Made by a program: the position numbers and the translations under genes. Shown in pieces: positions 1-64,000 of a DNA stretch of 64,000 nt. The number at the start of each line of letters is the position of its first letter. The first letter of the stretch is position 1. Location: NCBI GenBank assembly GCA_003021005.1, contig PXRI01000008.1, positions 62,001 through 126,000 on the forward strand, in the 5' to 3' direction. The notes below the pieces were generated by a model. That model had not been told where the DNA came from, made no database searches, and saw nothing but the letters and a program-made list of their open reading frames with translations. This DNA is from Halobacteriales archaeon QS_1_69_70 (lineage in GTDB: Archaea; Halobacteriota; Halobacteria; Halobacteriales; Haloarculaceae).

Positions 1-2
1 CC

Positions 3-314
3 GCCTATCGGACGCTGTGGTTCGGCCTGCCGTACGACTCGGAGACGGTCGAACAGGGCGCGGCGGTCGGGAACGGCGCGCTTGCAAAGGTGCGGTGGTA
101 CGAAGGCGAGCCGATTGGCGACGGTCACCTGCAGGGGCAGTTCGCGGCTCTCAAAGATGTCGTCGGCGACATGATCGACAAGGGCGTCTTCACGTCGTCA
201 ACGGCAAGCCAGTACCTGAAATGGAAGCTCGCGGAGCGGGTCGGAGACCAGCAAGAGCTGCGCATTCCGACTGGTGGGTCTCCCTTCGAGAAGGCGAGTC
301 TCCGTCAATCGTAG
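3..314 (+). CDS. 3' end of a truncated CDS, hypothetical protein (starts upstream of window)
   Basis: Frame open from the window edge (AYRTLWFGLPYDSETVEQG...) to stop at 314. Confidence 0.55.
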   Translation, partial: AYRTLWFGLPYDSETVEQGAAVGNGALAKVRWYEGEPIGDGHLQGQFAALKDVVGDMIDKGVFTSSTASQYLKWKLAERVGDQQELRIPTGGSPFEKASLRQS

Positions 315-470
315 GCTATTTGCTATGACGCACAACGGTGTCATACTCCTCTTCACATAGACCAGATGCTCAGTGTCTGTATCTCTATCGCTCAATATGT
401 TTATTACCATAACTGGCGTGATTCTTTGCTCAATTTCAACCCCCTAAAGCATATACGTTGAATAGTAGTA

Positions 471-836
471 TTGCGCAATATGGGCAAACGATTCGCTGAA
501 CCGGGTTTTGACGTGCTTATCAGTTTTGCTACCGCATTAGCGTTTATGAATAATATGCTTGGTCTCTTTGTTGACCCATCCGCAGCAGTGATCATCAGCC
601 TCGTACTCGTCATCGGGGCAACCGTCCTCATTCCTCGTGAAAAACGAATTATGGCCGGAATTATCGGCTCAATTGCTGTCGTAGTCGGCGGCGTAGTAAT
701 TCCTCGATTTCTTGTCTTCACAGGGGTTGCTGATGAATTCGTGCTACTAATCGCTCTCAGTGGGTTTCTTCTCCTCCTATCGTTTGCCGCCCTTCGGATA
801 ACAATTTTCAGGCAACGCACTACAAAACCTGCCTAA
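471..836 (+). CDS. small multi-pass membrane protein, hypothetical
   Basis: 121 aa ORF with several hydrophobic helices. Confidence 0.6.
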   Translation: MRNMGKRFAEPGFDVLISFATALAFMNNMLGLFVDPSAAVIISLVLVIGATVLIPREKRIMAGIIGSIAVVVGGVVIPRFLVFTGVADEFVLLIALSGFLLLLSFAALRITIFRQRTTKPA

Positions 837-1299
837 TTCTTCGATTACTTCTCTGTACTGATCGATTCGAGAATCTTGAACACGGGTATTGGGACCCGTT
901 TTCTGGCACTCTCAGCAGATGTTTTTCAGGGGCATAGAGGACCGAGCCCCTCTATAGGCTCGTGGTGTGATCCCCCAATAAGCAGCTGAATATCCATTCG
1001 ACGAGTGCGAGTTAGCTCACGACGCGATCCTCGGGACACACCCTTCGAAGACGTCCTGTTCACCTGCGAGACGGAAACCTCGGTGAACGTACTCACTGGC
1101 GAGACACCAGCACATTCGCAAACGACCGTCGAGCAGGCGATGGGGGTTCGCGGTGAGAATCGACACCGACACGCCACAGGTCGCGCTTCCGGCGTCGGTA
1201 GACCGTGCCCCGGACTTGTATAGATGTCCCCGGGGTCCCGTTCTCTAACGTCACCTCATCCACCGATAGATTTTTAGGATTCCGCGAAAATTGAAATAC

Positions 1300-1820
1300 A
1301 TGGCAGAATCCGCTTTCGCACAGTCCCACCCCCTGGATACGATGCTGGCCGTCTCCGACGTGATTCGGAACGACCGGCTCGCCCAGCTCTTTAGCCGTGT
1401 CCTCGAACACGACGCTCCCACTGTTGAGGAACTGACCGAGGGTATCGAGAGTTCGACGACAACCGTCTACGAGGATGTCAAGTATCTCGTGGAAATTGGG
1501 CTTTTGGAGCGTGTCACGGAGACGCAGCCTCACCGCTATCGAGCGAGTCGCGTCGATATGACGATCCAGGCCGGCGGGGAGACCTACCAGATCACTCCGA
1601 CGCTCCTGGTCGCACTCCGGCGATCGAATACGCTCGAGCGTACACGCAGTCGGAAATGAACGCCCGGATCATGGCCCGTGAACAGGATATCCCTGTTCTC
1701 GAAGCCGAAACCATTCTCCAAGAACTCCAAGAAATCATTCTGGAGACCGAGCCCGATACCGATACGGGCCTCGATATCGAGGCGCTTGATGCCGCCGTCG
1801 ATGAACGACGGGACGCATAG
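1300..1820 (+). pseudogene. HTH-domain antitoxin-like regulator, frameshifted with probable internal deletion
   Basis: HTH N-terminus (VEELTEGIESSTTTVYEDVKYLVEIGLLERV) in one frame; C-terminal continuation IEYARAYTQSEMNARIMAREQDIPVLEAETILQELQ... in another frame to stop 1820. Confidence 0.65.
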
Positions 1821-1825
1821 TATCC

Positions 1826-2359
1826 GTGTCAGCGCACCTCTTCCCGTTTGTCGAGAGCCACATCATCGATGCGAACCTCTTTATCTGGTTCGAACGCCAC
1901 GACTCCGTCGACCTGCTTGAGCGGGCTGTCACCGATCAGAATGTCGTCCTCCTCCTTCCCACACGAGTATACGAAGAACTCACGCCCGACTCCTATCCCT
2001 ACGGGAGTCCTCCAATAGAGGATGCAATCGAAGCTGGCTGGGTAGAGCTCCTTGAGGAGGTTGACTATTCCAATCCGGTCGTTTCAGCGACGATGGATAT
2101 GGTTCGGCAGTATATCGCTGCCGCCACCGACCGTCCCGAGCACACGATAGAGCAAGCAGATGCGGAAGTTGGTGGGGTGGCAGCAACACTCCTCGAACAG
2201 GGACGGACAGAATCGATCGCCATCTACACGAACGACGTACCGGCGTTCCGCGGGATCGAGCGCGCCCTCTCACAGCACGGTTACGAGGACCCGGTTCAGA
2301 TCGTCAAGGCGTTCGACTTTGTCAAGTCTGTCGAAAACCGGTACCAGTTCTCCGGGTGA
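1826..2359 (+). CDS. PIN-like domain protein, putative toxin partner of the upstream HTH protein
   Basis: 177 aa; IIDANLFIWFERHDS...YTNDVPAFRGI PIN-like acidic residues; starts 6 nt after upstream stop. Confidence 0.6.
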   Translation: MSAHLFPFVESHIIDANLFIWFERHDSVDLLERAVTDQNVVLLLPTRVYEELTPDSYPYGSPPIEDAIEAGWVELLEEVDYSNPVVSATMDMVRQYIAAATDRPEHTIEQADAEVGGVAATLLEQGRTESIAIYTNDVPAFRGIERALSQHGYEDPVQIVKAFDFVKSVENRYQFSG

Positions 2360-2719
2360 TCGCTCCCTATACTCGGTTACACCGGCGACGAGAGGCGATC
2401 GTTCGCTGAGTGTATCGTTAGAAGGACCGGCCCGAACGACTTGCGCGGTCTGCGCTTCGTCGACGGCCGGTGAGCAGCTACGACAACGTCCGGCGCTCGG
2501 CCGCCCCAGATCCGGTGCGATCGAGAGGTGGTCCGAGCCAGGTTGCGTGATGAAATTCGGTCAAAAACACGTAATCCAGCCCGCTAATTCCTCGTCGCCT
2601 CAACGTTAAGCGGGAGGTTTCATATCGCGGTGTACGGTTTATTATATAAACATTCCTACTATGCGGCCGGGACTCGAGGAGACGAAGAGCGTTTCAACCG
2701 CCGTCGCACACCGTTTGAT

Positions 2720-3699
2720 ATGGCAGAGACGATCCGGCTGGCGACCCGGGGCTCGGACCTCGCGCTCCGGCAGACCCGTGGCGTCGCCCGGACCCTGGAG
2801 CGCCGTCGCCGGGCGGTCGAGCTCCTGGAGGTGGAGACGACCGGCGACAGCGTCCGCGAGGAGCTGATCCACCGGCTCGGCAAGACGGGCGCTTTCGTGC
2901 GTCGTCTCGACGAGGAAGTCCTGGCGGGGGAGGCCGACGCGGCCGTTCACTCGATGAAGGACGTGCCGACCGAGTTCCCGGAGGACCTCGTCATCGCGGG
3001 CGTGCCGGAGCGGGCCCCCGCCGGCGACGTTCTCGTCACGCCGGACGGCACCGCTCTGGCGGATCTCCCGGAGGGTGCGACGGTCGGGACCGGCAGTCTT
3101 CGCCGGCAGGCCCAGCTGCTCGCGGCGCGACCGGATTTGGAGGTCCGCGGCCTCCGGGGGAACGTCGACACCAGGGTCGAAAAGCTCCTCGCGCCCGGCC
3201 TGCAGGCCGAACACGAGCGGCGGCTCGAGGCGGCAGAGGCCGGTGAGGACGCCTTCGAGGTGAGCCCGGAAACGTGGTTCGACGCGCTCTCGGAACACGA
3301 GCGGCGGGCGCTCGACCGGGAGGTCGACACGGAGTACAACGCTATCGTGCTCGCGGCGGCCGGGCTCGACCGGCTGGGCCTCCTGGAATCACTCCGCGTC
3401 GAGCGCCTCGAGCCGGCGTTCGTGCCGGCGCCGGGACAGGGCGCCATCGCCGTGTCGGCGCCGGACGGTGACCTCGCGGACACGCTGCAGCACGAACTCG
3501 ACCACCCTCGGACCCGTGTCGAGACGACCGTCGAGCGGACGATACTCGGGACGCTCGGGGGTGGCTGTGTCGCCCCGATCGGCATCCACGCGGTCATCCG
3601 TGGCGAGTACGTCCACACGCGGGTCCGCGTGCTCGCCCAGGACGGGTCCCGGGCGCTGCCGACCTGATCGAGCGCGCCACGCGGGAGGTGGGTGAGTGA
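2720..3699 (+). pseudogene. hemC: hydroxymethylbilane synthase with C-terminal deletion/frameshift
   Basis: IRLATRGSDLALRQT, GDVLVTPDG, GTGSLRRQAQL, GGGCVAPIG motifs; frame breaks at ~3650 and the C-terminal tail GADLIERATREVGE* continues in another frame to 3699. Confidence 0.8.
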
Positions 3700-3812
3700 C
3701 CGGAACGGTGTCTCTCGTCGGGCCGTGTCGCCCTTGCGGGCGCAGGTGCGGGTGCCTCCGACGGACGACCGGGATCGGGAGGCCGAGACGTAAACCACAT
3801 GTCGCGATGTAG
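3696..3812 (+). pseudogene. remnant of uroporphyrinogen-III C-methyltransferase (start only)
   Basis: GTGA overlap with hemC stop; MTGTVSLVG matches the typical haloarchaeal start MTGTVYLVGSGPGD..., then homology is lost and hemD follows within ~150 bp. Confidence 0.5.
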
Positions 3813-3850
3813 AATCCGCGGCTGGTCGCACTGCCGGGGCTCTGAGAGCC

Positions 3851-4570
3851 ATGGCTGAAACGGTCGCGTTCTTCCGGCCGGACGACGAACGCGCCGACGA
3901 AGCGGCGGCCATCCTCCGGGACCTCGGCGTCGAGCCCCTCTCGGACCCGATGCTCGCCGTCGACCCGACCGGCGATACGCCCCGGACTGACGCCGACGTA
4001 ACGGTCCTGACCAGCAGGACCTGCGTCGAGCTGGCCGGCGGAGCCGGCTGGACCCCGGACGGGTCGGTCGTCGCCATCGGGACCGCGACCGCGGCGGCGC
4101 TCGAATCACACGGCTATTCCGTCGACCGGGTCCCCGAGGAGTACTCCTCTGCCGGCCTGGTCGAGGCGTTGGGCGACGACGTCGAGGGCCGCCGGGTGGA
4201 GGTCGCGCGCTCGGACCACGGGTCGACCGTGCTCACCGACGGGCTCGACGCCGCCGGTGCCTACGTCCACGAGACGGTACTGTATCGGCTGGTCCGGCCC
4301 GAGTCGGCGGGGAACTCGGCTGTCGCCGCGGCAGGGGGTCGGCTCGACGCCGCCTGCTTCACCTCCTCGCTGACCGTCGAGCACTTCCTCGAGGCCGCCG
4401 CCGACCGCGGCGTCCGGGAGGCGGCCGTCGCCGGCCTCGCCGAGGCCGTCGTCGGCGCCATCGGGGAGCCGACGCGGGAGACGGCCTCGGCCCGCGGTAT
4501 CCCGGTCGACGTCGTCCCGGACACGGCGACGTTCGAGTCGCTGGCGACGGCCGTCGTCGAGCGGCTCTGA
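3851..4570 (+). CDS. hemD: uroporphyrinogen-III synthase
   Basis: 239 aa; gene order after hemC; HemD-like sequence. Confidence 0.8.
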   Translation: MAETVAFFRPDDERADEAAAILRDLGVEPLSDPMLAVDPTGDTPRTDADVTVLTSRTCVELAGGAGWTPDGSVVAIGTATAAALESHGYSVDRVPEEYSSAGLVEALGDDVEGRRVEVARSDHGSTVLTDGLDAAGAYVHETVLYRLVRPESAGNSAVAAAGGRLDAACFTSSLTVEHFLEAAADRGVREAAVAGLAEAVVGAIGEPTRETASARGIPVDVVPDTATFESLATAVVERL

Positions 4571-4643
4571 GGCCCCGGCCGGCCCGTCGTTCCGGACTAC
4601 CCCGCCGTCCGACTGTTTATACTCGAAGCCGCGCAAGCCCGGC

Positions 4644-6071
4644 GTGATGGACGCTCCGGTCCCCGAACTCGACGGCCGCGCGCGAACGTGTGCCGATGCT
4701 CTCCTCGACGCCGACCGCGTGCTGCTCGCCTCTCACATCGACGCCGACGGACTCACGAGCGCCGGCGTGGCCGCAACCGCGCTCCGGCGGGCCGGCGTCC
4801 CGTTCGAGGCGGTCTTCGAGAAGCAACTCGACGCCGACACCATCGCCGGGTTCGCGGACCGGGAGTACGACACCGTGTTGTTCACGGACTTCGGGAGCGG
4901 CCAGCTCGACGTCATCGCCGAGCACGAACGGGCGGGCGCGTTCACGCCGGTGATCGCCGACCACCACCAGCCCGCCGAGGCCGACACCATGTGTCATCTG
5001 AACCCGCTCCTGGAGGGCATCGACGGGGCCTCGGAACTGTCCGGTGCCGGTGCCGCCTACGTCCTGGCGCGGGCGCTTTCGTCCCGCGGGCCCGACGCCC
5101 GCCTCGAGAACCGGGACCTCGCCGCGCTGGCGGTCGTCGGCGCCGTCGGCGACATGCAGGCCTCCGGGGGCGAACTGCTCGGCGCGAACGAGCACGTCGT
5201 CGCCGAGGGCGTCGACGCCGGGGTCCTCGCCGAGACGACGGACCTCTCGGTGTACGGGAAACAGACGCGGCCCCTGCCGAAGCTCCTGGAGTACGCCTCC
5301 GACGTCCGCGTCCCCGGCATCACCGACGACGAGCGCGGGGCCGTCTCCTTCCTCGACGACCTCGAAGTGGCGTGTCGGGCCGACGAACGGTGGAAGCGGT
5401 GGGTCGATCTCACCGACGACGAGAAGCGGACGGTCGCCAGCGCCCTGGTACAGCGCGCGGTCGCACGGGGCGTCCCGGCGTTCAAGATCGACCGGCTCGT
5501 CTGCACCACCTACGTCCTCAGCGAGGAGGCCGTCGGCACCGCGTTGCGTGACGCCAGCGAGTTCTCGACGTTGCTGAACGCCACGGCGCGCTACGACCGC
5601 GCGGACGTCGGGCTGGCGGTGTGTCTCGGCGACCGCGGTGACGCGCTGGACCGCGCCCGCGACCTCCTGCGGACCCACCGCCGAAACCTCTCGGAGGGCA
5701 TCGAGTGGGTCGAAGACCACGGCGTGCAGACCGAAGCGCACCTCCAGTGGTTCCACGCCGGCGACGCCATCCGGGAGACCATCGTCGGCATCATTGCCGG
5801 CATGTCGATGGGCGCCGACGGCATCTCGCGGGACCGGCCGATCGTCGCGTTCGCCGAGAAGAGCGACACGGAGACGAAGGTTTCCGGCCGCGGGACCGGT
5901 CACCTGGTGCGTCGCGGGCTTGACCTCTCCGAGGTGATGACGGAGGCCGCCCGCTCGGTCGATGGTGAGGGCGGCGGCCACGACGTCGCCGCCGGCGCGA
6001 CCATCCCCGCCGGTGACGAGGCGACGTTCATCGAGCACGCCGACCGGGTCGTCGGCGAGCAGCTGGAGTGA
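4644..6071 (+). CDS. DHH/DHHA1 family phosphoesterase, archaeal RecJ-like exonuclease
   Basis: SHIDADGLTSA, FTDFGSG, ADHHQP (DHH motif), C-terminal GGGHDVAAGATI DHHA1 motif. Confidence 0.85.
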   Translation: MMDAPVPELDGRARTCADALLDADRVLLASHIDADGLTSAGVAATALRRAGVPFEAVFEKQLDADTIAGFADREYDTVLFTDFGSGQLDVIAEHERAGAFTPVIADHHQPAEADTMCHLNPLLEGIDGASELSGAGAAYVLARALSSRGPDARLENRDLAALAVVGAVGDMQASGGELLGANEHVVAEGVDAGVLAETTDLSVYGKQTRPLPKLLEYASDVRVPGITDDERGAVSFLDDLEVACRADERWKRWVDLTDDEKRTVASALVQRAVARGVPAFKIDRLVCTTYVLSEEAVGTALRDASEFSTLLNATARYDRADVGLAVCLGDRGDALDRARDLLRTHRRNLSEGIEWVEDHGVQTEAHLQWFHAGDAIRETIVGIIAGMSMGADGISRDRPIVAFAEKSDTETKVSGRGTGHLVRRGLDLSEVMTEAARSVDGEGGGHDVAAGATIPAGDEATFIEHADRVVGEQLE

Positions 6072-6234
6072 GCATCAGTCCGGACCGGAGATGCCGCAGC
6101 GTGCTGGGCCGTGCCAGCGGGCAGCAGCAACGCCCGGTGTGGCCGAGGGCCGCCGGATTCGATATCCCGATATGTCGTTTAGCGATGCTGATCGGCGCCG
6201 CCCCTTTTATGCTCCCGTCGGGCGATTCGCCGAC

Positions 6235-6987
6235 ATGCCAGTCGAGTACGACCGCGAGGGGCCGGTCGCCGTCATTACGGTCGACCGACCGGACAGACGC
6301 AACGCCATCGACGACGCGACAGCCGAGGCGCTCGGCAATGTCTGGGCGCGGTTCGAGGAGGACGACGACGCCCTCGTCGGGGTGTTGACCGGCAGCGAGG
6401 GCACCTTCTCGGCCGGCGCGGACCTCGAGGCGATGGACTTAGAGGACCGGCCGGAGGGCTGGCTCGGCTTTACGCGCACTCATTTGTCGAAGCCGACGGT
6501 CGCCGCCGTCGAGGGTTACTGCGTCGCCGGCGGTCTCGAGATGGCGCTGTGGTGTGACCTCCGGGTCGCCGGCGACTCGGCGACTTTCGGCTGTTTCGAA
6601 CGTCGGTTCGGCGTGCCGCTCGTCGATGGCGGTACCCAGCGGCTCCCGCACGTCGTCGGCCTGGGCCGCGCGCTGGATCTGATCCTGACCGGCCGGGCGC
6701 TCGACGCCGAGACGGCCAGGGAGTGGGGGCTCGTCAACCGCCTCGCAAACGAGGGCGAAGCGCTGGATGCCGCGGTGGAGCTGGCGGAGGTCATCGCCGG
6801 CTTCCCGCAGGAGACGGTGCGGACCGATCGGGCCGCCGTCTACGATGGCCTCGGCGCGACGCTCGACCAGGGTATTGCCATCGAGGGGTGGCACGGCTCA
6901 CGGGCGATGGACACCGCGGTGGAGGGCGCAGACCGGTTCGCGAGCGGCGAAGGACGGGGCGGCGAGGGCGTCCCGGACGAGGAGTAA
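6235..6987 (+). CDS. enoyl-CoA hydratase/isomerase family protein
   Basis: VAVITVDRPDRRNAIDDA, GTFSAGADLEAM, AAVEGYCVAGGLEMALWCDLRVA crotonase motifs. Confidence 0.85.
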   Translation: MPVEYDREGPVAVITVDRPDRRNAIDDATAEALGNVWARFEEDDDALVGVLTGSEGTFSAGADLEAMDLEDRPEGWLGFTRTHLSKPTVAAVEGYCVAGGLEMALWCDLRVAGDSATFGCFERRFGVPLVDGGTQRLPHVVGLGRALDLILTGRALDAETAREWGLVNRLANEGEALDAAVELAEVIAGFPQETVRTDRAAVYDGLGATLDQGIAIEGWHGSRAMDTAVEGADRFASGEGRGGEGVPDEE

Positions 6988-7091
6988 ACCGTATCCCGCG
7001 ATAGGAATCGGCACGGCCCTGCATCCCGTGGTGCAGTATGTCTTCCGACTTACCGACAACGCTTATGATAATACAGAGGTAATTCAGACGT

Positions 7092-7388
7092 ATGTCCGAC
7101 GCCGATGCAGGGGCAAACGAGGACCCCAACATGACGACGGTCACGCTGAAGATACCGCAGGCGTTCCTGGACGACCTCGATGCGACGTGGAGGGCCGAAG
7201 ACTTCCCGTCCCGCAGCGAGTTCATCCGGTGGGCGCTTCGAGACGCTGTCAAGCATCCCTCGTTCTCGCGGAAGGGGTGGAAGGACATCGCCGCCGGCGA
7301 ACATCAACTGGCGACTGGAGAGGGAGAGACCTACAGTAGCGACGAGATCCGGGCACGACTGAACGAGAACATGGATGCCGGCGGGTGA
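7092..7388 (+). CDS. ribbon-helix-helix (CopG-like) antitoxin
   Basis: TTVTLKIPQAFLDDLDATWRAEDFPSRSEFIRWALRDAV RHH fold; overlaps downstream RelE-like ORF. Confidence 0.75.
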   Translation: MSDADAGANEDPNMTTVTLKIPQAFLDDLDATWRAEDFPSRSEFIRWALRDAVKHPSFSRKGWKDIAAGEHQLATGEGETYSSDEIRARLNENMDAGG

Positions 7389-7665
7389 CGACGGGTGGAA
7401 TTGGAAGTTCACTGATCCCGCAGAACGTGAGTACGAGACGCTCCAGCCGCACGAGCAGGAGTGCATTGTCTCGAAGCTCGACGAGATTATCACCGACCAG
7501 TGGCGCGACCCGGACGACTACCTGGAGCCACTGACCGGTGCACCGCATTCGAAGCTCCCTGTCGGCGCATTTCGTCTCGGCTGTAACGCGATCAAGGCTG
7601 ACCAGATTCTTTGGGTATACACCATCGAGAAGCGTCAGGGTGCCTACAAACCCGGCGACGACTGA
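7375..7665 (+). CDS. RelE/ParE-like toxin
   Basis: WKFTDPAEREYETLQPHEQECIVSKLDEI...FRLGCNAIKADQILWVYTIEKRQGAYK RelE-like; paired with RHH. Confidence 0.75.
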   Translation: MPAGDDGWNWKFTDPAEREYETLQPHEQECIVSKLDEIITDQWRDPDDYLEPLTGAPHSKLPVGAFRLGCNAIKADQILWVYTIEKRQGAYKPGDD

Positions 7666-7845
7666 TCGGCCTGCCGAGAGCTACAACAGTCGTCGCACTC
7701 CCGATACCCGAATGAATCTTCTTCTCCAGTATCAGTTCCGATGTTGCCTCGTATTTTCAACTACGGGTCCGAGCGGACAGCCGGTCGTCGGGGTCCAATA
7801 CGGCTGTAACGGCAAATTTTTGCCGTCGCGAGCGTATCCTCCGGT

Positions 7846-8685
7846 ATGGCAGCCCCGGGCGAGGCCCTAGAGCGGGTTCGGCAGCCGGAGTACGTCGGCG
7901 AGAACCGTTGTCTCCCGTGCACGGTGACGAACCTCGTCATCGCCGCCGTCCTCACGGCCGCCCTGGCGTGGCTATCGGTGCCGCTCGCGGTGGCGTTCGC
8001 AGTCCTCGCCGTCGCGAGCATCTGGCTGCGGGGCTACCTCGTCCCGAAGACGCCGGAACTGACGAAGCAGTACCTCCCCGACCGGCTGCTCGCGAAGTTC
8101 GACAAACAGCCGCGGCCGGAACCGATCGATCGGGACGAGTTCGATCCCGAGACGGTCCTGCTCGATGCGGGCGTCGTCGAGCCCTGTGCGGACGTCGACG
8201 ACCTCTGTCTCACCGGCGACTTCGAGGCCGACTGGCTCGCCAGCATCGACGAGCTGGCCGACGAGGACACGCTCCGGGCCGAACTCGCCGACCAACTGGA
8301 GATCGAAGGCGGCAACGTCACGTTCGAGAGCTACGGTGACGCGTTCATCGCCAGCGAGGACGGCACCCAGATCGGCCAGTGGGAGTCCCGCGCCGCGCTA
8401 CTCGCCGACCTGGCAGCCGCCGAGGAGCTACCCGGCCGGGTCGCCGGCTGGGAGCGGCTGAGCCCCCGGCGCCGCAGCCAGTTGCTGGGTGGGCTCCGCG
8501 TGTTCGTCCAGAAGTGCCCCGTCTGTGGTGGGCCTGTGGCCGCCGACACGGAGGTCGTCGAGTCCTGCTGCCGGTCGACGACCGTCGTCGGCGTCGCCTG
8601 CGAGGACTGCGGCGACCGATTGCTCGAGGTCCCCTACGAGGAACCCGGAGATGCGGCCGCCGCGGACGCCGGGGTCGGCGCGTAG
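7846..8685 (+). CDS. conserved haloarchaeal membrane/zinc-ribbon protein
   Basis: 279 aa with N-terminal TM helices and C-terminal CPVCGG...CC...CEDCG cysteines. Confidence 0.6.
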   Translation: MAAPGEALERVRQPEYVGENRCLPCTVTNLVIAAVLTAALAWLSVPLAVAFAVLAVASIWLRGYLVPKTPELTKQYLPDRLLAKFDKQPRPEPIDRDEFDPETVLLDAGVVEPCADVDDLCLTGDFEADWLASIDELADEDTLRAELADQLEIEGGNVTFESYGDAFIASEDGTQIGQWESRAALLADLAAAEELPGRVAGWERLSPRRRSQLLGGLRVFVQKCPVCGGPVAADTEVVESCCRSTTVVGVACEDCGDRLLEVPYEEPGDAAAADAGVGA

Positions 8686-8927
8686 CGCATCGCCCGCCCG
8701 AAGTGTCGAAGCCGGGCTCGGCCCGCCGGACGCCCGGCCGATGGCCGCCGGGAACGGAAATCCTCGTACATGCGCTGGCCGTCCGGCCGACCCCGGTCCG
8801 CGTCGGCCCACCTCGGACCGGGGACCGTTCGAGTGGGGACGACCTCAGGGGTCCGCCCGAAGTCGCCGCGCGGCCCGCCATCGAACGGGGCACCCCGGCG
8901 GGTTCAACGACGGCCGTCCCGCACGGT

Positions 8928-10004
8928 CTACGCCTCGCCGAGCAGGCGGTCGACGATGACGTCCGGGTCGAACCGCTCTATATCGTCGTAGGCCTGGCCG
9001 GTGCCGAGAAATAGGATCGGTTTGCCGGTCACGTGCGCGATAGAGATGGCCGCGCCGCCCTGGGTGTCCACGTCGGCCTTCGTGAGGATGGCGCCGTCGA
9101 CCGCGGCCGCGTCGTCGAACTCCTCGGCGCGGTTCGTGGCGTCCTGGCCGGCGACCGCCTCGTCGACGAAAAGCGTCACGTCAGGGTCGACGACCCGGTC
9201 GATCTTCTCCAGTTGCGCCATCAGGTCGTCGGAGGTGTGTTGCCGACCGGCGGTGTCGCCGAGCACCACGTCGACGTCGTTTGCCTCGGCGTACTCGACG
9301 GCGTCGTAAATGACCGCCGCCGGGTCGCCGCCCTGCTCGTGGCTGATGAGCTTCGTGTCGAGGCGGTCGGCGTGCACCTCGACCTGCTCGTTGGCGCCGG
9401 CGCGGTAGGTGTCGCCGTTCGCGATGACCGACGCGTACCCGCGCGCCTCGAGCCACCGCGACAGCTTCGCGATGGTGGTCGTCTTCCCGACGCCGTTGAC
9501 GCCGGTGAACACGATCACGACGGGCGTGTCCGTCTCGGCAATGTGCCCCTCGAAGTCGAACTGGCCGACGCCGATCACCTCCCTGAGGGCCTCGCCGATG
9601 GCGCGCTGGACGACCTGCTCGCCGGACTCGACCTGCTTTCGGGTCTCGCCGACGAGTCGCTCACGGATGCGGTCGGTAATCTCCCGGGCGACCCCCATCT
9701 CGACGTCGCCGCCCAACAGCTCGAGTTCGAGTTGTTCGAGCGGGCCCTCCAGCTCCGACTCGGTGATGACCGTCCGCCCGGTTGCCGCCAGGGCGGCCTT
9801 CTTCGCGAAGCCGACGTCATCGGCCGCGTCCCCGTCGGCCTCGTCGTCGTTGCTCGCCGCGTCCCCCTCGTGACCGGCCGTCTCGGGCTCCGCCTCTCCT
9901 GCGGTGGACCCATTACCGGCTGCGGCATCCGCCTCGGCCGCCTCCGCCTCGGCCTCGACGTCCTCCTGGAACTGCCCGAGCTTGTCCTTGAGTCCGTCGA
10001 ACAT
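8928..10004 (-). CDS. ftsY: signal recognition particle receptor FtsY
   Basis: GVNGVGKTTTIAKLSRWL, GDTYRAGANEQ, GDTAGR, TKADVDTQGGAAIS SRP-GTPase motifs. Confidence 0.92.
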   Translation of the reverse strand: MFDGLKDKLGQFQEDVEAEAEAAEADAAAGNGSTAGEAEPETAGHEGDAASNDDEADGDAADDVGFAKKAALAATGRTVITESELEGPLEQLELELLGGDVEMGVAREITDRIRERLVGETRKQVESGEQVVQRAIGEALREVIGVGQFDFEGHIAETDTPVVIVFTGVNGVGKTTTIAKLSRWLEARGYASVIANGDTYRAGANEQVEVHADRLDTKLISHEQGGDPAAVIYDAVEYAEANDVDVVLGDTAGRQHTSDDLMAQLEKIDRVVDPDVTLFVDEAVAGQDATNRAEEFDDAAAVDGAILTKADVDTQGGAAISIAHVTGKPILFLGTGQAYDDIERFDPDVIVDRLLGEA

Positions 10005-10010
10005 CGCGCC

Positions 10011-10475
10011 TTACTCGTCGTCCTGCTGTTGGATCTGCTGTTGCATCTGCTGCATCTGCTGCTGTTGGGCCTGTTGGGCCTTCTGTTCGAGTTCGGCCGT
10101 CTCCTCGTCGACCTCGTCGATCTCCGCGTTGAGCGTCTCGATGCGGTCCTCGAGGGTCTCCTTTTTGATCTCCAGCGAATCGATGGCGCCCTCGCCGTCG
10201 CGCTCGGCGGCATACCCGCCACCGAGGCCTACGACGATCCGGTCCATGTCCCGGATGTCGGCGCGGACATAGGCGCCGCCGCCCAGCGGTACCTGCACGG
10301 TGTCGTCGGTCGAAAGCGTCTCGATCGCCTCGATGCCCTCGTCGATCTCGGTCTTCTGGCCCTCGATGGCCTGGATCTCCGCCCTTATTGCCTGTTTTTC
10401 CTCCTCCAGCGCCTGGAGCTGCTGTTGGATCTGCTGCATGGCGCCGCCGCCACCGCCACCGCCGCCGAGGCTCAT
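10011..10475 (-). CDS. pfdA: prefoldin subunit alpha
   Basis: Coiled coils flanking beta hairpin region (VQVPLGGGAYVRADI...VVGLGGGYAAE); operon with ftsY. Confidence 0.88.
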   Translation of the reverse strand: MSLGGGGGGGGAMQQIQQQLQALEEEKQAIRAEIQAIEGQKTEIDEGIEAIETLSTDDTVQVPLGGGAYVRADIRDMDRIVVGLGGGYAAERDGEGAIDSLEIKKETLEDRIETLNAEIDEVDEETAELEQKAQQAQQQQMQQMQQQIQQQDDE

Positions 10476-10645
10476 CGCTCCACCTCCGCGACGTCGATCC
10501 GGGTGCGCTTCAGCCCGTGCCGGGAGCCGAACTCCGCGTACGTCCGCTCGACGGCCACGTCCTCGTTGGGTGCCTCGACCTGCGTCTCGAAGTCCTGCTC
10601 GCCGTACCGGGCGGGGAACGATCCCCGGACGGTGAACTCGCTCAT
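10472..10645 (-). CDS. rpl18a: 50S ribosomal protein L18Ae (LX/eL20)
   Basis: 57 aa MSEFTVRGSFPARYGEQDFETQVEAPNEDVAVERTYAEFGSRHGLKRTRIDVAEVER; conserved position. Confidence 0.88.
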   Translation of the reverse strand: MSEFTVRGSFPARYGEQDFETQVEAPNEDVAVERTYAEFGSRHGLKRTRIDVAEVER

Positions 10646-10740
10646 GTACGGACGAGAGTGGGGGAGCCGGAAGTATCTTCCCAAACCACTTTTTACTCGC
10701 TCGGGCTTCCTCGCTCGCGGCTCGCGGTTCGCTTCGCTCA

Positions 10741-10780
10741 CCGCTCGCTCCGCCCGCGGCCTCCCTCCGGTCGGCCGCGC
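10741..10780 (-). repeat. copy of dispersed GC-rich intergenic repeat (reverse orientation)
   Basis: ccgctcgctccgcccgcggcctccctccggtcggccgcgc resembles the reverse complement of the repeats at 14271 and 14461. Confidence 0.5.
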
Positions 10781-10944
10781 GCCGCTCGCTGCGGGGAGCC
10801 ACTCGCTCGCAAAAACTTGGGGAAAAACGACCGCCCCGGCCGCTCCCTGCGGTCGCGGCCGGTGAACCGCGCTCGCTTCGCTCGCGCGGATGCTCGCCGT
10901 CGTGCGACCTTCGACTTTTCTCCTTCGGGCGTCCTCGCTCTGAG

Positions 10945-11264
10945 AGACTAAAGAAACGGCGAAATAGGAATCTTATAAGGTAGTTAAAGAGGATATAAAA
11001 AATATTGTAAACTGTGTGCTTAAGAGCATTTTAAGGGAGGAAGAATGCTGTTCAAGTCAATTTATAAATTAGTATAAAAGAGAAAATACAGAGGACATTG
11101 AAAAAGGGTATAAAAAGGAGGCTACAGAATACGGATAAGAGGGGTACAAATGAGGCTTAAAAGGACGTGAGGACAAGATTGTCCAATGGAGGGAAGAAGG
11201 GTTGTCAAAGAAAGGCATACAGGAGGAAGAGAGGCGAATAGGAGACGGTTGAAGAGGGAATTGT
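10945..11264. other. AT-rich, strongly purine-biased non-coding block between tif6 and rpl18a
   Basis: Plus strand dominated by A/G runs, no supported ORF; contrasts with GC-rich surroundings. Confidence 0.6.
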
Positions 11265-11858
11265 TTACACGTAGCCCAGCGCGTCCTCGATCCGGCCGAG
11301 TTCCGGGCCGGAGGTGTCCCGGCCGACCACGTACCCCTCGGCGTTCGCCACCAGGCCCGACCCGACCAGGGGGCCGCCGTAGTTGATGGTCCCGATGTCG
11401 GCGTAGGCGCCGAAGACGTCCTCGAGGGCGTCCAGCTCCGCGTCGGTGGTCTTCGGGTGACAGAGCACACCTGCCTCGGTCGCGACGGCCGCCGTGCCGA
11501 CCGTGCGGACGTCCGCGAGCGTACCACGTTCGACCGGCACGTCGAGGGCGTCGCCGACGGCCCGGACGGCCTCTCGGGTGAGGTCGGGGTGGACGTACGC
11601 CCCGGTGTCGTTGGCGAGCACGACGTTCCCGGCGGCGTTGATGCGGCCCGGGAGTTCCGAGACGGCGACGCCGGCCGCATCCTCGATGCGGTCCCGTTCG
11701 CGGTCACGGACGCGCTCGCTCACGAGCAGGCCGTTCCCGTTGCCGACCGCGAGCGCGCCGACGGTGCCGGAGCCGGCGACGGTGGTGGGGACCGCGGACA
11801 CTCCCAGTTCCGCCTCGAAGGCCTCGAGGCGGTCCGTCTCGAGGGCCGCCCGGAGCAC
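11265..11858 (-). CDS. tif6: translation initiation factor 6 with apparent in-frame N-terminal internal deletion
   Basis: MLRAA start and downstream [48 protein letters not shown]; the expected segment ...[24 protein letters not shown] is missing. Confidence 0.8.
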
Positions 11859-11859
11859 G

Positions 11860-12132
11860 TCAGGCCGGCTCGGCCTCGACGACCGCCTCGCCCGCCTCCT
11901 CGAAACGCGCCGCGCGGACGCGGAGCGTCTCGGGGGGCTTCGAGCGGCCGCGCTCCCAGACCGCCTCGTTGATGGTGGGGTCCAGCCTGACGTCCTCTTC
12001 GGCGACGTTGAAGTGTTGGGCGAGGTGCTCGCGGACGAGGCTCATCGCCTTGTCCGCCCGCCGGCCCTTCGACTCCGCGAGGACGTCACGGAGCGGGACC
12101 GTCATGACGCGCTCGTCGAACTCGGTGCTCAT
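11860..12132 (-). CDS. rpl31e: 50S ribosomal protein L31e
   Basis: [33 protein letters not shown]...[13 protein letters not shown]. Confidence 0.92.
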
Positions 12133-12281
12133 TCGTCCGTGTCGTTCCGCCGCCAGTTGCGGCGCTTGTGGTTCCGGAGGGTGTCGCGGTCGGTCTTCAT
12201 GATGACCCAGGCCGGCACCCGACTGTTCTGTCGCTCCAGCTTCGAGAGCCGCTTTTTCTTCGCCTTCGACTTCTTGCCCAT
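12129..12281 (-). CDS. rpl39e: 50S ribosomal protein L39e
   Basis: [50 protein letters not shown] read on the minus strand; overlaps rpl31e start. Confidence 0.93.
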
Positions 12282-12386
12282 GATGGGCGGACGTTCCGCC
12301 CCGCCGGTTAAATGCGTTTCGAGGACGGCCCGCAGCGACTCGCCTGCGGGCAGCCACCGGCTCGACGCCTCGTGTTCGCCCGCGGG

Positions 12387-12938
12387 TCAGAGCGGGAACC
12401 GCTCGAGCGTCTCGTACTCGGGGCCGTCCGGCGTCAGCGTGCTCTCGGTCAACCGGAGTTCCGTGACGTCGAGAGCGCCGACTTCGGGGTGGCGCTCGCG
12501 GACCGCCCGCTGGACGTCCTCCTTGGCGGCCGCGTGTTCCATCCGGGCGAGGGTCACGTGCGGCGTGAACTCGTGGGCTGCCGGGTCGTAACCGAGCGGG
12601 GTCGTCGCCGCCTCCAGCGCCCCGTGCAGTCCCGTCAGTTCCTCGCTGCCCTCGGTGACGCCGAGCCAGACGACGCTGATGTAGGCCGTGGACGGGAAGA
12701 CGCCGAGGCCCTCGAACCGCGCCTCGAAGGGCTCGACGACGTCGGCGTCGTCGACGGCCCGGCCGATGGCGGCCGACAGCGCCTCGCGGTCGTGGTCGCC
12801 CTCCCCGAGGAACGTCATCGTCACGTGGGCCTGTTCGGGGTCGGTCGGGGACAGTCCCGGGAGGTCCCGGAACGGGGCCTGGGCCTCGGCGACGCCACCG
12901 GCCAACCCGTCCAGATCCACGCTGACGAACAGTCGCAT
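12387..12938 (-). CDS. thpR: RNA 2',3'-cyclic phosphodiesterase (2'-5' RNA ligase family)
   Basis: Two HxT motifs: AHVTMTFLGEG and FTPHVTLARM; MRLFVSVDL start. Confidence 0.85.
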   Translation of the reverse strand: MRLFVSVDLDGLAGGVAEAQAPFRDLPGLSPTDPEQAHVTMTFLGEGDHDREALSAAIGRAVDDADVVEPFEARFEGLGVFPSTAYISVVWLGVTEGSEELTGLHGALEAATTPLGYDPAAHEFTPHVTLARMEHAAAKEDVQRAVRERHPEVGALDVTELRLTESTLTPDGPEYETLERFPL

Positions 12939-13145
12939 GCCGGCCGTTCGCCGGCGAGGCCCATAACCCCCCGGTCCGAGGGCCGGCACGGCCGGTCAGC
13001 CGCCGGTCGCCCGACCGCGCCCGGACGACGGTCTGACGGCCGCGGGCCGGTCGGGACGGGTGGCAACGGGACACGATCACGCGACCGACCTGCCGGACGA
13101 TCTGGGCCCGCAACCCTTACCAGCGACGGCGGTCAATCCAGTGGT

Positions 13146-13892
13146 ATGACCGACGAGGACCGGGACGACCCCCACGAGTTCTCCGCGGGACAGGGGTTCG
13201 GCGAGCCCCACGAGGGCTTCGACCTCGACCCGCCGTCGTTGGACGTCGACCCCGACCAGGTCGACCCCGTCGACTCCCGGGTGCTCGCGGACACCCTGGA
13301 CGCGGAGCACGTCCCGGCCGAGGGCGTCGACGCCGAGGCGCTCCTCGACGTCGGGCTCGACTACATGCGGATCAACCGCCACGAGCAGGCGACCGACACC
13401 TTCGAGCGGGCCGCGCAGTTCGCCGACCGGGCGACGGTCGAACAGGAGGCCCGGGTGAACGAGGGCGTGGCCCACGCCGAACTGCAGGAGTTCCAGGCGG
13501 CCATCGACGCCTACCGCGAGGCTCTCCGCATCGACGAGGACTCCGAGCACGCCGCCTCCGCAGAGACGAACCTGGCGTACGCGCTCTACGAGGCCGGGCG
13601 GAGCGAGCAGGCGCTCGAGCACGCCGAACGCGCCGTCGAACTGGACCCCCGGTTCCCGCAGGGCTGGTACAACCGCGGCTTCTTCCTCCTGGAGCGCGGC
13701 CTGGCCGACGACGCCGTCTCCTGTTTCGATAACGCCCTCCGGCTCGGCCACCGCAGCCCGGACGTCCTCGAGGAGAAGGCCCGGGCCCTGGAGGAACTCG
13801 GCGAGGACGACCGCGCCGAGGAGCTCGCAAGCGAGGCCGAAGAGTTGCGCGGCCAGGCCGAAGAGCGGATGGTCGAAGACCGAAGGCGATGA
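13146..13892 (+). CDS. tetratricopeptide repeat protein
   Basis: Repeated TPR consensus (ALYEAGRSEQALEHAERAVELDPRFPQGWYNRGFFLLERG). Confidence 0.8.
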   Translation: MTDEDRDDPHEFSAGQGFGEPHEGFDLDPPSLDVDPDQVDPVDSRVLADTLDAEHVPAEGVDAEALLDVGLDYMRINRHEQATDTFERAAQFADRATVEQEARVNEGVAHAELQEFQAAIDAYREALRIDEDSEHAASAETNLAYALYEAGRSEQALEHAERAVELDPRFPQGWYNRGFFLLERGLADDAVSCFDNALRLGHRSPDVLEEKARALEELGEDDRAEELASEAEELRGQAEERMVEDRRR

Positions 13893-14182
13893 TGCTCCTC
13901 CGGGAACGGTCAACGCAGGACGGCCTGCTCGTTTCCGTCTGCGACGAGGACGTTCTCGGGGACACCTTCGAGACCGGCGAGGTGTCGCTCACCGTCGACC
14001 CCGACTTCTACGACGGCGAGGCCGCCACGGCCGAGGAGGTCGCTGCCAGCCTCTCCCGGGCCGCCGTCGCCAACCTCGTCGGCCACGACGCCGTCGGGGT
14101 CGCCGTCAACCACGGCTTCGTCGAGGAGACGAACGTCCTGGAACTCGACGGCACCGTCCACGCCCAGTACCTCCGGATGTGA
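13889..14182 (+). CDS. DUF424-like protein
   Basis: 97 aa, overlaps TPR gene stop; GDTFETGEVSLTVDPDFYDGEAA...VGVAVNHGFVEETNVLELDGTVHAQYLRM. Confidence 0.65.
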   Translation: MMLLRERSTQDGLLVSVCDEDVLGDTFETGEVSLTVDPDFYDGEAATAEEVAASLSRAAVANLVGHDAVGVAVNHGFVEETNVLELDGTVHAQYLRM

Positions 14183-14270
14183 CCGCGTGGCCTATTGGCG
14201 ACGACGCCCCGGTCGCCAGCCACAGCGTCCGGCGACCGTGTCCGACTTCCGCATGACGCCGCCACGAACC

Positions 14271-14310
14271 GCGAGGCCGACCGCAGGGAGGCCTCGGAAC
14301 GGGCGAGCGG
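14271..14310 (+). repeat. 40-bp direct repeat copy 1
   Basis: gcgaggccgaccgcagggaggcctcggaacgggcgagcgg; one mismatch to copy at 14461-14500. Confidence 0.85.
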
Positions 14311-14460
14311 GAGGCGCGAGGCGCGACCAGCGGGAGCGCCTCGGACTGAGCGAGCGGCGTCCTCGCGAGCGAAGCGAGCGAGGGCTCGGCAGAGCGACGC
14401 TCTGCCGGCGAACGGAGTGAGCCGCGAGCAGGGAGCAGAGCGACCGACGACACGCGAGCC

Positions 14461-14500
14461 GCGAGGCCGACCGCAGGGAGGCCTCGGAACGAGCGAGCGG
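14461..14500 (+). repeat. 40-bp direct repeat copy 2
   Basis: gcgaggccgaccgcagggaggcctcggaacgagcgagcgg. Confidence 0.85.
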
Positions 14501-14583
14501 GGAGCGAAGCGACCCGCGAGCCACGCGAATCGACCGCCGCCTGCCGGTAGAGTTAACGGCAACCGACACGTCTCCCCGGTCGA

Positions 14584-16278
14584 ATGGTCTCCGCGTCGGG
14601 TACCACATTCCTCCTGTGGGCGGGCTACGCCGTCGCGATCGGGCTCGGCGCGAGCCTGGCCACGTACGCCATAGCACACCGGAACAACCGGGTCTCGCGT
14701 GCCTTCGGCGCGGTGATGGCGGCGCTGGTCCTGTGGGCATTCAGCGCGTTCGGCCGCCTCCTCGCGCCGACCCTCCCCTGGTGGCGGGTCATGACGACCA
14801 TTATGTACGCCGGTGTGGCGGCCACTCCGGTGTTGTTCGTCCTGTTCGTTGCCTCCTACACCGACAACGACTCGTTTTTGACCCGCCGTCGCGTGGCCGC
14901 GCTCTTCCTGCTGCCCGGGATAACCGTCCTGGCGGTCGGGACGAACCAGCTCCACGGCCTGTTCTTCACGGCGATCGAGACGCGGGCGTTCGCCGGCGGG
15001 GAGGTCCGGGTCACCTCCTCCGGGCCGCTGTACTTCCTCCACGTCTTCTACAGCTACGCGCTCCTCTCCGTCGGGACGGTCATGCTTCTGGCGTTCGCCG
15101 TCGGCACCCCCAGCGCCTACCGACGCCAGTCGGTCGCCATCCTCGTCGGCGCGGCCGTCCCGTGGATGACGAACGCCGCCTTCGTCTTCGGGCTCCGTCC
15201 CTCTATCCCCGCCGACCCGACGCCGGTCGGGTTCGCCGTCGGCGGGATCGCACTCGCCTACGCGATGTTCGGACCCGGCGTCACCCGCCTGACGCCGGTC
15301 GCCCGGTCGGCCGTCGTCGACGCCCTCGACGAGGCCGTCATCGTCAGCCGGTGGGACGACGAGGTGGTCGACGTGAACCCGGCCGCCCGGCGGCTGGCCG
15401 CCGTCGAAGACCCCATCGGCCGGCCGGTTTCCGAGGTGGTGCCGGACCCCCTGTTCGGGACCGACGATCGGCCCGAGGCCATCGCCGTCGACGGGACGCG
15501 GCGCTGGTTCCGGCTCCGGGAGGTGGCCCTGCCGCGGGCGGGCGCGGTCATCCTCGTGACCGACCTCACGGAACAGGTCCGCTCGAAGCGCCAGCTCGGC
15601 GAGCAGAACGAGCGCCTCGAGCAGTTCACCCGCGTGGCCGCCCACGACCTCAGGAACCCCCTGAGCGCCATCTCTGGCTATGCGGACCTCGCCCGGGAGA
15701 CCGGGGACGTCGCCCACCTGGAGAACGTCGACTCGGCGGTCGAGCGCATCGAGACGCTGATCGACGACCTGCTGACGCTCGGGGAGGAGGGCCAGATGGT
15801 CGAGGAAACCGTTCCGCTGTCGGTCGCGGCGACCGCCGAACGCGCCGGGCGCCGCCTCGAGGCCGGCGCCGCCTCCGTGGACGTCGAGGAGGACGTCACG
15901 GTGCTGGCCGACAAGCGTCGGTTCCTCCAGCTGCTGAAGAACCTCCTTTCGAACGCCGTGCAGCACGGTTCCAGGAGCCCGCCGTCACGATGCGGGGACG
16001 AGGCCGTCACCAACGGCGGCGTGACCGTGACGGTCGGCCCGTGTCCGGACGGGTTCTACGTCGCCGACGACGGCGTCGGCATCCCGACCGAGGACCGCAC
16101 CGAGGTGTTCGAGTACGGCTATTCGACCCACGGCGGCACCGGTCTCGGGCTCCCGGTCGTCCGGAGCATCGCCGTCGCCCACGGCTGGAACGTCACCGTC
16201 ACGGAGGGCGACGACGGTGGCGCCCGCTTCGAGTTCACGGGCGTCGAGACGGGGCCGATCGCCGGCAACGGGGGCTAG
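14584..16278 (+). CDS. sensor histidine kinase (7TM N-terminus, PAS-like, HisKA, HATPase)
   Basis: Multiple TM helices; FTRVAAHDLRNPLSAISGYADLA H-box; LKNLLSNAVQHG N-box; GTGLGLPVV G-box. Confidence 0.9.
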   Translation: MVSASGTTFLLWAGYAVAIGLGASLATYAIAHRNNRVSRAFGAVMAALVLWAFSAFGRLLAPTLPWWRVMTTIMYAGVAATPVLFVLFVASYTDNDSFLTRRRVAALFLLPGITVLAVGTNQLHGLFFTAIETRAFAGGEVRVTSSGPLYFLHVFYSYALLSVGTVMLLAFAVGTPSAYRRQSVAILVGAAVPWMTNAAFVFGLRPSIPADPTPVGFAVGGIALAYAMFGPGVTRLTPVARSAVVDALDEAVIVSRWDDEVVDVNPAARRLAAVEDPIGRPVSEVVPDPLFGTDDRPEAIAVDGTRRWFRLREVALPRAGAVILVTDLTEQVRSKRQLGEQNERLEQFTRVAAHDLRNPLSAISGYADLARETGDVAHLENVDSAVERIETLIDDLLTLGEEGQMVEETVPLSVAATAERAGRRLEAGAASVDVEEDVTVLADKRRFLQLLKNLLSNAVQHGSRSPPSRCGDEAVTNGGVTVTVGPCPDGFYVADDGVGIPTEDRTEVFEYGYSTHGGTGLGLPVVRSIAVAHGWNVTVTEGDDGGARFEFTGVETGPIAGNGG

Positions 16279-16437
16279 CCGGGCCGCGCCGGACGCGCCT
16301 GCCCCTTCGAGTGACCGGCGCTCGACGGCTGCTCCGGGGTGAGCGTCGACCGGACGGACCCGACACCCGTCCCTCCGCTCGCTTCGTCGACCGGCCGGCA
16401 GGCGAAGGTTCAAGCGCTCCCGGAACGGGTCGCCGCC

Positions 16438-17541
16438 ATGCAGATCACCGGCGTCACCCAGTACCACCTGGAGCACGTCCTCGACGAACCGTTCTACCCG
16501 ACGTGGATCCCGGGGTATCCCCAGTCGACCCACGAACTCGAGCTGTTCGAGGTCGAGACCGACGAGGGCATCACCGGCTACGGCGCCTCGCCGTCGTTCG
16601 CCGGCGGGCTGGAGTACGAGACCCCGCTGGAGCTGTTCCTCGCCGGCGAGGACCCCCACGACGTCGAGGGCGTCCTCGGGAAGCTCGAGACCGTCAACCT
16701 CGTGGGGCCGCGGCCGTGGCACGTCGAGATGGCGCTGTGGGACATCATCGGAAAAGACGCGGGCAAACCGGTCCACGAGCTGTTCGGCGCCGAGGCCCGG
16801 GAGATCCCCGTCTACGCCTCCACCGGCGAGCTGATGGACGCCGACGAGCGGATCGACTACGTCGAAGCGCGCGTCGAGGAGGGCTTCGAGGCGGTCAAGC
16901 TCCGCGTCACGGAGGTCGACCACATCGAGACGGTCCGGCGGGTCCGCGAGGCGTTCCCGGACCTCACGCTGATGGTGGACGCGAACAAGGGCTGGGCCGT
17001 CCGGGTGGCCGAGGAGCCCGTCGAGTGGAGCTACGGCGACGCCCTGGAGTTCGCCCGCGGGCTCGAGGACGTCGGCGGCGTCGAGTGGCTGGAGGAGCCG
17101 CTGCACCGCCTCGACTACGCCGGGTACGCCCGGCTGCGGGACGCCGTCGACGTCGACATCGCCGGCGGCGAGTTCAACGACGGCGTCCACCACTTCCGGG
17201 AGTTCATCGAGTACGGCTCCCTGGACGTCCTCCAGCCCGACGCCGCCCTGGCGACCGGGATCCGGCGAGCCGTCGACGTGGCCCGGATGGGCCAGGCCCA
17301 CGGGCTCCGGTTCGTCCCCCACACGTGGACGAACGCCGTCGGGTTCGCCGCCAACCTCCACGTGATGACCGCCGTCGGGTCGCCCTACTGCGAGTACCCG
17401 ATGGAGCCGCCGTGGACGCCGGACGTCTGGTCGTTCATGCTCGAGGACGACTTCGCCCACGACGAAGGTACCATCCGGGCGCCCGACGCCCCCGGCCTGG
17501 GCATCGACATCCCGGCGCCGGTGCTGGAACCGGCGGAGTGA
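16438..17541 (+). CDS. enolase-superfamily protein (mandelate racemase/muconate lactonizing enzyme family)
   Basis: FEAVKLRV, DLTLMVDANKGW, VEWLEEPL, PHTWTNAVGFAANLH. Confidence 0.85.
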   Translation: MQITGVTQYHLEHVLDEPFYPTWIPGYPQSTHELELFEVETDEGITGYGASPSFAGGLEYETPLELFLAGEDPHDVEGVLGKLETVNLVGPRPWHVEMALWDIIGKDAGKPVHELFGAEAREIPVYASTGELMDADERIDYVEARVEEGFEAVKLRVTEVDHIETVRRVREAFPDLTLMVDANKGWAVRVAEEPVEWSYGDALEFARGLEDVGGVEWLEEPLHRLDYAGYARLRDAVDVDIAGGEFNDGVHHFREFIEYGSLDVLQPDAALATGIRRAVDVARMGQAHGLRFVPHTWTNAVGFAANLHVMTAVGSPYCEYPMEPPWTPDVWSFMLEDDFAHDEGTIRAPDAPGLGIDIPAPVLEPAE

Positions 17542-17643
17542 GTCCGGTCTCCGGGCGGCGGTGCCGGCGGAGACCCGCGACCGGTTCAGGACCACGTGTC
17601 GGGACCGAAGGAGTAACCAGCCTCCGCCCGGTATAAACCGATA

Positions 17644-18885
17644 ATGAGCCAGCAGGCCGAGCCCCTCGACGTCGAGGCCATCCGGGCGGACTTCCCGATA
17701 CTCCAGCGGGAGTTCGACGGCACCCGGCTGGTCTACCTCGACAACGCGGCCACCACGCAGACCCCCGAGCCGGTCGTCGAGGCCATCGCCGACTACTACC
17801 GGACCACCAACGCGAACGTCCACCGGGGACTCCACCAGTTGAGCCAGGAGGCCTCCGTCGCCTACGAGGAGGCCCACGACCGCGTCGCCGAGTTCATCGG
17901 GGCGTCCGGTGGCCGCCAGGAGGTCGTGTTCACGAAGAACACCACGGAGGCAGTGAACCTCGTCGCCTACGCCTGGGGGCTGAACGAACTCGGACCCGGC
18001 GACGAGGTGGTGCTCACCGAGATGGAACACCACGCCGCCCTGGTCACCTGGCAGCAGATCGCAAAGCGCACCGGCGCCGACTGCCACTACGTCCCGATCA
18101 CCGACGAGGGGCGGCTCGACATGGACGCCGCCCGCGAGATGATCACCGACGACACGGCGATGGTGTCGGCCGTCCACGTCTCCAACACGCTCGGCACGGT
18201 CAACCCGGTCGGCGAGCTGGCGGACATCGCCCACGACCACGACGCCCTGGTGTTCGTCGACGCCGCCCAGTCGGTGCCGCACCGGCCCGTCGACGTCGAG
18301 CAGTTGGACGCCGACTTCCTCGCGTTCTCCGGCCACAAGATGGCCGGGCCGACCGGCATCGGCGTCCTCTACGGCAAGCGGCACCTCCTCGAGGGGATGG
18401 AGCCGTACCTCTACGGCGGCGATATGATCCTGAAAGTCACCTTCGAGGACGCGACCTGGAACGAACTCCCCTGGAAGTTCGAGGCCGGGACGCCGGTCAT
18501 CAGCCAGGGCATCGCGCTGGCGGAAGCCTGTGACTACCTCGACGACCTCGGCATGGCGAACGTCGAGCGCCACGAGGCGGCGCTGGCCGAGTACGCCCAC
18601 GACCGGCTGACGTCGTTCGACGACGTGGAGGTCTACGGGCCGCCGGGCGACGACCGCGGCGGTCTCGTCGCGTTCAACCTCGACGGCGTCCACGCCCACG
18701 ACCTCTCGTCGATCCTGAACGACTCCGCGGTCGCCATCCGCGCCGGCGACCACTGCACGCAGCCGCTGCACGACGTCCTCGGGACGGCGGCCTCGGCGCG
18801 GGCCTCGTTCTACGTCTACAACACCCGCGAGGAGGTCGACCGGCTGGTCGCGGCCATCGACGACGCCCGGCAGCTGTTCGCCTGA
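17644..18885 (+). CDS. sufS: cysteine desulfurase SufS
   Basis: YLDNAATTQTPEPV, LALSGHKM-type Lys motif (FLAFSGHKMAGPTGIGVLYG), GDHCTQPLH. Confidence 0.92.
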   Translation: MSQQAEPLDVEAIRADFPILQREFDGTRLVYLDNAATTQTPEPVVEAIADYYRTTNANVHRGLHQLSQEASVAYEEAHDRVAEFIGASGGRQEVVFTKNTTEAVNLVAYAWGLNELGPGDEVVLTEMEHHAALVTWQQIAKRTGADCHYVPITDEGRLDMDAAREMITDDTAMVSAVHVSNTLGTVNPVGELADIAHDHDALVFVDAAQSVPHRPVDVEQLDADFLAFSGHKMAGPTGIGVLYGKRHLLEGMEPYLYGGDMILKVTFEDATWNELPWKFEAGTPVISQGIALAEACDYLDDLGMANVERHEAALAEYAHDRLTSFDDVEVYGPPGDDRGGLVAFNLDGVHAHDLSSILNDSAVAIRAGDHCTQPLHDVLGTAASARASFYVYNTREEVDRLVAAIDDARQLFA

Positions 18886-19110
18886 GCCGACCGGTTCCGG
18901 ACTGCCCCGCGGGTCCGTTCTCGGCGCGGTCTGCGGCTGACAGCGGGCCTCGTGGCCGCTGGATCCGCGTGACCGCTGGATCGGCGAGCAGGCGGCGTCA
19001 TCTTGTCCCGGTGGCGGTGCGCCGCGCTCCCGCCTCGGCCAACCACCGGGTATTCGTCAGACCACGCGGCCGTTGGTCCCGGCATCGTTCATAAATCGTC
19101 GGACCGGGGG

Positions 19111-19572
19111 CTACTCCGCACCGCGGTACTCGACGTCGACGACGCGATACAGGACGAGTACCGCGGCAACGGCGAACGTGCCGGCGTTGACCCAGTGCTG
19201 GCCGGCGAGGGCGAACGCGCCCGCGACGGACGCGCCGGCGCCGACGCCCACGTGCACGCGCATGTCGGGGACGAGCCCGGTGAGGAGGTCGACCGCGAAG
19301 ACGGCGAGGGCGACCACGGCCGTGGCGGCACCGAAGACGACGACCGGCTGGGGCTGGCCCCGGCTGAGCGCCGTCAGCGAGGCCATCCCGCAGGCCAGCC
19401 CGGCGAACAACAAAAGCAGTCCCTCCTGGGAGAGGCCCTCGAATGGGACCCACTCGCCGGGTGCCGAGTCGTCCTCCGGCGACCCGGCGGCCGCCTCGGT
19501 CGACGGGCTCGCGGTCGCGTTGTCGGGTCCCGCCTGGTCCGGGGACGTGTCCGGTGCCGGTTCCGGGCTCAT
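19111..19572 (-). CDS. hypothetical membrane protein
   Basis: 153 aa; acidic/low-complexity N-terminus then TM helices. Confidence 0.6.
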   Translation of the reverse strand: MSPEPAPDTSPDQAGPDNATASPSTEAAAGSPEDDSAPGEWVPFEGLSQEGLLLLFAGLACGMASLTALSRGQPQPVVVFGAATAVVALAVFAVDLLTGLVPDMRVHVGVGAGASVAGAFALAGQHWVNAGTFAVAAVLVLYRVVDVEYRGAE

Positions 19573-19757
19573 ACCACCCCTGGAACGGGCGGTTCCTTCC
19601 GCTTTGCGCTCGGCGGTGGGCTCGACGACGGTCCGGGTCGTCGCCGCCCGAGACGCCGGTGAGGCTGCGCGTGGTCACCGACCCGCCCGACGTCCAGGTC
19701 TCCCACCGTACCGTACCGGTGGCCTTTTCCCCGCCATTCCCCTTGCGTCGGGTACCG

Positions 19758-20207
19758 ATGGGTCCCGGCTCGGACATGTACCGCCAGCAGATCCTCGATC
19801 ACTACAAGAACCCCCGGAATTACGGGGAACTCGAGGACGCGGACGTCGAGCACGTCGGGGAGAATCCGATGTGCGGCGACACGATCAAGCTGTTCATCGA
19901 GCTGGCCGACGACGGCGAGACGATAGACCGCGTGTCCTTCATCGGCGATGGGTGTGCCATCAGCCAGGCGTCGGCCAGCATGCTCTCGGGGGAGCTGCGG
20001 GACATGTCGCCGTCGGCGGTCCGGGAGATGGACCGCAACGACGTCGTCGACCTGCTGGGGGTCGAGCTGAGCCCGATGCGGGTCAAGTGTGCCGTCCTGG
20101 CCGAGAAGGTCGCCCAGGACGCCATCGCCATCCACCTCGCAGGTAAGGCCGACGAGGAGACCCGCGACGTTCGCAAGCGGTGTCCGGCCCGTGGTGACAT
20201 CCTGTGA
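19758..20207 (+). CDS. sufU: Fe-S cluster assembly scaffold SufU/IscU-like
   Basis: DHYKNPRNYGELED, ENPMCGDTIKL, GDGCAISQASASML, MRVKCAVLAEKV. Confidence 0.88.
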   Translation: MGPGSDMYRQQILDHYKNPRNYGELEDADVEHVGENPMCGDTIKLFIELADDGETIDRVSFIGDGCAISQASASMLSGELRDMSPSAVREMDRNDVVDLLGVELSPMRVKCAVLAEKVAQDAIAIHLAGKADEETRDVRKRCPARGDIL

Positions 20208-20315
20208 GCGCGTCAGCGAGGTCCAGGCGGACCGACGCCCGGCGAGACTGGACCGAGGCCGACCGCCCGGCGTCGAAAGCGGAGGGTTTCTGGCCCCGCC
20301 CGGGGAACAGGGGGC

Positions 20316-21215
20316 ATGGACGACGTCGTCATCTTCGGCGCCGGCAGCCTCGGCAGCCTCGTAGGTGGGCTTCTCGCGCGCGACCACGACGTGACGCTGG
20401 TCGGCCGCGATCCCCACGTGTCGGCGGTCCGGGAGCGCGGGCTCCACCTCAAGGGGGCGGTCGAGACGACGGTCCGCCCGGACGCGGTCACGGAGCCGCC
20501 GGCCGACGCGGACCTCGCCGTCGTCTGCGTGAAGGCCGTCGACACAGTGGCGGCCGCCGAGGCGCTCGCCGGGGCGGACCTCGAGGTCTGTCTGTCGCTC
20601 CAGAACGGCATGGGCAACGAGGCGGTGCTGGCCGGCGGGCTCGATGCGACGGTGCTGGCGGGGACCTGCACGTACGGCGCCGTGCTCGAAGAGCCGGGCG
20701 TCGTCCGGTGTACCGGCGTGGGCGAGGTGGCCCTCGGCGCGCGCGACGGGGGGCCGTCGGACGCGGCCGACCGGGTCGGGGCGGCCCTCGACGCCGCCGG
20801 CGTCGAGACCACCGTCGCCTCTGACATGCCGCGGCGGCTCTGGGAGAAGCTGGCGATCAACGCCGGCATCAACGCGACGACGGCGCTCGCCCGGCTCGAC
20901 AACGGCGCCCTGGTGGACGGCGAGGCCAACGCGGTCGCCACCGCGGCCGCCCGCGAGGTCGGCCGCGTCGCCGACGCCGAGGGCGTCGACCTGTCGCCCG
21001 ACGCGGCCGCGGCGGCCGTCGAACGCGTGGCGGCGGCGACGGCGGCGAACACCTCCTCCATGCGACAGGACGTCGAGGCCGGCCGCCGGACCGAAGTCGA
21101 CGCCATCGGGGGCTATGTCTGTAAGCGTGCCGACGAGCACGGCGTCGACGTCCCCGTCAACGACACGATGACGCGGCTGCTGCGGGCATGGGAAGCCGAG
21201 CGCGAACTCCGGTAA
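20316..21215 (+). CDS. 2-dehydropantoate 2-reductase family protein
   Basis: VVIFGAGSLGSLVGGLLA Rossmann motif; VCLSLQNGMGNE; LWEKLAINAGINATTAL. Confidence 0.85.
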   Translation: MDDVVIFGAGSLGSLVGGLLARDHDVTLVGRDPHVSAVRERGLHLKGAVETTVRPDAVTEPPADADLAVVCVKAVDTVAAAEALAGADLEVCLSLQNGMGNEAVLAGGLDATVLAGTCTYGAVLEEPGVVRCTGVGEVALGARDGGPSDAADRVGAALDAAGVETTVASDMPRRLWEKLAINAGINATTALARLDNGALVDGEANAVATAAAREVGRVADAEGVDLSPDAAAAAVERVAAATAANTSSMRQDVEAGRRTEVDAIGGYVCKRADEHGVDVPVNDTMTRLLRAWEAERELR

Positions 21216-21302
21216 GAGCGGCTGAGTCCCCGGCGCCGGCGGGCCCGGTACCGTATCGGGCGAACGGAAACGCCTTTGATTCCCGTCGCCGTCGGCGAGA
21301 CC

Positions 21303-21533
21303 ATGAACTGGTTCGACGGGATCGTCTCCCTCCCCGCGCTGGCAGTCCTGTACGGCCTCACGTTCGGCGGGCGGCCCGGAGCCATCGCAGGGTTCGTCGG
21401 CGGGGTCGTCGCCGGCAGCCTCGGGCTGTACCTCACGACGCACAGCACCCGCCTCGACCGGATCGCCCGGCGGGTCGAGGCACTCGAGCGGGAGCTTGAT
21501 GCGGGCGAGCGAGGTGATGGTGGTCCCGATTGA
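21303..21533 (+). CDS. small membrane protein, hypothetical
   Basis: 76 aa with two hydrophobic helices. Confidence 0.5.
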   Translation: MNWFDGIVSLPALAVLYGLTFGGRPGAIAGFVGGVVAGSLGLYLTTHSTRLDRIARRVEALERELDAGERGDGGPD

Positions 21534-21583
21534 GGTCGTGACCGGCCCCGGCGTCGAGCGTCTCGTGGCCCAGGCCGGCGTGA

Positions 21584-23089
21584 TTACTCCATGTAGCCGA
21601 GGTCCTGGAGCCGCTCCTTGGCAACGTCGTCCATCTGTTCGAGGGCCGCGTCGGTGCCGGTCGTGGTGGCCGTCCATTCGTCGCCGACGCGGGCCTCGAA
21701 CCGTTCGAGGGCCGCGCGGACCTCCCGGACGACCGGGTCGTCGTTCGCGGGCCTGCCGTCGACGGGGTCGGTCTCGCCCGGGTCGGCGTCGAGCCGGTAG
21801 GCCTCGTCCGGAACGTGCTCGTTCCGGATATACTTCCCGTCGGGCCGGCGGGCCGCCCGCATCCGGGAGTGGAACCGCGACGCCTCCGGGATCTCGATGC
21901 CGGCCTCGGCGGCCTTCGTCTCGAGCTGGTTGAGTTCGACGACCGGCCGGTGGTAGTCGACGAATGCGTACTCGCCGTCGGGGACGTCGCGGCCCGCCGA
22001 CAGCAGCGAGCGGCCGGGCTCGAACGGGCGGGCGTCGACGGCGCCGACGGCGTCGGCGGCGGCCGTCGACTCGAGGACGGTGTCGTAGAGGTCGAGGAGT
22101 TCGACCTGCTCGTCGGTCCGGCCGGCGTCGACGGCCGGGTGTTTCACCAGAAGCGGGACGTTCACGAGCGGGTCGTAGACGGCGAACTCGTGTCCGTAGA
22201 GCCCGTGCTCCCCGTGGAGCTCGCCGTGGTCCGAACAGACGACCACGACCGTGTCCTCCCACTGCCCGGTCGCCCGTAGGTGGTCGAACAGCCGCCCGAG
22301 TTCGGCGTCGATGTGCCGGAGTTCGGCGTCGTACAGGGCCCGGATGTCGGCGAACTCGGCCTCGTCGACCGCCCGGGCGCCCGAGTTGTATTCCTTTGAG
22401 TTCTGGCAGACAGCGGTGGGGTCGACGCCGGGCGCGAACGCCTCGCGGTACTCCGCCGGCGGGTAGTACGGCAGGTGGGCGTCCATGAGGTTGACGAACG
22501 CGAACCAGTCGTCGCCGGCGTGGGCGTCGGCGAACCCCCGGACGCGATCGATTATCTCGGGGGTCTTCGAGTCGGCGCCGTCGCCGCCGGCGAGGTGCTC
22601 GTGGACGTCGTTGCCGACCTCCACCAGGCGGTCGGCGACCCACCGGAAGCGGCTGTCGAGCACCCGCTGCCAGACGTCCGCGGCGACGCCGGACAGCGCC
22701 CCGCCGGGCAGCACCTCGAAGAAGTTGTCCTGGCGGTCGAAGCCCGCCGTGAGTCGCGTGTACGGCGTGATCCAGGCGTTCGAGGAGTAGCAGGCGGTCG
22801 CGTAGCCGGCCGCCGACAGCGCCTCCGCGAGCGTCCCGACGTCCCCGGGGAGGTACGGCGCCTCCTGGGTCGCGGTGTGCTCGGCGGGGTAGAGGCCGGT
22901 GAACATCGACGCGTGGACGGGCAGCGTCCACGGGGCCTGGGCGACCGCCTCCTCGTAGACGAGCGCCTCGTCGGCGAACGCCGACAGCGTCGGCGTGGTC
23001 GGCCGGTCGTAGCCGTACGGGGTGAGGTGGTCCTTCCGGACCGTGTCCAGCACCACGACGAGTACGTTCCGGCCGGCGGACTCCGACAT
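21584..23089 (-). CDS. sulfatase-family hydrolase
   Basis: NVLVVVLDTVRKDHLTPYGYDRPTTPTL, APWTLPVHASMFTGLYPAEH, VVCSDHGELHGEHGLYGHE. Confidence 0.88.
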   Translation of the reverse strand: MSESAGRNVLVVVLDTVRKDHLTPYGYDRPTTPTLSAFADEALVYEEAVAQAPWTLPVHASMFTGLYPAEHTATQEAPYLPGDVGTLAEALSAAGYATACYSSNAWITPYTRLTAGFDRQDNFFEVLPGGALSGVAADVWQRVLDSRFRWVADRLVEVGNDVHEHLAGGDGADSKTPEIIDRVRGFADAHAGDDWFAFVNLMDAHLPYYPPAEYREAFAPGVDPTAVCQNSKEYNSGARAVDEAEFADIRALYDAELRHIDAELGRLFDHLRATGQWEDTVVVVCSDHGELHGEHGLYGHEFAVYDPLVNVPLLVKHPAVDAGRTDEQVELLDLYDTVLESTAAADAVGAVDARPFEPGRSLLSAGRDVPDGEYAFVDYHRPVVELNQLETKAAEAGIEIPEASRFHSRMRAARRPDGKYIRNEHVPDEAYRLDADPGETDPVDGRPANDDPVVREVRAALERFEARVGDEWTATTTGTDAALEQMDDVAKERLQDLGYME

Positions 23090-23099
23090 CGGTGGCTGA

Positions 23100-24668
23100 C
23101 TATCGGCCCCTTTCGGGCTTAAACGGTGTGGTGTCCCGCGGTTGGACGCCGGGCCAGTCGGCGAACGTGCCGCCGACGAGCGTGTCGGCCTGGGCGGCGA
23201 GGTAGTCAGACCCGGTTTCGAGGACGGCGGTCGACAACGACGCACCGTCGTCGGCGTGGGCCCGGAGGCGGGTGCGCTTCCAGCCGGCGGGTGAGGTCCG
23301 GGCCGCCACGCGGGCCCGAAGCGGGCGGAGCCGGGCGTCGACGGTACTCGCATCGAAGCCGGCCAGCTCGAGGCCCTCGGCCGCGACGCCGAAGAGGTCG
23401 TCGTACAGTTCGTCGGCGTCGGTGGTCTCGGAGCCGTCGGCCGAACGCCAGTGCAGCTCCGCCGCCAGCCCCGCGTCGGCGGCCGCATAGAAGTTCTCGC
23501 GGGCGCGCTCCCACGGGAGGTCGACGACGGGGTGGTCGGTCGCCGGGAGCCCCCGCATGAGGCCGCCGAAGACGGCCACGAGCGCCGTCGCGTCGCGGAC
23601 GGTCGGCTGGCCCGGGAGCGGCCGGAACTCGATGCGTGCGTTGGCCGCCGCCTCCGAGGCGCCCCCGAACACCGGCCGCACCCACCGCCAGTAGGAGCCG
23701 TGCTTGTGCCGGAGGTGAGCGAACCGACCGTCGAACCGCTCGCAGGCCGCGGGCGTCGCCGGCGCGATGGGCGGGTCCGCGGCGATCCGGTCGATCGCTT
23801 CGCCGGCGTCCTCCAGGTCCCGGGGAAACCGCACCTTGGCCGGGCGGTCCGGGTCGTTCATCACGTCCTCGTACAGCCCGATCCGGCCCTCGAGGGACGC
23901 CGTCTCGAGGACGTCCTCGACCGTGGCGTCGGCGTCGTACAGTGACGGCGGGAACAGCGGCGAGTTGGCCGCGAGCGCGAGCAGCGGGCCGGCCACCCGG
24001 AGGGCGTACGCGAACTGCATCGGGAGCGCCGCTGCGGTCGGGACCTGGTAGTGCGGCTGGATGCTGGTCGTGAACGACGCCGGGGCGATGGTGGGGGTCT
24101 CGAGGGTGACGTTCGGGGTCTCGAGCCGACGTCGCGGCTCGTAGTGGGGCGTGTTCGACATCACGTGGTACCGGACCGACGGCGGGACGTTCGGGGAGAG
24201 CCGGAGGCCGTCGACGTGCTCGCAGGCCGCGAGGTACTCGCGGGCGGTCTCGGCGACCGGCGGGACGGTCCAGCCCCCGTCGGCGACGAGGCGGATGCCC
24301 TCGGCCTCGGCGGCGGCCGCGTGGGCGGCCCGCACCGCCGCCTGGACCTCGTGCCGGAGCGCGGCCAGGCCGTGGGGGCCGAACGGCTGCGGGCGGCCGG
24401 CGAGTTCGGCGTTGTGGCGGCCGAGTTCCTTCTCGAAGCCGATGAGTTCCAGCAAGGGGGCGGGCACCCGACGAAGGACGTCCGTGCGGGCGTCGACGGC
24501 GTAGAACTCGTGTTCGAGGCCGACGATGGCCCCCGGGTTGTCGAACGTCCCGACCGACAGTTCGGCCTTCAGCGCCTCGGCCTCGCGCTCGACGCGGGTC
24601 TCGAAGGCGTCGACGTCGACGTCCAGGGCGGCCCTGACCCCGTCGGCGAGGTCGTCCATGGGCTCCAC
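23100..24668 (-). CDS. glutamate-cysteine ligase (GCS2)-like protein
   Basis: VGLEHEFYAVDARTD; SVRYHVMSNTPHYEPRR; ANARIEFRPLPGQPTVRDATA. Confidence 0.65.
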   Translation of the reverse strand: MEPMDDLADGVRAALDVDVDAFETRVEREAEALKAELSVGTFDNPGAIVGLEHEFYAVDARTDVLRRVPAPLLELIGFEKELGRHNAELAGRPQPFGPHGLAALRHEVQAAVRAAHAAAAEAEGIRLVADGGWTVPPVAETAREYLAACEHVDGLRLSPNVPPSVRYHVMSNTPHYEPRRRLETPNVTLETPTIAPASFTTSIQPHYQVPTAAALPMQFAYALRVAGPLLALAANSPLFPPSLYDADATVEDVLETASLEGRIGLYEDVMNDPDRPAKVRFPRDLEDAGEAIDRIAADPPIAPATPAACERFDGRFAHLRHKHGSYWRWVRPVFGGASEAAANARIEFRPLPGQPTVRDATALVAVFGGLMRGLPATDHPVVDLPWERARENFYAAADAGLAAELHWRSADGSETTDADELYDDLFGVAAEGLELAGFDASTVDARLRPLRARVAARTSPAGWKRTRLRAHADDGASLSTAVLETGSDYLAAQADTLVGGTFADWPGVQPRDTTPFKPERGR

Positions 24669-24774
24669 TGCGGGCGGGTGATCCTTAAATTACGCAGTGG
24701 CGACGCTCACGGCGCCCCTCGCCGGGCCAGTAGAGCTTGCGGACGTCGGCCCGGAAAGTGCGATCCCCGCCGAT

Positions 24775-25128
24775 TCAGAACGGGGCTTCGGGACCCTCGT
24801 CGCCGCCGCCGTCGCCGGGGAACGACGGGGACACCTGGCCGCCGGCCATCCCCTCGGCGCCGCCGTCCATGCCGGTGTCGGCGTGGACGGTGTCGATCTC
24901 GGCGATCTCCTGGGTCATGCGGCTCTTGATCGCCTGGATGGTCATCGGCGAGATGCCACAGCCCGAGCAGGCGCCGCCGAGCATGATCGTGACCTCGCCG
25001 GTCTCGCGGTCGAGGTCCTGGATGGCGGCGCTGCCGCCGTGCATCTGGATCTGCGGGAAGTTGCGGCGGAGGAAGTTGCTGATGCGCTCGCGGAGTTCGT
25101 CGTCTCCGGCGGCGGTTTCCGTGCTCAT
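24775..25128 (-). CDS. NifU C-terminal domain protein
   Basis: IQMHGGSAAIQDLDRETGEVTIMLGGACSGCGISPMTIQAIK. Confidence 0.88.
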   Translation of the reverse strand: MSTETAAGDDELRERISNFLRRNFPQIQMHGGSAAIQDLDRETGEVTIMLGGACSGCGISPMTIQAIKSRMTQEIAEIDTVHADTGMDGGAEGMAGGQVSPSFPGDGGGDEGPEAPF

Positions 25129-25326
25129 GTCGTGGGGTACGCCGTGCAGCCGTATGAAGATTGGGCTCCGGGGCGACGCCGGACGCGGACAGCAGCAGTG
25201 ACCAGGGGGACGGACGAGCCAACGGCGACCGACGGCCGGACGATGGAGACCGGCCGCCGCGACCGCTGGGATGACGGGCGCCCGACGGCCGTCTGACGGG
25301 TGTTTATGCTCGTGGCTCGCCGAAGT

Positions 25327-25776
25327 ATGGACATGTCCACGCGCCGCCGTTTCCTCGCCGCCGCCGGCCTCGCGACCGCCACGGCCGGCTGCATGAACGC
25401 GCTCGGCAGCGACACCGGAGCCGCCGGGGCCGCCCCCGGCTCGTCCGGCGACCCCGACGGCGTCCTGATCGAGACGCTGTCGGTCCGGAACAACCACGAC
25501 CAGGGCCACCGGGTGCAGCTGGCCGTCGAGTCGGCCGAGGGCGTCGTCCACCTGAACACCTACCAGGTGGAGCATGCGGGCGGGACGGTCGTCGAGGGCG
25601 ACTGGACGAACACGGCGGGCGAGTACGTCGTCCACGCGCGGCTGGACGACGGCGAGATCCAGTCGACCGACGTCTCCGGGAGCGTCGACGGGTCCACGAG
25701 CTGCGTCCGGATGGTCCTCCGGATCGACCAGCAGGGCACGCTCCGCATCCTCTTCGGCACGAACTGCGAGCGTTAG
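25327..25776 (+). CDS. twin-arginine-exported lipoprotein-like protein
   Basis: MSTRRRFLAAAGLATATAGCMNAL Tat + lipobox. Confidence 0.7.
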   Translation: MDMSTRRRFLAAAGLATATAGCMNALGSDTGAAGAAPGSSGDPDGVLIETLSVRNNHDQGHRVQLAVESAEGVVHLNTYQVEHAGGTVVEGDWTNTAGEYVVHARLDDGEIQSTDVSGSVDGSTSCVRMVLRIDQQGTLRILFGTNCER

Positions 25777-26081
25777 CCGTCGAAGACTCCTGCCAGTTCC
25801 GCCTCGATCGCCGCGACGTACGCCTCCAGCACCGCCTCGAACCGCTCCTCCTCGACGACCACGCCGGTGAGCCGGTCGTGGGGCTCTGCGGGCAGCTCCA
25901 GGTAGAAGCCCTCCCTGTCGTCGTAGCACGGCTCGGACTCGTCGAGGACCTGCTGATCGATGGCGTGGACCAGCGTCGAGTCGTACCGCTCGTTGATCCG
26001 GTCGAAGGCGTTCCTGTACGCCTGCTGGAGCTGCGGGAAGTACTCGCCGTACTTCCGCTCGTCGAAAGTTTCGGCGTCCAT
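25773..26081 (-). CDS. conserved haloarchaeal protein (DUF5783-like)
   Basis: MDAETFDERKYGEYFPQLQQAYRNAFDRINERYDSTLVHAIDQQVLDESEP. Confidence 0.6.
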   Translation of the reverse strand: MDAETFDERKYGEYFPQLQQAYRNAFDRINERYDSTLVHAIDQQVLDESEPCYDDREGFYLELPAEPHDRLTGVVVEEERFEAVLEAYVAAIEAELAGVFDG

Positions 26082-26200
26082 ACGCCGCGCTTGGAGCCGG
26101 CGGGGCAAAAGGCAGTCGAACGACCGGCATCGGCACCGGCGCGATTGCAGACACGGCGTCGAACAGCAAGCCACTTGGCCGAGGCGTCGAACCAGCGGGT

Positions 26201-26619
26201 ATGTACCGAAGCGGCGCGTTCGTCGCCGACCAGGTCACGCCGACGACCGACGAACAGGTTCAGCCAAACGGGGTCGACCTGACCCTGGAGGCCGTCTTCG
26301 AGCAGCGGGAACCGGGCCGCATCGGCCGGGACGGCAAGGAGGTCGGTTCCCGCCTGCGCCGTCCCGCAGACCCCGCCCTCGGGGGCGACGCCGTCGAGGG
26401 GGGCGCCGACCGGGCGGGCACCCACTACCTGCCGCCGGGCGGTTACGTGGTTCGGTACGCCGAGGTCGTCTCGGTGCCCGACGACCACGTCGGCTTCGTC
26501 CACCCGCGGTCGTCGCTCATGCGGAACTCCTGTATGCTCAACACCGCCGTCTGGGACGCGGGCTACGAGGGGAAGGGCGAGGGGCCTACGACGGCAGCTA
26601 CCAGGGCGAGCACCTCTGA
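26201..26619 (+). pseudogene. dut: dUTP diphosphatase with internal deletion/frameshift
   Basis: MYRSGAFVADQV...FVHPRSSLMRNSCMLNTAVWDAGYEGKGEG then the conserved tail AYDGSYQGEHL* in a different frame ending at 26619. Confidence 0.75.
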
Positions 26620-26828
26620 CCTCCCCCATGCCCGGATATGGCCGGTCCGCGGGTGGCAAATGTTGACACGTTTGGACGCGTCTGTCAGAAGATATAACAC
26701 CCAGGTTCGGTCGTACCGCGGGCTCCGTTCACCCGACCCGACTTAAACAACCACGCATACAGTGCGTAATGTATTTCGTAGGGTGCCCCGATGCTAGGGT
26801 AACTTCGGTCTACATCCCACGCTCATCC

Positions 26829-28163
26829 ATGTCAAAAACTACCACACGGCGGCTGTTCGCGGTGGTCGTCGCGCTCCTCGTCGGGTGCTCGATCGCGGGG
26901 GGGCCGGCCATCGCCGCTGGGGCAGCAACCGGGACGGTCGGGGAGGACGTCGACGGGACCCTGGGCTCGGAGGACGAGCGGTCGGGCGGCCCGACGTCCG
27001 GGGGCGACTCGTCCGATGAGGGGGCCGCCGACGACACGAACGGCGACGAATCGGGCGACGACGGCTCGGGCGAGGACGACTCCAGCGACGGCTCCGACGC
27101 GGAGTCGACCGACGACTCCGGCACCGACGACTCGAGCACCGACGAGCGGTCGGACGAGGCCGCAGGGAGCGTGCCGCCGGCCGCCCAGGGGGGCGACCAC
27201 AACCCGAACGCGGCCCTCACCGTCGACGGCGTCGGGAACACCGACGGCAATGCCGTTAGCGGCGTGACGGTGACGGGGTTCACCCTGGTCGGGACCGTCG
27301 GCACCACCCTCAATCTGTCCCTCGAGCTGCCGGCCGACGGACTCAGGAGAACGGAGCGGACCGGTAGCGTGGCCGTCGAGGAGCGGGTAGGGGCCGGCCC
27401 GACCGGTGTCGCACGCGGTGACGGCGCCTCGGTCGACGCCGTGGTCCTGACCGTCGGCGCACTCGGCGACGGCGGCGGGCTCGACGGCGGGGACGGCGCC
27501 GGGCCGATTCCCGGCGGGCTCACCGGCGGCGCGACGCTCGGCCTGAGCGCCCTCGCGGCGGTCGCGTTCGTCCGCTCGCCGGTCCTCGGGGGCGGAACCG
27601 GGTCCGGCCTCCTCGGAACGCTGCTGGGCAAGGTGCGACCGTTCGTCCTCCCGCTGCGGTACAGCCGGTACGACGACTCGGACCCCCTCGAGCACGAGGC
27701 CCGCGAGGTGGTCTTCGAGGTCGTCCACGAGAGGCCGGGCTCGTACCTCTCGGAGGTCAGCGAGCGCGCCAGCCTCCCGTTGTCGACGACCCGCCACCAC
27801 ATGAAGGTCCTCGAGCGCGAGGAGGTGGTCTCCGGGGCGAAGCTCCGGGGCAAGCGCCGCTTTTACCCCGCCTACGCCGAGGGCATCGAACTGGCCGCGG
27901 CGCTGAACGACGAGTCGACGGCCAGTATCATCGACGCGCTGGCGCGGCTCGGCGCCGCCTCGGTGAGCGACCTGGCCGACGAGCTCGGCCGCGACCCGAG
28001 CACCATCAGCCACCACCTCCAGCGGCTGGAGGGGGACGACATCATCACCCGCGAGCGCCAGGGCCGCGCCGTGATGAACAAGCTCTCCAGCGACGCCCGG
28101 ACCGCGCTGCAGCCGGAGACGACGCCCCGGCCCGGCGAGGCCGCCGAGGCGCTGGCCGACTGA
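26829..28163 (+). CDS. membrane-anchored winged-HTH regulator with secreted acidic/Ser-rich N-terminus
   Basis: Signal peptide, DS-rich low-complexity region, TM near residues 230-270, then two wHTH domains (VSERASLPLSTTRHHMKVLEREEVV; VSDLADELGRDPSTISHHLQRLEGDDII). Confidence 0.75.
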   Translation: MSKTTTRRLFAVVVALLVGCSIAGGPAIAAGAATGTVGEDVDGTLGSEDERSGGPTSGGDSSDEGAADDTNGDESGDDGSGEDDSSDGSDAESTDDSGTDDSSTDERSDEAAGSVPPAAQGGDHNPNAALTVDGVGNTDGNAVSGVTVTGFTLVGTVGTTLNLSLELPADGLRRTERTGSVAVEERVGAGPTGVARGDGASVDAVVLTVGALGDGGGLDGGDGAGPIPGGLTGGATLGLSALAAVAFVRSPVLGGGTGSGLLGTLLGKVRPFVLPLRYSRYDDSDPLEHEAREVVFEVVHERPGSYLSEVSERASLPLSTTRHHMKVLEREEVVSGAKLRGKRRFYPAYAEGIELAAALNDESTASIIDALARLGAASVSDLADELGRDPSTISHHLQRLEGDDIITRERQGRAVMNKLSSDARTALQPETTPRPGEAAEALAD

Positions 28164-28445
28164 GGACCGCGCCACATCCCTCGAACGGGCTACGGATAGG
28201 TGGTACGGTCCCGCTCCGACCGCGCGCCTGGGAGTCCCACGGATCTGGCCCCCAGCACATGCTCAATGCGGTATTCTGACCCGGACGGCCACGCGGACGA
28301 TCCGAAATCCTCGTGCGGTCAAACCTCGCGAATCCGAGCAATAGGACCGGGCGTCGGTCGAGGTGACTCGGCTCGCGACTCCGTTCGGCGCCCGGGACCG
28401 ACTGTGAAGAAGCGCTAATACGGCCGCGCCGCGAGACGTCAACCC

Positions 28446-29376
28446 ATGCGGCCACGACGGTTCGTACTCACCGTCATCGTGGTTCTCCTCCTGGCCTCGC
28501 CGGCGCTGGCGCACGTGCCACGGTTCCCCGAAGACAACGACTCCCCCGGAGAGGCGGTCGTGGTGCCGGACCCGGTGAAGTCCTGGTCGTTCTACGACTC
28601 ACTCAAGGACGGCCAGGTCAAGTACTACCGGGCGACGCTCGGGGCCGGCGACGGCACTCGAGGCGTCGGGATCGGTCCCCGACGGCGTCGTCCTCCCGGA
28701 CGGAATGGACGCCGTCGTCGTCGAAGGTGACCGGCCCGGGTCCGCGCGCTACGAGCCGTTCGGACCGTCCGCGAACTACCACACAGCCGGGTTCGAGCAC
28801 ACGGTCGACCGGGAGCGGACCTACCTGATCGCCGTCTACGAACCGGCCGACCGGACGGGACCGGCCGGTGTCTCGATCGGCTCCGCGGAGTCGTTCACGC
28901 CCACGGAATACCTGACGGTCCCGTTCGACCTGCTCGAACTCCATCTGTGGGAGGGCCAATCGCCACTCGTGGTGGTCGGGCCGCTGCTCCTGACAGTCGT
29001 CGCCGGACTCGGTGCCGTTCGACGGCGATGGCAGGAATCCTGGGAGCACAAGCAGCTCCGGGCCACGCTTTCCGGTGCCGGACTGCTACTGCTGGGATCC
29101 GGCGTGAACACGGCCGTCCAGACGTCGGTCGCGCTCGGACGAACCGGACCCACAGCAGGGGTCCTCGTTACGACGGTCTTCATCGTGGTGCCGCTCGTCG
29201 GTGGCAGCTGGGTCCTCGCGCGGGCACTGGGGCCGACGTGTCCACTCACCCCCCGGAGACGGCTCGGGCTGGCTCTCACCGGCGTCGCGACGCTACTGAC
29301 GTGGGGCGGGTTCATCGTGGGTCCGCTCGTCCTGATCGGCGTGGCGGGCGTGCCGTCGCGGGCCAGTTCACGGTAG
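28446..29376 (+). pseudogene. signal-peptide membrane protein interrupted by deletion/frameshift
   Basis: N-term MRPRRFVLTVIVVLLLASPALAHVPRFPEDNDSPGEAVVVPDPVKSWSFYDSLKDGQVKYYRATLGAGD then ALEASGSVPDGVVLPDGMDAVVVEG... in another frame. Confidence 0.7.
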
Positions 29377-29771
29377 CCGCACCAACGCGGAGCGAGAGTG
29401 GCTGCCGACGATGTCGACGGATCGGACCGGCAGCCCGTTCCAGCACTGGAGAGGAGGGCGGCCTCGTCAATGCCGGAGACGAACTCCTCTCTCCCTCCAG
29501 TGGGAGGCGTCGCCGGGAGGTTCGACGCAGCGGAACCCAGACGCGTCGAGGACAGCCCCGACGGGTACATCCACTAAATCCGAGGCTACACGGATTCGGG
29601 ACCGACCACCCAACTGTCGTGACCCCGGGCCGAGATAACGGTCCCGCCCCCGCCGAGTCTGTCGTTCGCCCTGATCGTGGGCTATCGATATCTATCGGCA
29701 GCCGCCAACGTAGTTCCGGCGGGGGCTATATAGCCTACGCTTATGCGGCTTCGGCCGTACCATTCGTAGTC

Positions 29772-30604
29772 ATGGAGTACACCCTCCAGCCGGCGGAGAC
29801 AGTCTCCGACGGCATCAAACGCATCGTCGACGGGACGGTCGCCGCGGCCATCGAGCACATCGACGGGGACATGGAGCGGCACGAGACGGTCCATGAGGTC
29901 CGCAAACGGTGTAAGGAGGTCCGGGCGGCCGTCCGGCTCGTCCGCCCGGTGCTGCCCACCTATAGCGAGGAGAACGCCCACTACCGGGACGCCGCCGGCA
30001 GGCTCTCCGATGTCCGGGACGCCCACGCGGCGATCGAGACGTTCGACGAGCAGCTGCAGCCGGCGTTGGCCGACGACGACCGCCTCGACAACGGGGCCCT
30101 CGCCGACATCAGGGTGACGCTCGTCGACCGACGGGACCGGATGGCCGCCGACCACGACCTCCCGGACCGCCTGGCGACGGTCCGGGCCGAACTCGTCGAG
30201 GGCCGCAGGCGCGTCGAGGACCTCCCGGTCGCGACCGAGGGGTACGACGCCGTCGGCGGCGGCCTCCGGAAGTCCTACAAGCGGGCCCGAAACCGGATGG
30301 CCGACGCCTACGAGGAGCCCGATGGCCCGGCCCGATGGGGGCCCGGCGGTCGGAACTCAAAACCCTCTCCGACGTCATCGGGGACGAGAACGACCTCGCG
30401 GAGTTCCAGATTGCGATGGACGAGGCGGCGTTGTTCGACGACGCGACGCGGGACCGGCTCCGCGGGATCATCACGGGGCGGCGCGCGGAGCTACACCGGC
30501 GCGGCCGGCCGATCGGCGAGCGACTGTTCGCGGAACACCCGGACCGGCTCGTCGACCGGATTGGGGCGTACTGGCGCGCGACCCACGAATATGAACCCGC
30601 CTGA
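29772..30604 (+). pseudogene. CHAD-domain protein with internal deletion/frameshift
   Basis: HETVHEVRKRCKEVRAAVRLVRP CHAD motif; ...RARNRMADAYEEPD breaks and RRSELKTLSDVIGDENDLAEFQ resumes in another frame. Confidence 0.75.
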
Positions 30605-30767
30605 CGCGAGGGCCTCATCGGCACCGGCGGCACCGCACCGACATCTGCAGTGGGTCTCAGAGTGACGAGGGTCCAGCACGCTACCTATAGAGCGCTCACG
30701 AGCGGTATCGATGTCTCCATAGGCCACATACCCACCGCTATGCCTGCGGCCTGGATACACACGGGCT

Positions 30768-31271
30768 ATGGTTGCGACCGAACCGATCCGGATCGACTTC
30801 ATCTGTGTCGAGAACGCCGGGCGGAGCCAGATGGCGGCCGCCTTCGCCGAACGCGAGAGCGATGAGCGCGGCCTGACCGACGTCGTCGAGATCCACAGCG
30901 CCGGCACGGATCCGGCCGAGGAGGTCCACCCGCCGGTCGTCGAGGCGATGGCGGAAGTCGACGTCGACGTCGCCGACCGGAGCCCGTCGTATGTGGTCCT
31001 CGAGGACCTCAGGGACAGCCACTATCTGGTCACGATGGGCTGTACCATCGACGAATTCAGCCCCTCGTCGTTCGGCGTCGAGGCCCGCGCCTGGGACCTG
31101 CAGAACCCCGCCGGCCAGGACCTCGAGACGGTGCGCCGCGTCCGCGACGAGGTGGAGACGAAGGTCCGGGCGCTGTTCGACGAGATCGAGCGGACGGCCG
31201 CCGACCGCGGCGACGAGGCGGGTCGGACGGGCCGCGTCACCGACGCGATCAAGCGGGCGTTATCCTTCTGA
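30768..31271 (+). CDS. low-molecular-weight phosphatase / arsenate reductase-like
   Basis: IDFICVENAGRSQMAAAFAER P-loop; YLVTMGCTIDEF; adjacent arsR/arsM. Confidence 0.75.
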   Translation: MVATEPIRIDFICVENAGRSQMAAAFAERESDERGLTDVVEIHSAGTDPAEEVHPPVVEAMAEVDVDVADRSPSYVVLEDLRDSHYLVTMGCTIDEFSPSSFGVEARAWDLQNPAGQDLETVRRVRDEVETKVRALFDEIERTAADRGDEAGRTGRVTDAIKRALSF

Positions 31272-31496
31272 GTCGCGCGGGCGCACGCGTCCGGCCCCCG
31301 AGCGAGCGGGTTCCACGTCGGTGGATCGACCCCGTTGCGCGCCCGACGACTGCCGGGCGGCAGGGGTACCACCGCTCGATCCGTTCCGCTCGCGGCAGCC
31401 CCGACCGCGGCGTCCTCGCGGGGGTGACCAAGGGCTCGATCCGAATGGGGAGCCGAACGTTTATACCATCGAACGATTATATTAGCGTATACTAAG

Positions 31497-31859
31497 ATGA
31501 CTGACCGGGAGACGGCCGAACGGCGGGGGCCCCGTCGTGACGACTGCTGTACGGTCGGCCACGGCCTGACCGAGGCGAGGGTGGCCGCAGACGTGGAACT
31601 GCTCTCGGCGCTCGGCAACGACACGCGGTACGAGACGCTCCGGCTCGTCGCCGCCGCCGACGGGGACATCTGCGTCTGCGAGCTCGAACCCGCACTCGGG
31701 GTGAGCCAGGGCGCCGTCAGCCAGGCGCTGTCCCGGCTCTTCAGCGCGGGGCTGGTCGACCGGCGGAAGGAGGGCCGGTGGCGGTACTACGCCGCGACAC
31801 CGCGCGCCGAGCGGCTGCTCGCGGTCCTGGACGAGACGCGGGACTCGACCGATGACTGA
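31497..31859 (+). CDS. arsR: ArsR-family metalloregulator
   Basis: wHTH with DICVCELEPALGVSQGAVSQALSRL; CxC as in arsenic sensors. Confidence 0.85.
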   Translation: MTDRETAERRGPRRDDCCTVGHGLTEARVAADVELLSALGNDTRYETLRLVAAADGDICVCELEPALGVSQGAVSQALSRLFSAGLVDRRKEGRWRYYAATPRAERLLAVLDETRDSTDD

Positions 31860-32634
31860 CGGCGACCCGCCGCTGGAGCCGTCGGTCCAACGGGCCGCCG
31901 TCCGGCAGCGGTACGCCGGCCTCGCGACGACGGAGTCCTGCTGTGGCGACGACAGCCGGGACGGATCGACGACGGAGGAGGTACTCGGTTACGCCGAGGC
32001 GGACGTCGAGGCCGCCGCGGCCGACCTGAGCCTCGGCTGCGGCAACCCGACCGGGCTCGCCAGCCTCGAGCCCGGCGACACCGTCCTCGACCTCGGCTCC
32101 GGCGCCGGGTTCGACTGCTCGATCGCCGCCCGCGAGGTCGGGCCGAACGGTCACGTCATCGGCGTCGACATGACGCCGGAGATGGTCGAGACGGCCCGCG
32201 CGAACGTCGCCGGCGAGGACCCGACCGTCGAGTTCCGGCTCGGCGAGATCGAGCACCTCCCCGTCGCCGACGCCGCCGTGGACGTCGTCATCTCGAACTG
32301 CGTCATCAACCTCTCGCCTGACAAACCGCAGGTGTTCGCGGAGGCCCACCGCGCGCTCCGGCCGGGCGGCCACCTCGCCGTCGCCGACGTCGTCCGGACC
32401 GCCGCGCTCCCCACAGAGGTGGCGGCCGACCCCGACTCCGTCGCCGCCTGCGTCGCCGGCGCCGCCCCGGCGGCCGACGTCGAGGCGATGCTGCGCGACG
32501 CCGGCTACGTCGACGTCGCCGTCGAACCGGAGGACGACAGCCGGGAGTTCATCCGGGAGTGGGACCCCGACCGGGACCTGAGCGACTACATCCTGTCCGC
32601 GACGATGACGGGGCGGACCCCGGCCGCGGAGTGA
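31852..32634 (+). CDS. arsM: arsenite S-adenosylmethyltransferase
   Basis: [66 protein letters not shown]. Confidence 0.88.
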
Positions 32635-32983
32635 TCGATCCGAAGCGGGGTCCGCCACACCCGGCGCGGCATCTGCGCCGGCCGCAGCCACCGGTGAGAC
32701 GCCGGCAGCGACGCCCGGGTCGAGGCCGGCAATGCTGCTGCCAGGACCGGTCACTCGGTCCACGCGCGAGCGGTGAGCCGGCCGATCCGGACCGCCGCCG
32801 GTCGCCGTCAGCCGCTGCAACGGTCCGAACCTCCTTGTGGGAGCGGAAACCAGTTCCCCGCGTGACCCAGTCATTCGGTCCCTGCGGCCGCCGCGCAGTG
32901 CGGCCACGCCTCGAGCAGCCGCCGCGTCGCCGGCCGCGATCGGCCCTCCCCCCGCATCTCGAGAGCCCGAGGAGGTGTCACCT

Positions 32984-33395
32984 GTGACCGTCGACCCCGA
33001 GTGGGTCAACCCCTCGTCAGACCCCGAAGCCGTCCGCCGACTCGTCGACGAGCTTGACTGCTCGCACGTCCTTGCGTCGGTGTTCGTCACCCGCGAGGTC
33101 ACCGGCCCGGCGGCGGCCGACCGGTGGCTGTGGCCCTCGACGCAGGCCATCCACGACCCCGGCGGTCTCGGAGACCTCGATCTCGCCGTCGACCGCCTCG
33201 CCAGCGCCGTCACCGGTGTGAGTCGGTGCTCGTGTACGCCGACTGCGAAATCGACGGCGTCACCGGCTGTGCCGCCCTCCGCCCGCAGCTGGCCGACCTC
33301 GGCGTTACAGGCGATAGCCACATCCCGGGGAAGTACAGTCGAACCGGACCCCCAACGAGGCGCCACGAACAGCCTGATCAGACCGCACTGGCACT
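32984..33395 (+). pseudogene. RecJ-like exonuclease N-terminal fragment, frameshifted and truncated
   Basis: WVNPSSDPEAVRRLVDELDCSHVLASVFVTREVTGPAAADRWLWPS...DLDLAVDRLASAVTG then ESVLVYADCEIDGVTGCAALRPQL in another frame; GGAGGTG SD upstream. Confidence 0.6.
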
Positions 33396-33419
33396 GACCC
33401 CATACACCACCAGTGTACG

Positions 33420-34508
33420 ATGACCAGGATCCTCCACACCGCCGACGTCCACCTCCGGCCCGACGCCGACGAGCGCCTCGCGGCGCTCGAGGCTGTGCTG
33501 GCGGATGCCGAGGCCGCCGAGGCAGATGTCGTCACTATCGGCGGTGACCTATTCGACACCGACGGCGCCGCCGAACGCCTCCGCACGGGCCTCCGGTCGG
33601 TCTTCTCCGACCGGCCCTTCGAGACGTTTGTCATCCCGGGAAACCACGACCGCACCGCCTTCGAGGGCGACGTCCACTTCGGGGAGACGGTCGTCCCCGC
33701 GACGGACGACCCCTACGGCGATTACGGGGTCGACGGTACCCGCATCGTCACCGTCTCCTACCAACCCGGGTTGACCGACGACCTCCGCGTCGCACTCGAG
33801 GACCGGGAGACGTACGACGGCCCGGAGTGTCTCCTCCTGCACTGCAGCCTCGAGGCACCGATGGCGGGTACCACTGGCGACGAGGACGTGGTGAACTACT
33901 TCCCCGTAACGGAGATGGAACTCGCCCAGCTGGACTTCGAGTACTACCTCGCCGGCCATTACCACAGCCAGGGCCGAATCGACCTGCCGAACGGCGGGGC
34001 GTTCGTCTACCCGGGCACGCCAGCGTCGGTCACGCGGGCCGAGACCGGCCGCCGGGCTGTCGCGCTGGTCGACACGGATGAGGAGACGGTGACGTTCCGT
34101 GAACTGAACACCCGCTACGCCGCCGTCCTCGAGGAGACCGTCATGCCGGGTCAGGAGGACGAACTCATCGAAGCCATCCGCTCCCGCTGCGAAAGGTGGC
34201 GTGGCGACAATGTGGCGGCCCGCCTCGATCTCGACGGGTTTACCGAACGGGGCGAGTCGACGTTCCGCAAGGACGTGCTTTCGGCGACCGGCGACCTCGA
34301 CGTCGACCTCGACTACGGCGTCCGGACCGTCGAGAACCTCCTCGAGCACCCGATATACCGCGAGTTCGCCGAACGGCTGGCCGAGCGAGACGACATCCGT
34401 GCCGACACCCTCGGCGATGACTACGACCTCGAATGGTTCCACGAGGACGTCAAGCGACGCGTCATGGAGGTCTGTACCGAACTCGCCTCGGAGGGAAGAT
34501 TGTCGTGA
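33420..34508 (+). CDS. Mre11/YhaO-like DNA repair metallophosphoesterase
   Basis: ILHTADVHL, TIGGDLFDTDG, VIPGNHDR, YLAGHYHSQGRI calcineurin-like motifs. Confidence 0.85.
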   Translation: MTRILHTADVHLRPDADERLAALEAVLADAEAAEADVVTIGGDLFDTDGAAERLRTGLRSVFSDRPFETFVIPGNHDRTAFEGDVHFGETVVPATDDPYGDYGVDGTRIVTVSYQPGLTDDLRVALEDRETYDGPECLLLHCSLEAPMAGTTGDEDVVNYFPVTEMELAQLDFEYYLAGHYHSQGRIDLPNGGAFVYPGTPASVTRAETGRRAVALVDTDEETVTFRELNTRYAAVLEETVMPGQEDELIEAIRSRCERWRGDNVAARLDLDGFTERGESTFRKDVLSATGDLDVDLDYGVRTVENLLEHPIYREFAERLAERDDIRADTLGDDYDLEWFHEDVKRRVMEVCTELASEGRLS

Positions 34509-36811
34509 GACTCAACGGGTTCCGCATCGATACTTACGGCCCTCTTTCCAGCATACGCCACGAGTGTGCCGACGACGATATCGACGTGTTCTACGGCCCG
34601 AACGAGTCCGGAAAGACACTGCTCGTCGAGGCGCTGTTGCAGCTGCTCGCACCGGAGGTAGCCGGTACCGTCGACGGCCTGGACCGCGTGGACGAGCCGC
34701 CCCAGGGCTACGTCGCCGTCGAGACCGCCGACGGTGAACGCGTCTTCGACGGCGAGGACTCACTGTGCGACCGCGAGGACGTCACCCCCAGACACCTCCG
34801 GAACGTCTTCGTCGTGCGGGACAGCGACCTCCGGATCCCCGAGGAACACGACTACTACGACTCGGTGGCCGAACAGATCGGCGACCTCCACACCGACGAA
34901 ATCGATGCGGTCCGCCAGGGCCTCGTCGACGCAGGGAACCTCACCAGGGTGGACCTCAACTTAGAGACCAGAGGGGCACCCGAGACCAAGACCATTTACG
35001 GAGCGGCGACCGAACTCGCGGATGACCTCGCAGCATACGTCGAAGCAGCAGAGGAGTCGGACGTCGAGGCCGACGAGCGGACGAGCCTGGAGGTCCGCCG
35101 CGAGTTACGCGACACTCGCGAGCGGCGCGAGGATCTTCAGGCGGCGAAGACGCTGGACCGCCACGAGATACTCTCCAGGCGACTCGAGGACTACCGAGAG
35201 GCGGCCGCCGCACTGGAGGAAGCCACCGTCTCGCAAGACGACCTCGACGAACTCCGGGACCTGGACCGCGAGATCGAGCGCCTCGACGATGCGATCGAGG
35301 AGACCGACGAGGACCTCGACCGCCACCAGGCGGCCCTCGAGGCCGACGAGGACGAGCTATCGGAGCTCGAGACCGAACTGGAGCCGCTGGAGCGACGTCG
35401 CGAGGACGTCGATACACTCGAGGCAGACCTGACGGCCGTCCGCGAGGCCGACGCGACGGCGCTCGGCTCCGACACGGCGACGCGGGGCCTCGCCGCCGCG
35501 AGTCTCATCGCGCTGACGTTCGGCGGCGCCGCAGCCGTCGTCGGCAGCCTGCCGCTCGGCGTCGCGTTCCTCCTCGTCGGGCTGACGACCGGCGGGCTAG
35601 CGTACCGTCGGCACCTCGCCTCCAAGCGGGCCGCCCGGGACCGGGCGGTACTCTGCGAGCGAGCCCGGGACCTGGGCTTCGACGTCGACGACCTCACCGA
35701 CGTGGCCCCAGCCATCGCCGAGTTCCGGAAGGACCTCGAACGGCTCGACGAGCGCCGCAGGAAGCTCGAACAGTCTATCGGGGTCGCCGAACGCCGGCTC
35801 GAGGATCTCGAGTCGGAGCTGTCCGACGACCGGGAGGCCCGCCGGCAGGCCCGGGAATCCAAGCGTGCGCTTCTCGACGAGGCCGGGGTCGCGTCCGTCG
35901 GGGCCTATCGCGAGCGGGTCGCCGCCCGCTCGGACCACGAGCGGGACCGTAACGGAGCCGCCCAGAGCCTCGAGGACTCCCTCGATAGCCCGGAGACGGC
36001 GGCCTCGTGGCGTGAGTCCGCCGACTACTGGGCGGCGGAACTCGACACGCTGCTCGCCGACGTGAACACCGACGGCATCACGGCCGAGGACTACGACCCC
36101 GAGGCGCTCGCAGCGGTCGAGGACCGCATCGCGGAACTGGAAGGAAAGCGGGACGAACTCGACGAGCGACTCGACGCTCACGAGGAGCGCCTCGACGAGT
36201 TCGAGCGCAAGCTCGACCGGCTCTCGGCCGAACCGTACCTCGGCGAGCCGGTCGAACTGTCGGCCAGGAGCGTCGGCGGCCTCCGGGAGGCCCACCGCGG
36301 GGTCACCCGCCTCGTCGAGCACATCGAGCGCTCGGCGGACGTCTCCCGCGAGGCCATCGACATCCTCGAGGCGATCAAGCGCGAAGAGGAACGGAAGCTT
36401 ACGAGCCTCTTCGAGGCGGGGACCACGACCGACGTGTTCGCCGCCATCACCGAAGGCCGCTACGTCGACGTGACCTACGACCCCGACGCCCGGGTGCTCG
36501 AGGTGGAACGGGACGACGGTCCCGTCCATCACGCCGGGGAACTGAGCCACGGGACGACCGAACAGCTCTATCTCGCGACCCGTCTCGGCCTGGCGGACCA
36601 GCTCATGGCGTCCCGGTCGGGCTTCTTCCTCATGGACGACGCCTTCCTCCCGGCCGACGAACACCGGCTCCAGGAGAGCTTCGCAGTGCTATCCCGGCTG
36701 ACCGCCGAGGGCTGGCAGGTGCTGTACTTCACCGCCAAGCCGGAGGTCTACGACGAGGTGGCGCCCGCCTTCGACTGTGCCGTTCACGAACTGGAACAAC
36801 TCGAACAGTAG
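34505..36811 (+). CDS. Rad50/SbcC-like ATPase with central TM region (YhaN-like)
   Basis: FYGPNESGKTLLVEALLQLL Walker A, long coiled coils, central GLAAASLIALTFGGAAAVVGSLPLGVAFLLVGLTTGGLAY, C-terminal ELSHGTTEQLYLATRLGLAD signature and FFLMDDAFLPADEHR. Confidence 0.82.
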   Translation: MRLNGFRIDTYGPLSSIRHECADDDIDVFYGPNESGKTLLVEALLQLLAPEVAGTVDGLDRVDEPPQGYVAVETADGERVFDGEDSLCDREDVTPRHLRNVFVVRDSDLRIPEEHDYYDSVAEQIGDLHTDEIDAVRQGLVDAGNLTRVDLNLETRGAPETKTIYGAATELADDLAAYVEAAEESDVEADERTSLEVRRELRDTRERREDLQAAKTLDRHEILSRRLEDYREAAAALEEATVSQDDLDELRDLDREIERLDDAIEETDEDLDRHQAALEADEDELSELETELEPLERRREDVDTLEADLTAVREADATALGSDTATRGLAAASLIALTFGGAAAVVGSLPLGVAFLLVGLTTGGLAYRRHLASKRAARDRAVLCERARDLGFDVDDLTDVAPAIAEFRKDLERLDERRRKLEQSIGVAERRLEDLESELSDDREARRQARESKRALLDEAGVASVGAYRERVAARSDHERDRNGAAQSLEDSLDSPETAASWRESADYWAAELDTLLADVNTDGITAEDYDPEALAAVEDRIAELEGKRDELDERLDAHEERLDEFERKLDRLSAEPYLGEPVELSARSVGGLREAHRGVTRLVEHIERSADVSREAIDILEAIKREEERKLTSLFEAGTTTDVFAAITEGRYVDVTYDPDARVLEVERDDGPVHHAGELSHGTTEQLYLATRLGLADQLMASRSGFFLMDDAFLPADEHRLQESFAVLSRLTAEGWQVLYFTAKPEVYDEVAPAFDCAVHELEQLEQ

Positions 36812-37047
36812 GTCGATGTTTCGGCTGGCAGCCCTCGCCGGACTTCGGGGCCATTACGGTGGACAGCGGCGCGTCACGGCGATGCCACCATCCACGGACT
36901 CGGTCGAGCCGGTTGGCTGACCGGAGGAAACGCCGCCGTGTATCCACACGTCGGCGGCCTCGCGGACACGTGCCCGGTCGTGCCCGCAGTGTGGATCGAA
37001 ACGTGCGAACAGAAACTGTTGTATGCATCCCCCGTGAACGGCGTGAT

Positions 37048-37458
37048 ATGACGGACATCGATCCGGGTGCGAAACTAGGTATCGACGACGACCAGGTCGA
37101 AGAGGCGAAGGAGAACCTCAGAGCGTTCCTCGATTCGCTCGACGACGGCGTCCGGCGGAACCTGTCGGCCGCCGTGACCGTCGCCGGTGACCGGTCGGGG
37201 GACCTCCGGACGCGGGTGGAGGAAATCGGACAGCGGACCGCAGCGGTGGCCGAACCCGTGTTGGACTCGGTCGAAGACCACATCGAGGACAACGACATCG
37301 ACGTCATCATCTCAGGGAACGAGATCCACGTCGAGGGCGACGAGGCAGGGGTCAAGAAGGTCGACGCCGACATCCGCGAGGTCCTCTCTGAGGGCGTCCA
37401 TATCGAGTACGACCGCGAGGAGGGAATCACTCTCGCCATCGACGACGAGCCGGAATAA
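37048..37458 (+). CDS. hypothetical protein
   Basis: 136 aa haloarchaeal-like acidic ORF. Confidence 0.5.
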   Translation: MTDIDPGAKLGIDDDQVEEAKENLRAFLDSLDDGVRRNLSAAVTVAGDRSGDLRTRVEEIGQRTAAVAEPVLDSVEDHIEDNDIDVIISGNEIHVEGDEAGVKKVDADIREVLSEGVHIEYDREEGITLAIDDEPE

Positions 37459-37624
37459 TGACAGCTCGGGTTGAACCCCGCGTGGGTTACCCCGCCGGAG
37501 GTCGACGTGCGGGGCCGGAATGGCCGCCTTATGGGTCCGCTCGAGGAACCCGTGGTTGAGGGGGTATAGGTCCGTGCTCGTTCGACCAGTTTCGCCAATC
37601 GTAATCGGTTCAACGGTAACGAGT

Positions 37625-37770
37625 TCATGTACCTGGCCGACAGGGAACCAGAACTGGCGACTATCACGCTGCAGTCTCTCCGCAGGCTCTGGAAAAACTC
37701 TCCCAGAAGAAAGCACGACAGATATCCCAGCATCCATTCAACGTCGAGTATGACTATACCGAACCAATAG
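37625..37770 (+). pseudogene. tyrosine recombinase N-terminal remnant
   Basis: FMYLADREPELATITLQSLRRL matches LYLADREPELRSVTLNSHRSRL of the integrase at 38939; DNA tgtacctggccgacagggaaccRgaactg shared. Confidence 0.65.
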
Positions 37771-38029
37771 TGGTAGTCCTTGCATCATATTAGAGGCGGA
37801 CACTGATCTTGAGATTGGATCCTATTACTACTTACCTGCCGATGCTATCATCGGTTCAAACCTCTTTTTTAGTACGGCTAGTAATGCCTATTCCCGCGGT
37901 TGGTATTTCGGTATAGGCCCCCAATTCGCTTGCGGGCAGAAGGTTTAGTTTCAATTGGAATCGTTTAGCATCTAACAATACAGGTACCAGCAACGTTAAG
38001 CCGTTGGCGAATAAACCAACGGTTATCGG

Positions 38030-38371
38030 ATGGGCCCAATGGCCGACGACCTGGACGGCTACGAAGGAGCGAAGGTCTACGACGATTGGACCGTCGTCCG
38101 GATACTCGTCCGCCGAACGTCGGACACAGCATATCCGTCAGGCTGGCGGTACACGTTCCACTACGGGGCGCTCACCGCCGGACCTGAGACGCTCGACGAC
38201 GGGACGATCCGCCGCTACAACAACGCCCACGAGGACGCGAAAGGCCACGAATTGCACGCCGCACCGGACCCAGAACCTGTGACCATCGAGTTCCCCGGAA
38301 TCGAGGAACTCTACGAACGGTTCTGGGACCAGATACCGAAACCACGGTTCGATCCATCCCCGGACAGGTGA
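38030..38371 (+). CDS. TumE-like (DUF6516) toxin family protein
   Basis: YDDWTVVRILVRRTSDTAYPSGWRYTFHYGALT...TIRRYNNAHEDAKGHELHAAPDPEPV; overlaps downstream wHTH gene. Confidence 0.6.
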   Translation: MGPMADDLDGYEGAKVYDDWTVVRILVRRTSDTAYPSGWRYTFHYGALTAGPETLDDGTIRRYNNAHEDAKGHELHAAPDPEPVTIEFPGIEELYERFWDQIPKPRFDPSPDR

Positions 38372-38784
38372 TAGCCATGATCCAGAACGCTACCAACGTA
38401 CTCTTGATTACAGTCGTACGCAGCGACGACGAGTTCTACGAGAAGGGTCTCGAAGCCATCCAGACGCTCGAGGATGGAGAGCCGATCGACCGACCAACAA
38501 CGATCACGTTCCCAGACGAGAAGCTGCTCGCCGAGACGTTCAACGAGCAGACCTATACGCTACTGAACGTCATCAGAGACGAGGCGCCCACGAGTATCCG
38601 AGAGACGGCACGGCTCGTCGCACGGGACAAGAAGAACGTCCACGAGGAGCTGACGACACTGGAAACGCTGGGCGTGATTCGCTTCGAACAGGATGGCCAG
38701 TCCAAACGGCCGATCTTCCCCTACGACGATCTCATCATTCGACCGTTCGGCGATTCGACCGAGGATACCGTCGCGCCAGCCTGA
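38368..38784 (+). CDS. HTH-domain antitoxin/regulator (HVO_A0114-like)
   Basis: LLNVIRDEAPTSIRETARLVARDKKNVHEELTTLETLGVIRFEQDGQSKRPIFPYDDL. Confidence 0.7.
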   Translation: MIAMIQNATNVLLITVVRSDDEFYEKGLEAIQTLEDGEPIDRPTTITFPDEKLLAETFNEQTYTLLNVIRDEAPTSIRETARLVARDKKNVHEELTTLETLGVIRFEQDGQSKRPIFPYDDLIIRPFGDSTEDTVAPA

Positions 38785-38938
38785 GCGAGAACGTAACGAC
38801 CGCAGGGAGGAACGAGCCCGACGGGAAGCGAAACGCAAACCGGAAATCATGGCGAGTTACGGCCTCTACGGCCCGATATTGCCATTCGGGATACCGCCAT
38901 GACGGTGGCTGCGTGGTGCGGTTCGCCAGGACCGACCA

Positions 38939-39949
38939 ATGGAACTCGAACCCATCGAACCCGAAACCGCAGTCGAACTGTACCTGGCCGACAGGGAACC
39001 GGAACTGAGAAGCGTGACACTGAACTCCCACCGCTCGCGGCTCGGCTTCTTCGTCGAGTGGTGTGCCGACCGCGGCATCGATAACCTGAACGAGCTGACA
39101 GGCCGGAAACTCAACGAGTACCGCCTCTGGCGCCGTAACGACGGCGACCTGGCGCCCGCCACCGAGAACTGCCAGATGGACACCCTTCGGGTCTTCGTCC
39201 GCTGGCTCGAATCCATTGACGGGGCACAGCAGGACCTCCACCAGAAGGTCCGCTCGCCCGCCGTCGGCCGCGACGAAGGCAGCCGCGACGAGATGCTGGA
39301 CGCCGAGGAGGCAGAGAAAGTGCTGACCTACCTCGAGACCTACGGGTACGCCTCGCCCCAGCACGTCACACTCGAGCTGCTTTGGCACACGATGCTCCGC
39401 CGCGGGGCCGCGCACGGCCTGGACGTCGACGACTACCACCCTGAGGACAAGTGTCTGGAGATACTCCACCGCCCGGAGACGGACACCCCGATCAAGAACG
39501 GGAAGCGTGGCGAGCGACTCCTGGCGCTCTCAGGGGACTTCTGCAACCTCCTCGATGACTACCTCCGACATAAACGGCACGACGTCGAAGACGACCACGG
39601 CCGCCGACCACTCCTCACGTCGGCCCGAGGCCGCCTGGGCCGATCGACCATCGGGAAATACTGTTATCGATATACCAGACCCTGTGAATACGACAACGAC
39701 TGCCCGCACGACCGCGATCCAGATGCCTGCGAAGCCGTGAATACCCGCAAGTGGTCTTCTTGCCCGTCGAGCCTCAGTCCGCACCCGTTCCGTCGCGGCA
39801 GTATCACGCACCAGCTCAAGGAAGATGTCCCGGAAACGGCTGTGGGGGGTCGGGCGAACGTGAGCCAGGATATCCTGGAGAAGCACTACGATCAACGGAC
39901 GAAGCGGGAGAAGATGGAGCAGCGACGGAAATATCTCAACAAGATATAA
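38939..39949 (+). CDS. tyrosine recombinase/integrase 1
   Basis: SAM-like N-domain, LRRGAAHGLDVDDY, HPFRRGSITHQL, HYDQRTKREKMEQRRKYL. Confidence 0.85.
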   Translation: MELEPIEPETAVELYLADREPELRSVTLNSHRSRLGFFVEWCADRGIDNLNELTGRKLNEYRLWRRNDGDLAPATENCQMDTLRVFVRWLESIDGAQQDLHQKVRSPAVGRDEGSRDEMLDAEEAEKVLTYLETYGYASPQHVTLELLWHTMLRRGAAHGLDVDDYHPEDKCLEILHRPETDTPIKNGKRGERLLALSGDFCNLLDDYLRHKRHDVEDDHGRRPLLTSARGRLGRSTIGKYCYRYTRPCEYDNDCPHDRDPDACEAVNTRKWSSCPSSLSPHPFRRGSITHQLKEDVPETAVGGRANVSQDILEKHYDQRTKREKMEQRRKYLNKI

Positions 39950-40110
39950 GATATATAATATTCGTTTGAATATTATCTCCGGATGGTAAGTATGGGTTAA
40001 TTATACCTTGATATACCCGCTGGGCTCAAATACTGCCTGACGTTACTTAACCAATAAGTTAGACTCCCGGGATAACCTTTATAAAATTTACACGGGTTCT
40101 CTTTGTTACC

Positions 40111-41151
40111 ATGGATATCGATATCCAGGGAATAGCTTACTCACAAATCGCATATCCGCTTGATAATAGCGACCAATGGCAAAATCTCATCGCAGGGGAG
40201 GAAGCGAATGATCTAGATCTTTTCAAACGTTACATCAAAGAGGTCGTGATCAAAGGAGACGTCTCTGACGTGACTGTAGGACATTTTGATGACACTGATG
40301 TAGAACCGCATGACTGGATAGAGACGGTTCGTTCAGTTGATGTTCAATCAGAAGAACAGGAGTTCCTCGACGCTGCTAAGAGAGTTTCTGAAAAACTTAA
40401 TGATATGATACATCAGGCTGCAAATGAAGGGGTTCTCTTCAACGTCCAAGCAGATATTGAAGATAGAGATGGGGGAAATATCGCTGAGGAAGGTCCTCAC
40501 CGTGTAGCGACTATTCTTAAATTAGATCTTGAAGAGGAGGAACGTCTTCAACTAATGTCTGATAACACTCTTGTTGAGTTAGATTTGGATGATATATTTC
40601 CAGAACCAAACGAACTTCAAAAAGGCCTATGTTATCCAATTATCAAAGTTCAGGGCTTCCGTTTACCAGGAGACGTGAAATTCTACCAGAAAGACAATGT
40701 TTCAGGTTACTTTCAGGAGTTTTTGGAATGCTCATCTGACCCAGGTTCTCTTGATCAGGCAAAGAAGGTATTTAACGCGGTTAGCCAAATCAAACGGGAC
40801 CGGACCGGTGAACTTGCCGATGGGAATGACCTGACCAGGTTCAAGAGCTTACAGGAAAGTTCAGACGGAGATGTGGTTGGAATAGATCATATTACGACTG
40901 TCGCAGGTGAAATCGTCGGAAGTGAGGTTTCAAGCGATGATATTGCTGAAAAGATGGGCGTTGATGATCCTCAGAGTATAGCTATAGATTCGACTGAGTT
41001 ACCGAATAAAGTGAAATATACTGTTGATGATGAGATTGACGTAACCTTCCCATCTTCAGCGAGTGATCATGTACGGAGGCAGACAACCGATGATGGTGTT
41101 GAAGTAATCATTACCGGGTCGGACGTTGATACAAATGTTTTAGACAGATAA
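40111..41151 (+). CDS. AT-rich cargo protein A; possible nucleoid-associated (NA37)/DUF4868-like protein
   Basis: 346 aa; GPHRVATILKLDLEEEERL...DNVSGYFQEFLECSS...QAKKVFNAVSQI loosely resembles NA37-type proteins. Confidence 0.5.
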   Translation: MDIDIQGIAYSQIAYPLDNSDQWQNLIAGEEANDLDLFKRYIKEVVIKGDVSDVTVGHFDDTDVEPHDWIETVRSVDVQSEEQEFLDAAKRVSEKLNDMIHQAANEGVLFNVQADIEDRDGGNIAEEGPHRVATILKLDLEEEERLQLMSDNTLVELDLDDIFPEPNELQKGLCYPIIKVQGFRLPGDVKFYQKDNVSGYFQEFLECSSDPGSLDQAKKVFNAVSQIKRDRTGELADGNDLTRFKSLQESSDGDVVGIDHITTVAGEIVGSEVSSDDIAEKMGVDDPQSIAIDSTELPNKVKYTVDDEIDVTFPSSASDHVRRQTTDDGVEVIITGSDVDTNVLDR

Positions 41152-42866
41152 TGATCTCTGACCTTCACGGTGTTTTGACAGATCTACAAGACTCATGGAC
41201 GTATTCAGAAGATCCTACCACGATTAAATTTTCTAGTAATGAACTTACTATCTCATGCCGAGAAAGAATATTTGAACAAATAGCTGATATTCGTTCAATT
41301 TTTGATGGGAGAAGCCTGATATTCAAGGTTTCCGAAGAAAGAGATATCTTTGAATACAGAATCCACTGGGAACCCAATAACAACATTACCCGGACCAGAG
41401 ACCAAGACGAGGATACAGAAGGTGATGATTTGTTTCAGGATGATGCAGCAATATCAGCAATAGAGACTTTGAGAAACAATCGTATAACAAATACTGAGCA
41501 ATTACGGGAATGCTTAGACGGCTTCATTGGTAATGAAAACGTAAAGGTCAGTTTTGTTTACCGTGTAAATACAGCAGACATTAGCGGAGTGATTAAATCT
41601 GAGATAGATGAACTAAATAGTGTTCGATTTTATGTACAAAAGTCAACATTTTTGGACCATATAGACATCGATGAAATGGACTCATTAAAAGAAATACTAC
41701 TCCCGGCTAATGAAAAACAATTGTTTGTTATCCAAGACATCGATGCGGCTTGTTATGGAAAGGATCTAGGTTTCTTTTCCTTATCGAATCTATTTTCGGA
41801 TTCGTATAATGATTTCTTGCGGATGAGATCGGAAATTGAAAGAAAAATATCTAAGGTTGGGCGGGAGTGCGTTATCGATAAATTCGAGAGTATTTATATC
41901 CCCCCAGATTTCTTCGAGCTCCAATCCATCAATGACGAATCTTTCGTTTCCGATTTATTTACCCAAATAAGCGGCTATCAATTATTGTATTCAATATTTT
42001 CTCTTAGCAATGTGGTAAGTCGTCGTTCTGACAGTTGGCAAATAAGAATAAACGGTAAAAAAATTCTGGAGGAAAACGTAAAGATAGATGACCATGAAGG
42101 TGGTTGGGAATTGAAGACACTTACATCTGAGAGAGTAGAATCGGATGTTCTCATAACGAAGGATATGGTTAGTTCCTTCGTCGAGGTGTTCCAATGGACC
42201 TATGAGATCCGGGAGACAGATAGATTATCAGTTTTAAGAAATATCATCACACTGTACACTACTACGATTGAAGGACTAATTGAGGATATTGATGAAATAT
42301 TCGGAAGTTCAAAATCTAACTTCCAATTCTATGCAGAGGAGAGCGTTGATGAGTTTTTGGAGATGCAACAAGACGTTAGTAATTACCTTCTTGAAACTCA
42401 GCGGGAGATCTCAGAACTTCGGCGTAGCCTCGCAAATAACCTGAGTAGGGACCTATTCAGAGTTTTTGGCTTTTTGATCGTCGTCTGGGTGGGTATCTTC
42501 CTTCAATTAGAACAAATTGCTACAGTACAAAATGCTTTGAGTCTCTCACTTGTCCCGGTTATCTTATATCTCATATTAAGTATCCGTGCAGTTATGGGCT
42601 TAAATCAACAGTTCATTTCTATCGAAGAACGACGTGATTCGTACTATGAAATGTATAAACGCCAATTGAGCGAAGAATTTTTCGATGATATAGTAGATTC
42701 GGACGAAGACCAACGTATTAGTAGCCAATTTCAAACCGATAAATGTATCTATTATATAGTCTTCGGTGGGTTATTGCTATTTGCCATCTACGCGGTCATT
42801 GACCTGCAAGTTATCCATGGGCCAGTGTCAGAAATTGCTAGTTCTATTTTATCTGAGGCAAATTAA
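41151..42866 (+). CDS. AT-rich cargo protein B; large protein with C-terminal transmembrane helices, unknown family
   Basis: 571 aa; stop/start overlap TAATG with protein A; hydrophobic segments FRVFGFLIVVWVGIFLQL, LSLVPVILYLILSIRAVMG, IYYIVFGGLLLFAIYAVIDL. Confidence 0.6.
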   Translation: MISDLHGVLTDLQDSWTYSEDPTTIKFSSNELTISCRERIFEQIADIRSIFDGRSLIFKVSEERDIFEYRIHWEPNNNITRTRDQDEDTEGDDLFQDDAAISAIETLRNNRITNTEQLRECLDGFIGNENVKVSFVYRVNTADISGVIKSEIDELNSVRFYVQKSTFLDHIDIDEMDSLKEILLPANEKQLFVIQDIDAACYGKDLGFFSLSNLFSDSYNDFLRMRSEIERKISKVGRECVIDKFESIYIPPDFFELQSINDESFVSDLFTQISGYQLLYSIFSLSNVVSRRSDSWQIRINGKKILEENVKIDDHEGGWELKTLTSERVESDVLITKDMVSSFVEVFQWTYEIRETDRLSVLRNIITLYTTTIEGLIEDIDEIFGSSKSNFQFYAEESVDEFLEMQQDVSNYLLETQREISELRRSLANNLSRDLFRVFGFLIVVWVGIFLQLEQIATVQNALSLSLVPVILYLILSIRAVMGLNQQFISIEERRDSYYEMYKRQLSEEFFDDIVDSDEDQRISSQFQTDKCIYYIVFGGLLLFAIYAVIDLQVIHGPVSEIASSILSEAN

Positions 42867-42875
42867 TAGGAAGCC

Positions 42876-43996
42876 TTAATTACAAAAATTACCTTCATTG
42901 TTCAGCTGAAATTCGTCCAGTACCTGCTGACGTTGCTGCATCTTGCGCTCAGCAGACCGTACGTCATAGTGCTCATCGATAATGCTCGGGGAGACGTTAC
43001 ACCGCTCGCTAACCACCTCGACAGGAATCCCTGACGATAGTAGGTGGGTGATGTACCCCCGGCGGATCGGATGCGGCGTCACCGACGACGGACACTTCGA
43101 GACACTATCCAGATCGACGACCGCCTCGCAATCGGTGGGATCTCGATCGTGAGGGCACTCAGCTGAAACCTCACATGGCCTGGACCACTTGTAGATGTAC
43201 GTCCGGATCGTCGACTTCGCAACTCGACCATGCACCGATGTCAGAAGCGGTGATCGGCCATGCTCATCTGTTACGTCCGGCCGCTGGTGATCCAGATAGT
43301 CATCGATCACCGCACAGACCTCCGAGGAAATCGCAACCGGCCGCTCACCGCGGTTACCGTTCTTGATCGGGGTATCCGTCTCCGGTCGGTGCGCGATGTT
43401 TAGATGGGGTGTCTCGGCGTTCGGGCGATAATCGTCGATGTCAAGCGCGTGGGCGGCACCCATCCGGATCCCGGTTTCGGCCAGTATGAGCCAGGTCACG
43501 TGCTCGACGGTCGCGTACTCGTACGTGCCGAGATACTCGACGATCTCTTCGACTCGATCGGCGTGAAGAGTCTTTTCTCGGGAGCCTTCGCCACGCGGGA
43601 CGTTGGGGACGTTAATTTTGTGGAACAGGCCCTCGGGGACCGCGTCGATGGTTTCACACCATTTGATGAAAACCCGAAGCGTCGACATCTGCGTCCGTTC
43701 GCTGACGACGTTGAGGTCCTCCCGTCGCCACACCTGGAACTCGTGGAGGTCGCGAGCCGAGAGGTCGTTCATGTTCTCGATGTCCTGCTCGGTGCACCAG
43801 TCGACGAGAAGCTCAGACGGGACCTGTGGCCCTTGACGGTCGCCTGTTGACAGTCCCGCTTCCGGTCGTCGAGATACATCTGGACGGCGTCTGCAGGGGT
43901 GATCGGTTCCAGGGAGTTTTCGGACTCTTGAAGCACTCCCCGGAGCGTGTCCTCGAGATCCCGGTCGTTCGGGATGGTGGGGACGTCGTTATTCAT
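42876..43996 (-). pseudogene. tyrosine recombinase/integrase 2, single-base frameshift
   Basis: N-terminal 43769-43996 and C-terminal 42876-43772 in different frames; HRSRLSF|LVDWCTEQDIENMNDL restored by adding one base near 43815; HRPETDTPIKNGNRGERP, HPIRRGYITHLL, HYDVRSAERKMQQRQQVL. Confidence 0.8.
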
Positions 43997-44210
43997 TGTC
44001 CGTCGCTTTCAGATCGCGAATGATTCCCTGGACCGACTCGTCTGCGTACAGCGCCGAACCGTGGTCTGGGTTTCGGCGTATGTAGTACTCGACGGCGCGG
44101 CGGAGGAAGTCGGCCTTGGTCGAGTCTGTTTCGTCGATCGCCGCCTCAGCCAGATCCGCGTGCTCCGCTGGCAGCCGGGTCGCGAAGGCTGGCTTTAAAT
44201 TCGACCCCAT
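43989..44210 (-). CDS. small ribbon-helix-helix-like regulator upstream of integrase 2
   Basis: FATRLPAEHADLAEAAIDETDSTKADFLRRAVEYYIRRN; overlaps integrase 2 start. Confidence 0.6.
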   Translation of the reverse strand: MGSNLKPAFATRLPAEHADLAEAAIDETDSTKADFLRRAVEYYIRRNPDHGSALYADESVQGIIRDLKATDNE

Positions 44211-44233
44211 TACCAGCCCGTGCCGATTCGGGC

Positions 44234-44270
44234 CTTATATATAATGGCGAAAACATGGCCATGGCCATGG
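44234..44270 (-). promoter_or_regulatory. TATA element (ttatatataa) and adjacent palindromic ATGGCCATGGCCAT
   Basis: TATA ~25-34 bp upstream of the ATG at 44210, consistent with a leaderless transcript; 14-bp perfect palindrome 44255-44268. Confidence 0.55.
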
Positions 44271-44413
44271 CAAAACGGCCAAGATTGAAGATCTTAGCTT
44301 AACATATTGTATACTCTGGCCAAACTACCCTACATTTGCAAAAAATTGAATGGCTAGTCGTGTTTATTCTGAAACATTCGGTGCCATTCCAGTTAACAGA
44401 TAATCAGTAAGCT

Positions 44414-44431
44414 TGGGCCATGCATGGCCCA
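44414..44431. promoter_or_regulatory. 18-bp perfect palindrome tgggccatgcatggccca
   Basis: Reads identically on both strands; shares GGCCAT half-sites with 44255-44268. Confidence 0.5.
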
Positions 44432-44925
44432 TCATGGCCGAGTAATGGTATTCTATAGGTGATTCTGTTTGTTCAACATTCGATATGTCCCCGTACGCCT
44501 GGCCGGTTCAGAGCTCCCGCGCGGTAACGATCGATTTCATAGCCGGATTCTGAACGAATTATTGCTATTGGACCATAGTATATGAATTACCTAATTAGGA
44601 GTCGGCCAAACGTCCCACAGATTGATCGTCTTTAGGAAAATAATCCGGCGAATGAACACTTTAGACATACGATAATGATGTTTCGACTTTCTCGGTATCT
44701 TCATCAGTTGATACCGCCCAAACATTTCCACCTATTGTTCTCCCCATGATCGCCGACGTAACATTCCGCTACGCCGAATTTCCTAACTGAATCACCCGGA
44801 GGCGGCTGACCATCATTCAAATCTAAATAGCGGCACGTAACACCCCGTTACGCGTCGATCAGAGTATCTGAAGTCGGTGGTTTCAGATCAGCCTCGACCA
44901 GACAGTATCACGAATACCAAGGGTT

Positions 44926-45036
44926 GTGAGGGAGGGACACACGGACCGAGAAGAGCTCACCGAGTACGTCGATCGTTTTCAATCACTGCTCGAATTGGCT
45001 CCGCAAATCGAAGAGCAGATAGAACAGAAGACGTGA
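44926..45036 (+). CDS. 36-aa small ORF or gene remnant
   Basis: GTG start, MREGHTDREELTEYVDRFQSLLELAPQIEEQIEQKT*. Confidence 0.25.
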   Translation: MREGHTDREELTEYVDRFQSLLELAPQIEEQIEQKT

Positions 45037-45047
45037 TTTGACACCGG

Positions 45048-47849
45048 TTACCCCCGAGCTTCGCTAACTAAATCTTCGAGGCTATTCAATGGAATAGGGT
45101 CTAAAGTGACCAGCTCATCGTCCGCCGTATAGTAGATACCTGGGAAGATGTCTCGATTTTCATACACCGAGGTCAGTACGTGGTGGTAGACGCTAAGTTG
45201 CTTCCGATATTCCTCATGACCTCGGCGGGTTGCGTCGGTCTTGTAATCGATTACCTCGACCCGGCCATTCGTGAGGTGTACGAGGTCGACGACGCCCGAG
45301 ATTGTCACACGACCACCATCCACTTCCAACGGGAGCCGGGCGGGTTGTTCGACCATTAATTCCCCCTCAAGACTGTCAATGAATGCCTTCACTCGCTTCT
45401 CATGGTGGTTAGATGGCGCAACCTCTTCACCGCTTGCGTATTCCTCGGCGAATTGGTGAACCTGATCCCCGAAGCTCGTCCCACCACCTTCCGAAGCTAC
45501 CGTCTCACCGGTGTCAACGTCGAAGATTGAGTCATCGATCAGGTCGTGCGGCGTGAGCCCTATCGGGCCAGCCGGCGGTTGGACCGAGAATGGCAGTTGT
45601 GCCTGGACGGTCTGATCCCGCTCGACTGGCTCGACGTCCGGCTGGACTGGCTGAACCTCGACGGGAAGTTCTTCGAGGAAGGTATTCCGCTCCTCCCCGC
45701 CGGCAAAGATGACGTGGCTTTCAGCCCGCGTAATTGCGACGTAAAGCAATCGACGTTCCCCGTCGTATCCTTCGGGGAGACAGTGTCTGAGGACGTCGTG
45801 TCGCCAGTTGTCGTAGACGTGCGGGTGGGCATCGATTTCGGCGTACTCCTTGCGTTGTCGGAGCCCAACCGGCTCCTCGTAGCGGACGATATCCGAGTTC
45901 CGTGACGAGGGCGGGAACCGGCCATCGTTCAAATTCGCGAGGATGACGTTCGGATACTCGAGGCCCTTGGCCGCGTGGATGGTTTGCACCGTGACCGAAT
46001 CATCGCCGGCACTTGTGTGGACCTCGTGGGTGGCCCCGTCCTCGATGGCGCCCTCGATGAACTGTATCAGGTCGCCACGAGTCATCGTGGTCGCGTCGTA
46101 CACCGACTGGATGGTGTGAAGGATGACGTCAGCGTAGTCGCCGTCGAAGCCGTACCGCGCAAAGACTCGGCGGGCGACCAGCAGCTCCTGGATTTCGTCG
46201 AGCGTGTAGCCGGCTCGTTCGAGCACGACCGCCCAGCCCCGGTCGGCGTCGGATTCCAGGATTCTGAGCCACGCAAGGAGGAGTTTGGCTTGGTCCGTCC
46301 GGAATAGTTTGACACCGCCGTCGTAGGACATCGGGAAGGCGAACTCCTCGGCCACCTGGAGCAGCTCACGACCGTAGTCTCTCGTCCGGGTGAAGACAGC
46401 GATATCGCCGTACTTCGGCGGTCGCGGGTCGCCGTCCTCATCCTCGATGGGATACCCCTCGTTCCCGACGATTCGTTGAATGTTAGAGAGGACGGCCTCG
46501 TGTTCATCCTCGTGCTGAACCGCTTCGATGTTCGTCTCGTCGAACGACGCATTCGATGACAGCGAGACGACGTCGTCGAGCACAGAGTGGTCAATGTCCT
46601 CGCCGTCGCTAGCTGGAGTGACGAGTGCCTCTTCCGAAAACTCGAGAATGGACGCCGTCGACCGGTAATTTTCCTCCAGTTCGATCCGGGTAACTTCGGT
46701 TGCGTCGAAGGCGACCCGCTGGGCGTCGTCGTTGAGTTCGGCGCGGAACCGGTCCAGGCGCTGTTTGAAGTCGGTGATGTTGGCCACGTCGGCGTACTGG
46801 AACGAGTAGATGCTCTGTTTCCAGTCGCCGACCACGCAGAGATTGTCGGTGCCGGCCAACAGGAGCGCGAGCTTGAACTGGATCTCGTTCGTGTCCTGGA
46901 ATTCGTCGATCATCACGTACTCATAGGCGATCCGCTCTCTGATGCCGTGATTTTCACACAGGAGCACGAACGCGAACAGTTGGAGAAACCCAAAGTTCAG
47001 GAAGTTACGGCCGAGCGCGAACTCGAGGTACTCGAAGAAGACATCGTGGACGAACTGCTTCAGGTGCTCGCGGTCCGCCTCGAAGACGCGGCGGGCGACA
47101 TCATCGTCGAGTTGCTTCGTGCCGCGGCCACCGCGAAGGTCGGCTTTCGACGGGGCGTCCGGCCGATACGTCTTGTTGCCGCCATACCGACTCAAGTCGC
47201 TACGGAGCTCGGACTGTTTCCGGCCACCATTCTGTGGCTGATTAACCTCGTCGAACAGCGTCCGGAACGCCTCGAAGTCGCCGTCGAGATGCGATTCGCC
47301 GTCCCGATACCAGCCGTCAGCGGTGGGGAAGATACCCTTCGCCGAGAGCTGCTTGACGAGCCCGAGGAGTTCCGAGTGATCGTCGATCGCTCGGAACTGG
47401 TCGGCGTACCCCGGGTGTGCGTCCCGGAACTGGCCGAGGAACTCCCGGAAGAGCTCCGCTTCGATGAGCTCATCTTCGAGAATGTTCGTGGAGCCGGTGA
47501 TGTGGTCGTCGATACCCAGATGGGTCGGAGCGCGAAAGCCGTGCTCATCGAGGATCGCATGGCAGTGGGCGTGGAACGTGCTGATCGGGGCATCGGCCAG
47601 TTCCCGAAGACTGTACCCCGATCGATCGACGATCCGTTCTTTCATCTCGAGCGCTGCGCTCCGCGTGAACGTCACGAGCAAGACGTCATCCGGGTCCACC
47701 TCGGGTTGGTCGACGATGTTCGCGTACCGCCGTGTAACGGCGAACGTCTTTCCGGTGCCGGCGCCGGCGTCGACGAGATAGAGGCCCTCGGTATTCTCGA
47801 TGAGTTGCCGTTGCTGCTCGTTCGGTTCGATGTCAGTCATCCCGCTCAC
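45048..47849 (-). CDS. UvrD/AddA-like helicase with C-terminal PD-(D/E)XK nuclease
   Basis: DAGAGTGKTFAVTRRYA, VTFTRSAALEMKERI, DEFQDTNEIQ, ENYRSTASIL, TIHAAKGLEYPNVIL, LLYVAITRAESH; GVVDLVH...VEVIDYKTD nuclease motif. Confidence 0.85.
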   Translation of the reverse strand: MSGMTDIEPNEQQRQLIENTEGLYLVDAGAGTGKTFAVTRRYANIVDQPEVDPDDVLLVTFTRSAALEMKERIVDRSGYSLRELADAPISTFHAHCHAILDEHGFRAPTHLGIDDHITGSTNILEDELIEAELFREFLGQFRDAHPGYADQFRAIDDHSELLGLVKQLSAKGIFPTADGWYRDGESHLDGDFEAFRTLFDEVNQPQNGGRKQSELRSDLSRYGGNKTYRPDAPSKADLRGGRGTKQLDDDVARRVFEADREHLKQFVHDVFFEYLEFALGRNFLNFGFLQLFAFVLLCENHGIRERIAYEYVMIDEFQDTNEIQFKLALLLAGTDNLCVVGDWKQSIYSFQYADVANITDFKQRLDRFRAELNDDAQRVAFDATEVTRIELEENYRSTASILEFSEEALVTPASDGEDIDHSVLDDVVSLSSNASFDETNIEAVQHEDEHEAVLSNIQRIVGNEGYPIEDEDGDPRPPKYGDIAVFTRTRDYGRELLQVAEEFAFPMSYDGGVKLFRTDQAKLLLAWLRILESDADRGWAVVLERAGYTLDEIQELLVARRVFARYGFDGDYADVILHTIQSVYDATTMTRGDLIQFIEGAIEDGATHEVHTSAGDDSVTVQTIHAAKGLEYPNVILANLNDGRFPPSSRNSDIVRYEEPVGLRQRKEYAEIDAHPHVYDNWRHDVLRHCLPEGYDGERRLLYVAITRAESHVIFAGGEERNTFLEELPVEVQPVQPDVEPVERDQTVQAQLPFSVQPPAGPIGLTPHDLIDDSIFDVDTGETVASEGGGTSFGDQVHQFAEEYASGEEVAPSNHHEKRVKAFIDSLEGELMVEQPARLPLEVDGGRVTISGVVDLVHLTNGRVEVIDYKTDATRRGHEEYRKQLSVYHHVLTSVYENRDIFPGIYYTADDELVTLDPIPLNSLEDLVSEARG

Positions 47850-50421
47850 CCTCTAGCAAAAGGTCGCGATGGTCGACACGGCGGTAGTTCGGTTCTCCGC
47901 CGGGGCCTTCGATCGGGAAGCACTCGGCACCGGCCCGCCGGTGGTTGATCTCCTCGATGCGGTCCGAGACGAACGCCTCGAACGCGTCGAGATCCTCCCG
48001 GAAGAACGCGCGTTTCCGAATCCCATTGAGTTCGCGGATCGCTTGGTCACAGCCCTTCTCGTCATCGACAGCCTCGCCGGTGGCTTTCAATATCGCCGCG
48101 GTGAACTCCTCGGCAAAGGCTGAGTCTCTGAGTTCTTCCTTGTCAGTCGTCTCCGGGAACGACAGGGACTCGACGGTATCCTGGTAAGTGGCGAATCCGA
48201 GGTCCTCAAACGTGGCAACACAGTCGTTGTATCCGTCCAGAAGGGCGTCATAGGCCTCTCGAGAGGCCACGAAGTCGTCGAAGGTCTCCGGATAGTATTC
48301 GATGGTCGTTAGGGCATCCTCGAGAGTCGCGTCGCCCGTGATGACGTCGTCGAGCGTCTCGAGGAAGTGGCAGAAGCTAAACTGAATACGTTGGTCAGGG
48401 TTCTCGCTTCGGAAGTGGCTCAGATACAAAGCCGCCTGGAAGTTCGGAGTGTCGGTAACAGGGTCGATCGACGACCGCTTCACTAACTTGTATGCGGACT
48501 TCTTGCTGCCGCTCTTGTAGTCGACGATGTGGTCGGCGGCCCGCACGAGGTCGATCTTGCCCTTGGCGCCGATGGCCGCGTTCTCGAACCAGCGTTCTGT
48601 GAGCGTGGAGTCGACCTCCAGCCCGAAGTGGTCGGCGACGACATTGTCGCCCCAGCCGGACGCCGGGGTGAGAAACGCCTGGCTCTCTGGCGGGTGGGCG
48701 TCCAGGTACTCGACGATGGTGTCGAGGCCGATCCGGTACTTCCGTCGGCGCAACGGTGCCTCATCATCGTGGAAGAACGAGCCGGCCTCCCGGAGCATCA
48801 AGTCCACGACGTCACGGATGGCGTCGTCGTCGACGCGGTCGGGGTGGTTGACGTAGAACTCCGCGAAGTCGTGGAACAGGTTCCCCTCCCGGAAGTAGTC
48901 CTTGTCGGGGCCGTCGAGTATTCGGCCGAAGAAGTAGTCCCGCGGGGAATTGACGTAGCTGTTGAGACTCGATTGGCTGATCGTCTCGATGGTGTCGGGC
49001 TCGACGCCGATGGGCTCCGTCTCGAATCGCTCCCCAGTCTCCTCCTCAGGGTGGGAGTGCTGCACCGACTCGAGATCGCTGAATCGTTCGAAGTCCTCAT
49101 CCAGAAGTTCTCCAAAGTACAGACAGGGCGTGACCGGCTGGCCGCCGGCCGTATCCTGGACGAGATAGTACTGCTCGGTCCCACTCTGCAGTAGGAGTTG
49201 GAACCGCCTGATGTAGCGTTCGAACTGGGCGTCGGTGTCGACCCAGGGGCGCTGTGGGGCGGCGTGGGTCCAGCCGTCGTCCAGGCCGAGATAGAAGACG
49301 GACGAGCGATCGACATAGCCCGACGACTTAGCATCGGCCAACAGCACGCCCTCGTTCTCGCGGTCCACGGGGACGTCGTACGTCTGGAGGTAGTATGCGA
49401 GGTTTTCGACTCGGTCCTGGGTGACAGTCGCCGTCGCGAGTCCGAGCTTGGACAGCTCTTCAGAGAATTGCTCAAGGTTACTTCCCGTCTCGGTCTCGAA
49501 GGCGGTCAGCGCCTCGTCGAACGTGGATTGCTCCACTGTCTCGCAGAAATCAGTGATCCACTGGACTTCCGGGACATCGACGCTGGTAAGCTGCTTTTCG
49601 TCGTGCTCGACCGGGACGTTTGCGCCCAAACGGGCGAGGACCGGCTTGGCATCGGTAACGGTCGTTTCGGAGCCGCGGAACGCCGTCCGGAGGAGTCGGA
49701 CGAACGCCCGATGGTCCGGGTGCTCAACGAACCCGGGACCACCGTGGTACGGGATATCATTCGCCTCGAGGGCGGATTCGACGAGCGAGGAATACCTACT
49801 CGCACTGTCGAGGACGACGGCAACGTCGTCGGCGTTCGCTGGGGTGACCGTATCGAGGAGCGCGTCGACGATGTCGGCCGAGGAGTCGAAGACATGGAAC
49901 GGCGGATGGTCGAACGGATCGTCGGTGAAGAGCTCGACGCGGTCGTACTCGGCCGGGAGGATCGACCGTTCGAGCTGGGTCAGTTGCTCGTAGCCGACGA
50001 CGGCGACGGCCTCATGTTCGTCGATTTCGTAGTCGGTCAGCTGTCCGGAGGTCGTCTGGATGTCTTCGATGATGTCGACGGCCGCCTCGGTGGTCTCGTC
50101 GGTGTAGGCGCCATATTCGAATATATCGTCGGCTGCGCCTTGATGCTCCCAGCACTGGAGGATATTCCCAATCGCGTAGGCGATCGCCTTCCAGGAGTGG
50201 TCGGTCCGGTCGACGACTTCGAGGAAGGCGAGGCGGTCTTCGGCCTGTTCTCGGCGGCCTGTCGCAAGTCGTCGGGGTGTGGTCGCGAAGGTGCCGAACT
50301 GAGATGCTGTGACGCGGCAGTTGATCGCATCGGCGAGAGGGTTGGCGGGAACGATGACCAGGTCGTGGTTTTCGACAGCAGAGTAGAGTGTCTGCAGATC
50401 CCTTGCTCGGCTAATTGACAC
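47833..50421 (-). CDS. AddB/RexB-like PD-(D/E)XK nuclease subunit
   Basis: 863 codons from GTG at 50421; ISQSSLNSYVNSPRDYFFGRIL, GNLFHDFAEFYV, GKIDLVRAADHIVDYKSG nuclease core; overlaps AddA-like start. Confidence 0.75.
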   Translation of the reverse strand: MSISRARDLQTLYSAVENHDLVIVPANPLADAINCRVTASQFGTFATTPRRLATGRREQAEDRLAFLEVVDRTDHSWKAIAYAIGNILQCWEHQGAADDIFEYGAYTDETTEAAVDIIEDIQTTSGQLTDYEIDEHEAVAVVGYEQLTQLERSILPAEYDRVELFTDDPFDHPPFHVFDSSADIVDALLDTVTPANADDVAVVLDSASRYSSLVESALEANDIPYHGGPGFVEHPDHRAFVRLLRTAFRGSETTVTDAKPVLARLGANVPVEHDEKQLTSVDVPEVQWITDFCETVEQSTFDEALTAFETETGSNLEQFSEELSKLGLATATVTQDRVENLAYYLQTYDVPVDRENEGVLLADAKSSGYVDRSSVFYLGLDDGWTHAAPQRPWVDTDAQFERYIRRFQLLLQSGTEQYYLVQDTAGGQPVTPCLYFGELLDEDFERFSDLESVQHSHPEEETGERFETEPIGVEPDTIETISQSSLNSYVNSPRDYFFGRILDGPDKDYFREGNLFHDFAEFYVNHPDRVDDDAIRDVVDLMLREAGSFFHDDEAPLRRRKYRIGLDTIVEYLDAHPPESQAFLTPASGWGDNVVADHFGLEVDSTLTERWFENAAIGAKGKIDLVRAADHIVDYKSGSKKSAYKLVKRSSIDPVTDTPNFQAALYLSHFRSENPDQRIQFSFCHFLETLDDVITGDATLEDALTTIEYYPETFDDFVASREAYDALLDGYNDCVATFEDLGFATYQDTVESLSFPETTDKEELRDSAFAEEFTAAILKATGEAVDDEKGCDQAIRELNGIRKRAFFREDLDAFEAFVSDRIEEINHRRAGAECFPIEGPGGEPNYRRVDHRDLLLEGERDD

Positions 50422-50552
50422 GGAACCGATAATGATTACAATCTGGTTAAATCTACGGGCTGAATCGGATAGTCCCCCAAACCGAATGGGTCCGTGGAGT
50501 TGGTCAGTTACACAGGGCAAATCTATTTCTCATTGTTGTGTAAGTTGGTACC

Positions 50553-52196
50553 ATGCACCTCCAGGAGCTCTTCGACGCCGACTGGAATTCGTACGAGCGA
50601 AAGCGATTCATCAAAGATGATCAGAAGACGAAAACGGACTCCTTTGATCCAGAATCGTTCAAGCACGATGGCTTCGACGACCGAGAAACTTACCTCGAAT
50701 CCCATGTCCCGGCTTTGGCAGAGGAGGAGCGATTGGCCGCCGAGCTGACGAACTTCACTCCACCACGATTACGCGATATCAATACGTCACCGTACCAGGC
50801 GCTGGTTATTCGCTATGCGATTCTTCAGACGTTGATACGGCAGCCGAACTTCGACATGCGCAAGCAAGACCTCCTCGATACCGTCCAAGAGTGGCAAGTT
50901 GAGATTATCGACGAGTACGAGGAGGGGGATTTTGACAAAACTGACCAGCTACTCCACCTCTCGCAGGCTGCCGTCGAGCACGACAATGACATCGACGATT
51001 CGGAACTCAACCTGATTTACCAATTCATGGAGTTCCACAACCACGCTCAGGATTGGAAACATGAGTATTACACCTGGGAGGATGTCTTCCGTAGACTGTC
51101 GACGATCGACCGATTCCCGAAGGTGTCTCGTTCCGAGAAGCCCGAGCACGCCATCGACACTATCGAGAAGGGCCTGTGGTCGCTGCAAGAACAAGCCATC
51201 GTCTACGAGATCGTCGATGACGAACGGGGAGACGTTGTCGGAATACCCGAAGATTACACCGGGTTCATCGCTGAGTGGCTCTGCTATGAGATGTCCGATA
51301 AGAACTACCTGACCATGCTGGAGGCGCTCGAACCATTCGATCGCCAGGGCTTGCTAATCGAGGTTTCGGAGACCTTCGGGATCGACCGAAAGAATCACGG
51401 GCGGAATGAAAAGCGTCGAGAGAACATCGTCGCCGAGGGGGTGTATCCGACGGACCTCTTCGAGGTTGTCCTGACGAAAGAGGACCTGAAAGCGGTCGTC
51501 GACCAGTTCGGCCTGGATGCACATAAGCGGAAGCGCGACGAGATGGTTGAGGCGACGATCGACTACTTCGAGCAATCCCAACGGGGCGTCGAGCCCGAGG
51601 CCAACAAGGTCGATCTGTTCCTGGAGTTCTACGACGAGATAGCCGACGGCAAGGTCGACGAGATTCCCCCACAGTTGCAGGGACTCGTCGACGAACCGAA
51701 CCAATCGAAGAAACTCGAAATCCTGTTCGAAGAAGCCACGGCGGAGCTCTTCCGAGAAATATTCACCCTCGACGGAACGGAGTTGCTCGGCCAGGGCGCC
51801 AGTGGGACGGTCGCGGATGGCGAGATCGAGCAGGACGGCAAGTGGCTCCTGTGGGACAACAAGCGGCGAACCGGGGAGTTCAAACTCGGGAGTACGACAC
51901 GCAGCAAGATCAAGAACTACATCGACACGAAGAACCAACAACACGACGTTCACTGGTTTATCATCATCGCTCCAGAGTTCGCTAACAGTGCCTTGGAGGA
52001 TGCCAACCTCATGGAGAAACACCTCGGCGGCGTCGACATTCGACTCGTCCAAGCCGATGACTTCCAGTCGCTGGCGCGATTCTGGCAGGACGAATTCGGC
52101 GAGACGACCAAGGAGTTCCCGCTGTCGATGTTTAACGGCTCGGATCTGTTGAATATCGATACGTTGACCCGGGCCTTGAAGAGGGAATTCTCATGA
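50553..52196 (+). CDS. protein with candidate C-terminal PD-(D/E)XK (FokI-like) nuclease domain
   Basis: LFEEATAELFREIFTLDGTELLGQGASGTVADGEIEQDGKWLLWDNKRRTGEFKLGSTTRSKIKNYI: D...x(n)...DNK pattern and downstream beta strand FIIIAPEF. Confidence 0.55.
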   Translation: MHLQELFDADWNSYERKRFIKDDQKTKTDSFDPESFKHDGFDDRETYLESHVPALAEEERLAAELTNFTPPRLRDINTSPYQALVIRYAILQTLIRQPNFDMRKQDLLDTVQEWQVEIIDEYEEGDFDKTDQLLHLSQAAVEHDNDIDDSELNLIYQFMEFHNHAQDWKHEYYTWEDVFRRLSTIDRFPKVSRSEKPEHAIDTIEKGLWSLQEQAIVYEIVDDERGDVVGIPEDYTGFIAEWLCYEMSDKNYLTMLEALEPFDRQGLLIEVSETFGIDRKNHGRNEKRRENIVAEGVYPTDLFEVVLTKEDLKAVVDQFGLDAHKRKRDEMVEATIDYFEQSQRGVEPEANKVDLFLEFYDEIADGKVDEIPPQLQGLVDEPNQSKKLEILFEEATAELFREIFTLDGTELLGQGASGTVADGEIEQDGKWLLWDNKRRTGEFKLGSTTRSKIKNYIDTKNQQHDVHWFIIIAPEFANSALEDANLMEKHLGGVDIRLVQADDFQSLARFWQDEFGETTKEFPLSMFNGSDLLNIDTLTRALKREFS

Positions 52197-52329
52197 GTCC
52201 GAACCTTCAGAATCCGAATTCGTTGTTTCCCACTCACCTGCATTAGACCTGTGAATGTACAGTATACGCCTGGATTAGATGGCCTGAAGAATAGTTTATG
52301 AACCTGGCGAAGGCAAACTTCGGTATTCA

Positions 52330-55300
52330 ATGACTTCGATGTTGTCTCTCGACCCTATCGTCGACAATTCCGAATCCACCCTCGAAGAAACGTACAAGAA
52401 GGTGATCCCACTCAGCGAAGAGATTCGGATTTCGACCGGCTACTTCTACCTCTCAGGATTCGACCTCGTCAAAGAAGACCTCGAACAGCTTGCCGACCCG
52501 GAGAAATTGGATCGAGCCCCAATGCGGATTCTGATGGGGAGGAAGACCGACCTTGCGACTGCCTCGGAAATAGAAGAAGGGATCTCGCTCCGGGACCAGT
52601 TCAAAGAGGAGCTAAAAGAGGATATTGCAGACCTGAATCAGGCTCAGGTTGAGCGATTAGACCGACTTCGGGACTTCATCGCAAACGAACTCATCGATGT
52701 CAGAATCAGAGTCCCTGACGACGGCTACTTCCACGCGAAAGGTGCGTGTTTCAGAGGCGTAGCCGACGACGAAGCAGAGAGGTCCGGAGAGACAGACACG
52801 CGAGCAGCTGTAACGATCGTCGGGTCCTCAAATTTTTCAGCGAGTGGGCAGCGAAGGAATATCGAGCTGAATATGACGAGTCAGGACCGGCGAGAAGCGG
52901 AAGCCTTCGAGGAGTGGTACGACAACCAGTGGGCCAACGCGGACGAGTTCAGCGAGGACGTCATCCAGATCATCGAAGGGAGCTCGAAATACCAGGAATG
53001 GAAGGATAAACAGGACGGTGAAACCGACGATGGGCCGGAACTCGGGACGTATCTCGAGCCCTTCGAGATGTACAAACTCCTGGCGTATGACGAATTGAAC
53101 GGGAACGTAAGCGTCCGAGATAGTCCACTCTACTACTTCCAGAAGCTTGGCTACGAGAGCGCCAAGGAGAAACTCTCGCAATTTAACGGGTGTATCATTT
53201 CCGACTCCGTCGGGTTGGGCAAGTCCTTCATCGGGAGCGAACTCCTCTACGATTACAGACAGCGGGGTGATCGATGTCTCCTCATCGTCCCCGCAAATCT
53301 CCAGGACCAGTGGATGGACCTACTCCAGGACATGACCGACGAGGACGGGAACCCGTACTTCGGCCTTGAAGTCGACGGGACTCATCTCGATCTGATGAGC
53401 ATCAACAAATTCCAGAATCTCTCCTATGAGGAGGTTCAAGAACTACGAGACGAGTTCGAGGTTCTGCTGATCGACGAAGCGCATCGCTTCAGGAATTCGG
53501 GCAAGTGGCGACCCAATCCGAAGCACGACGACGATTACAAGGGGACGAGACGCCACGCGAACCTCCGGCAACTCCGCGAGAAGACGATGATCATGTTGAC
53601 GGCCACGCCGATCAACAACAGCGCGACCGATCTGAAGAACCTCATCAGTCTCTTCACCAGCGCCGAGGAGCTTCGGAATAAAGCGTCGCTCGATTTCAGT
53701 GCCTTCGACGAGTACATTGATCTCTCCGAGACGCGAAAGCGCATCGCGGCGGGGAAGGAAGAGGTCAGCGAACGGGAGCAGGAGCAACTCACAGAGCAAC
53801 TCCAGCGACGGTCAGCAGAGATCTCAAACATTCTCAACGAGGTCATGGTCCTCCGGACGCGAAACCACGTGAAAGAGAAGATCCAGGAAGACGAAGACTT
53901 CAAGATGAGTTTCGAACCGCCTACGCTCCACAAGGAGCAGTACTCGCTTCCAGAGGCCTACCAGCCGATATATCGGATGCTCCCGGATGTAATGGACGCC
54001 CTCCACCTCCCTCACATTACGATCAAGAATCCCAAATCCGGTGGGACGCTCAAAGCGCTGTACAAACTCAATCTCCTGAAGCGGCTTGAATCGTCCACGT
54101 ATGCCTTCGTCCAGTCGGTCGAAACGCTCCACCAGAGCGAGCGGCAACTCCTTGGAATCCTCGATGGGGTGCCCGACGACGAGAAAATTGACGTGCTCCG
54201 GGAGGTGGGCGACGGTGACGCCCCGGCATCGATCGAGGACTTCGTGGACGGAGACGATGCAGCCGAAGACCTGGAGGAGACGCTGGAAGAGTTCGGGTTT
54301 GATTCGAGTGTCGTTCGAGCAGATGGTGGGGACGAGGAAACGGAGGACGAGTTGGCCGACGCCACCGTGGGCGAGGTGAAGCAGTACGTCCGGGAGGACC
54401 TGACCCTGCTTGCCTATTTCCTGTCGCAGTTCATCGGCGACGTCGCCTATGACGCCGGGGAGGTTAGTGACCACGCGGTTGCGACGAGACAGTGGCTGAC
54501 CGACCACAATGCTGGAATACTCCCCGAGGTTCCCGAAGAAGGCGAGGAGCCGATACTGTATCCGAGGAGCGATCTCAGTGATGTGGATGGGGGGACGCGG
54601 GAGTTCTACGAAGCTGTCTTCTCGCTCCGCGAGTTCCGTGATCCGAAGATCGACAAGCTTGCTGATGTCCTAAACGATCACGACAAGAAGGTCCTCATAT
54701 TCACCCAGTATCGGGCGACGGCGGACTACGTCTATCGGACGCTTCGAGATAACCCGGACTCGCCGCTCACCTCAGACAACAGCGCGGTGATCAAGGGTGG
54801 CGACGAGAACAAGCAGGACATTATCAAACGGTTTGCCCCGGAAGCGGCAGGCTATCAGCAAACCCTCGGCGAGTCCGGTGAGACTGAACTCCAGTATGTC
54901 GTCGCGACGGACACCCTGAGCGAAGGGGTCAACCTTCAGGATGTCCACGTTGTCGTGAACTATGATCTTCCTTGGAATCCGATGCGGATCGTCCAGCGCG
55001 TCGGTCGGATCGACCGCATCGGGAGCACCCAGGAGAAGCACGTCCACAACTTCTACCCCGATGGCGACATCGAGGCCGCGATCAAACTCCTGGAGCGATT
55101 GCAGGCGAAGATCAACGACATCGCCCTGATCGTCGGGAAGGAGAACAACATCCTCGATCCGAATGAGGACCAAATCCTCGGCCGAGCTGGGGTGGAGACG
55201 GAGAAGACCATAGGTGAGTTAGAGGTCGAGGAGATCGAGGAGTCCCTCCGGAAGTCAAGGGAGGTCGACGACGTTAACGAACTCGACGATACGAGCAAAA

Positions 55301-56133
55301 ATCCGCTCCTCAGGAACGCGGGGAGCAACGAGGATGCGGCCTTCGAGCGATACCTCCTCAAGCAGGAATTGAACGAGGACTACGGTCTTGAAGCCGATGA
55401 TTTCGAGTTCGCAGAGACCTTCTTCGAGGAGCCGGTTGCGGATCGTGATCTACTCTACACCAATGCGACAGACGTAGAGGCAGGGCCTCGACCAGGTGTG
55501 TTTGGATTGGCCCACCTCTGGTTCGAAGACGACGAAGACGCGCCACTCGGACGGGTCCGTCGGGCGTTCTACTACAAACCGTTCGGGAACGAGGTCAAAG
55601 AACGGCCGGTCCGGATGCTCGGACTCGAACCGGAATCGACCGGCGACCCCATCACTGCCGAGGACGACACGGAGCGGGTACTCGAAGAACGAGAAGCAAT
55701 CGACGACCTCGTCGACCAGCGGTTGGAGGCCGTCCGCGAGAGTCAGGTCGAGGGGGCATTCCTCCAGGGCGGGGAACACTCCAAGGAACAGGAAACGTTG
55801 ATCAGCTTCTGCAAGCAGTACATCGAACCCCGGTTCGAGGAGAAACCCGCCAGTGGAGAGTACGACTCGGTCAGCGAGCGGGCAGCGGTACTTCGAGATC
55901 GCCTGGGGGAAGTTGGGCTCAAGAACACAGACGAAGATCGGGTCCTCCGGAATCGATTCAGGCACAATAAAGACTACGAGACGCTCCCGGACTGGCCAGT
56001 CGAGGAGTTCCTCGACACGCTGGAGAGGTTTCTCGACGAATACGTTGTCGAGTCCACCGAATATCAGGAAACGCTCGTCGGGGAGAGCGAGATCGAGGCA
56101 CGGCTGATCTGCTGGGGTGTGATCGGTGCATAA
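52330..56133 (+). CDS. PLD-family nuclease fused to SNF2-type helicase
   Basis: PLD motif YFHAKGACF...VGSSNFSASGQRRNIELN; helicase SVGLGKSFIGSELLYDY, LLIDEAHRFRN, MLTATPINN, TDTLSEGVNLQDVHVVVNYDLPWNPMRIVQRVGRIDRIG. Confidence 0.88.
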   Translation: MTSMLSLDPIVDNSESTLEETYKKVIPLSEEIRISTGYFYLSGFDLVKEDLEQLADPEKLDRAPMRILMGRKTDLATASEIEEGISLRDQFKEELKEDIADLNQAQVERLDRLRDFIANELIDVRIRVPDDGYFHAKGACFRGVADDEAERSGETDTRAAVTIVGSSNFSASGQRRNIELNMTSQDRREAEAFEEWYDNQWANADEFSEDVIQIIEGSSKYQEWKDKQDGETDDGPELGTYLEPFEMYKLLAYDELNGNVSVRDSPLYYFQKLGYESAKEKLSQFNGCIISDSVGLGKSFIGSELLYDYRQRGDRCLLIVPANLQDQWMDLLQDMTDEDGNPYFGLEVDGTHLDLMSINKFQNLSYEEVQELRDEFEVLLIDEAHRFRNSGKWRPNPKHDDDYKGTRRHANLRQLREKTMIMLTATPINNSATDLKNLISLFTSAEELRNKASLDFSAFDEYIDLSETRKRIAAGKEEVSEREQEQLTEQLQRRSAEISNILNEVMVLRTRNHVKEKIQEDEDFKMSFEPPTLHKEQYSLPEAYQPIYRMLPDVMDALHLPHITIKNPKSGGTLKALYKLNLLKRLESSTYAFVQSVETLHQSERQLLGILDGVPDDEKIDVLREVGDGDAPASIEDFVDGDDAAEDLEETLEEFGFDSSVVRADGGDEETEDELADATVGEVKQYVREDLTLLAYFLSQFIGDVAYDAGEVSDHAVATRQWLTDHNAGILPEVPEEGEEPILYPRSDLSDVDGGTREFYEAVFSLREFRDPKIDKLADVLNDHDKKVLIFTQYRATADYVYRTLRDNPDSPLTSDNSAVIKGGDENKQDIIKRFAPEAAGYQQTLGESGETELQYVVATDTLSEGVNLQDVHVVVNYDLPWNPMRIVQRVGRIDRIGSTQEKHVHNFYPDGDIEAAIKLLERLQAKINDIALIVGKENNILDPNEDQILGRAGVETEKTIGELEVEEIEESLRKSREVDDVNELDDTSKNPLLRNAGSNEDAAFERYLLKQELNEDYGLEADDFEFAETFFEEPVADRDLLYTNATDVEAGPRPGVFGLAHLWFEDDEDAPLGRVRRAFYYKPFGNEVKERPVRMLGLEPESTGDPITAEDDTERVLEEREAIDDLVDQRLEAVRESQVEGAFLQGGEHSKEQETLISFCKQYIEPRFEEKPASGEYDSVSERAAVLRDRLGEVGLKNTDEDRVLRNRFRHNKDYETLPDWPVEEFLDTLERFLDEYVVESTEYQETLVGESEIEARLICWGVIGA

Positions 56134-56190
56134 CGTCGCCATCAAACGGGTGGATCCAACTCAGAACGAACCACCGCAGGGAGTCGATTC

Positions 56191-57078
56191 GTGACCAACG
56201 TACTGCCGTATCACATCGGGCCAGAAGATCGCTACTCGCTCGAGTTCGTCAATCCTGACGAAGGACAATGGAAAGAGCACCTCGCAGCGCGTACCACGGA
56301 GCGAGGAGTGGCGTTCAAGTCTCGGGAAGTCACCATCGAGACCGACGAGGGAATCCAGACACTCTACGCCGTGTACTCCGATGCCGTTCCAGAAACCGTC
56401 CTCGACGAGCAATCGGACGAGGAGATTCAGGCGATGTTGGACGAACAGTTTACCGAGGCTGAAATACAGGTGCTTAGTCTCATTCTCGACGTTTTCATCG
56501 GCATCACAAGGAAAGAAGAGGAGCAAACAGGCCGGTTTACGATCTACAAGGACATGAACCTCCTCAAAATTCCGCAGATCCTGGCCTATCCGGAGTGGGG
56601 CGAAGCATCAATCACTGATGTGGGTGGACAGCTCCTCTCTCGCTTCATCCTATCCCATCCGATGCCGAATGCAAATCACCGAAGCGCGCTCGGGCTCCTC
56701 GAACGATATCTTCGCTCACATGGCGACGGGCTCACGGTGCCGGACACCGGCGAACCTGGAATCTGGTACCAGTGGGCCCGACCATACATACACGATTCCA
56801 AGCGACTGTTGACCGTCCGCCGCAACGCTCACTTGTTTCGATATGCCAGAGAATTCGGTGTTGATATCATCCTCCGAAAGAACGACGTTGACATCGATCT
56901 CCACGACTTCGATCTGGACGTGGTAGACACCCTCGAGTCTTTCGGACAGACCCACGAGGATCGGAGTGTCGACTTCGTCGAGACGATTCTCGACCAGGCA
57001 GATGCCGATACGAAAAGGTTCGAAACGACGCAGGATCCAGGATTCGACGCCTTCGTCGACGCCTTGACGTCGGACTAA
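56191..57078 (+). CDS. protein with degenerate Fic/Doc-like motif
   Basis: SRFILSHPMPNANHRSALGLLERYL resembles HPFxxGNGR-type Fic motif; GTG start. Confidence 0.5.
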   Translation: MTNVLPYHIGPEDRYSLEFVNPDEGQWKEHLAARTTERGVAFKSREVTIETDEGIQTLYAVYSDAVPETVLDEQSDEEIQAMLDEQFTEAEIQVLSLILDVFIGITRKEEEQTGRFTIYKDMNLLKIPQILAYPEWGEASITDVGGQLLSRFILSHPMPNANHRSALGLLERYLRSHGDGLTVPDTGEPGIWYQWARPYIHDSKRLLTVRRNAHLFRYAREFGVDIILRKNDVDIDLHDFDLDVVDTLESFGQTHEDRSVDFVETILDQADADTKRFETTQDPGFDAFVDALTSD

Positions 57079-57185
57079 TCGGGAAGATCTGCCAGGTTTT
57101 CCCCAACCTCGCGTGCGCCACGACTCAGGTCAGAGCGGTCATCAGTCCGCTCTTGAACCGCGTTCCGAAGTTCCTCAAGTTCCAT
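57075..57185 (-). CDS. 36-aa small ORF, convergent with the Fic-like gene
   Basis: MELEELRNAVQERTDDRSDLSRGAREVGENLADLPD*; stop overlaps that of 56191-57078; tandem TTAGTAA elements upstream. Confidence 0.35.
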   Translation of the reverse strand: MELEELRNAVQERTDDRSDLSRGAREVGENLADLPD

Positions 57186-57235
57186 GGCTTTGTTCTACTT
57201 AGTAATGGTTAGTAAGTCAGACCACAAAACTCCCT

Positions 57236-57265
57236 AGGATATTTCTTCTTTGGAAGAAATATCCT
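57236..57265. terminator. perfect 13-bp inverted repeat hairpin (aggatatttcttc-tttg-gaagaaatatcct)
   Basis: Exact reverse-complement arms with 4-nt loop in the intergenic gap downstream of the MTase. Confidence 0.5.
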
Positions 57266-57319
57266 TGGCCAACTGCCACGAAGCCATACTTCCTTCAAAA
57301 TTCAACTAAGACAGTAAAC

Positions 57320-60300
57320 TTACGGCATTGGTCCCTTTGCTGCGAGCTCGTCGTACTTCTCAAGCACCATATCGAAGTATGCTTCGTCCATCAGCCGAGG
57401 GTTCTCGACGCGATGAAAATCATCTAGAATGAACTCAGTTTCTTCTGATTCAAGACCGTATGCATGGAAGGAAGCAGCGTCGATTTCAGCGCGTAGCTCC
57501 CGGCGTTCTCCAGTTTCTGTAGTAACATCGATTCTACCAAGGCGTTCACGCATCTCGGCGAATTCATCGCCATAACAATTCAAACGAGCCGCACGTTCAG
57601 AGATGTAATTGAACCAGTTATCATACTCCGTAAGACGGGGGAGTTGTGACTCGTTGAACTTGTACTGGACAATATGACTATCTACCTTTGTCCTCATTAG
57701 GTAATCAAAGGGGACACTGTTAAGCAGTCCCGCCAAGACGAATAGTTCCTTATCTGTAAAGGCCCTCTCATATGCACTATGCATCGGATAATTGCTCAAA
57801 TCCTCCTCAGTAGGATTTATGACATATGGTCGGATTGAACAAATGGTATGAACTGTTACTATGTCCTTCGGAAGTACACTCGCAATCAGGCTTCGTTCGT
57901 CGTCAGCTCTTGCTATATTCCGAACGCCAATTCGGTACTCCGTACAATCAAGTAATACATCCTCCTTTGAGAGTTCGCGACGCCCATGTTCTTCCAAGAG
58001 GTTATTGACAAATGATTTCTGTGAGCCACTTCCCCCGAACTTCAGATAGATCGACTTCTTTAGACTCGTGTCTGGGTCACGCGACCGGAAATTCTTCATC
58101 CTGACGCGATGTTTCGCGCTCCGTTCCGGTTCGTCTTCATCGACTCCCCAAAGAGAAATTGGGTCGAGATCAGTCTCGATTTCATTATCATAAGCATACT
58201 GATGAATGTTCTTCCCCTCATAAATAGGGTAGTCCCCTTCTTCCGGATCTTCGATAAGACGATCAGAATCGTTAGCGCGGTCGAGCTCCTTCATATAGAG
58301 AATGGCTTGCCAAGCGTCCTCGACTTCCTCGCCAATCGGAGGGAACTTTACCATTTTAGACAGCGCATCAATCAGCTCTTGGGACCGGAGATACGGGAAG
58401 ATTCCAGAGTTCGGAGAATATTTTTCTAAAACCTCAACGGGAACGTCTATAGATCCGCCATCGAATTCTTTGAGAATAGATAAATCACCAATACTAAATC
58501 TACCTTTTATATCATTAGTAGTTCCACTATTCTTGAAGGTACAGATACAGAATCGATATCGGTCGTCAAGCTCATCGAAAATTTGCTTATTCTGGAACTG
58601 AACAAGATGATTTAAACCATTTTCATTTAGAAGATACTGTCGAAGATTCTTTCCAGTCGCACCAAGGAAGAAGCTTCCGGGCATAATCTGGGTTACATAC
58701 GAGCTATCTTTGGCTAGTTGAGTGGTCCTTTCAAAGAAGAATAATGACAACTCATTTTCAGTAGCTACAGTTTTGCCATCAATGGAAGGTTCCTGCAACT
58801 CATATTCCGTGGTTGAATTGTAGTAGTCTGCTTTGAGTTCCATCTCCTGTTGGAACTCTTCCCACATTTCCCTAATCTGCGGGTCTTCAAGGAGCTCTTC
58901 CTGCTTCTTCTCTTTCTCTTTTGGTGGTCTTGTCCGAAATTGTTCATCGTACTTTGGGAAGAAATGCTCCCGGTCTATCGTGATAACGTCCCACGGGGGA
59001 TTGCCTATAATAACATCAAACCCGCCATCTCTGTACACAGGAGCGAATTCCAGGACCCAATGGAAAGGGTGATACTCCTGAAGATCGACCATATCAACCT
59101 CATCAATACCAGCGTCGTGGAATTGTTTCAGAACCTTCTCGTCTAACACTTCACTATGGGATTCAATTCTCGACTCCGCTAACTTCCGGGCGTTAGTTGC
59201 CTCTGTTCCGCTGGTAGCGTCTTGATGGCGCTCAATAGCTTCAATGACGTCCTCATACAGCTCTTGTACTCCAGGTCCAGTCCCTGCACCCCAGTTATTC
59301 AGTGAACCATCACCTGCCTCAGTAGCAACTTCAATGACTTCGGTAAACCCAATGAGGGAGTTCCCCTGCCGAATGTTGAAGTCAATGTTTGGCAACGGTT
59401 CCACCTCGCTAGGCTCGTCCTCAATATCGGCCACCATCGAGAGCCACAACCGGAGTTTGCAGATCTCGACTGCCCCGTCGTCGATATCCACACCATACAG
59501 ATTGTTGAGGATGATCTCCCGTTTCGCATAGAGTCGTTTCCCACCTCTCCGACTCTGAACGTGCTCCAATTCGTCCCTGGTCCGACTTGAGAGCTCCCAG
59601 GCCTGCCCCTGGGCTTCCAGTTCCTCAAAATACTCCAGACACTGGAGGTAAATGTCTAGTAACACGTCCTGGGCCGCCAGCAGGAAGGCACCGCTGCCCA
59701 CCGCGGGATCCAGCACGCGAATGCTCTGAAGAATGTCGAAATACAGCGTCTCCACGTGGTCCGTCTGGACGTCGCCCGTCGGCCCCTGCTGTGTCATCAT
59801 CCCCCCGTCGGTCGCGACAGCCTCACCCGAGGCGTCCGGAGCCGAGTCAATCAGCGCGAACACCTCGTCGATTTCCCCGTAATCGGCGTCGGCGGCCTCC
59901 TTGAGCTGGTCCAGAAGATACGGGTGAATGGACCGCCGGGCCATGAAGCCGGTGATCTCCTCGGGTGTGTAGTACGCCCCCATCTCCTTCTGGTTGACCG
60001 TTTGCTCGAAGATGTGCCCCAGCACGGCAGGCGAGAGGTTCTTGGGGTCGACGATGTCCAACCGCTCGTCAACGTTCCAGTTCCAGTCGGAGAGGAAATC
60101 CAGGATCTCGTCGAAGAGATCGTTAGTTTCCGCTGCCGACTCGCCGAGCCTGACGTCCGGGAACTCCTCTTCGACCGGATTGGTGGTGAACAGGCCACCG
60201 TTGAGGTACGGCAAGCTGCCGAAGTCAGGATCCTGTCCCCCTTCGGCGAGCAGATCGAAGAACAACGGGTCGTAGAAGTCCTCGTAAACGTCTCCACCCT

Positions 60301-60955
60301 GCTGGACGACCTGGTTATGGTGTTCGTGGAGGTATTCGGGGTTCCGGTCCAGGAGGCGTTTCTCCTGGATGAAGTACAGGAAGATCATCCGGTCGAGGGT
60401 GACCTGGACGTAGCGTCGCTTCGCGTCGCCACGATCGTCCGGGATCCCGCTCACTTCCTGCACGAGATCAGTTCGCAGGTCCTCGAAGTCCTCGTAGAAC
60501 CCCTTGACGATCTGCTGGGTGTCGTAGAGGTCGCCGTAGATGGCTGCGGAGGAGCCGTATTCGATCTGGTTGAGCTTCTGCAGGATGGTATTCTTCGCGC
60601 CGCTGTCGCTCGTGAACTGCGATTTGGTGAAGGTGAGCTTCTGGTGTTTGATCTGGCCGTGCTTTTGGCCGAAGGTCCGGACGCGGGTTAGGAAGGTGAA
60701 CTCCTCGAAGTCGTTGGTCGCGACGAGGTTGGTGTGGCGACGGTCGACGTCTTTCGGCTTGAAATCCGTTGCCGATTCGCCTGGGCCGGCATTGACAAGT
60801 TCGATAAACTCGTCGTCGGCGAGCTGGAGTACGAGTCGGTTTTCATTGCTCAACTTCGGGCGATGCCTGAGGCCCCGTTTCTCGAAAGACTCGGCGATCG
60901 CCTCCAGAGAATTCCATCCGGCAATATCGGAGGCGGTAATCTGCTCGGGGGGCAT
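57320..60955 (-). CDS. N6-adenine DNA methyltransferase, Eco57I/PglX/DrmMI-like
   Basis: MGAYYTPEEITGFMARR, VLDPAVGSGAFLLAAQDVL, YGVDIDDGAVEICKLRLWLSMV, FDVIIGNPPWDVI (NPPW motif IV); long C-terminal target-recognition-like region. Confidence 0.88.
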   Translation of the reverse strand: MPPEQITASDIAGWNSLEAIAESFEKRGLRHRPKLSNENRLVLQLADDEFIELVNAGPGESATDFKPKDVDRRHTNLVATNDFEEFTFLTRVRTFGQKHGQIKHQKLTFTKSQFTSDSGAKNTILQKLNQIEYGSSAAIYGDLYDTQQIVKGFYEDFEDLRTDLVQEVSGIPDDRGDAKRRYVQVTLDRMIFLYFIQEKRLLDRNPEYLHEHHNQVVQQGGDVYEDFYDPLFFDLLAEGGQDPDFGSLPYLNGGLFTTNPVEEEFPDVRLGESAAETNDLFDEILDFLSDWNWNVDERLDIVDPKNLSPAVLGHIFEQTVNQKEMGAYYTPEEITGFMARRSIHPYLLDQLKEAADADYGEIDEVFALIDSAPDASGEAVATDGGMMTQQGPTGDVQTDHVETLYFDILQSIRVLDPAVGSGAFLLAAQDVLLDIYLQCLEYFEELEAQGQAWELSSRTRDELEHVQSRRGGKRLYAKREIILNNLYGVDIDDGAVEICKLRLWLSMVADIEDEPSEVEPLPNIDFNIRQGNSLIGFTEVIEVATEAGDGSLNNWGAGTGPGVQELYEDVIEAIERHQDATSGTEATNARKLAESRIESHSEVLDEKVLKQFHDAGIDEVDMVDLQEYHPFHWVLEFAPVYRDGGFDVIIGNPPWDVITIDREHFFPKYDEQFRTRPPKEKEKKQEELLEDPQIREMWEEFQQEMELKADYYNSTTEYELQEPSIDGKTVATENELSLFFFERTTQLAKDSSYVTQIMPGSFFLGATGKNLRQYLLNENGLNHLVQFQNKQIFDELDDRYRFCICTFKNSGTTNDIKGRFSIGDLSILKEFDGGSIDVPVEVLEKYSPNSGIFPYLRSQELIDALSKMVKFPPIGEEVEDAWQAILYMKELDRANDSDRLIEDPEEGDYPIYEGKNIHQYAYDNEIETDLDPISLWGVDEDEPERSAKHRVRMKNFRSRDPDTSLKKSIYLKFGGSGSQKSFVNNLLEEHGRRELSKEDVLLDCTEYRIGVRNIARADDERSLIASVLPKDIVTVHTICSIRPYVINPTEEDLSNYPMHSAYERAFTDKELFVLAGLLNSVPFDYLMRTKVDSHIVQYKFNESQLPRLTEYDNWFNYISERAARLNCYGDEFAEMRERLGRIDVTTETGERRELRAEIDAASFHAYGLESEETEFILDDFHRVENPRLMDEAYFDMVLEKYDELAAKGPMP

Positions 60956-61172
60956 TAGGAAAACGGACGACAGCCTGTGTTATGAAATCTTTCGTGGAAC
61001 GGGGGAGATTCTGGAGCAGTATCTCCAGCCTCAAACTGGCTAGAAAGGATTGGCTTAGCATCTCCTAGCAACCTGCAGTTGAAAAATCCGAACCTCACCA
61101 AAACCACTTTCCCAACAGCCCCCTAACGTGATTCTAGCGAACCGCAGGACGCAACCACCGTATCGGTACATT

Positions 61173-61189
61173 CGTTCGAATTTCGAACG
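61173..61189. promoter_or_regulatory. inverted repeat CGTTCG-N5-CGAACG, copy 1
   Basis: cgttcg aattt cgaacg. Confidence 0.5.
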
Positions 61190-61210
61190 AACTCCATCGC
61201 CGACCGCGGC

Positions 61211-61228
61211 CATCGTTTATAAACGATG
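61211..61228. promoter_or_regulatory. 18-bp palindrome CATCGTTTATAAACGATG with TATA-like core
   Basis: Perfect palindrome between the two CGTTCG-N5-CGAACG elements. Confidence 0.5.
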
Positions 61229-61252
61229 CGCCGCTGTCCGGTGACTACGATC

Positions 61253-61269
61253 CGTTCGAAAACCGAACG
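61253..61269. promoter_or_regulatory. inverted repeat CGTTCG-N5-CGAACG, copy 2, abutting tRNA 3' end
   Basis: cgttcg aaaac cgaacg, exactly 80 bp from copy 1. Confidence 0.5.
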
Positions 61270-61340
61270 AGCCCGACGGGATTTGAACCCGCGACATCTT
61301 GGTCCGGAACCAAGCACTCTGTCCACTGAGCTACGGGCTC
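61268..61340 (-). tRNA. tRNA-Arg (anticodon CCG)
   Basis: GAGCCCGUAGCUCAGUGGACAGAGUGCUUGGUUCCGGACCAAGAUGUCGCGGGUUCAAAUCCCGUCGGGCUCG: 7-bp acceptor stem, CUUGG-UUCCGGA-CCAAG anticodon arm, GGUUCAAAUCC T-arm. Confidence 0.93.
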
Positions 61341-61424
61341 CGTCTCTCCCTACCCCGGTCGGTGGCTTAATGGTTGTGACACGGGGCGAACCCGGCAATT
61401 GTGGCATGGAAGTATCACGTACCA

Positions 61425-61673
61425 ATGGCCTATTCGCTGCAATATTACGACCTGGTGCTCGCTGGTATCATCGTCGCTATCGGCCGGAGCGGGCTCATCG
61501 GCACGTTCACCTGGATCCAGATGCCGTCCGCGATACCAGGTCTCGGCGCGGTCTCGATCGGCCTCATTGGCCCCGCGATGTTCGTCAACGGCCCAATCGC
61601 CGACGTCGACGACATCGCCGAGTTGGTCGAGGAGGGGCCGGTGCCGCTGGAGAAGCTGCCGCTGGTTGTGTAG
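61425..61673 (+). CDS. small membrane protein, haloarchaeal
   Basis: MAYSLQYYDLVLAGIIVAIGRSGLIGTFTWIQMPSAIPGLGAVSIGLIGPAMFVNGP. Confidence 0.65.
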   Translation: MAYSLQYYDLVLAGIIVAIGRSGLIGTFTWIQMPSAIPGLGAVSIGLIGPAMFVNGPIADVDDIAELVEEGPVPLEKLPLVV

Positions 61674-61700
61674 CGAACTCTAGAAGCCTGAACGGGTGAG

Positions 61701-62285
61701 TTATGGCGATTCGCCGGTCTCCAGCGTCAGATCCGACGTCGGATAGGCGACACACGTCAGCGCGTAGCCATCCTCGAGTTCAGCCTCCTCGAACATCTGG
61801 TTGGTGTGGTGTTCGACGTAGTCCTCGCTGTTGCCACCGTCCGTAATCTGACCCGAACAGGAGATGCACTGGCCCTCCCGGCAGGCGTACGGGAGGTCGA
61901 AGCCCGCCTCCTCGCCGGCCTCCAGAAGCGTCTCGTTTTCCTTGACCTCGACGGTCTCGCCCTCCTTTTCGAACTCGACGTCGTAGACCTCGGCCTCGTC
62001 GTCCGGGATGGCGGCGGGCGTGTCCTCACCGGCCGCCTCGTCGGCGAGTTCGCCCTCCCCTTCGCCCTCGGCGCCGCCGACGGCCGCGACCGCCCCGCCA
62101 CCGCCGCCGACGGTGCGGTTGGACGGCTCCGGAAAGTCCGTCTCGGGGACGGCCTGGGCCCGCTGCTCGAGGACCTCCCCGGAGATGTCCTCGCGGGGCT
62201 GCCACTCGCTGCCCGCCGCGAGGTGCAGCGCCACCGCGACGAGGGTCAGCACCGCCCCGCCGAAGACCCCCACGACACTCACCAT
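61701..62285 (-). CDS. membrane-anchored 2Fe-2S ferredoxin
   Basis: N-terminal TM; LLEAGEEAGFDLPYACREGQCISCSGQI...LTCVAYP plant-type ferredoxin cysteines. Confidence 0.88.
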   Translation of the reverse strand: MVSVVGVFGGAVLTLVAVALHLAAGSEWQPREDISGEVLEQRAQAVPETDFPEPSNRTVGGGGGAVAAVGGAEGEGEGELADEAAGEDTPAAIPDDEAEVYDVEFEKEGETVEVKENETLLEAGEEAGFDLPYACREGQCISCSGQITDGGNSEDYVEHHTNQMFEEAELEDGYALTCVAYPTSDLTLETGESP

Positions 62286-62399
62286 GGCCGGAGTTCGTCC
62301 AGCCCCCTCAATAGCGTTGTGATTCGAGGCATCTCACGAAATGGGTCCCGTCCTCAGTGCCGACCTGGGAGTGACCCAGATCGGGACGGGACTGCCGCC

Positions 62400-62567
62400 T
62401 CAGCCGACGCTGCGGGACACCCGTCTCAGGTGCCGACCACAGTGGGGACACTGGGCGGGGCCTCCCTGACGCTGTCTGATCCCGCAGTCGCGACACTCGT
62501 AGGCGGCGTCCCGGTCGCGGACGGACGCGAGGCGGTTCGAGACGGCCCGGCGGATACGGATCCACAT
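62400..62567 (-). CDS. small zinc-ribbon protein
   Basis: YECRDCGIRQRQGGPAQCPHCGRHLRRVSRSVG. Confidence 0.65.
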   Translation of the reverse strand: MWIRIRRAVSNRLASVRDRDAAYECRDCGIRQRQGGPAQCPHCGRHLRRVSRSVG

Positions 62568-62870
62568 ACCGGGGTCATTCGATCGATTCTTCGGCCGTAC
62601 CGTGGTTCTTTCGTCCATGATCCGGGTTCCACGTCGGGGTCGAGCGGGGGTATCGCTGTCCCCTCCATTGGCCGGTCGGCTTATGCCCATCGACCGGGTT
62701 CCCGGGCGGGGCGACCCGACGAGGCTCCCTTCTGCAGGAAGATGGGCCGTGCCGGCGTCGATCAGACGCCAGCCGAGGGCCACACTGGGGGTGGTCCCTC
62801 CGGTAGCAGGGTTCCAGCTAACTTGCGGCAGCGCCGCCGAGTATATCCCGCTCGCCCGCCTACCGGCCGC

Positions 62871-63833
62871 ATGGTCAACCAGTTCATCGACGGCGAGTGG
62901 GTGACGGACTACGACCCGACCGACGAGGCGGGCGAGTTCGACCGTCAGCCCACCTCCTTCCGGGACGGGGTCGCGCCGGCGGCCGCCGAACCAGGGCGGT
63001 ACCACCTGTACGTCTCCTACGCGTGTCCGTGGGCCCACCGGACGCTCGTCACCCGGCGGCTGCTCGGGCTGGAGGACGTCATCTCGGTCGACGTCGTCGA
63101 CCCCCATCGCGACGAGGGCGGCTGGCAGTTCACGCCCGAGAGGGACGGCTGCGATCCGGACTCGGTCAACGGCTTCGACTACCTCCGGGAGGCGTACGTC
63201 GCCGCGGACCCCGACTACACCGGTCGCGTCACCGTGCCGGTGCTGTGGGACCGCGATGAGGGGACCATCGTGAACAACGAGTCCCGGGAGGTGATGCGCA
63301 TCCTCTCGGACGCCTTCGCCGACCTCGGCAACGGCGTCGAGTTGGCGCCCGACGAGCTGCGCGACGACGTCGACCGCATCCTGGACGAGATCTACGACCC
63401 CATCAACAACGGCGTCTACCGCGCCGGCTTCGCCCACACCCAGGACGCCTACGACGACGCCGTCACCGACGTCTTCGACGCGCTCGGCCGGTGGGACGAC
63501 GTGCTGGCCGACCAGCGGTACCTCGCCGGCGACCGCCTGACCGAGGCGGACGTCGCGATGTACACCACCCTCGTCCGGTTCGACGAGGTCTACCACACGC
63601 ACTTCATGTGCAACAAGCGGCTCGTCCGGGAGTACGACCACCTCTGGCCGTATCTCAGGGACCTCTACGGCACCCGGGGCTTCGGCGAGACCACCCGGAT
63701 GGACCACATCCGGGAGCACTACTACACGACCCACCCCGGCGTGAACCCCACGCGCATCGTCCCCGTCGGGCCGGACCCCGACTTCGAGGCGTCAAACGAC
63801 CGGGACGCCCTGCCCGGCGAGCCGCCGGTGTGA
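62871..63833 (+). CDS. glutathione S-transferase-like, glutathionyl-hydroquinone reductase family
   Basis: YHLYVSYACPWAHRTLVTRRLLGLEDVISVDVV; VPVLWDRDEGTIVNNESREVMRIL. Confidence 0.85.
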   Translation: MVNQFIDGEWVTDYDPTDEAGEFDRQPTSFRDGVAPAAAEPGRYHLYVSYACPWAHRTLVTRRLLGLEDVISVDVVDPHRDEGGWQFTPERDGCDPDSVNGFDYLREAYVAADPDYTGRVTVPVLWDRDEGTIVNNESREVMRILSDAFADLGNGVELAPDELRDDVDRILDEIYDPINNGVYRAGFAHTQDAYDDAVTDVFDALGRWDDVLADQRYLAGDRLTEADVAMYTTLVRFDEVYHTHFMCNKRLVREYDHLWPYLRDLYGTRGFGETTRMDHIREHYYTTHPGVNPTRIVPVGPDPDFEASNDRDALPGEPPV

Positions 63834-63931
63834 GCACAGCTTCCGGCACGGGTTGCGGTTCGAGCTCCAGCGGGCAGGATTCGGCGGTGCCGACACGCCT
63901 ATGTGTGTGGGTGCTATACATTGACATGGGT

Positions 63932-64000
63932 ATGCCCGACACGAAGCGAGGCCGCGAACGGAAGGGGCGGACGAAGCGCCAGCAGCGCCGCGAACACGAG
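63932..64000 (+). CDS. 5' end of a truncated basic protein
   Basis: MPDTKRGRERKGRTKRQQRREHE runs off the window. Confidence 0.5.
   Translation, partial: MPDTKRGRERKGRTKRQQRREHE

Follow-up and report, generated by a model that had tools for sequence, protein, structure and literature searches.

Genes A and B (positions 40,111 to 42,866 of the window, the 64,000-nucleotide stretch of haloarchaeal DNA analyzed here) very probably constitute an undescribed two-gene virus-defence system, related to Kiwa in layout without being a member of it. This assessment is based on the pairing itself, which recurs in archaea and bacteria and usually lies beside known antiviral genes. At a probability of about 50%, the pair is a mobile antiviral sensor-plus-effector system belonging to a family centred on NA37 proteins, with B as the membrane effector.

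The two genes overlap at the junction GATAATGATC, in which the stop and start codons share TAATG as read from the sequence. GC contents of 0.43 (A) and 0.38 (B) and a GC3 of 0.36-0.37 were computed, compared with a GC of 0.60-0.74 over most of the window, and integrase-like ORFs lie on both sides. An earlier note, made from the sequence, had described two overlapping genes of these lengths, far richer in AT than their surroundings and placed between integrases, and was correct in these respects. The candidate TATA box listed in Table 1 would yield a leaderless or short-leader transcript of A. Because of this likely promoter element and the overlapping start of B, transcription of both genes as one unit is plausible.

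Table 1. Coordinates (window positions), strand and basis of the features of the A-B region.
Feature	Position	Strand	Description and basis
Integrase-like ORF	38939-39949	+	Weak Phage_integrase match, E=4.6e-5
Candidate archaeal TATA box TTTATAAAA	40078..40086	+	~25-33 nt 5' of A start; read from sequence
Gene A	40111..41151	+	346 aa; putative divergent NA37/YejK-type nucleoid-associated protein
Gene B	41151..42866	+	571 aa; predicted membrane-anchored partner; no known family
B residues 1-340, soluble alpha/beta N-terminal region	41151..42170	+	AlphaFold2 secondary structure; no hydrophobic segment
B residues 341-430, conserved helical stalk into TM1	42171..42440	+	Conservation, model helices, alignment
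B TM1, residues 431-451	42441..42503	+	Hydropathy; most conserved segment, 3.21 bits
B TM2, residues 456-480	42516..42590	+	Hydropathy
B TM3, residues 528-546	42732..42788	+	Hydropathy
Integrase-like ORF	42876-43772	-	Similarity by eye

Just upstream of the first integrase-like ORF, ORF 38030-38371 matched the TumE toxin (PF20126, E=2.3e-10), and an overlapping ORF of 138 aa (38368-38784) gave weak HTH-type CARF/CasR matches, the two being a probable TumE-TumA toxin-antitoxin pair. A direct repeat of 56 nt (77% identical) was found at 37628-37683 and 38979-39034. Its second copy lies within the start of the integrase gene and its first looks like the remnant of a related integrase.

Distribution was assessed in a class sample of 400 genomes, with counts including the window genome. 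A was present in 14 and B in 12. In the ten other class genomes carrying both, A always lies immediately 5' of B on the same strand, at a spacing of -11 to +14 nt (-20 to +36 nt over 24 tabulated pairs). All 10 interpretable B homologues in the sample have A directly upstream; an eleventh other copy (G074), incomplete at a contig end, was left out of the linkage count. A without detectable B occurred in three genomes, as a full-length divergent protein (L037) and as truncated remnants of 261 and 188 aa. Homologues range in identity to the window protein from 50% down to 27% for A and from 37% down to 22% for B; the two genes have therefore stayed linked while their sequences diverged widely. 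The earlier note had allowed for A and B being linked nowhere else; the arrangement is not a chance one, being kept in ten other class genomes, and it is practically certain that the pair forms a conserved unit. The class sample includes ten further genomes from the genus of the window, and the pair is absent from all of them, which fits its horizontal spread. A contig scan with B alone found nothing, and one with the B family profile recovered six haloarchaea.

For A, a divergent relationship to NA37/YejK (NdpA, PF04245) can be proposed with high confidence from profile comparisons. The window protein itself falls below the Pfam cut-off for PF04245 (E=0.018; 14.9 bits against 24.6 bits), whereas all 12 of its 12 homologues match this model (best E=4e-10), and three A genes exceeded the curated cut-off in the genome search. 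Conversely, every NA37 match in the first 201-genome class sample was one of the A genes. The A family aligned end to end with bacterial NA37 (hhalign 96.8%, E=2.9e-10, 300 columns), and two plasmid homologues are named nucleoid-associated protein in RefSeq. The loose resemblance to NA37 suggested previously is thus strengthened. Divergence is nevertheless considerable, at ~13% identity to YejK. The AlphaFold2 model of A is poor (pLDDT 54), with YejK 9be2 as a weak top Foldseek hit (E=0.02, TM 0.22), and a PDB sequence search with the A alignment returned nothing meaningful. In haloarchaea A comes first in a gene pair, apart from the three genomes without detectable B, while E. coli YejK is not so paired.

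Hydropathy peaks divide B into a large soluble N-terminal region and three hydrophobic C-terminal segments, as the earlier note had proposed. The conserved stalk (2.94-3.13 bits versus a mean of 2.55), around which the family consensus in the alignment reads RNVATLY...SxSN...LSRDLFR, is built in the AlphaFold2 model (pLDDT 79) from helices 337-351, 358-369, 373-389 and 399-451, the long last one running into TM1. A conservation peak in stalk and TM1 would be unexpected in a passive anchor. The N-terminus is probably cytoplasmic, given the charged loop between TM2 and TM3 and the presumed partner A. Comparison of B with Pfam, NCBIfam, PADLOC and PDB sequences gave no above-threshold match, in agreement with its description as an unrecognized membrane protein and without the link to a housekeeping membrane family that had been considered for it, and no effector domain could be recognized. 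Against PDB folds, the model found nothing at E<=0.001, with coiled-coil and Hsp90 noise. Two candidate affiliations were rejected: a resemblance to ZorA/MotA (PADLOC E=0.018) was seen in one member only and was not repeated across the family, and kinship with DUF4231/SLATT/8xMP reached E=0.067 for 8xMP in one homologue, below the cut-off, and 0.2% in an hhalign comparison of the B family with a DUF4231 protein.

Kiwa (KwaA-KwaB) was compared in both subunits. The architecture of two adjacent genes for a membrane protein and a DNA-associated protein is found in A-B as well, a likeness of architecture only, with a possibly similar logic. PF16162 (former DUF4868, KwaB) was absent from A and 11 homologues in Pfam scans; hhalign gave 0.4% for A against haloarchaeal KwaB, and profile comparison 0.0% for bacterial NA37 against KwaB. 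A KwaB search of genome G000 found none, and the Kiwa models in PADLOC were not matched by A, B or B homologues. B further differs in its 571 aa, of which a part of ~430 residues is devoid of TMs, followed by the three C-terminal ones. Membership in Kiwa therefore fails on both subunits, and the idea that A is a DUF4868-type protein was abandoned. From the proposal of a Kiwa-like defence pair, the defence role is retained, being strongly suggested by context, and the Kiwa affiliation is dropped. KwaB-family (PF16162) genes do occur in 12/201 haloarchaeal genomes (L049-L060), mostly without a membrane-protein gene within ~1.5 kb, and can be read as solitary or as having a different partner.

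The main rival explanation is a Kiwa-like mode of action, in which B would sense virus attachment or entry at the membrane and position A at that site, where A would coat incoming DNA and block replication and transcription without membrane damage. Such tethering would suit a member of a nucleoid-associated family paired with a protein whose large predicted soluble region adjoins three TMs, and KwaA and KwaB follow the same logic, one being a membrane protein and the other binding DNA (review, PMC12904381). Neither A nor B is related to Kiwa, however, and conservation in B is highest in stalk and TM1; we consider this explanation rather unlikely.

Relatives outside the haloarchaea were collected using a pair-family definition of NA37 directly followed by a same-strand protein that is soluble in its N-terminal part and has about three TMs towards the C-terminus, of which a simple hydropathy scan detected only two in some members. 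A search for NA37 in 397 genomes of the phylum yielded four more loci. Two methanogen-side archaea (L083, L085) carry NA37 followed by a protein of 574-582 aa with three C-terminal TMs, peaking at 420/448/515 and 435/463/532, a spacing nearly identical to that in B (near 435/463/532). The L085 partner is a B homologue (E=2e-21). In L082, where the partner is broken, the large ORF beside NA37 looks restriction-like by eye. In eight bacterial (plasmid) loci the gene directly after NA37 encodes a protein of ~400 aa whose TMs lie at the C-terminal end; a ninth bacterial partner (Methylobacterium, L075) is unannotated and the NA37 gene there was not separately read. Pairs of NA37 with a C-terminal-TM protein were thus found in the window, at ten other loci in haloarchaea and two in methanogen-side archaea, and at eight in bacteria. 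Comparison of archaeal and bacterial second genes gave 48% (E=1.8e-4; reversed control 9%) for the C-terminal halves and 0.8% for the N-terminal parts, and the L083 partner was matched both by the archaeal B profile (86%, E=4.6e-6) and by the bacterial partners (61%). These values are only suggestive, and the C-terminal half may be shared between the two groups.

In Methylobacter (L070 6313-9874), the NA37-TM pair adjoins two neighbouring genes annotated as AAA ATPase and ATP-dependent helicase, a couple that is Gabija-like by annotation only. No relative was found in a viral-contig scan with A or in a phage collection searched with an A homologue. A viral-contig scan with bacterial NA37 retrieved one IMG/VR contig (L087 223-3100) carrying NA37, a TM partner and a lysozyme-like ORF; the bacterial pair may be prophage-borne. 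Distant blastn of two bacterial pairs against E. coli genomes gave no match, diverged copies being possible.

A second type of partner was found at three loci, in an archaeon of the phylum (L084), on a Klebsiella plasmid and on a Streptomyces plasmid, where NA37 is directly followed by a gene with a RelA/SpoT domain (E 3e-18, 1e-11 and 8e-15). In a tree with long branches and weak deep nodes, the three RelA/SpoT-paired NA37 proteins, from three phyla, formed one group (support 97/96); NA37 sequence thus tracks partner type more than host. These loci suggest that NA37 is the common component, serving in sensing or regulation, and that the effector encoded by the second gene can be swapped. It is mainly this exchange of partners that favours a sensor-plus-effector system over pure tethering, as RelA/SpoT proteins pair with the NA37 module with no need of a membrane tether. 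On the Klebsiella pneumoniae plasmid (L088 5506-8069), a DUF4231 membrane protein, NA37 and the RelA/SpoT protein are encoded in this order, closely packed on one strand, possibly a three-part defence operon.

The RelA/SpoT domain also occurs in known toxins, for example CapRel/toxSAS, and a RelA/SpoT gene replaces B beside NA37 in three phyla, but B itself lacks such a domain. With such partners, a translationally coupled order with A first and pairs located on plasmids, the module could be of the toxin-antitoxin type, A restraining a toxic B (or RelA/SpoT protein), with element maintenance as its main role and virus defence as a secondary one. The genes exceed the typical size for this, a full-length A exists on its own (L037), and the positions inside BREX and beside restriction systems described below fit defence better than plain addiction. 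This explanation is judged improbable.

By raw count, one or more PADLOC families lie within 8 kb of A-B in each of the 10 haloarchaeal neighbourhoods. In L027 the pair lies inside a BREX operon, all on one strand, in the order BrxC, BrxB, BrxC/PglY, A, B, PglX. Type I restriction genes are near the pair in L030, L031 and L032, HEC-05/HEC-06 or Orf5-type proteins in L028, L029, L034 and L036, and in L035 a PLD-SNF2 helicase together with a type IIG enzyme; L033 provides weaker evidence, a UvrD/GajB-type helicase being its sole PADLOC family. The window resembles L035 in having a PLD-SNF2 helicase and a IIG-type methyltransferase (52330-60955). From this gene context, an antiviral role of A-B appears likely. 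The wider window segment 45048-60955 encodes a UvrD-like helicase, a RecB/AddB-like protein, a 547-aa unknown, the PLD-SNF2 helicase (C3a139/DrmD-like), a 295-aa unknown and then the type IIG-like methyltransferase, and is a probable multi-gene defence cluster; a tRNA-Arg follows at 61268.

The same neighbourhoods bear on a function outside defence, as a mobile-element or plasmid regulator or a partition device in which A would organize DNA and B anchor it to the membrane. There is precedent in NdpA2, an NA37 protein that regulates transfer of the Pseudomonas element ICE PAPI-1 (PMC8565334), and yejK is present on many Pseudomonas plasmids. The haloarchaeal pairs, however, lie among restriction and BREX genes, occur sporadically (the 12/400 genomes mentioned above), and had no transfer or replication genes standing out beside them in the neighbourhoods read, which makes this alternative improbable as well.

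For the preferred sensor-plus-effector system, the following mechanism is proposed. A, as an NA37/YejK-type protein of the cytoplasm, would bind nucleic acid and thereby register infection, for instance through incoming, replicating or reorganized DNA. B would be a membrane protein whose large N-terminal region faces the cytoplasm, kept inactive by, or through, A by a presumed contact between the two. A change in the state of A would be passed as a signal along the conserved stalk of B to its TM bundle, and the bundle, as the putative effector, would disturb the membrane and halt the infection, probably at a cost to the cell.

So far, YejK-type proteins have mainly been treated as nucleoid housekeeping proteins. 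A system with a YejK/NA37 domain has been validated against phage in E. coli (DefensePredictor; DeWeirdt et al. 2026, PMC13092281), a likeness to A-B in this domain; that system was tested in E. coli, and the text of the paper gives neither an operon layout nor a mechanism for it and mentions no archaeal pairs in connection with it. A literature search of incomplete coverage returned no description of NA37 paired with either a membrane protein or a RelA/SpoT protein. Tentatively, NA37/YejK may be the shared sensor of a modular immune family found in both bacteria and archaea, in which a three-TM membrane protein and a RelA/SpoT-type nucleotide enzyme would be two, at the least, of the interchangeable effectors. 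Enterobacterial YejK, solitary and with a housekeeping role, would then be a relative of immune sensors. A-B adds a candidate defence system to the haloarchaea. The pairing of NA37 with an effector, in archaea and bacteria and with two effector types, offers a testable logic for the validated YejK-domain system, and the pair would make sensing of viral DNA by NA37 proteins directly testable.

What the first reader, a model, noticed from the sequence alone, without database searches (positions are those of the whole stretch)
45048..60955. Candidate undescribed multi-gene restriction/defence system: AddAB-like pair + candidate PD-(D/E)XK nuclease + PLD-SNF2 helicase + Fic-motif protein + N6A methyltransferase
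Six sizeable genes fill the segment between the integrase region and tRNA-Arg(CCG), and nearly all are DNA-processing. Seen in sequence: UvrD-like helicase-nuclease and AddB-like nuclease (minus strand), candidate PD-(D/E)XK protein, PLD-SNF2 helicase and Fic-motif protein (plus strand), and a PglX/DrmMI-type adenine MTase (minus strand, convergent). Established knowledge: BREX uses PglX with PglZ/BrxC; DISARM uses an MTase with DrmA/DrmB (DUF1998), PLD DrmC and SNF2 DrmD. I see no PglZ, BrxC or DUF1998-like protein between 37 and 61 kb. Inference: a self/non-self modification system whose effectors are a PLD-SNF2 translocase and nucleases, perhaps with AddAB-like end resection as an integral component.
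Basis: partly seen in the sequence, partly recalled or inferred. Interest (0 to 1): 0.88.

Follow-up and report, generated by a model that had tools for sequence, protein, structure and literature searches.

The report
Two-gene archaeal restriction system, switchable relatives
The six neighbouring genes are not one machine: only two of them, a DNA-cutting motor and a DNA-marking enzyme, always travel together as a salt-loving archaeon's anti-virus system, and in many relatives a small recombinase flips a DNA segment so that the marking enzyme alternates between two versions that probably recognise different sequences.

Summary
They are cargo of a ~22.5-kb integrative element in tRNA-Arg(CCG) (17-bp att repeat, 38810 / 61265). 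In 16 other haloarchaeal genomes, and in ~20 distant bacterial or methanogen loci, only the PLD-SNF2 nuclease-helicase and the Eco57I-type N6A methyltransferase stay together. AddAB-like, FokI-like and Fic-like genes do not follow the pair. AddB-AddA is a separate two-gene unit, sometimes beside restriction genes (5/20 loci versus 0/19 controls).

Following the pair revealed something undescribed in the literature I could search. In at least 15 loci of relatives, mostly circular plasmids, the methyltransferase has two divergent C-terminal (target-recognition) halves. Between them lies one promoter/N-terminal segment bounded by 25-80-bp inverted repeats, with a tyrosine recombinase alongside (15/16 two-half loci; 0/22 single-half loci). 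Near-identical plasmids carry the segment in opposite orientations. In-silico inversion gives a second full-length enzyme in 10/14. Silent halves are under purifying selection (Ka/Ks ~0.05-0.13). The recombinase is ~40% identical to Int1 of haloviruses phiH/phiCh1, which flips tail-fibre genes.

The window itself carries the fixed, single-specificity form. Function is inferred; no activity was tested.

The parts
52330..56133 (+). PLD (HKD)-SNF2 nuclease-helicase, 1267 aa: predicted restriction effector/translocase (core gene 1)
   Evidence: Pfam PLDc_2, SNF2-rel_dom, Helicase_C; catalytic motifs invariant; found in 16 other relatives and 71 loci of named genomes
52417..52932 (+). PLD nuclease domain (single HKD motif: H135, K137, GSSN 165-168)
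   Evidence: PLDc_2 residues 30-201; invariant columns in A1
57320..60955 (-). Eco57I-type N6-adenine methyltransferase with target-recognition region, 1211 aa (core gene 2)
   Evidence: Pfam Eco57I; convergent neighbour of PLD-SNF2 in 16/16 relatives
59648..60955 (-). MTase N-terminal part (aa 1-436): homologous to the segment that is invertible in plasmid-borne relatives; NOT invertible here
   Evidence: inverted-repeat borders at codons ~437-454 in relatives; no second C-terminal half and no recombinase of that family in this genome
57806..59338 (-). hypervariable, presumed target-recognition region of the MTase (aa ~540-1050)
   Evidence: alignment A2 conservation falls here while N- and C-terminal ends stay conserved; two halves within one locus are 26-58% identical over most of it
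38810..38826 (.). attL-like copy of tRNA-Arg 3' end, left border of the integrative element
   Evidence: 17-nt exact repeat
61265..61281 (.). attR-like copy, in tRNA-Arg(CCG) 3' end, right border
   Evidence: 17-nt exact repeat; tRNA
38939..39949 (+). tyrosine integrase of the element (element gene, not part of the restriction pair)
   Evidence: Phage_integrase/XerD hits; 113 bp from attL
45048..47849 (-). cargo: AddA-like UvrD helicase + PD-(D/E)XK; separate conserved pair with AddB
47833..50520 (-). cargo: AddB-like PD-(D/E)XK nuclease; separate conserved pair with AddA
50553..52196 (+). cargo: candidate FokI-like nuclease, 547 aa; rare (2 full-length relatives in 150 genomes) and with other neighbours there
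56191..57078 (+). cargo: Fic-like motif protein inserted between the two core genes only in this window

Best explanation
The segment is the cargo of an integrative element in tRNA-Arg. Its real system is a two-gene restriction-modification unit: an N6-adenine methyltransferase that carries its own target-recognition region, and a convergent PLD-SNF2 protein. Most likely the MTase marks self DNA at a specific site. On unmarked foreign DNA the MTase, or a complex of both proteins, recognises the same site, and the SNF2 motor translocates and lets the PLD domain cut. In many plasmid-borne relatives the unit is a two-state specificity switch. One promoter plus N-terminal (catalytic motif I) segment lies between inverted repeats and two divergent C-terminal halves. 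A dedicated tyrosine recombinase, from the family of the halovirus Int1 tail-fibre invertase, flips the segment so that one or the other full-length MTase is made. Shown by sequence: the pairing, the architecture, both orientations, in-frame alternative products, and selection on the silent halves. Inferred: defence activity, coupling of cutting to methylation, and that the halves recognise different sites. The window's own copy is the fixed form, with one C-terminal half and no recombinase of this family.
For: Pairing: MTase beside PLD-SNF2 in 16/16 relatives, plus a relative of it beside about 20 loci at 22-38% identity in bacteria and methanogens; Pfam confirms PLD+SNF2 beside Eco57I MTase in three distant loci, two with TaqI_C. 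Independence from BREX-like partners: PglZ absent from 7/14 genomes and DUF499 from 12/16. Switch: two C-terminal halves plus recombinase in 15 loci, 0/22 single-half loci with the recombinase. Exact inverted repeats. Closed plasmids of two Halobaculum strains are 96.8% identical and colinear except that the segment 15125-16593 is inverted exactly at the repeat edges; the same for Halobaculum saliterrae versus Halorubrum salipaludis. Alternative full-length ORF after in-silico inversion in 10/14. Ka/Ks 0.05-0.13 for silent-silent pairs. Recombinase ~39-41% identical to Int1 of phiH, phiCh1 and ChaoS9; the phiH and phiCh1 records note an 'invertible segment involved in tail fiber protein switching' (inversion in phiCh1 described in PMC4284463). 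Element: att repeats.
Against: No activity, methylation or restriction data. The window copy lacks the switch, so the novel part lies outside the window. Target change is inferred from divergence in the presumed recognition region only. Draft contigs ending at the repeats do not prove mixed populations, because short-k assemblers break at such repeats anyway. Orientation differences are between strains or species, or between two copies in one genome; inversion within one clone was not observed. The N-terminal MTase model was too poor (pLDDT 51) to exclude a hidden nuclease.
Confidence: 0.75

Rival explanations
1. All six genes form one new defence system, with AddAB resecting the ends made by the PLD-SNF2/MTase pair.
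For: Physical proximity in the window; AddAB lies next to restriction helicases or MTases in 5/20 loci versus 0/19 control windows; Natrialba taiwanensis has AddBA directly beside an invertible copy of the pair; G069 has AddAB beside a distant PLD-SNF2/MTase pair.
Against: AddA, AddB, FokI-like and Fic-like genes absent around PLD-SNF2 in 16/16 relatives. AddB occurs in 53/151 genomes; in the genomes that have both genes the two lie on other contigs or megabases apart. FokI-like relatives have other neighbours.
Confidence: 0.07
2. The pair is a degenerate BREX, DISARM or BREX-related (Type-2 BR) system, with its missing partners elsewhere in the genome.
For: HKD-Swi2/Snf2 helicase plus N6-MTase is the effector/marker pair of published Type-2 BR systems (PMC12839542); MTase and SNF2 score against DrmMI/PglX and DrmD/BrxH models.
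Against: DUF499 ATPase, a core of BR systems, is absent from 12/16 carrier genomes and never near the pair in the rest. PglZ is absent from 7/14. The same two genes recur alone, adjacent, across phyla.
Confidence: 0.12
3. The doubled C-terminal halves are dead remnants of gene duplication or gene conversion rather than a working switch.
For: Some halves are broken by IS elements or frameshifts (L202, L203, L206, L153).
Against: Intact silent halves in most loci with Ka/Ks 0.05-0.13; both orientations in near-identical closed plasmids with breakpoints exactly at the repeats; recombinase present only with two halves.
Confidence: 0.07
4. The MTase/PLD-SNF2 pair mainly serves plasmid or element maintenance (addiction) or epigenetic gene regulation, not virus defence.
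For: Most invertible copies are on large circular plasmids; MTase switching is known to drive phasevarions in bacteria (PMC7394358, PMC4948785).
Against: Nuclease-helicase partner conserved with intact catalytic motifs; neighbours on plasmids include TIR, SAVED and DUF262 genes typical of defence islands. Not exclusive with defence.
Confidence: 0.25

Closest known systems
Type-2 BREX-related (BR) systems (PMC12839542, NAR 2026)
   Same: HKD(PLD)-Swi2/Snf2 helicase effector plus N6-MTase, proposed to act like restriction-modification
   Different: BR systems have a DUF499 ATPase core and DUF3780; DUF499 is not beside this pair and most carrier genomes lack it (DUF3780 not searched genome-wide). 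The paper's text mentions no inversion, recombinase or phase variation
Phase-variable Type I R-M with hsdS inversion (SpnIII and others; PMC4948785, PMC7394358)
   Same: inverted repeats plus a locus-encoded tyrosine recombinase switch DNA-methylation specificity between intact alternatives
   Different: there separate S-subunit genes recombine; here the promoter and N-terminal catalytic third of a single-chain MTase flips between two C-terminal halves, in archaea, with a PLD-SNF2 partner
BREX pglX inversion (recalled from the original BREX description; not held in the library)
   Same: switching of a PglX-type MTase by inversion has been suggested in some bacterial BREX loci (from memory, untested here)
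   Different: no PglZ/BrxC here; archaeal plasmids; relation of the recombinases untested
Halovirus phiCh1/phiH Int1 tail-fibre inversion (PMC4284463)
   Same: related tyrosine recombinase (~40% identity) flipping a segment so that 3' ends of genes are exchanged
   Different: viral host-range switch whose invertible segment contains the recombinase gene; here the recombinase lies outside the segment and the target is a methyltransferase
DISARM / ARMADA (PMC9142583; PMC12458937)
   Same: SNF2-type helicase and PglX/DrmMI-like MTase; DISARM also has a PLD protein
   Different: no DrmA/DrmB or YprA-like helicase in the locus; PLD fused to SNF2

Membership tests
BREX | PglZ plus BrxC/PglY with PglX | tested here: not met
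   none among the ten large ORFs of the island; PglZ absent from the window's genome (82% complete) and six more of 14 carrier genomes
DISARM | DrmA helicase and DrmB (DUF1998) with MTase | tested here: not met
   no such domain among the ten large ORFs of the island; MZB/DUF1998-type helicases found elsewhere in every genome are not near the pair and are also in control genomes
[quoted passage not shown]
   definition from PMC12458937; no third helicase conserved around the pair
Type-2 BR (BREX-related) | DUF499 ATPase | tested here: not met
   absent from 12/16 carrier genomes; elsewhere not adjacent
Type-2 BR (BREX-related) | HKD fused N-terminally to Swi2/Snf2 helicase plus N6-MTase | tested here: met
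Type-2 BR (BREX-related) | DUF3780 protein | not tested
   not searched for genome-wide; no Pfam hit for it among the ten large ORFs of the island
Type IIG restriction enzyme | nuclease domain in the MTase polypeptide | tested here: inconclusive
   PADLOC Type IIG models match the MTase part best; no Pfam nuclease domain; no canonical D...(E/D)xK pattern evident in invariant N-terminal columns; model of aa 1-440 too poor
Type I / Type ISP R-M | motor-driven cleavage at a distance from an unmethylated site, specificity supplied by S subunit/TRD | not testable with these tools
   no HsdS; motor and nuclease motifs intact; needs biochemistry
Inversion-switched (phase-variable) R-M | inverted repeats, two alternative specificity sequences, linked recombinase, both orientations observed | tested here: met
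   met for at least 15 loci of relatives; not met for the window's own copy
Inversion-switched (phase-variable) R-M | methylation motif changes with orientation | not testable with these tools
   needs m6A calling
AddAB/RecBCD | AddA (UvrD + PD-(D/E)XK) with AddB partner | tested here: met
   PF00580, PF13361, PF12705 in AddA and PF12705 in AddB; pair conserved in 20/20 loci; AddB helicase-like part not confirmed

The most novel reading that the evidence does not exclude
Haloarchaeal plasmids carry a programmed two-state switch of restriction specificity, built from a two-gene PLD-SNF2/MTase system and an invertase homologous to the one that haloviruses use to switch tail fibres. Host and virus would then use the same recombinase family on both sides of the arms race, and populations would be mixtures of two restriction phenotypes. 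The tree suggests the switch was gained or lost several times (at least five changes forced), with two different crossover sites (codons ~437-454 and ~488-513).
Probability: 0.6. Interest if true: 0.8.

Novelty: new variant of a known kind. Interest (0 to 1): 0.64.

Why it matters
Phase-variable restriction by DNA inversion is documented in bacteria. I found no report of it in archaea in the searchable literature: a 2018 survey saw no inversions in six archaeal data sets (PMC5903667), and a 2026 review attributes specificity switching to Type I hsdS (PMC13076061). If the switch works, haloarchaea hedge their restriction specificity, probably against viruses that themselves switch tail fibres with a related invertase. 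It also gives a minimal two-gene R-M unit with a PLD-SNF2 effector, found from methanogens to Bacteroidota, that current annotation splits into 'helicase-related protein', 'DNA methyltransferase', fragmentary 'PglX' and 'site-specific integrase'. Draft assemblies of such genomes also often end their contigs at these repeats.

Tried and rejected
Six-gene system: rejected by neighbourhood comparison. Known BREX/DISARM/ARMADA/BR membership: rejected by missing core genes; the MZB search was uninformative because all genomes carry it. The window's integrases as invertases of the MTase: rejected, because they are unrelated to the recombinase by BLAST, lie >13 kb away, and there is no second MTase half. 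Contig breaks as proof of mixed populations: downgraded, since the 21-54 bp overlaps could be assembler k-mers. Structure of the MTase N-terminus: too poor to use. Foldseek of the Fic-like protein: only weak Doc hits (TMt 0.42-0.45, E>1), so Fic stays a motif-level call. Other homologues of the recombinase at 37-66% identity: no clear inverted repeats found beside them. Two papers wanted for comparison are not held. The FokI-like protein as partner: rejected, its relatives sit in other neighbourhoods.
Full report
Observation. The MTase is closest to PADLOC Type IIG models (4e-70) and more weakly to DrmMI (3e-31) and PglX (1e-12). The 547-aa protein has only a sub-threshold FokI-like hit. The Fic-like motif is invariant in relatives, but the fold match to Doc is weak. 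The block lies in an integrative element. A 17-nt exact repeat of the tRNA-Arg(CCG) 3' end is at 38810 and 61265; an integrase starts 113 bp from the left copy; GC falls from about 0.70 outside to 0.39-0.62 inside.

Do the six genes belong together? PLD-SNF2 relatives were sought in 150 related genomes: 16 have one at 59-75% identity. About 36 kb around each was fetched where the contig allowed and searched with all window proteins. The MTase is convergent and next to, or within a few genes of, PLD-SNF2 in 16/16. AddA, AddB, the FokI-like and the Fic-like genes are in 0/16. Clustering all ORFs gave the same answer: only these two families occur in every neighbourhood, while variable cargo sometimes sits between them. 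A scan of one genome per species returned 71 named loci. Beyond the haloarchaeal clade, the pair recurs in tandem at 22-38% identity in Methanobrevibacter, Bacteroidota, Acidobacteria, Leptospiraceae, Thermotoga, Sulfurihydrogenibium, Dehalococcoidia and others. Three of these pairs were confirmed by Pfam as PLD-SNF2 plus Eco57I MTase, two with a TaqI-like specificity domain.

What the other genes are. AddB relatives occur in 53 of 151 genomes, with AddA overlapping or adjacent in 20/20 loci examined. Restriction helicases or MTases lie within about 9 kb in 5/20, versus 0/19 windows shifted by 150 kb. In Natrialba taiwanensis the AddBA pair is directly beside an invertible copy of the restriction pair. 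So AddAB is an independent module with a mild taste for restriction loci. The FokI-like protein has two full-length relatives in other settings. Fic-like relatives are common, but only the window has one between the core genes.

The switch. The MTase search showed that several relatives have a full MTase gene beside an inverted C-terminal half, or contigs that end at one exact codon range. In Halosimplex salinum a 1,575-bp contig holding the promoter and aa 1-454 begins and ends with the same 54-bp inverted repeat, and overlaps both ends of a 99.5-kb contig, each end carrying a different C-terminal half (names). A tyrosine recombinase of 222-234 aa lies just beyond the far half. In closed plasmids the layout is [PLD-SNF2 >][< C-half B | <N-segment> | C-half A >][< recombinase]. 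Of loci with enough sequence, 16 have two halves, 15 of them with the recombinase (the sixteenth, DL31, is disrupted by transposons but has an annotated integrase family protein beside it); 22 loci with one half have none.

Evidence that it flips. Halobaculum sp. CBA1158 and XH14 plasmids are 96.8% identical over 14 kb up to 15125 and colinear again after the switch region, while the segment 15125-16593 between the repeats is inverted; the same holds for CBA1158 versus Natronomonas gomsonensis and for Halobaculum saliterrae versus Halorubrum salipaludis, and between the two copies in H. saliterrae. In-silico inversion yields an intact alternative MTase of 1203-1218 aa in 10 of 14 loci; the others have broken halves or a damaged N-terminal frame. 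The two halves share 70-92% identity over the first ~100 residues and 26-58% over most of the following ~500, the same span that is hypervariable between species. Silent halves have Ka/Ks of 0.05-0.13, like expressed ones, so they are regularly exposed to selection. Some silent halves are broken by IS elements, showing decay also happens. The recombinase is 39-41% identical to Int1 of haloviruses phiH, phiCh1 and ChaoS9; the phiH and phiCh1 records note an invertible segment for tail-fibre switching, and inversion in phiCh1 is described in PMC4284463.

Evolution. On a PLD-SNF2 tree the switch is clustered but not single: at least five gains or losses are forced by well-supported branches. Two site classes exist, at codons ~437-454 and ~488-513. 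The window belongs to a separate lineage with a single fixed MTase, and its genome has no recombinase of this family.

Mechanism, shown and inferred. Shown: conserved pairing; intact nuclease, helicase and methyltransferase motifs; inversion architecture and both states. Inferred: the MTase methylates adenine at a site set by its C-terminal half; PLD-SNF2 cuts unmethylated DNA guided by the same recognition; flipping changes the site. How cells survive the change of specificity before remethylation is unknown; Type I hsdS-inverting bacteria face the same problem.

Comparison. Type-2 BREX-related systems (PMC12839542) use a similar HKD-Snf2/N6-MTase couple but include a DUF499 ATPase as core, which is missing from 12 of 16 carrier genomes. 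DISARM, BREX and ARMADA cores are absent. Phase-variable R-M by inversion is known for Type I hsdS (PMC7394358, PMC4948785); a suggested PglX inversion in bacterial BREX is recalled from memory and could not be checked. No archaeal case turned up in ten literature searches of an open-access library, which does not exclude one in subscription journals.

Verdict.

Noticed in passing
window 38939-43772: Two tyrosine integrases, 51% identical and in opposite orientation, bracket a low-GC (~0.39) pair: a 346-aa protein with a weak NA37 hit and a 571-aa protein with no family. Possibly a nested element.
   Followed up: no
L159:20649-23812 and window 45048-50520: AddBA-like pair sits beside the PLD-SNF2/MTase system in two unrelated haloarchaea. 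In other genomes it is next to HsdR, SNF2 or (Natronomonas gomsonensis chromosome) a DUF499 ATPase: a widespread, patchy archaeal AddAB-like module near restriction loci.
   Followed up: partly
L140 and L153 (Halorussus aquaticus plasmid NZ_CP100403.1): One plasmid carries two copies of the invertible locus; Halobaculum saliterrae has two copies in opposite orientations.
   Followed up: partly
L157 (PUKE01000032.1, 'Nitriliruptoria bacterium' MAG): The contig encodes a PLD-SNF2/MTase pair 54-76% identical to the window's haloarchaeal one and groups with Halobellus in the tree; probably a binning contaminant in a bacterial MAG.
   Followed up: no
L222:7802-8473 (G046:C30) and G133:C7:32196-32855: Recombinases 59-66% identical to the MTase invertase in other contexts without detected inverted repeats (one between 902- and 930-aa ORFs); what they flip, if anything, is unknown.
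   Followed up: partly
L144, L147, L154, L150 (single-MTase relatives): The gap between the convergent PLD-SNF2 and MTase genes is used as an insertion spot for varied extra genes, as the Fic-like gene is in the window.
   Followed up: no
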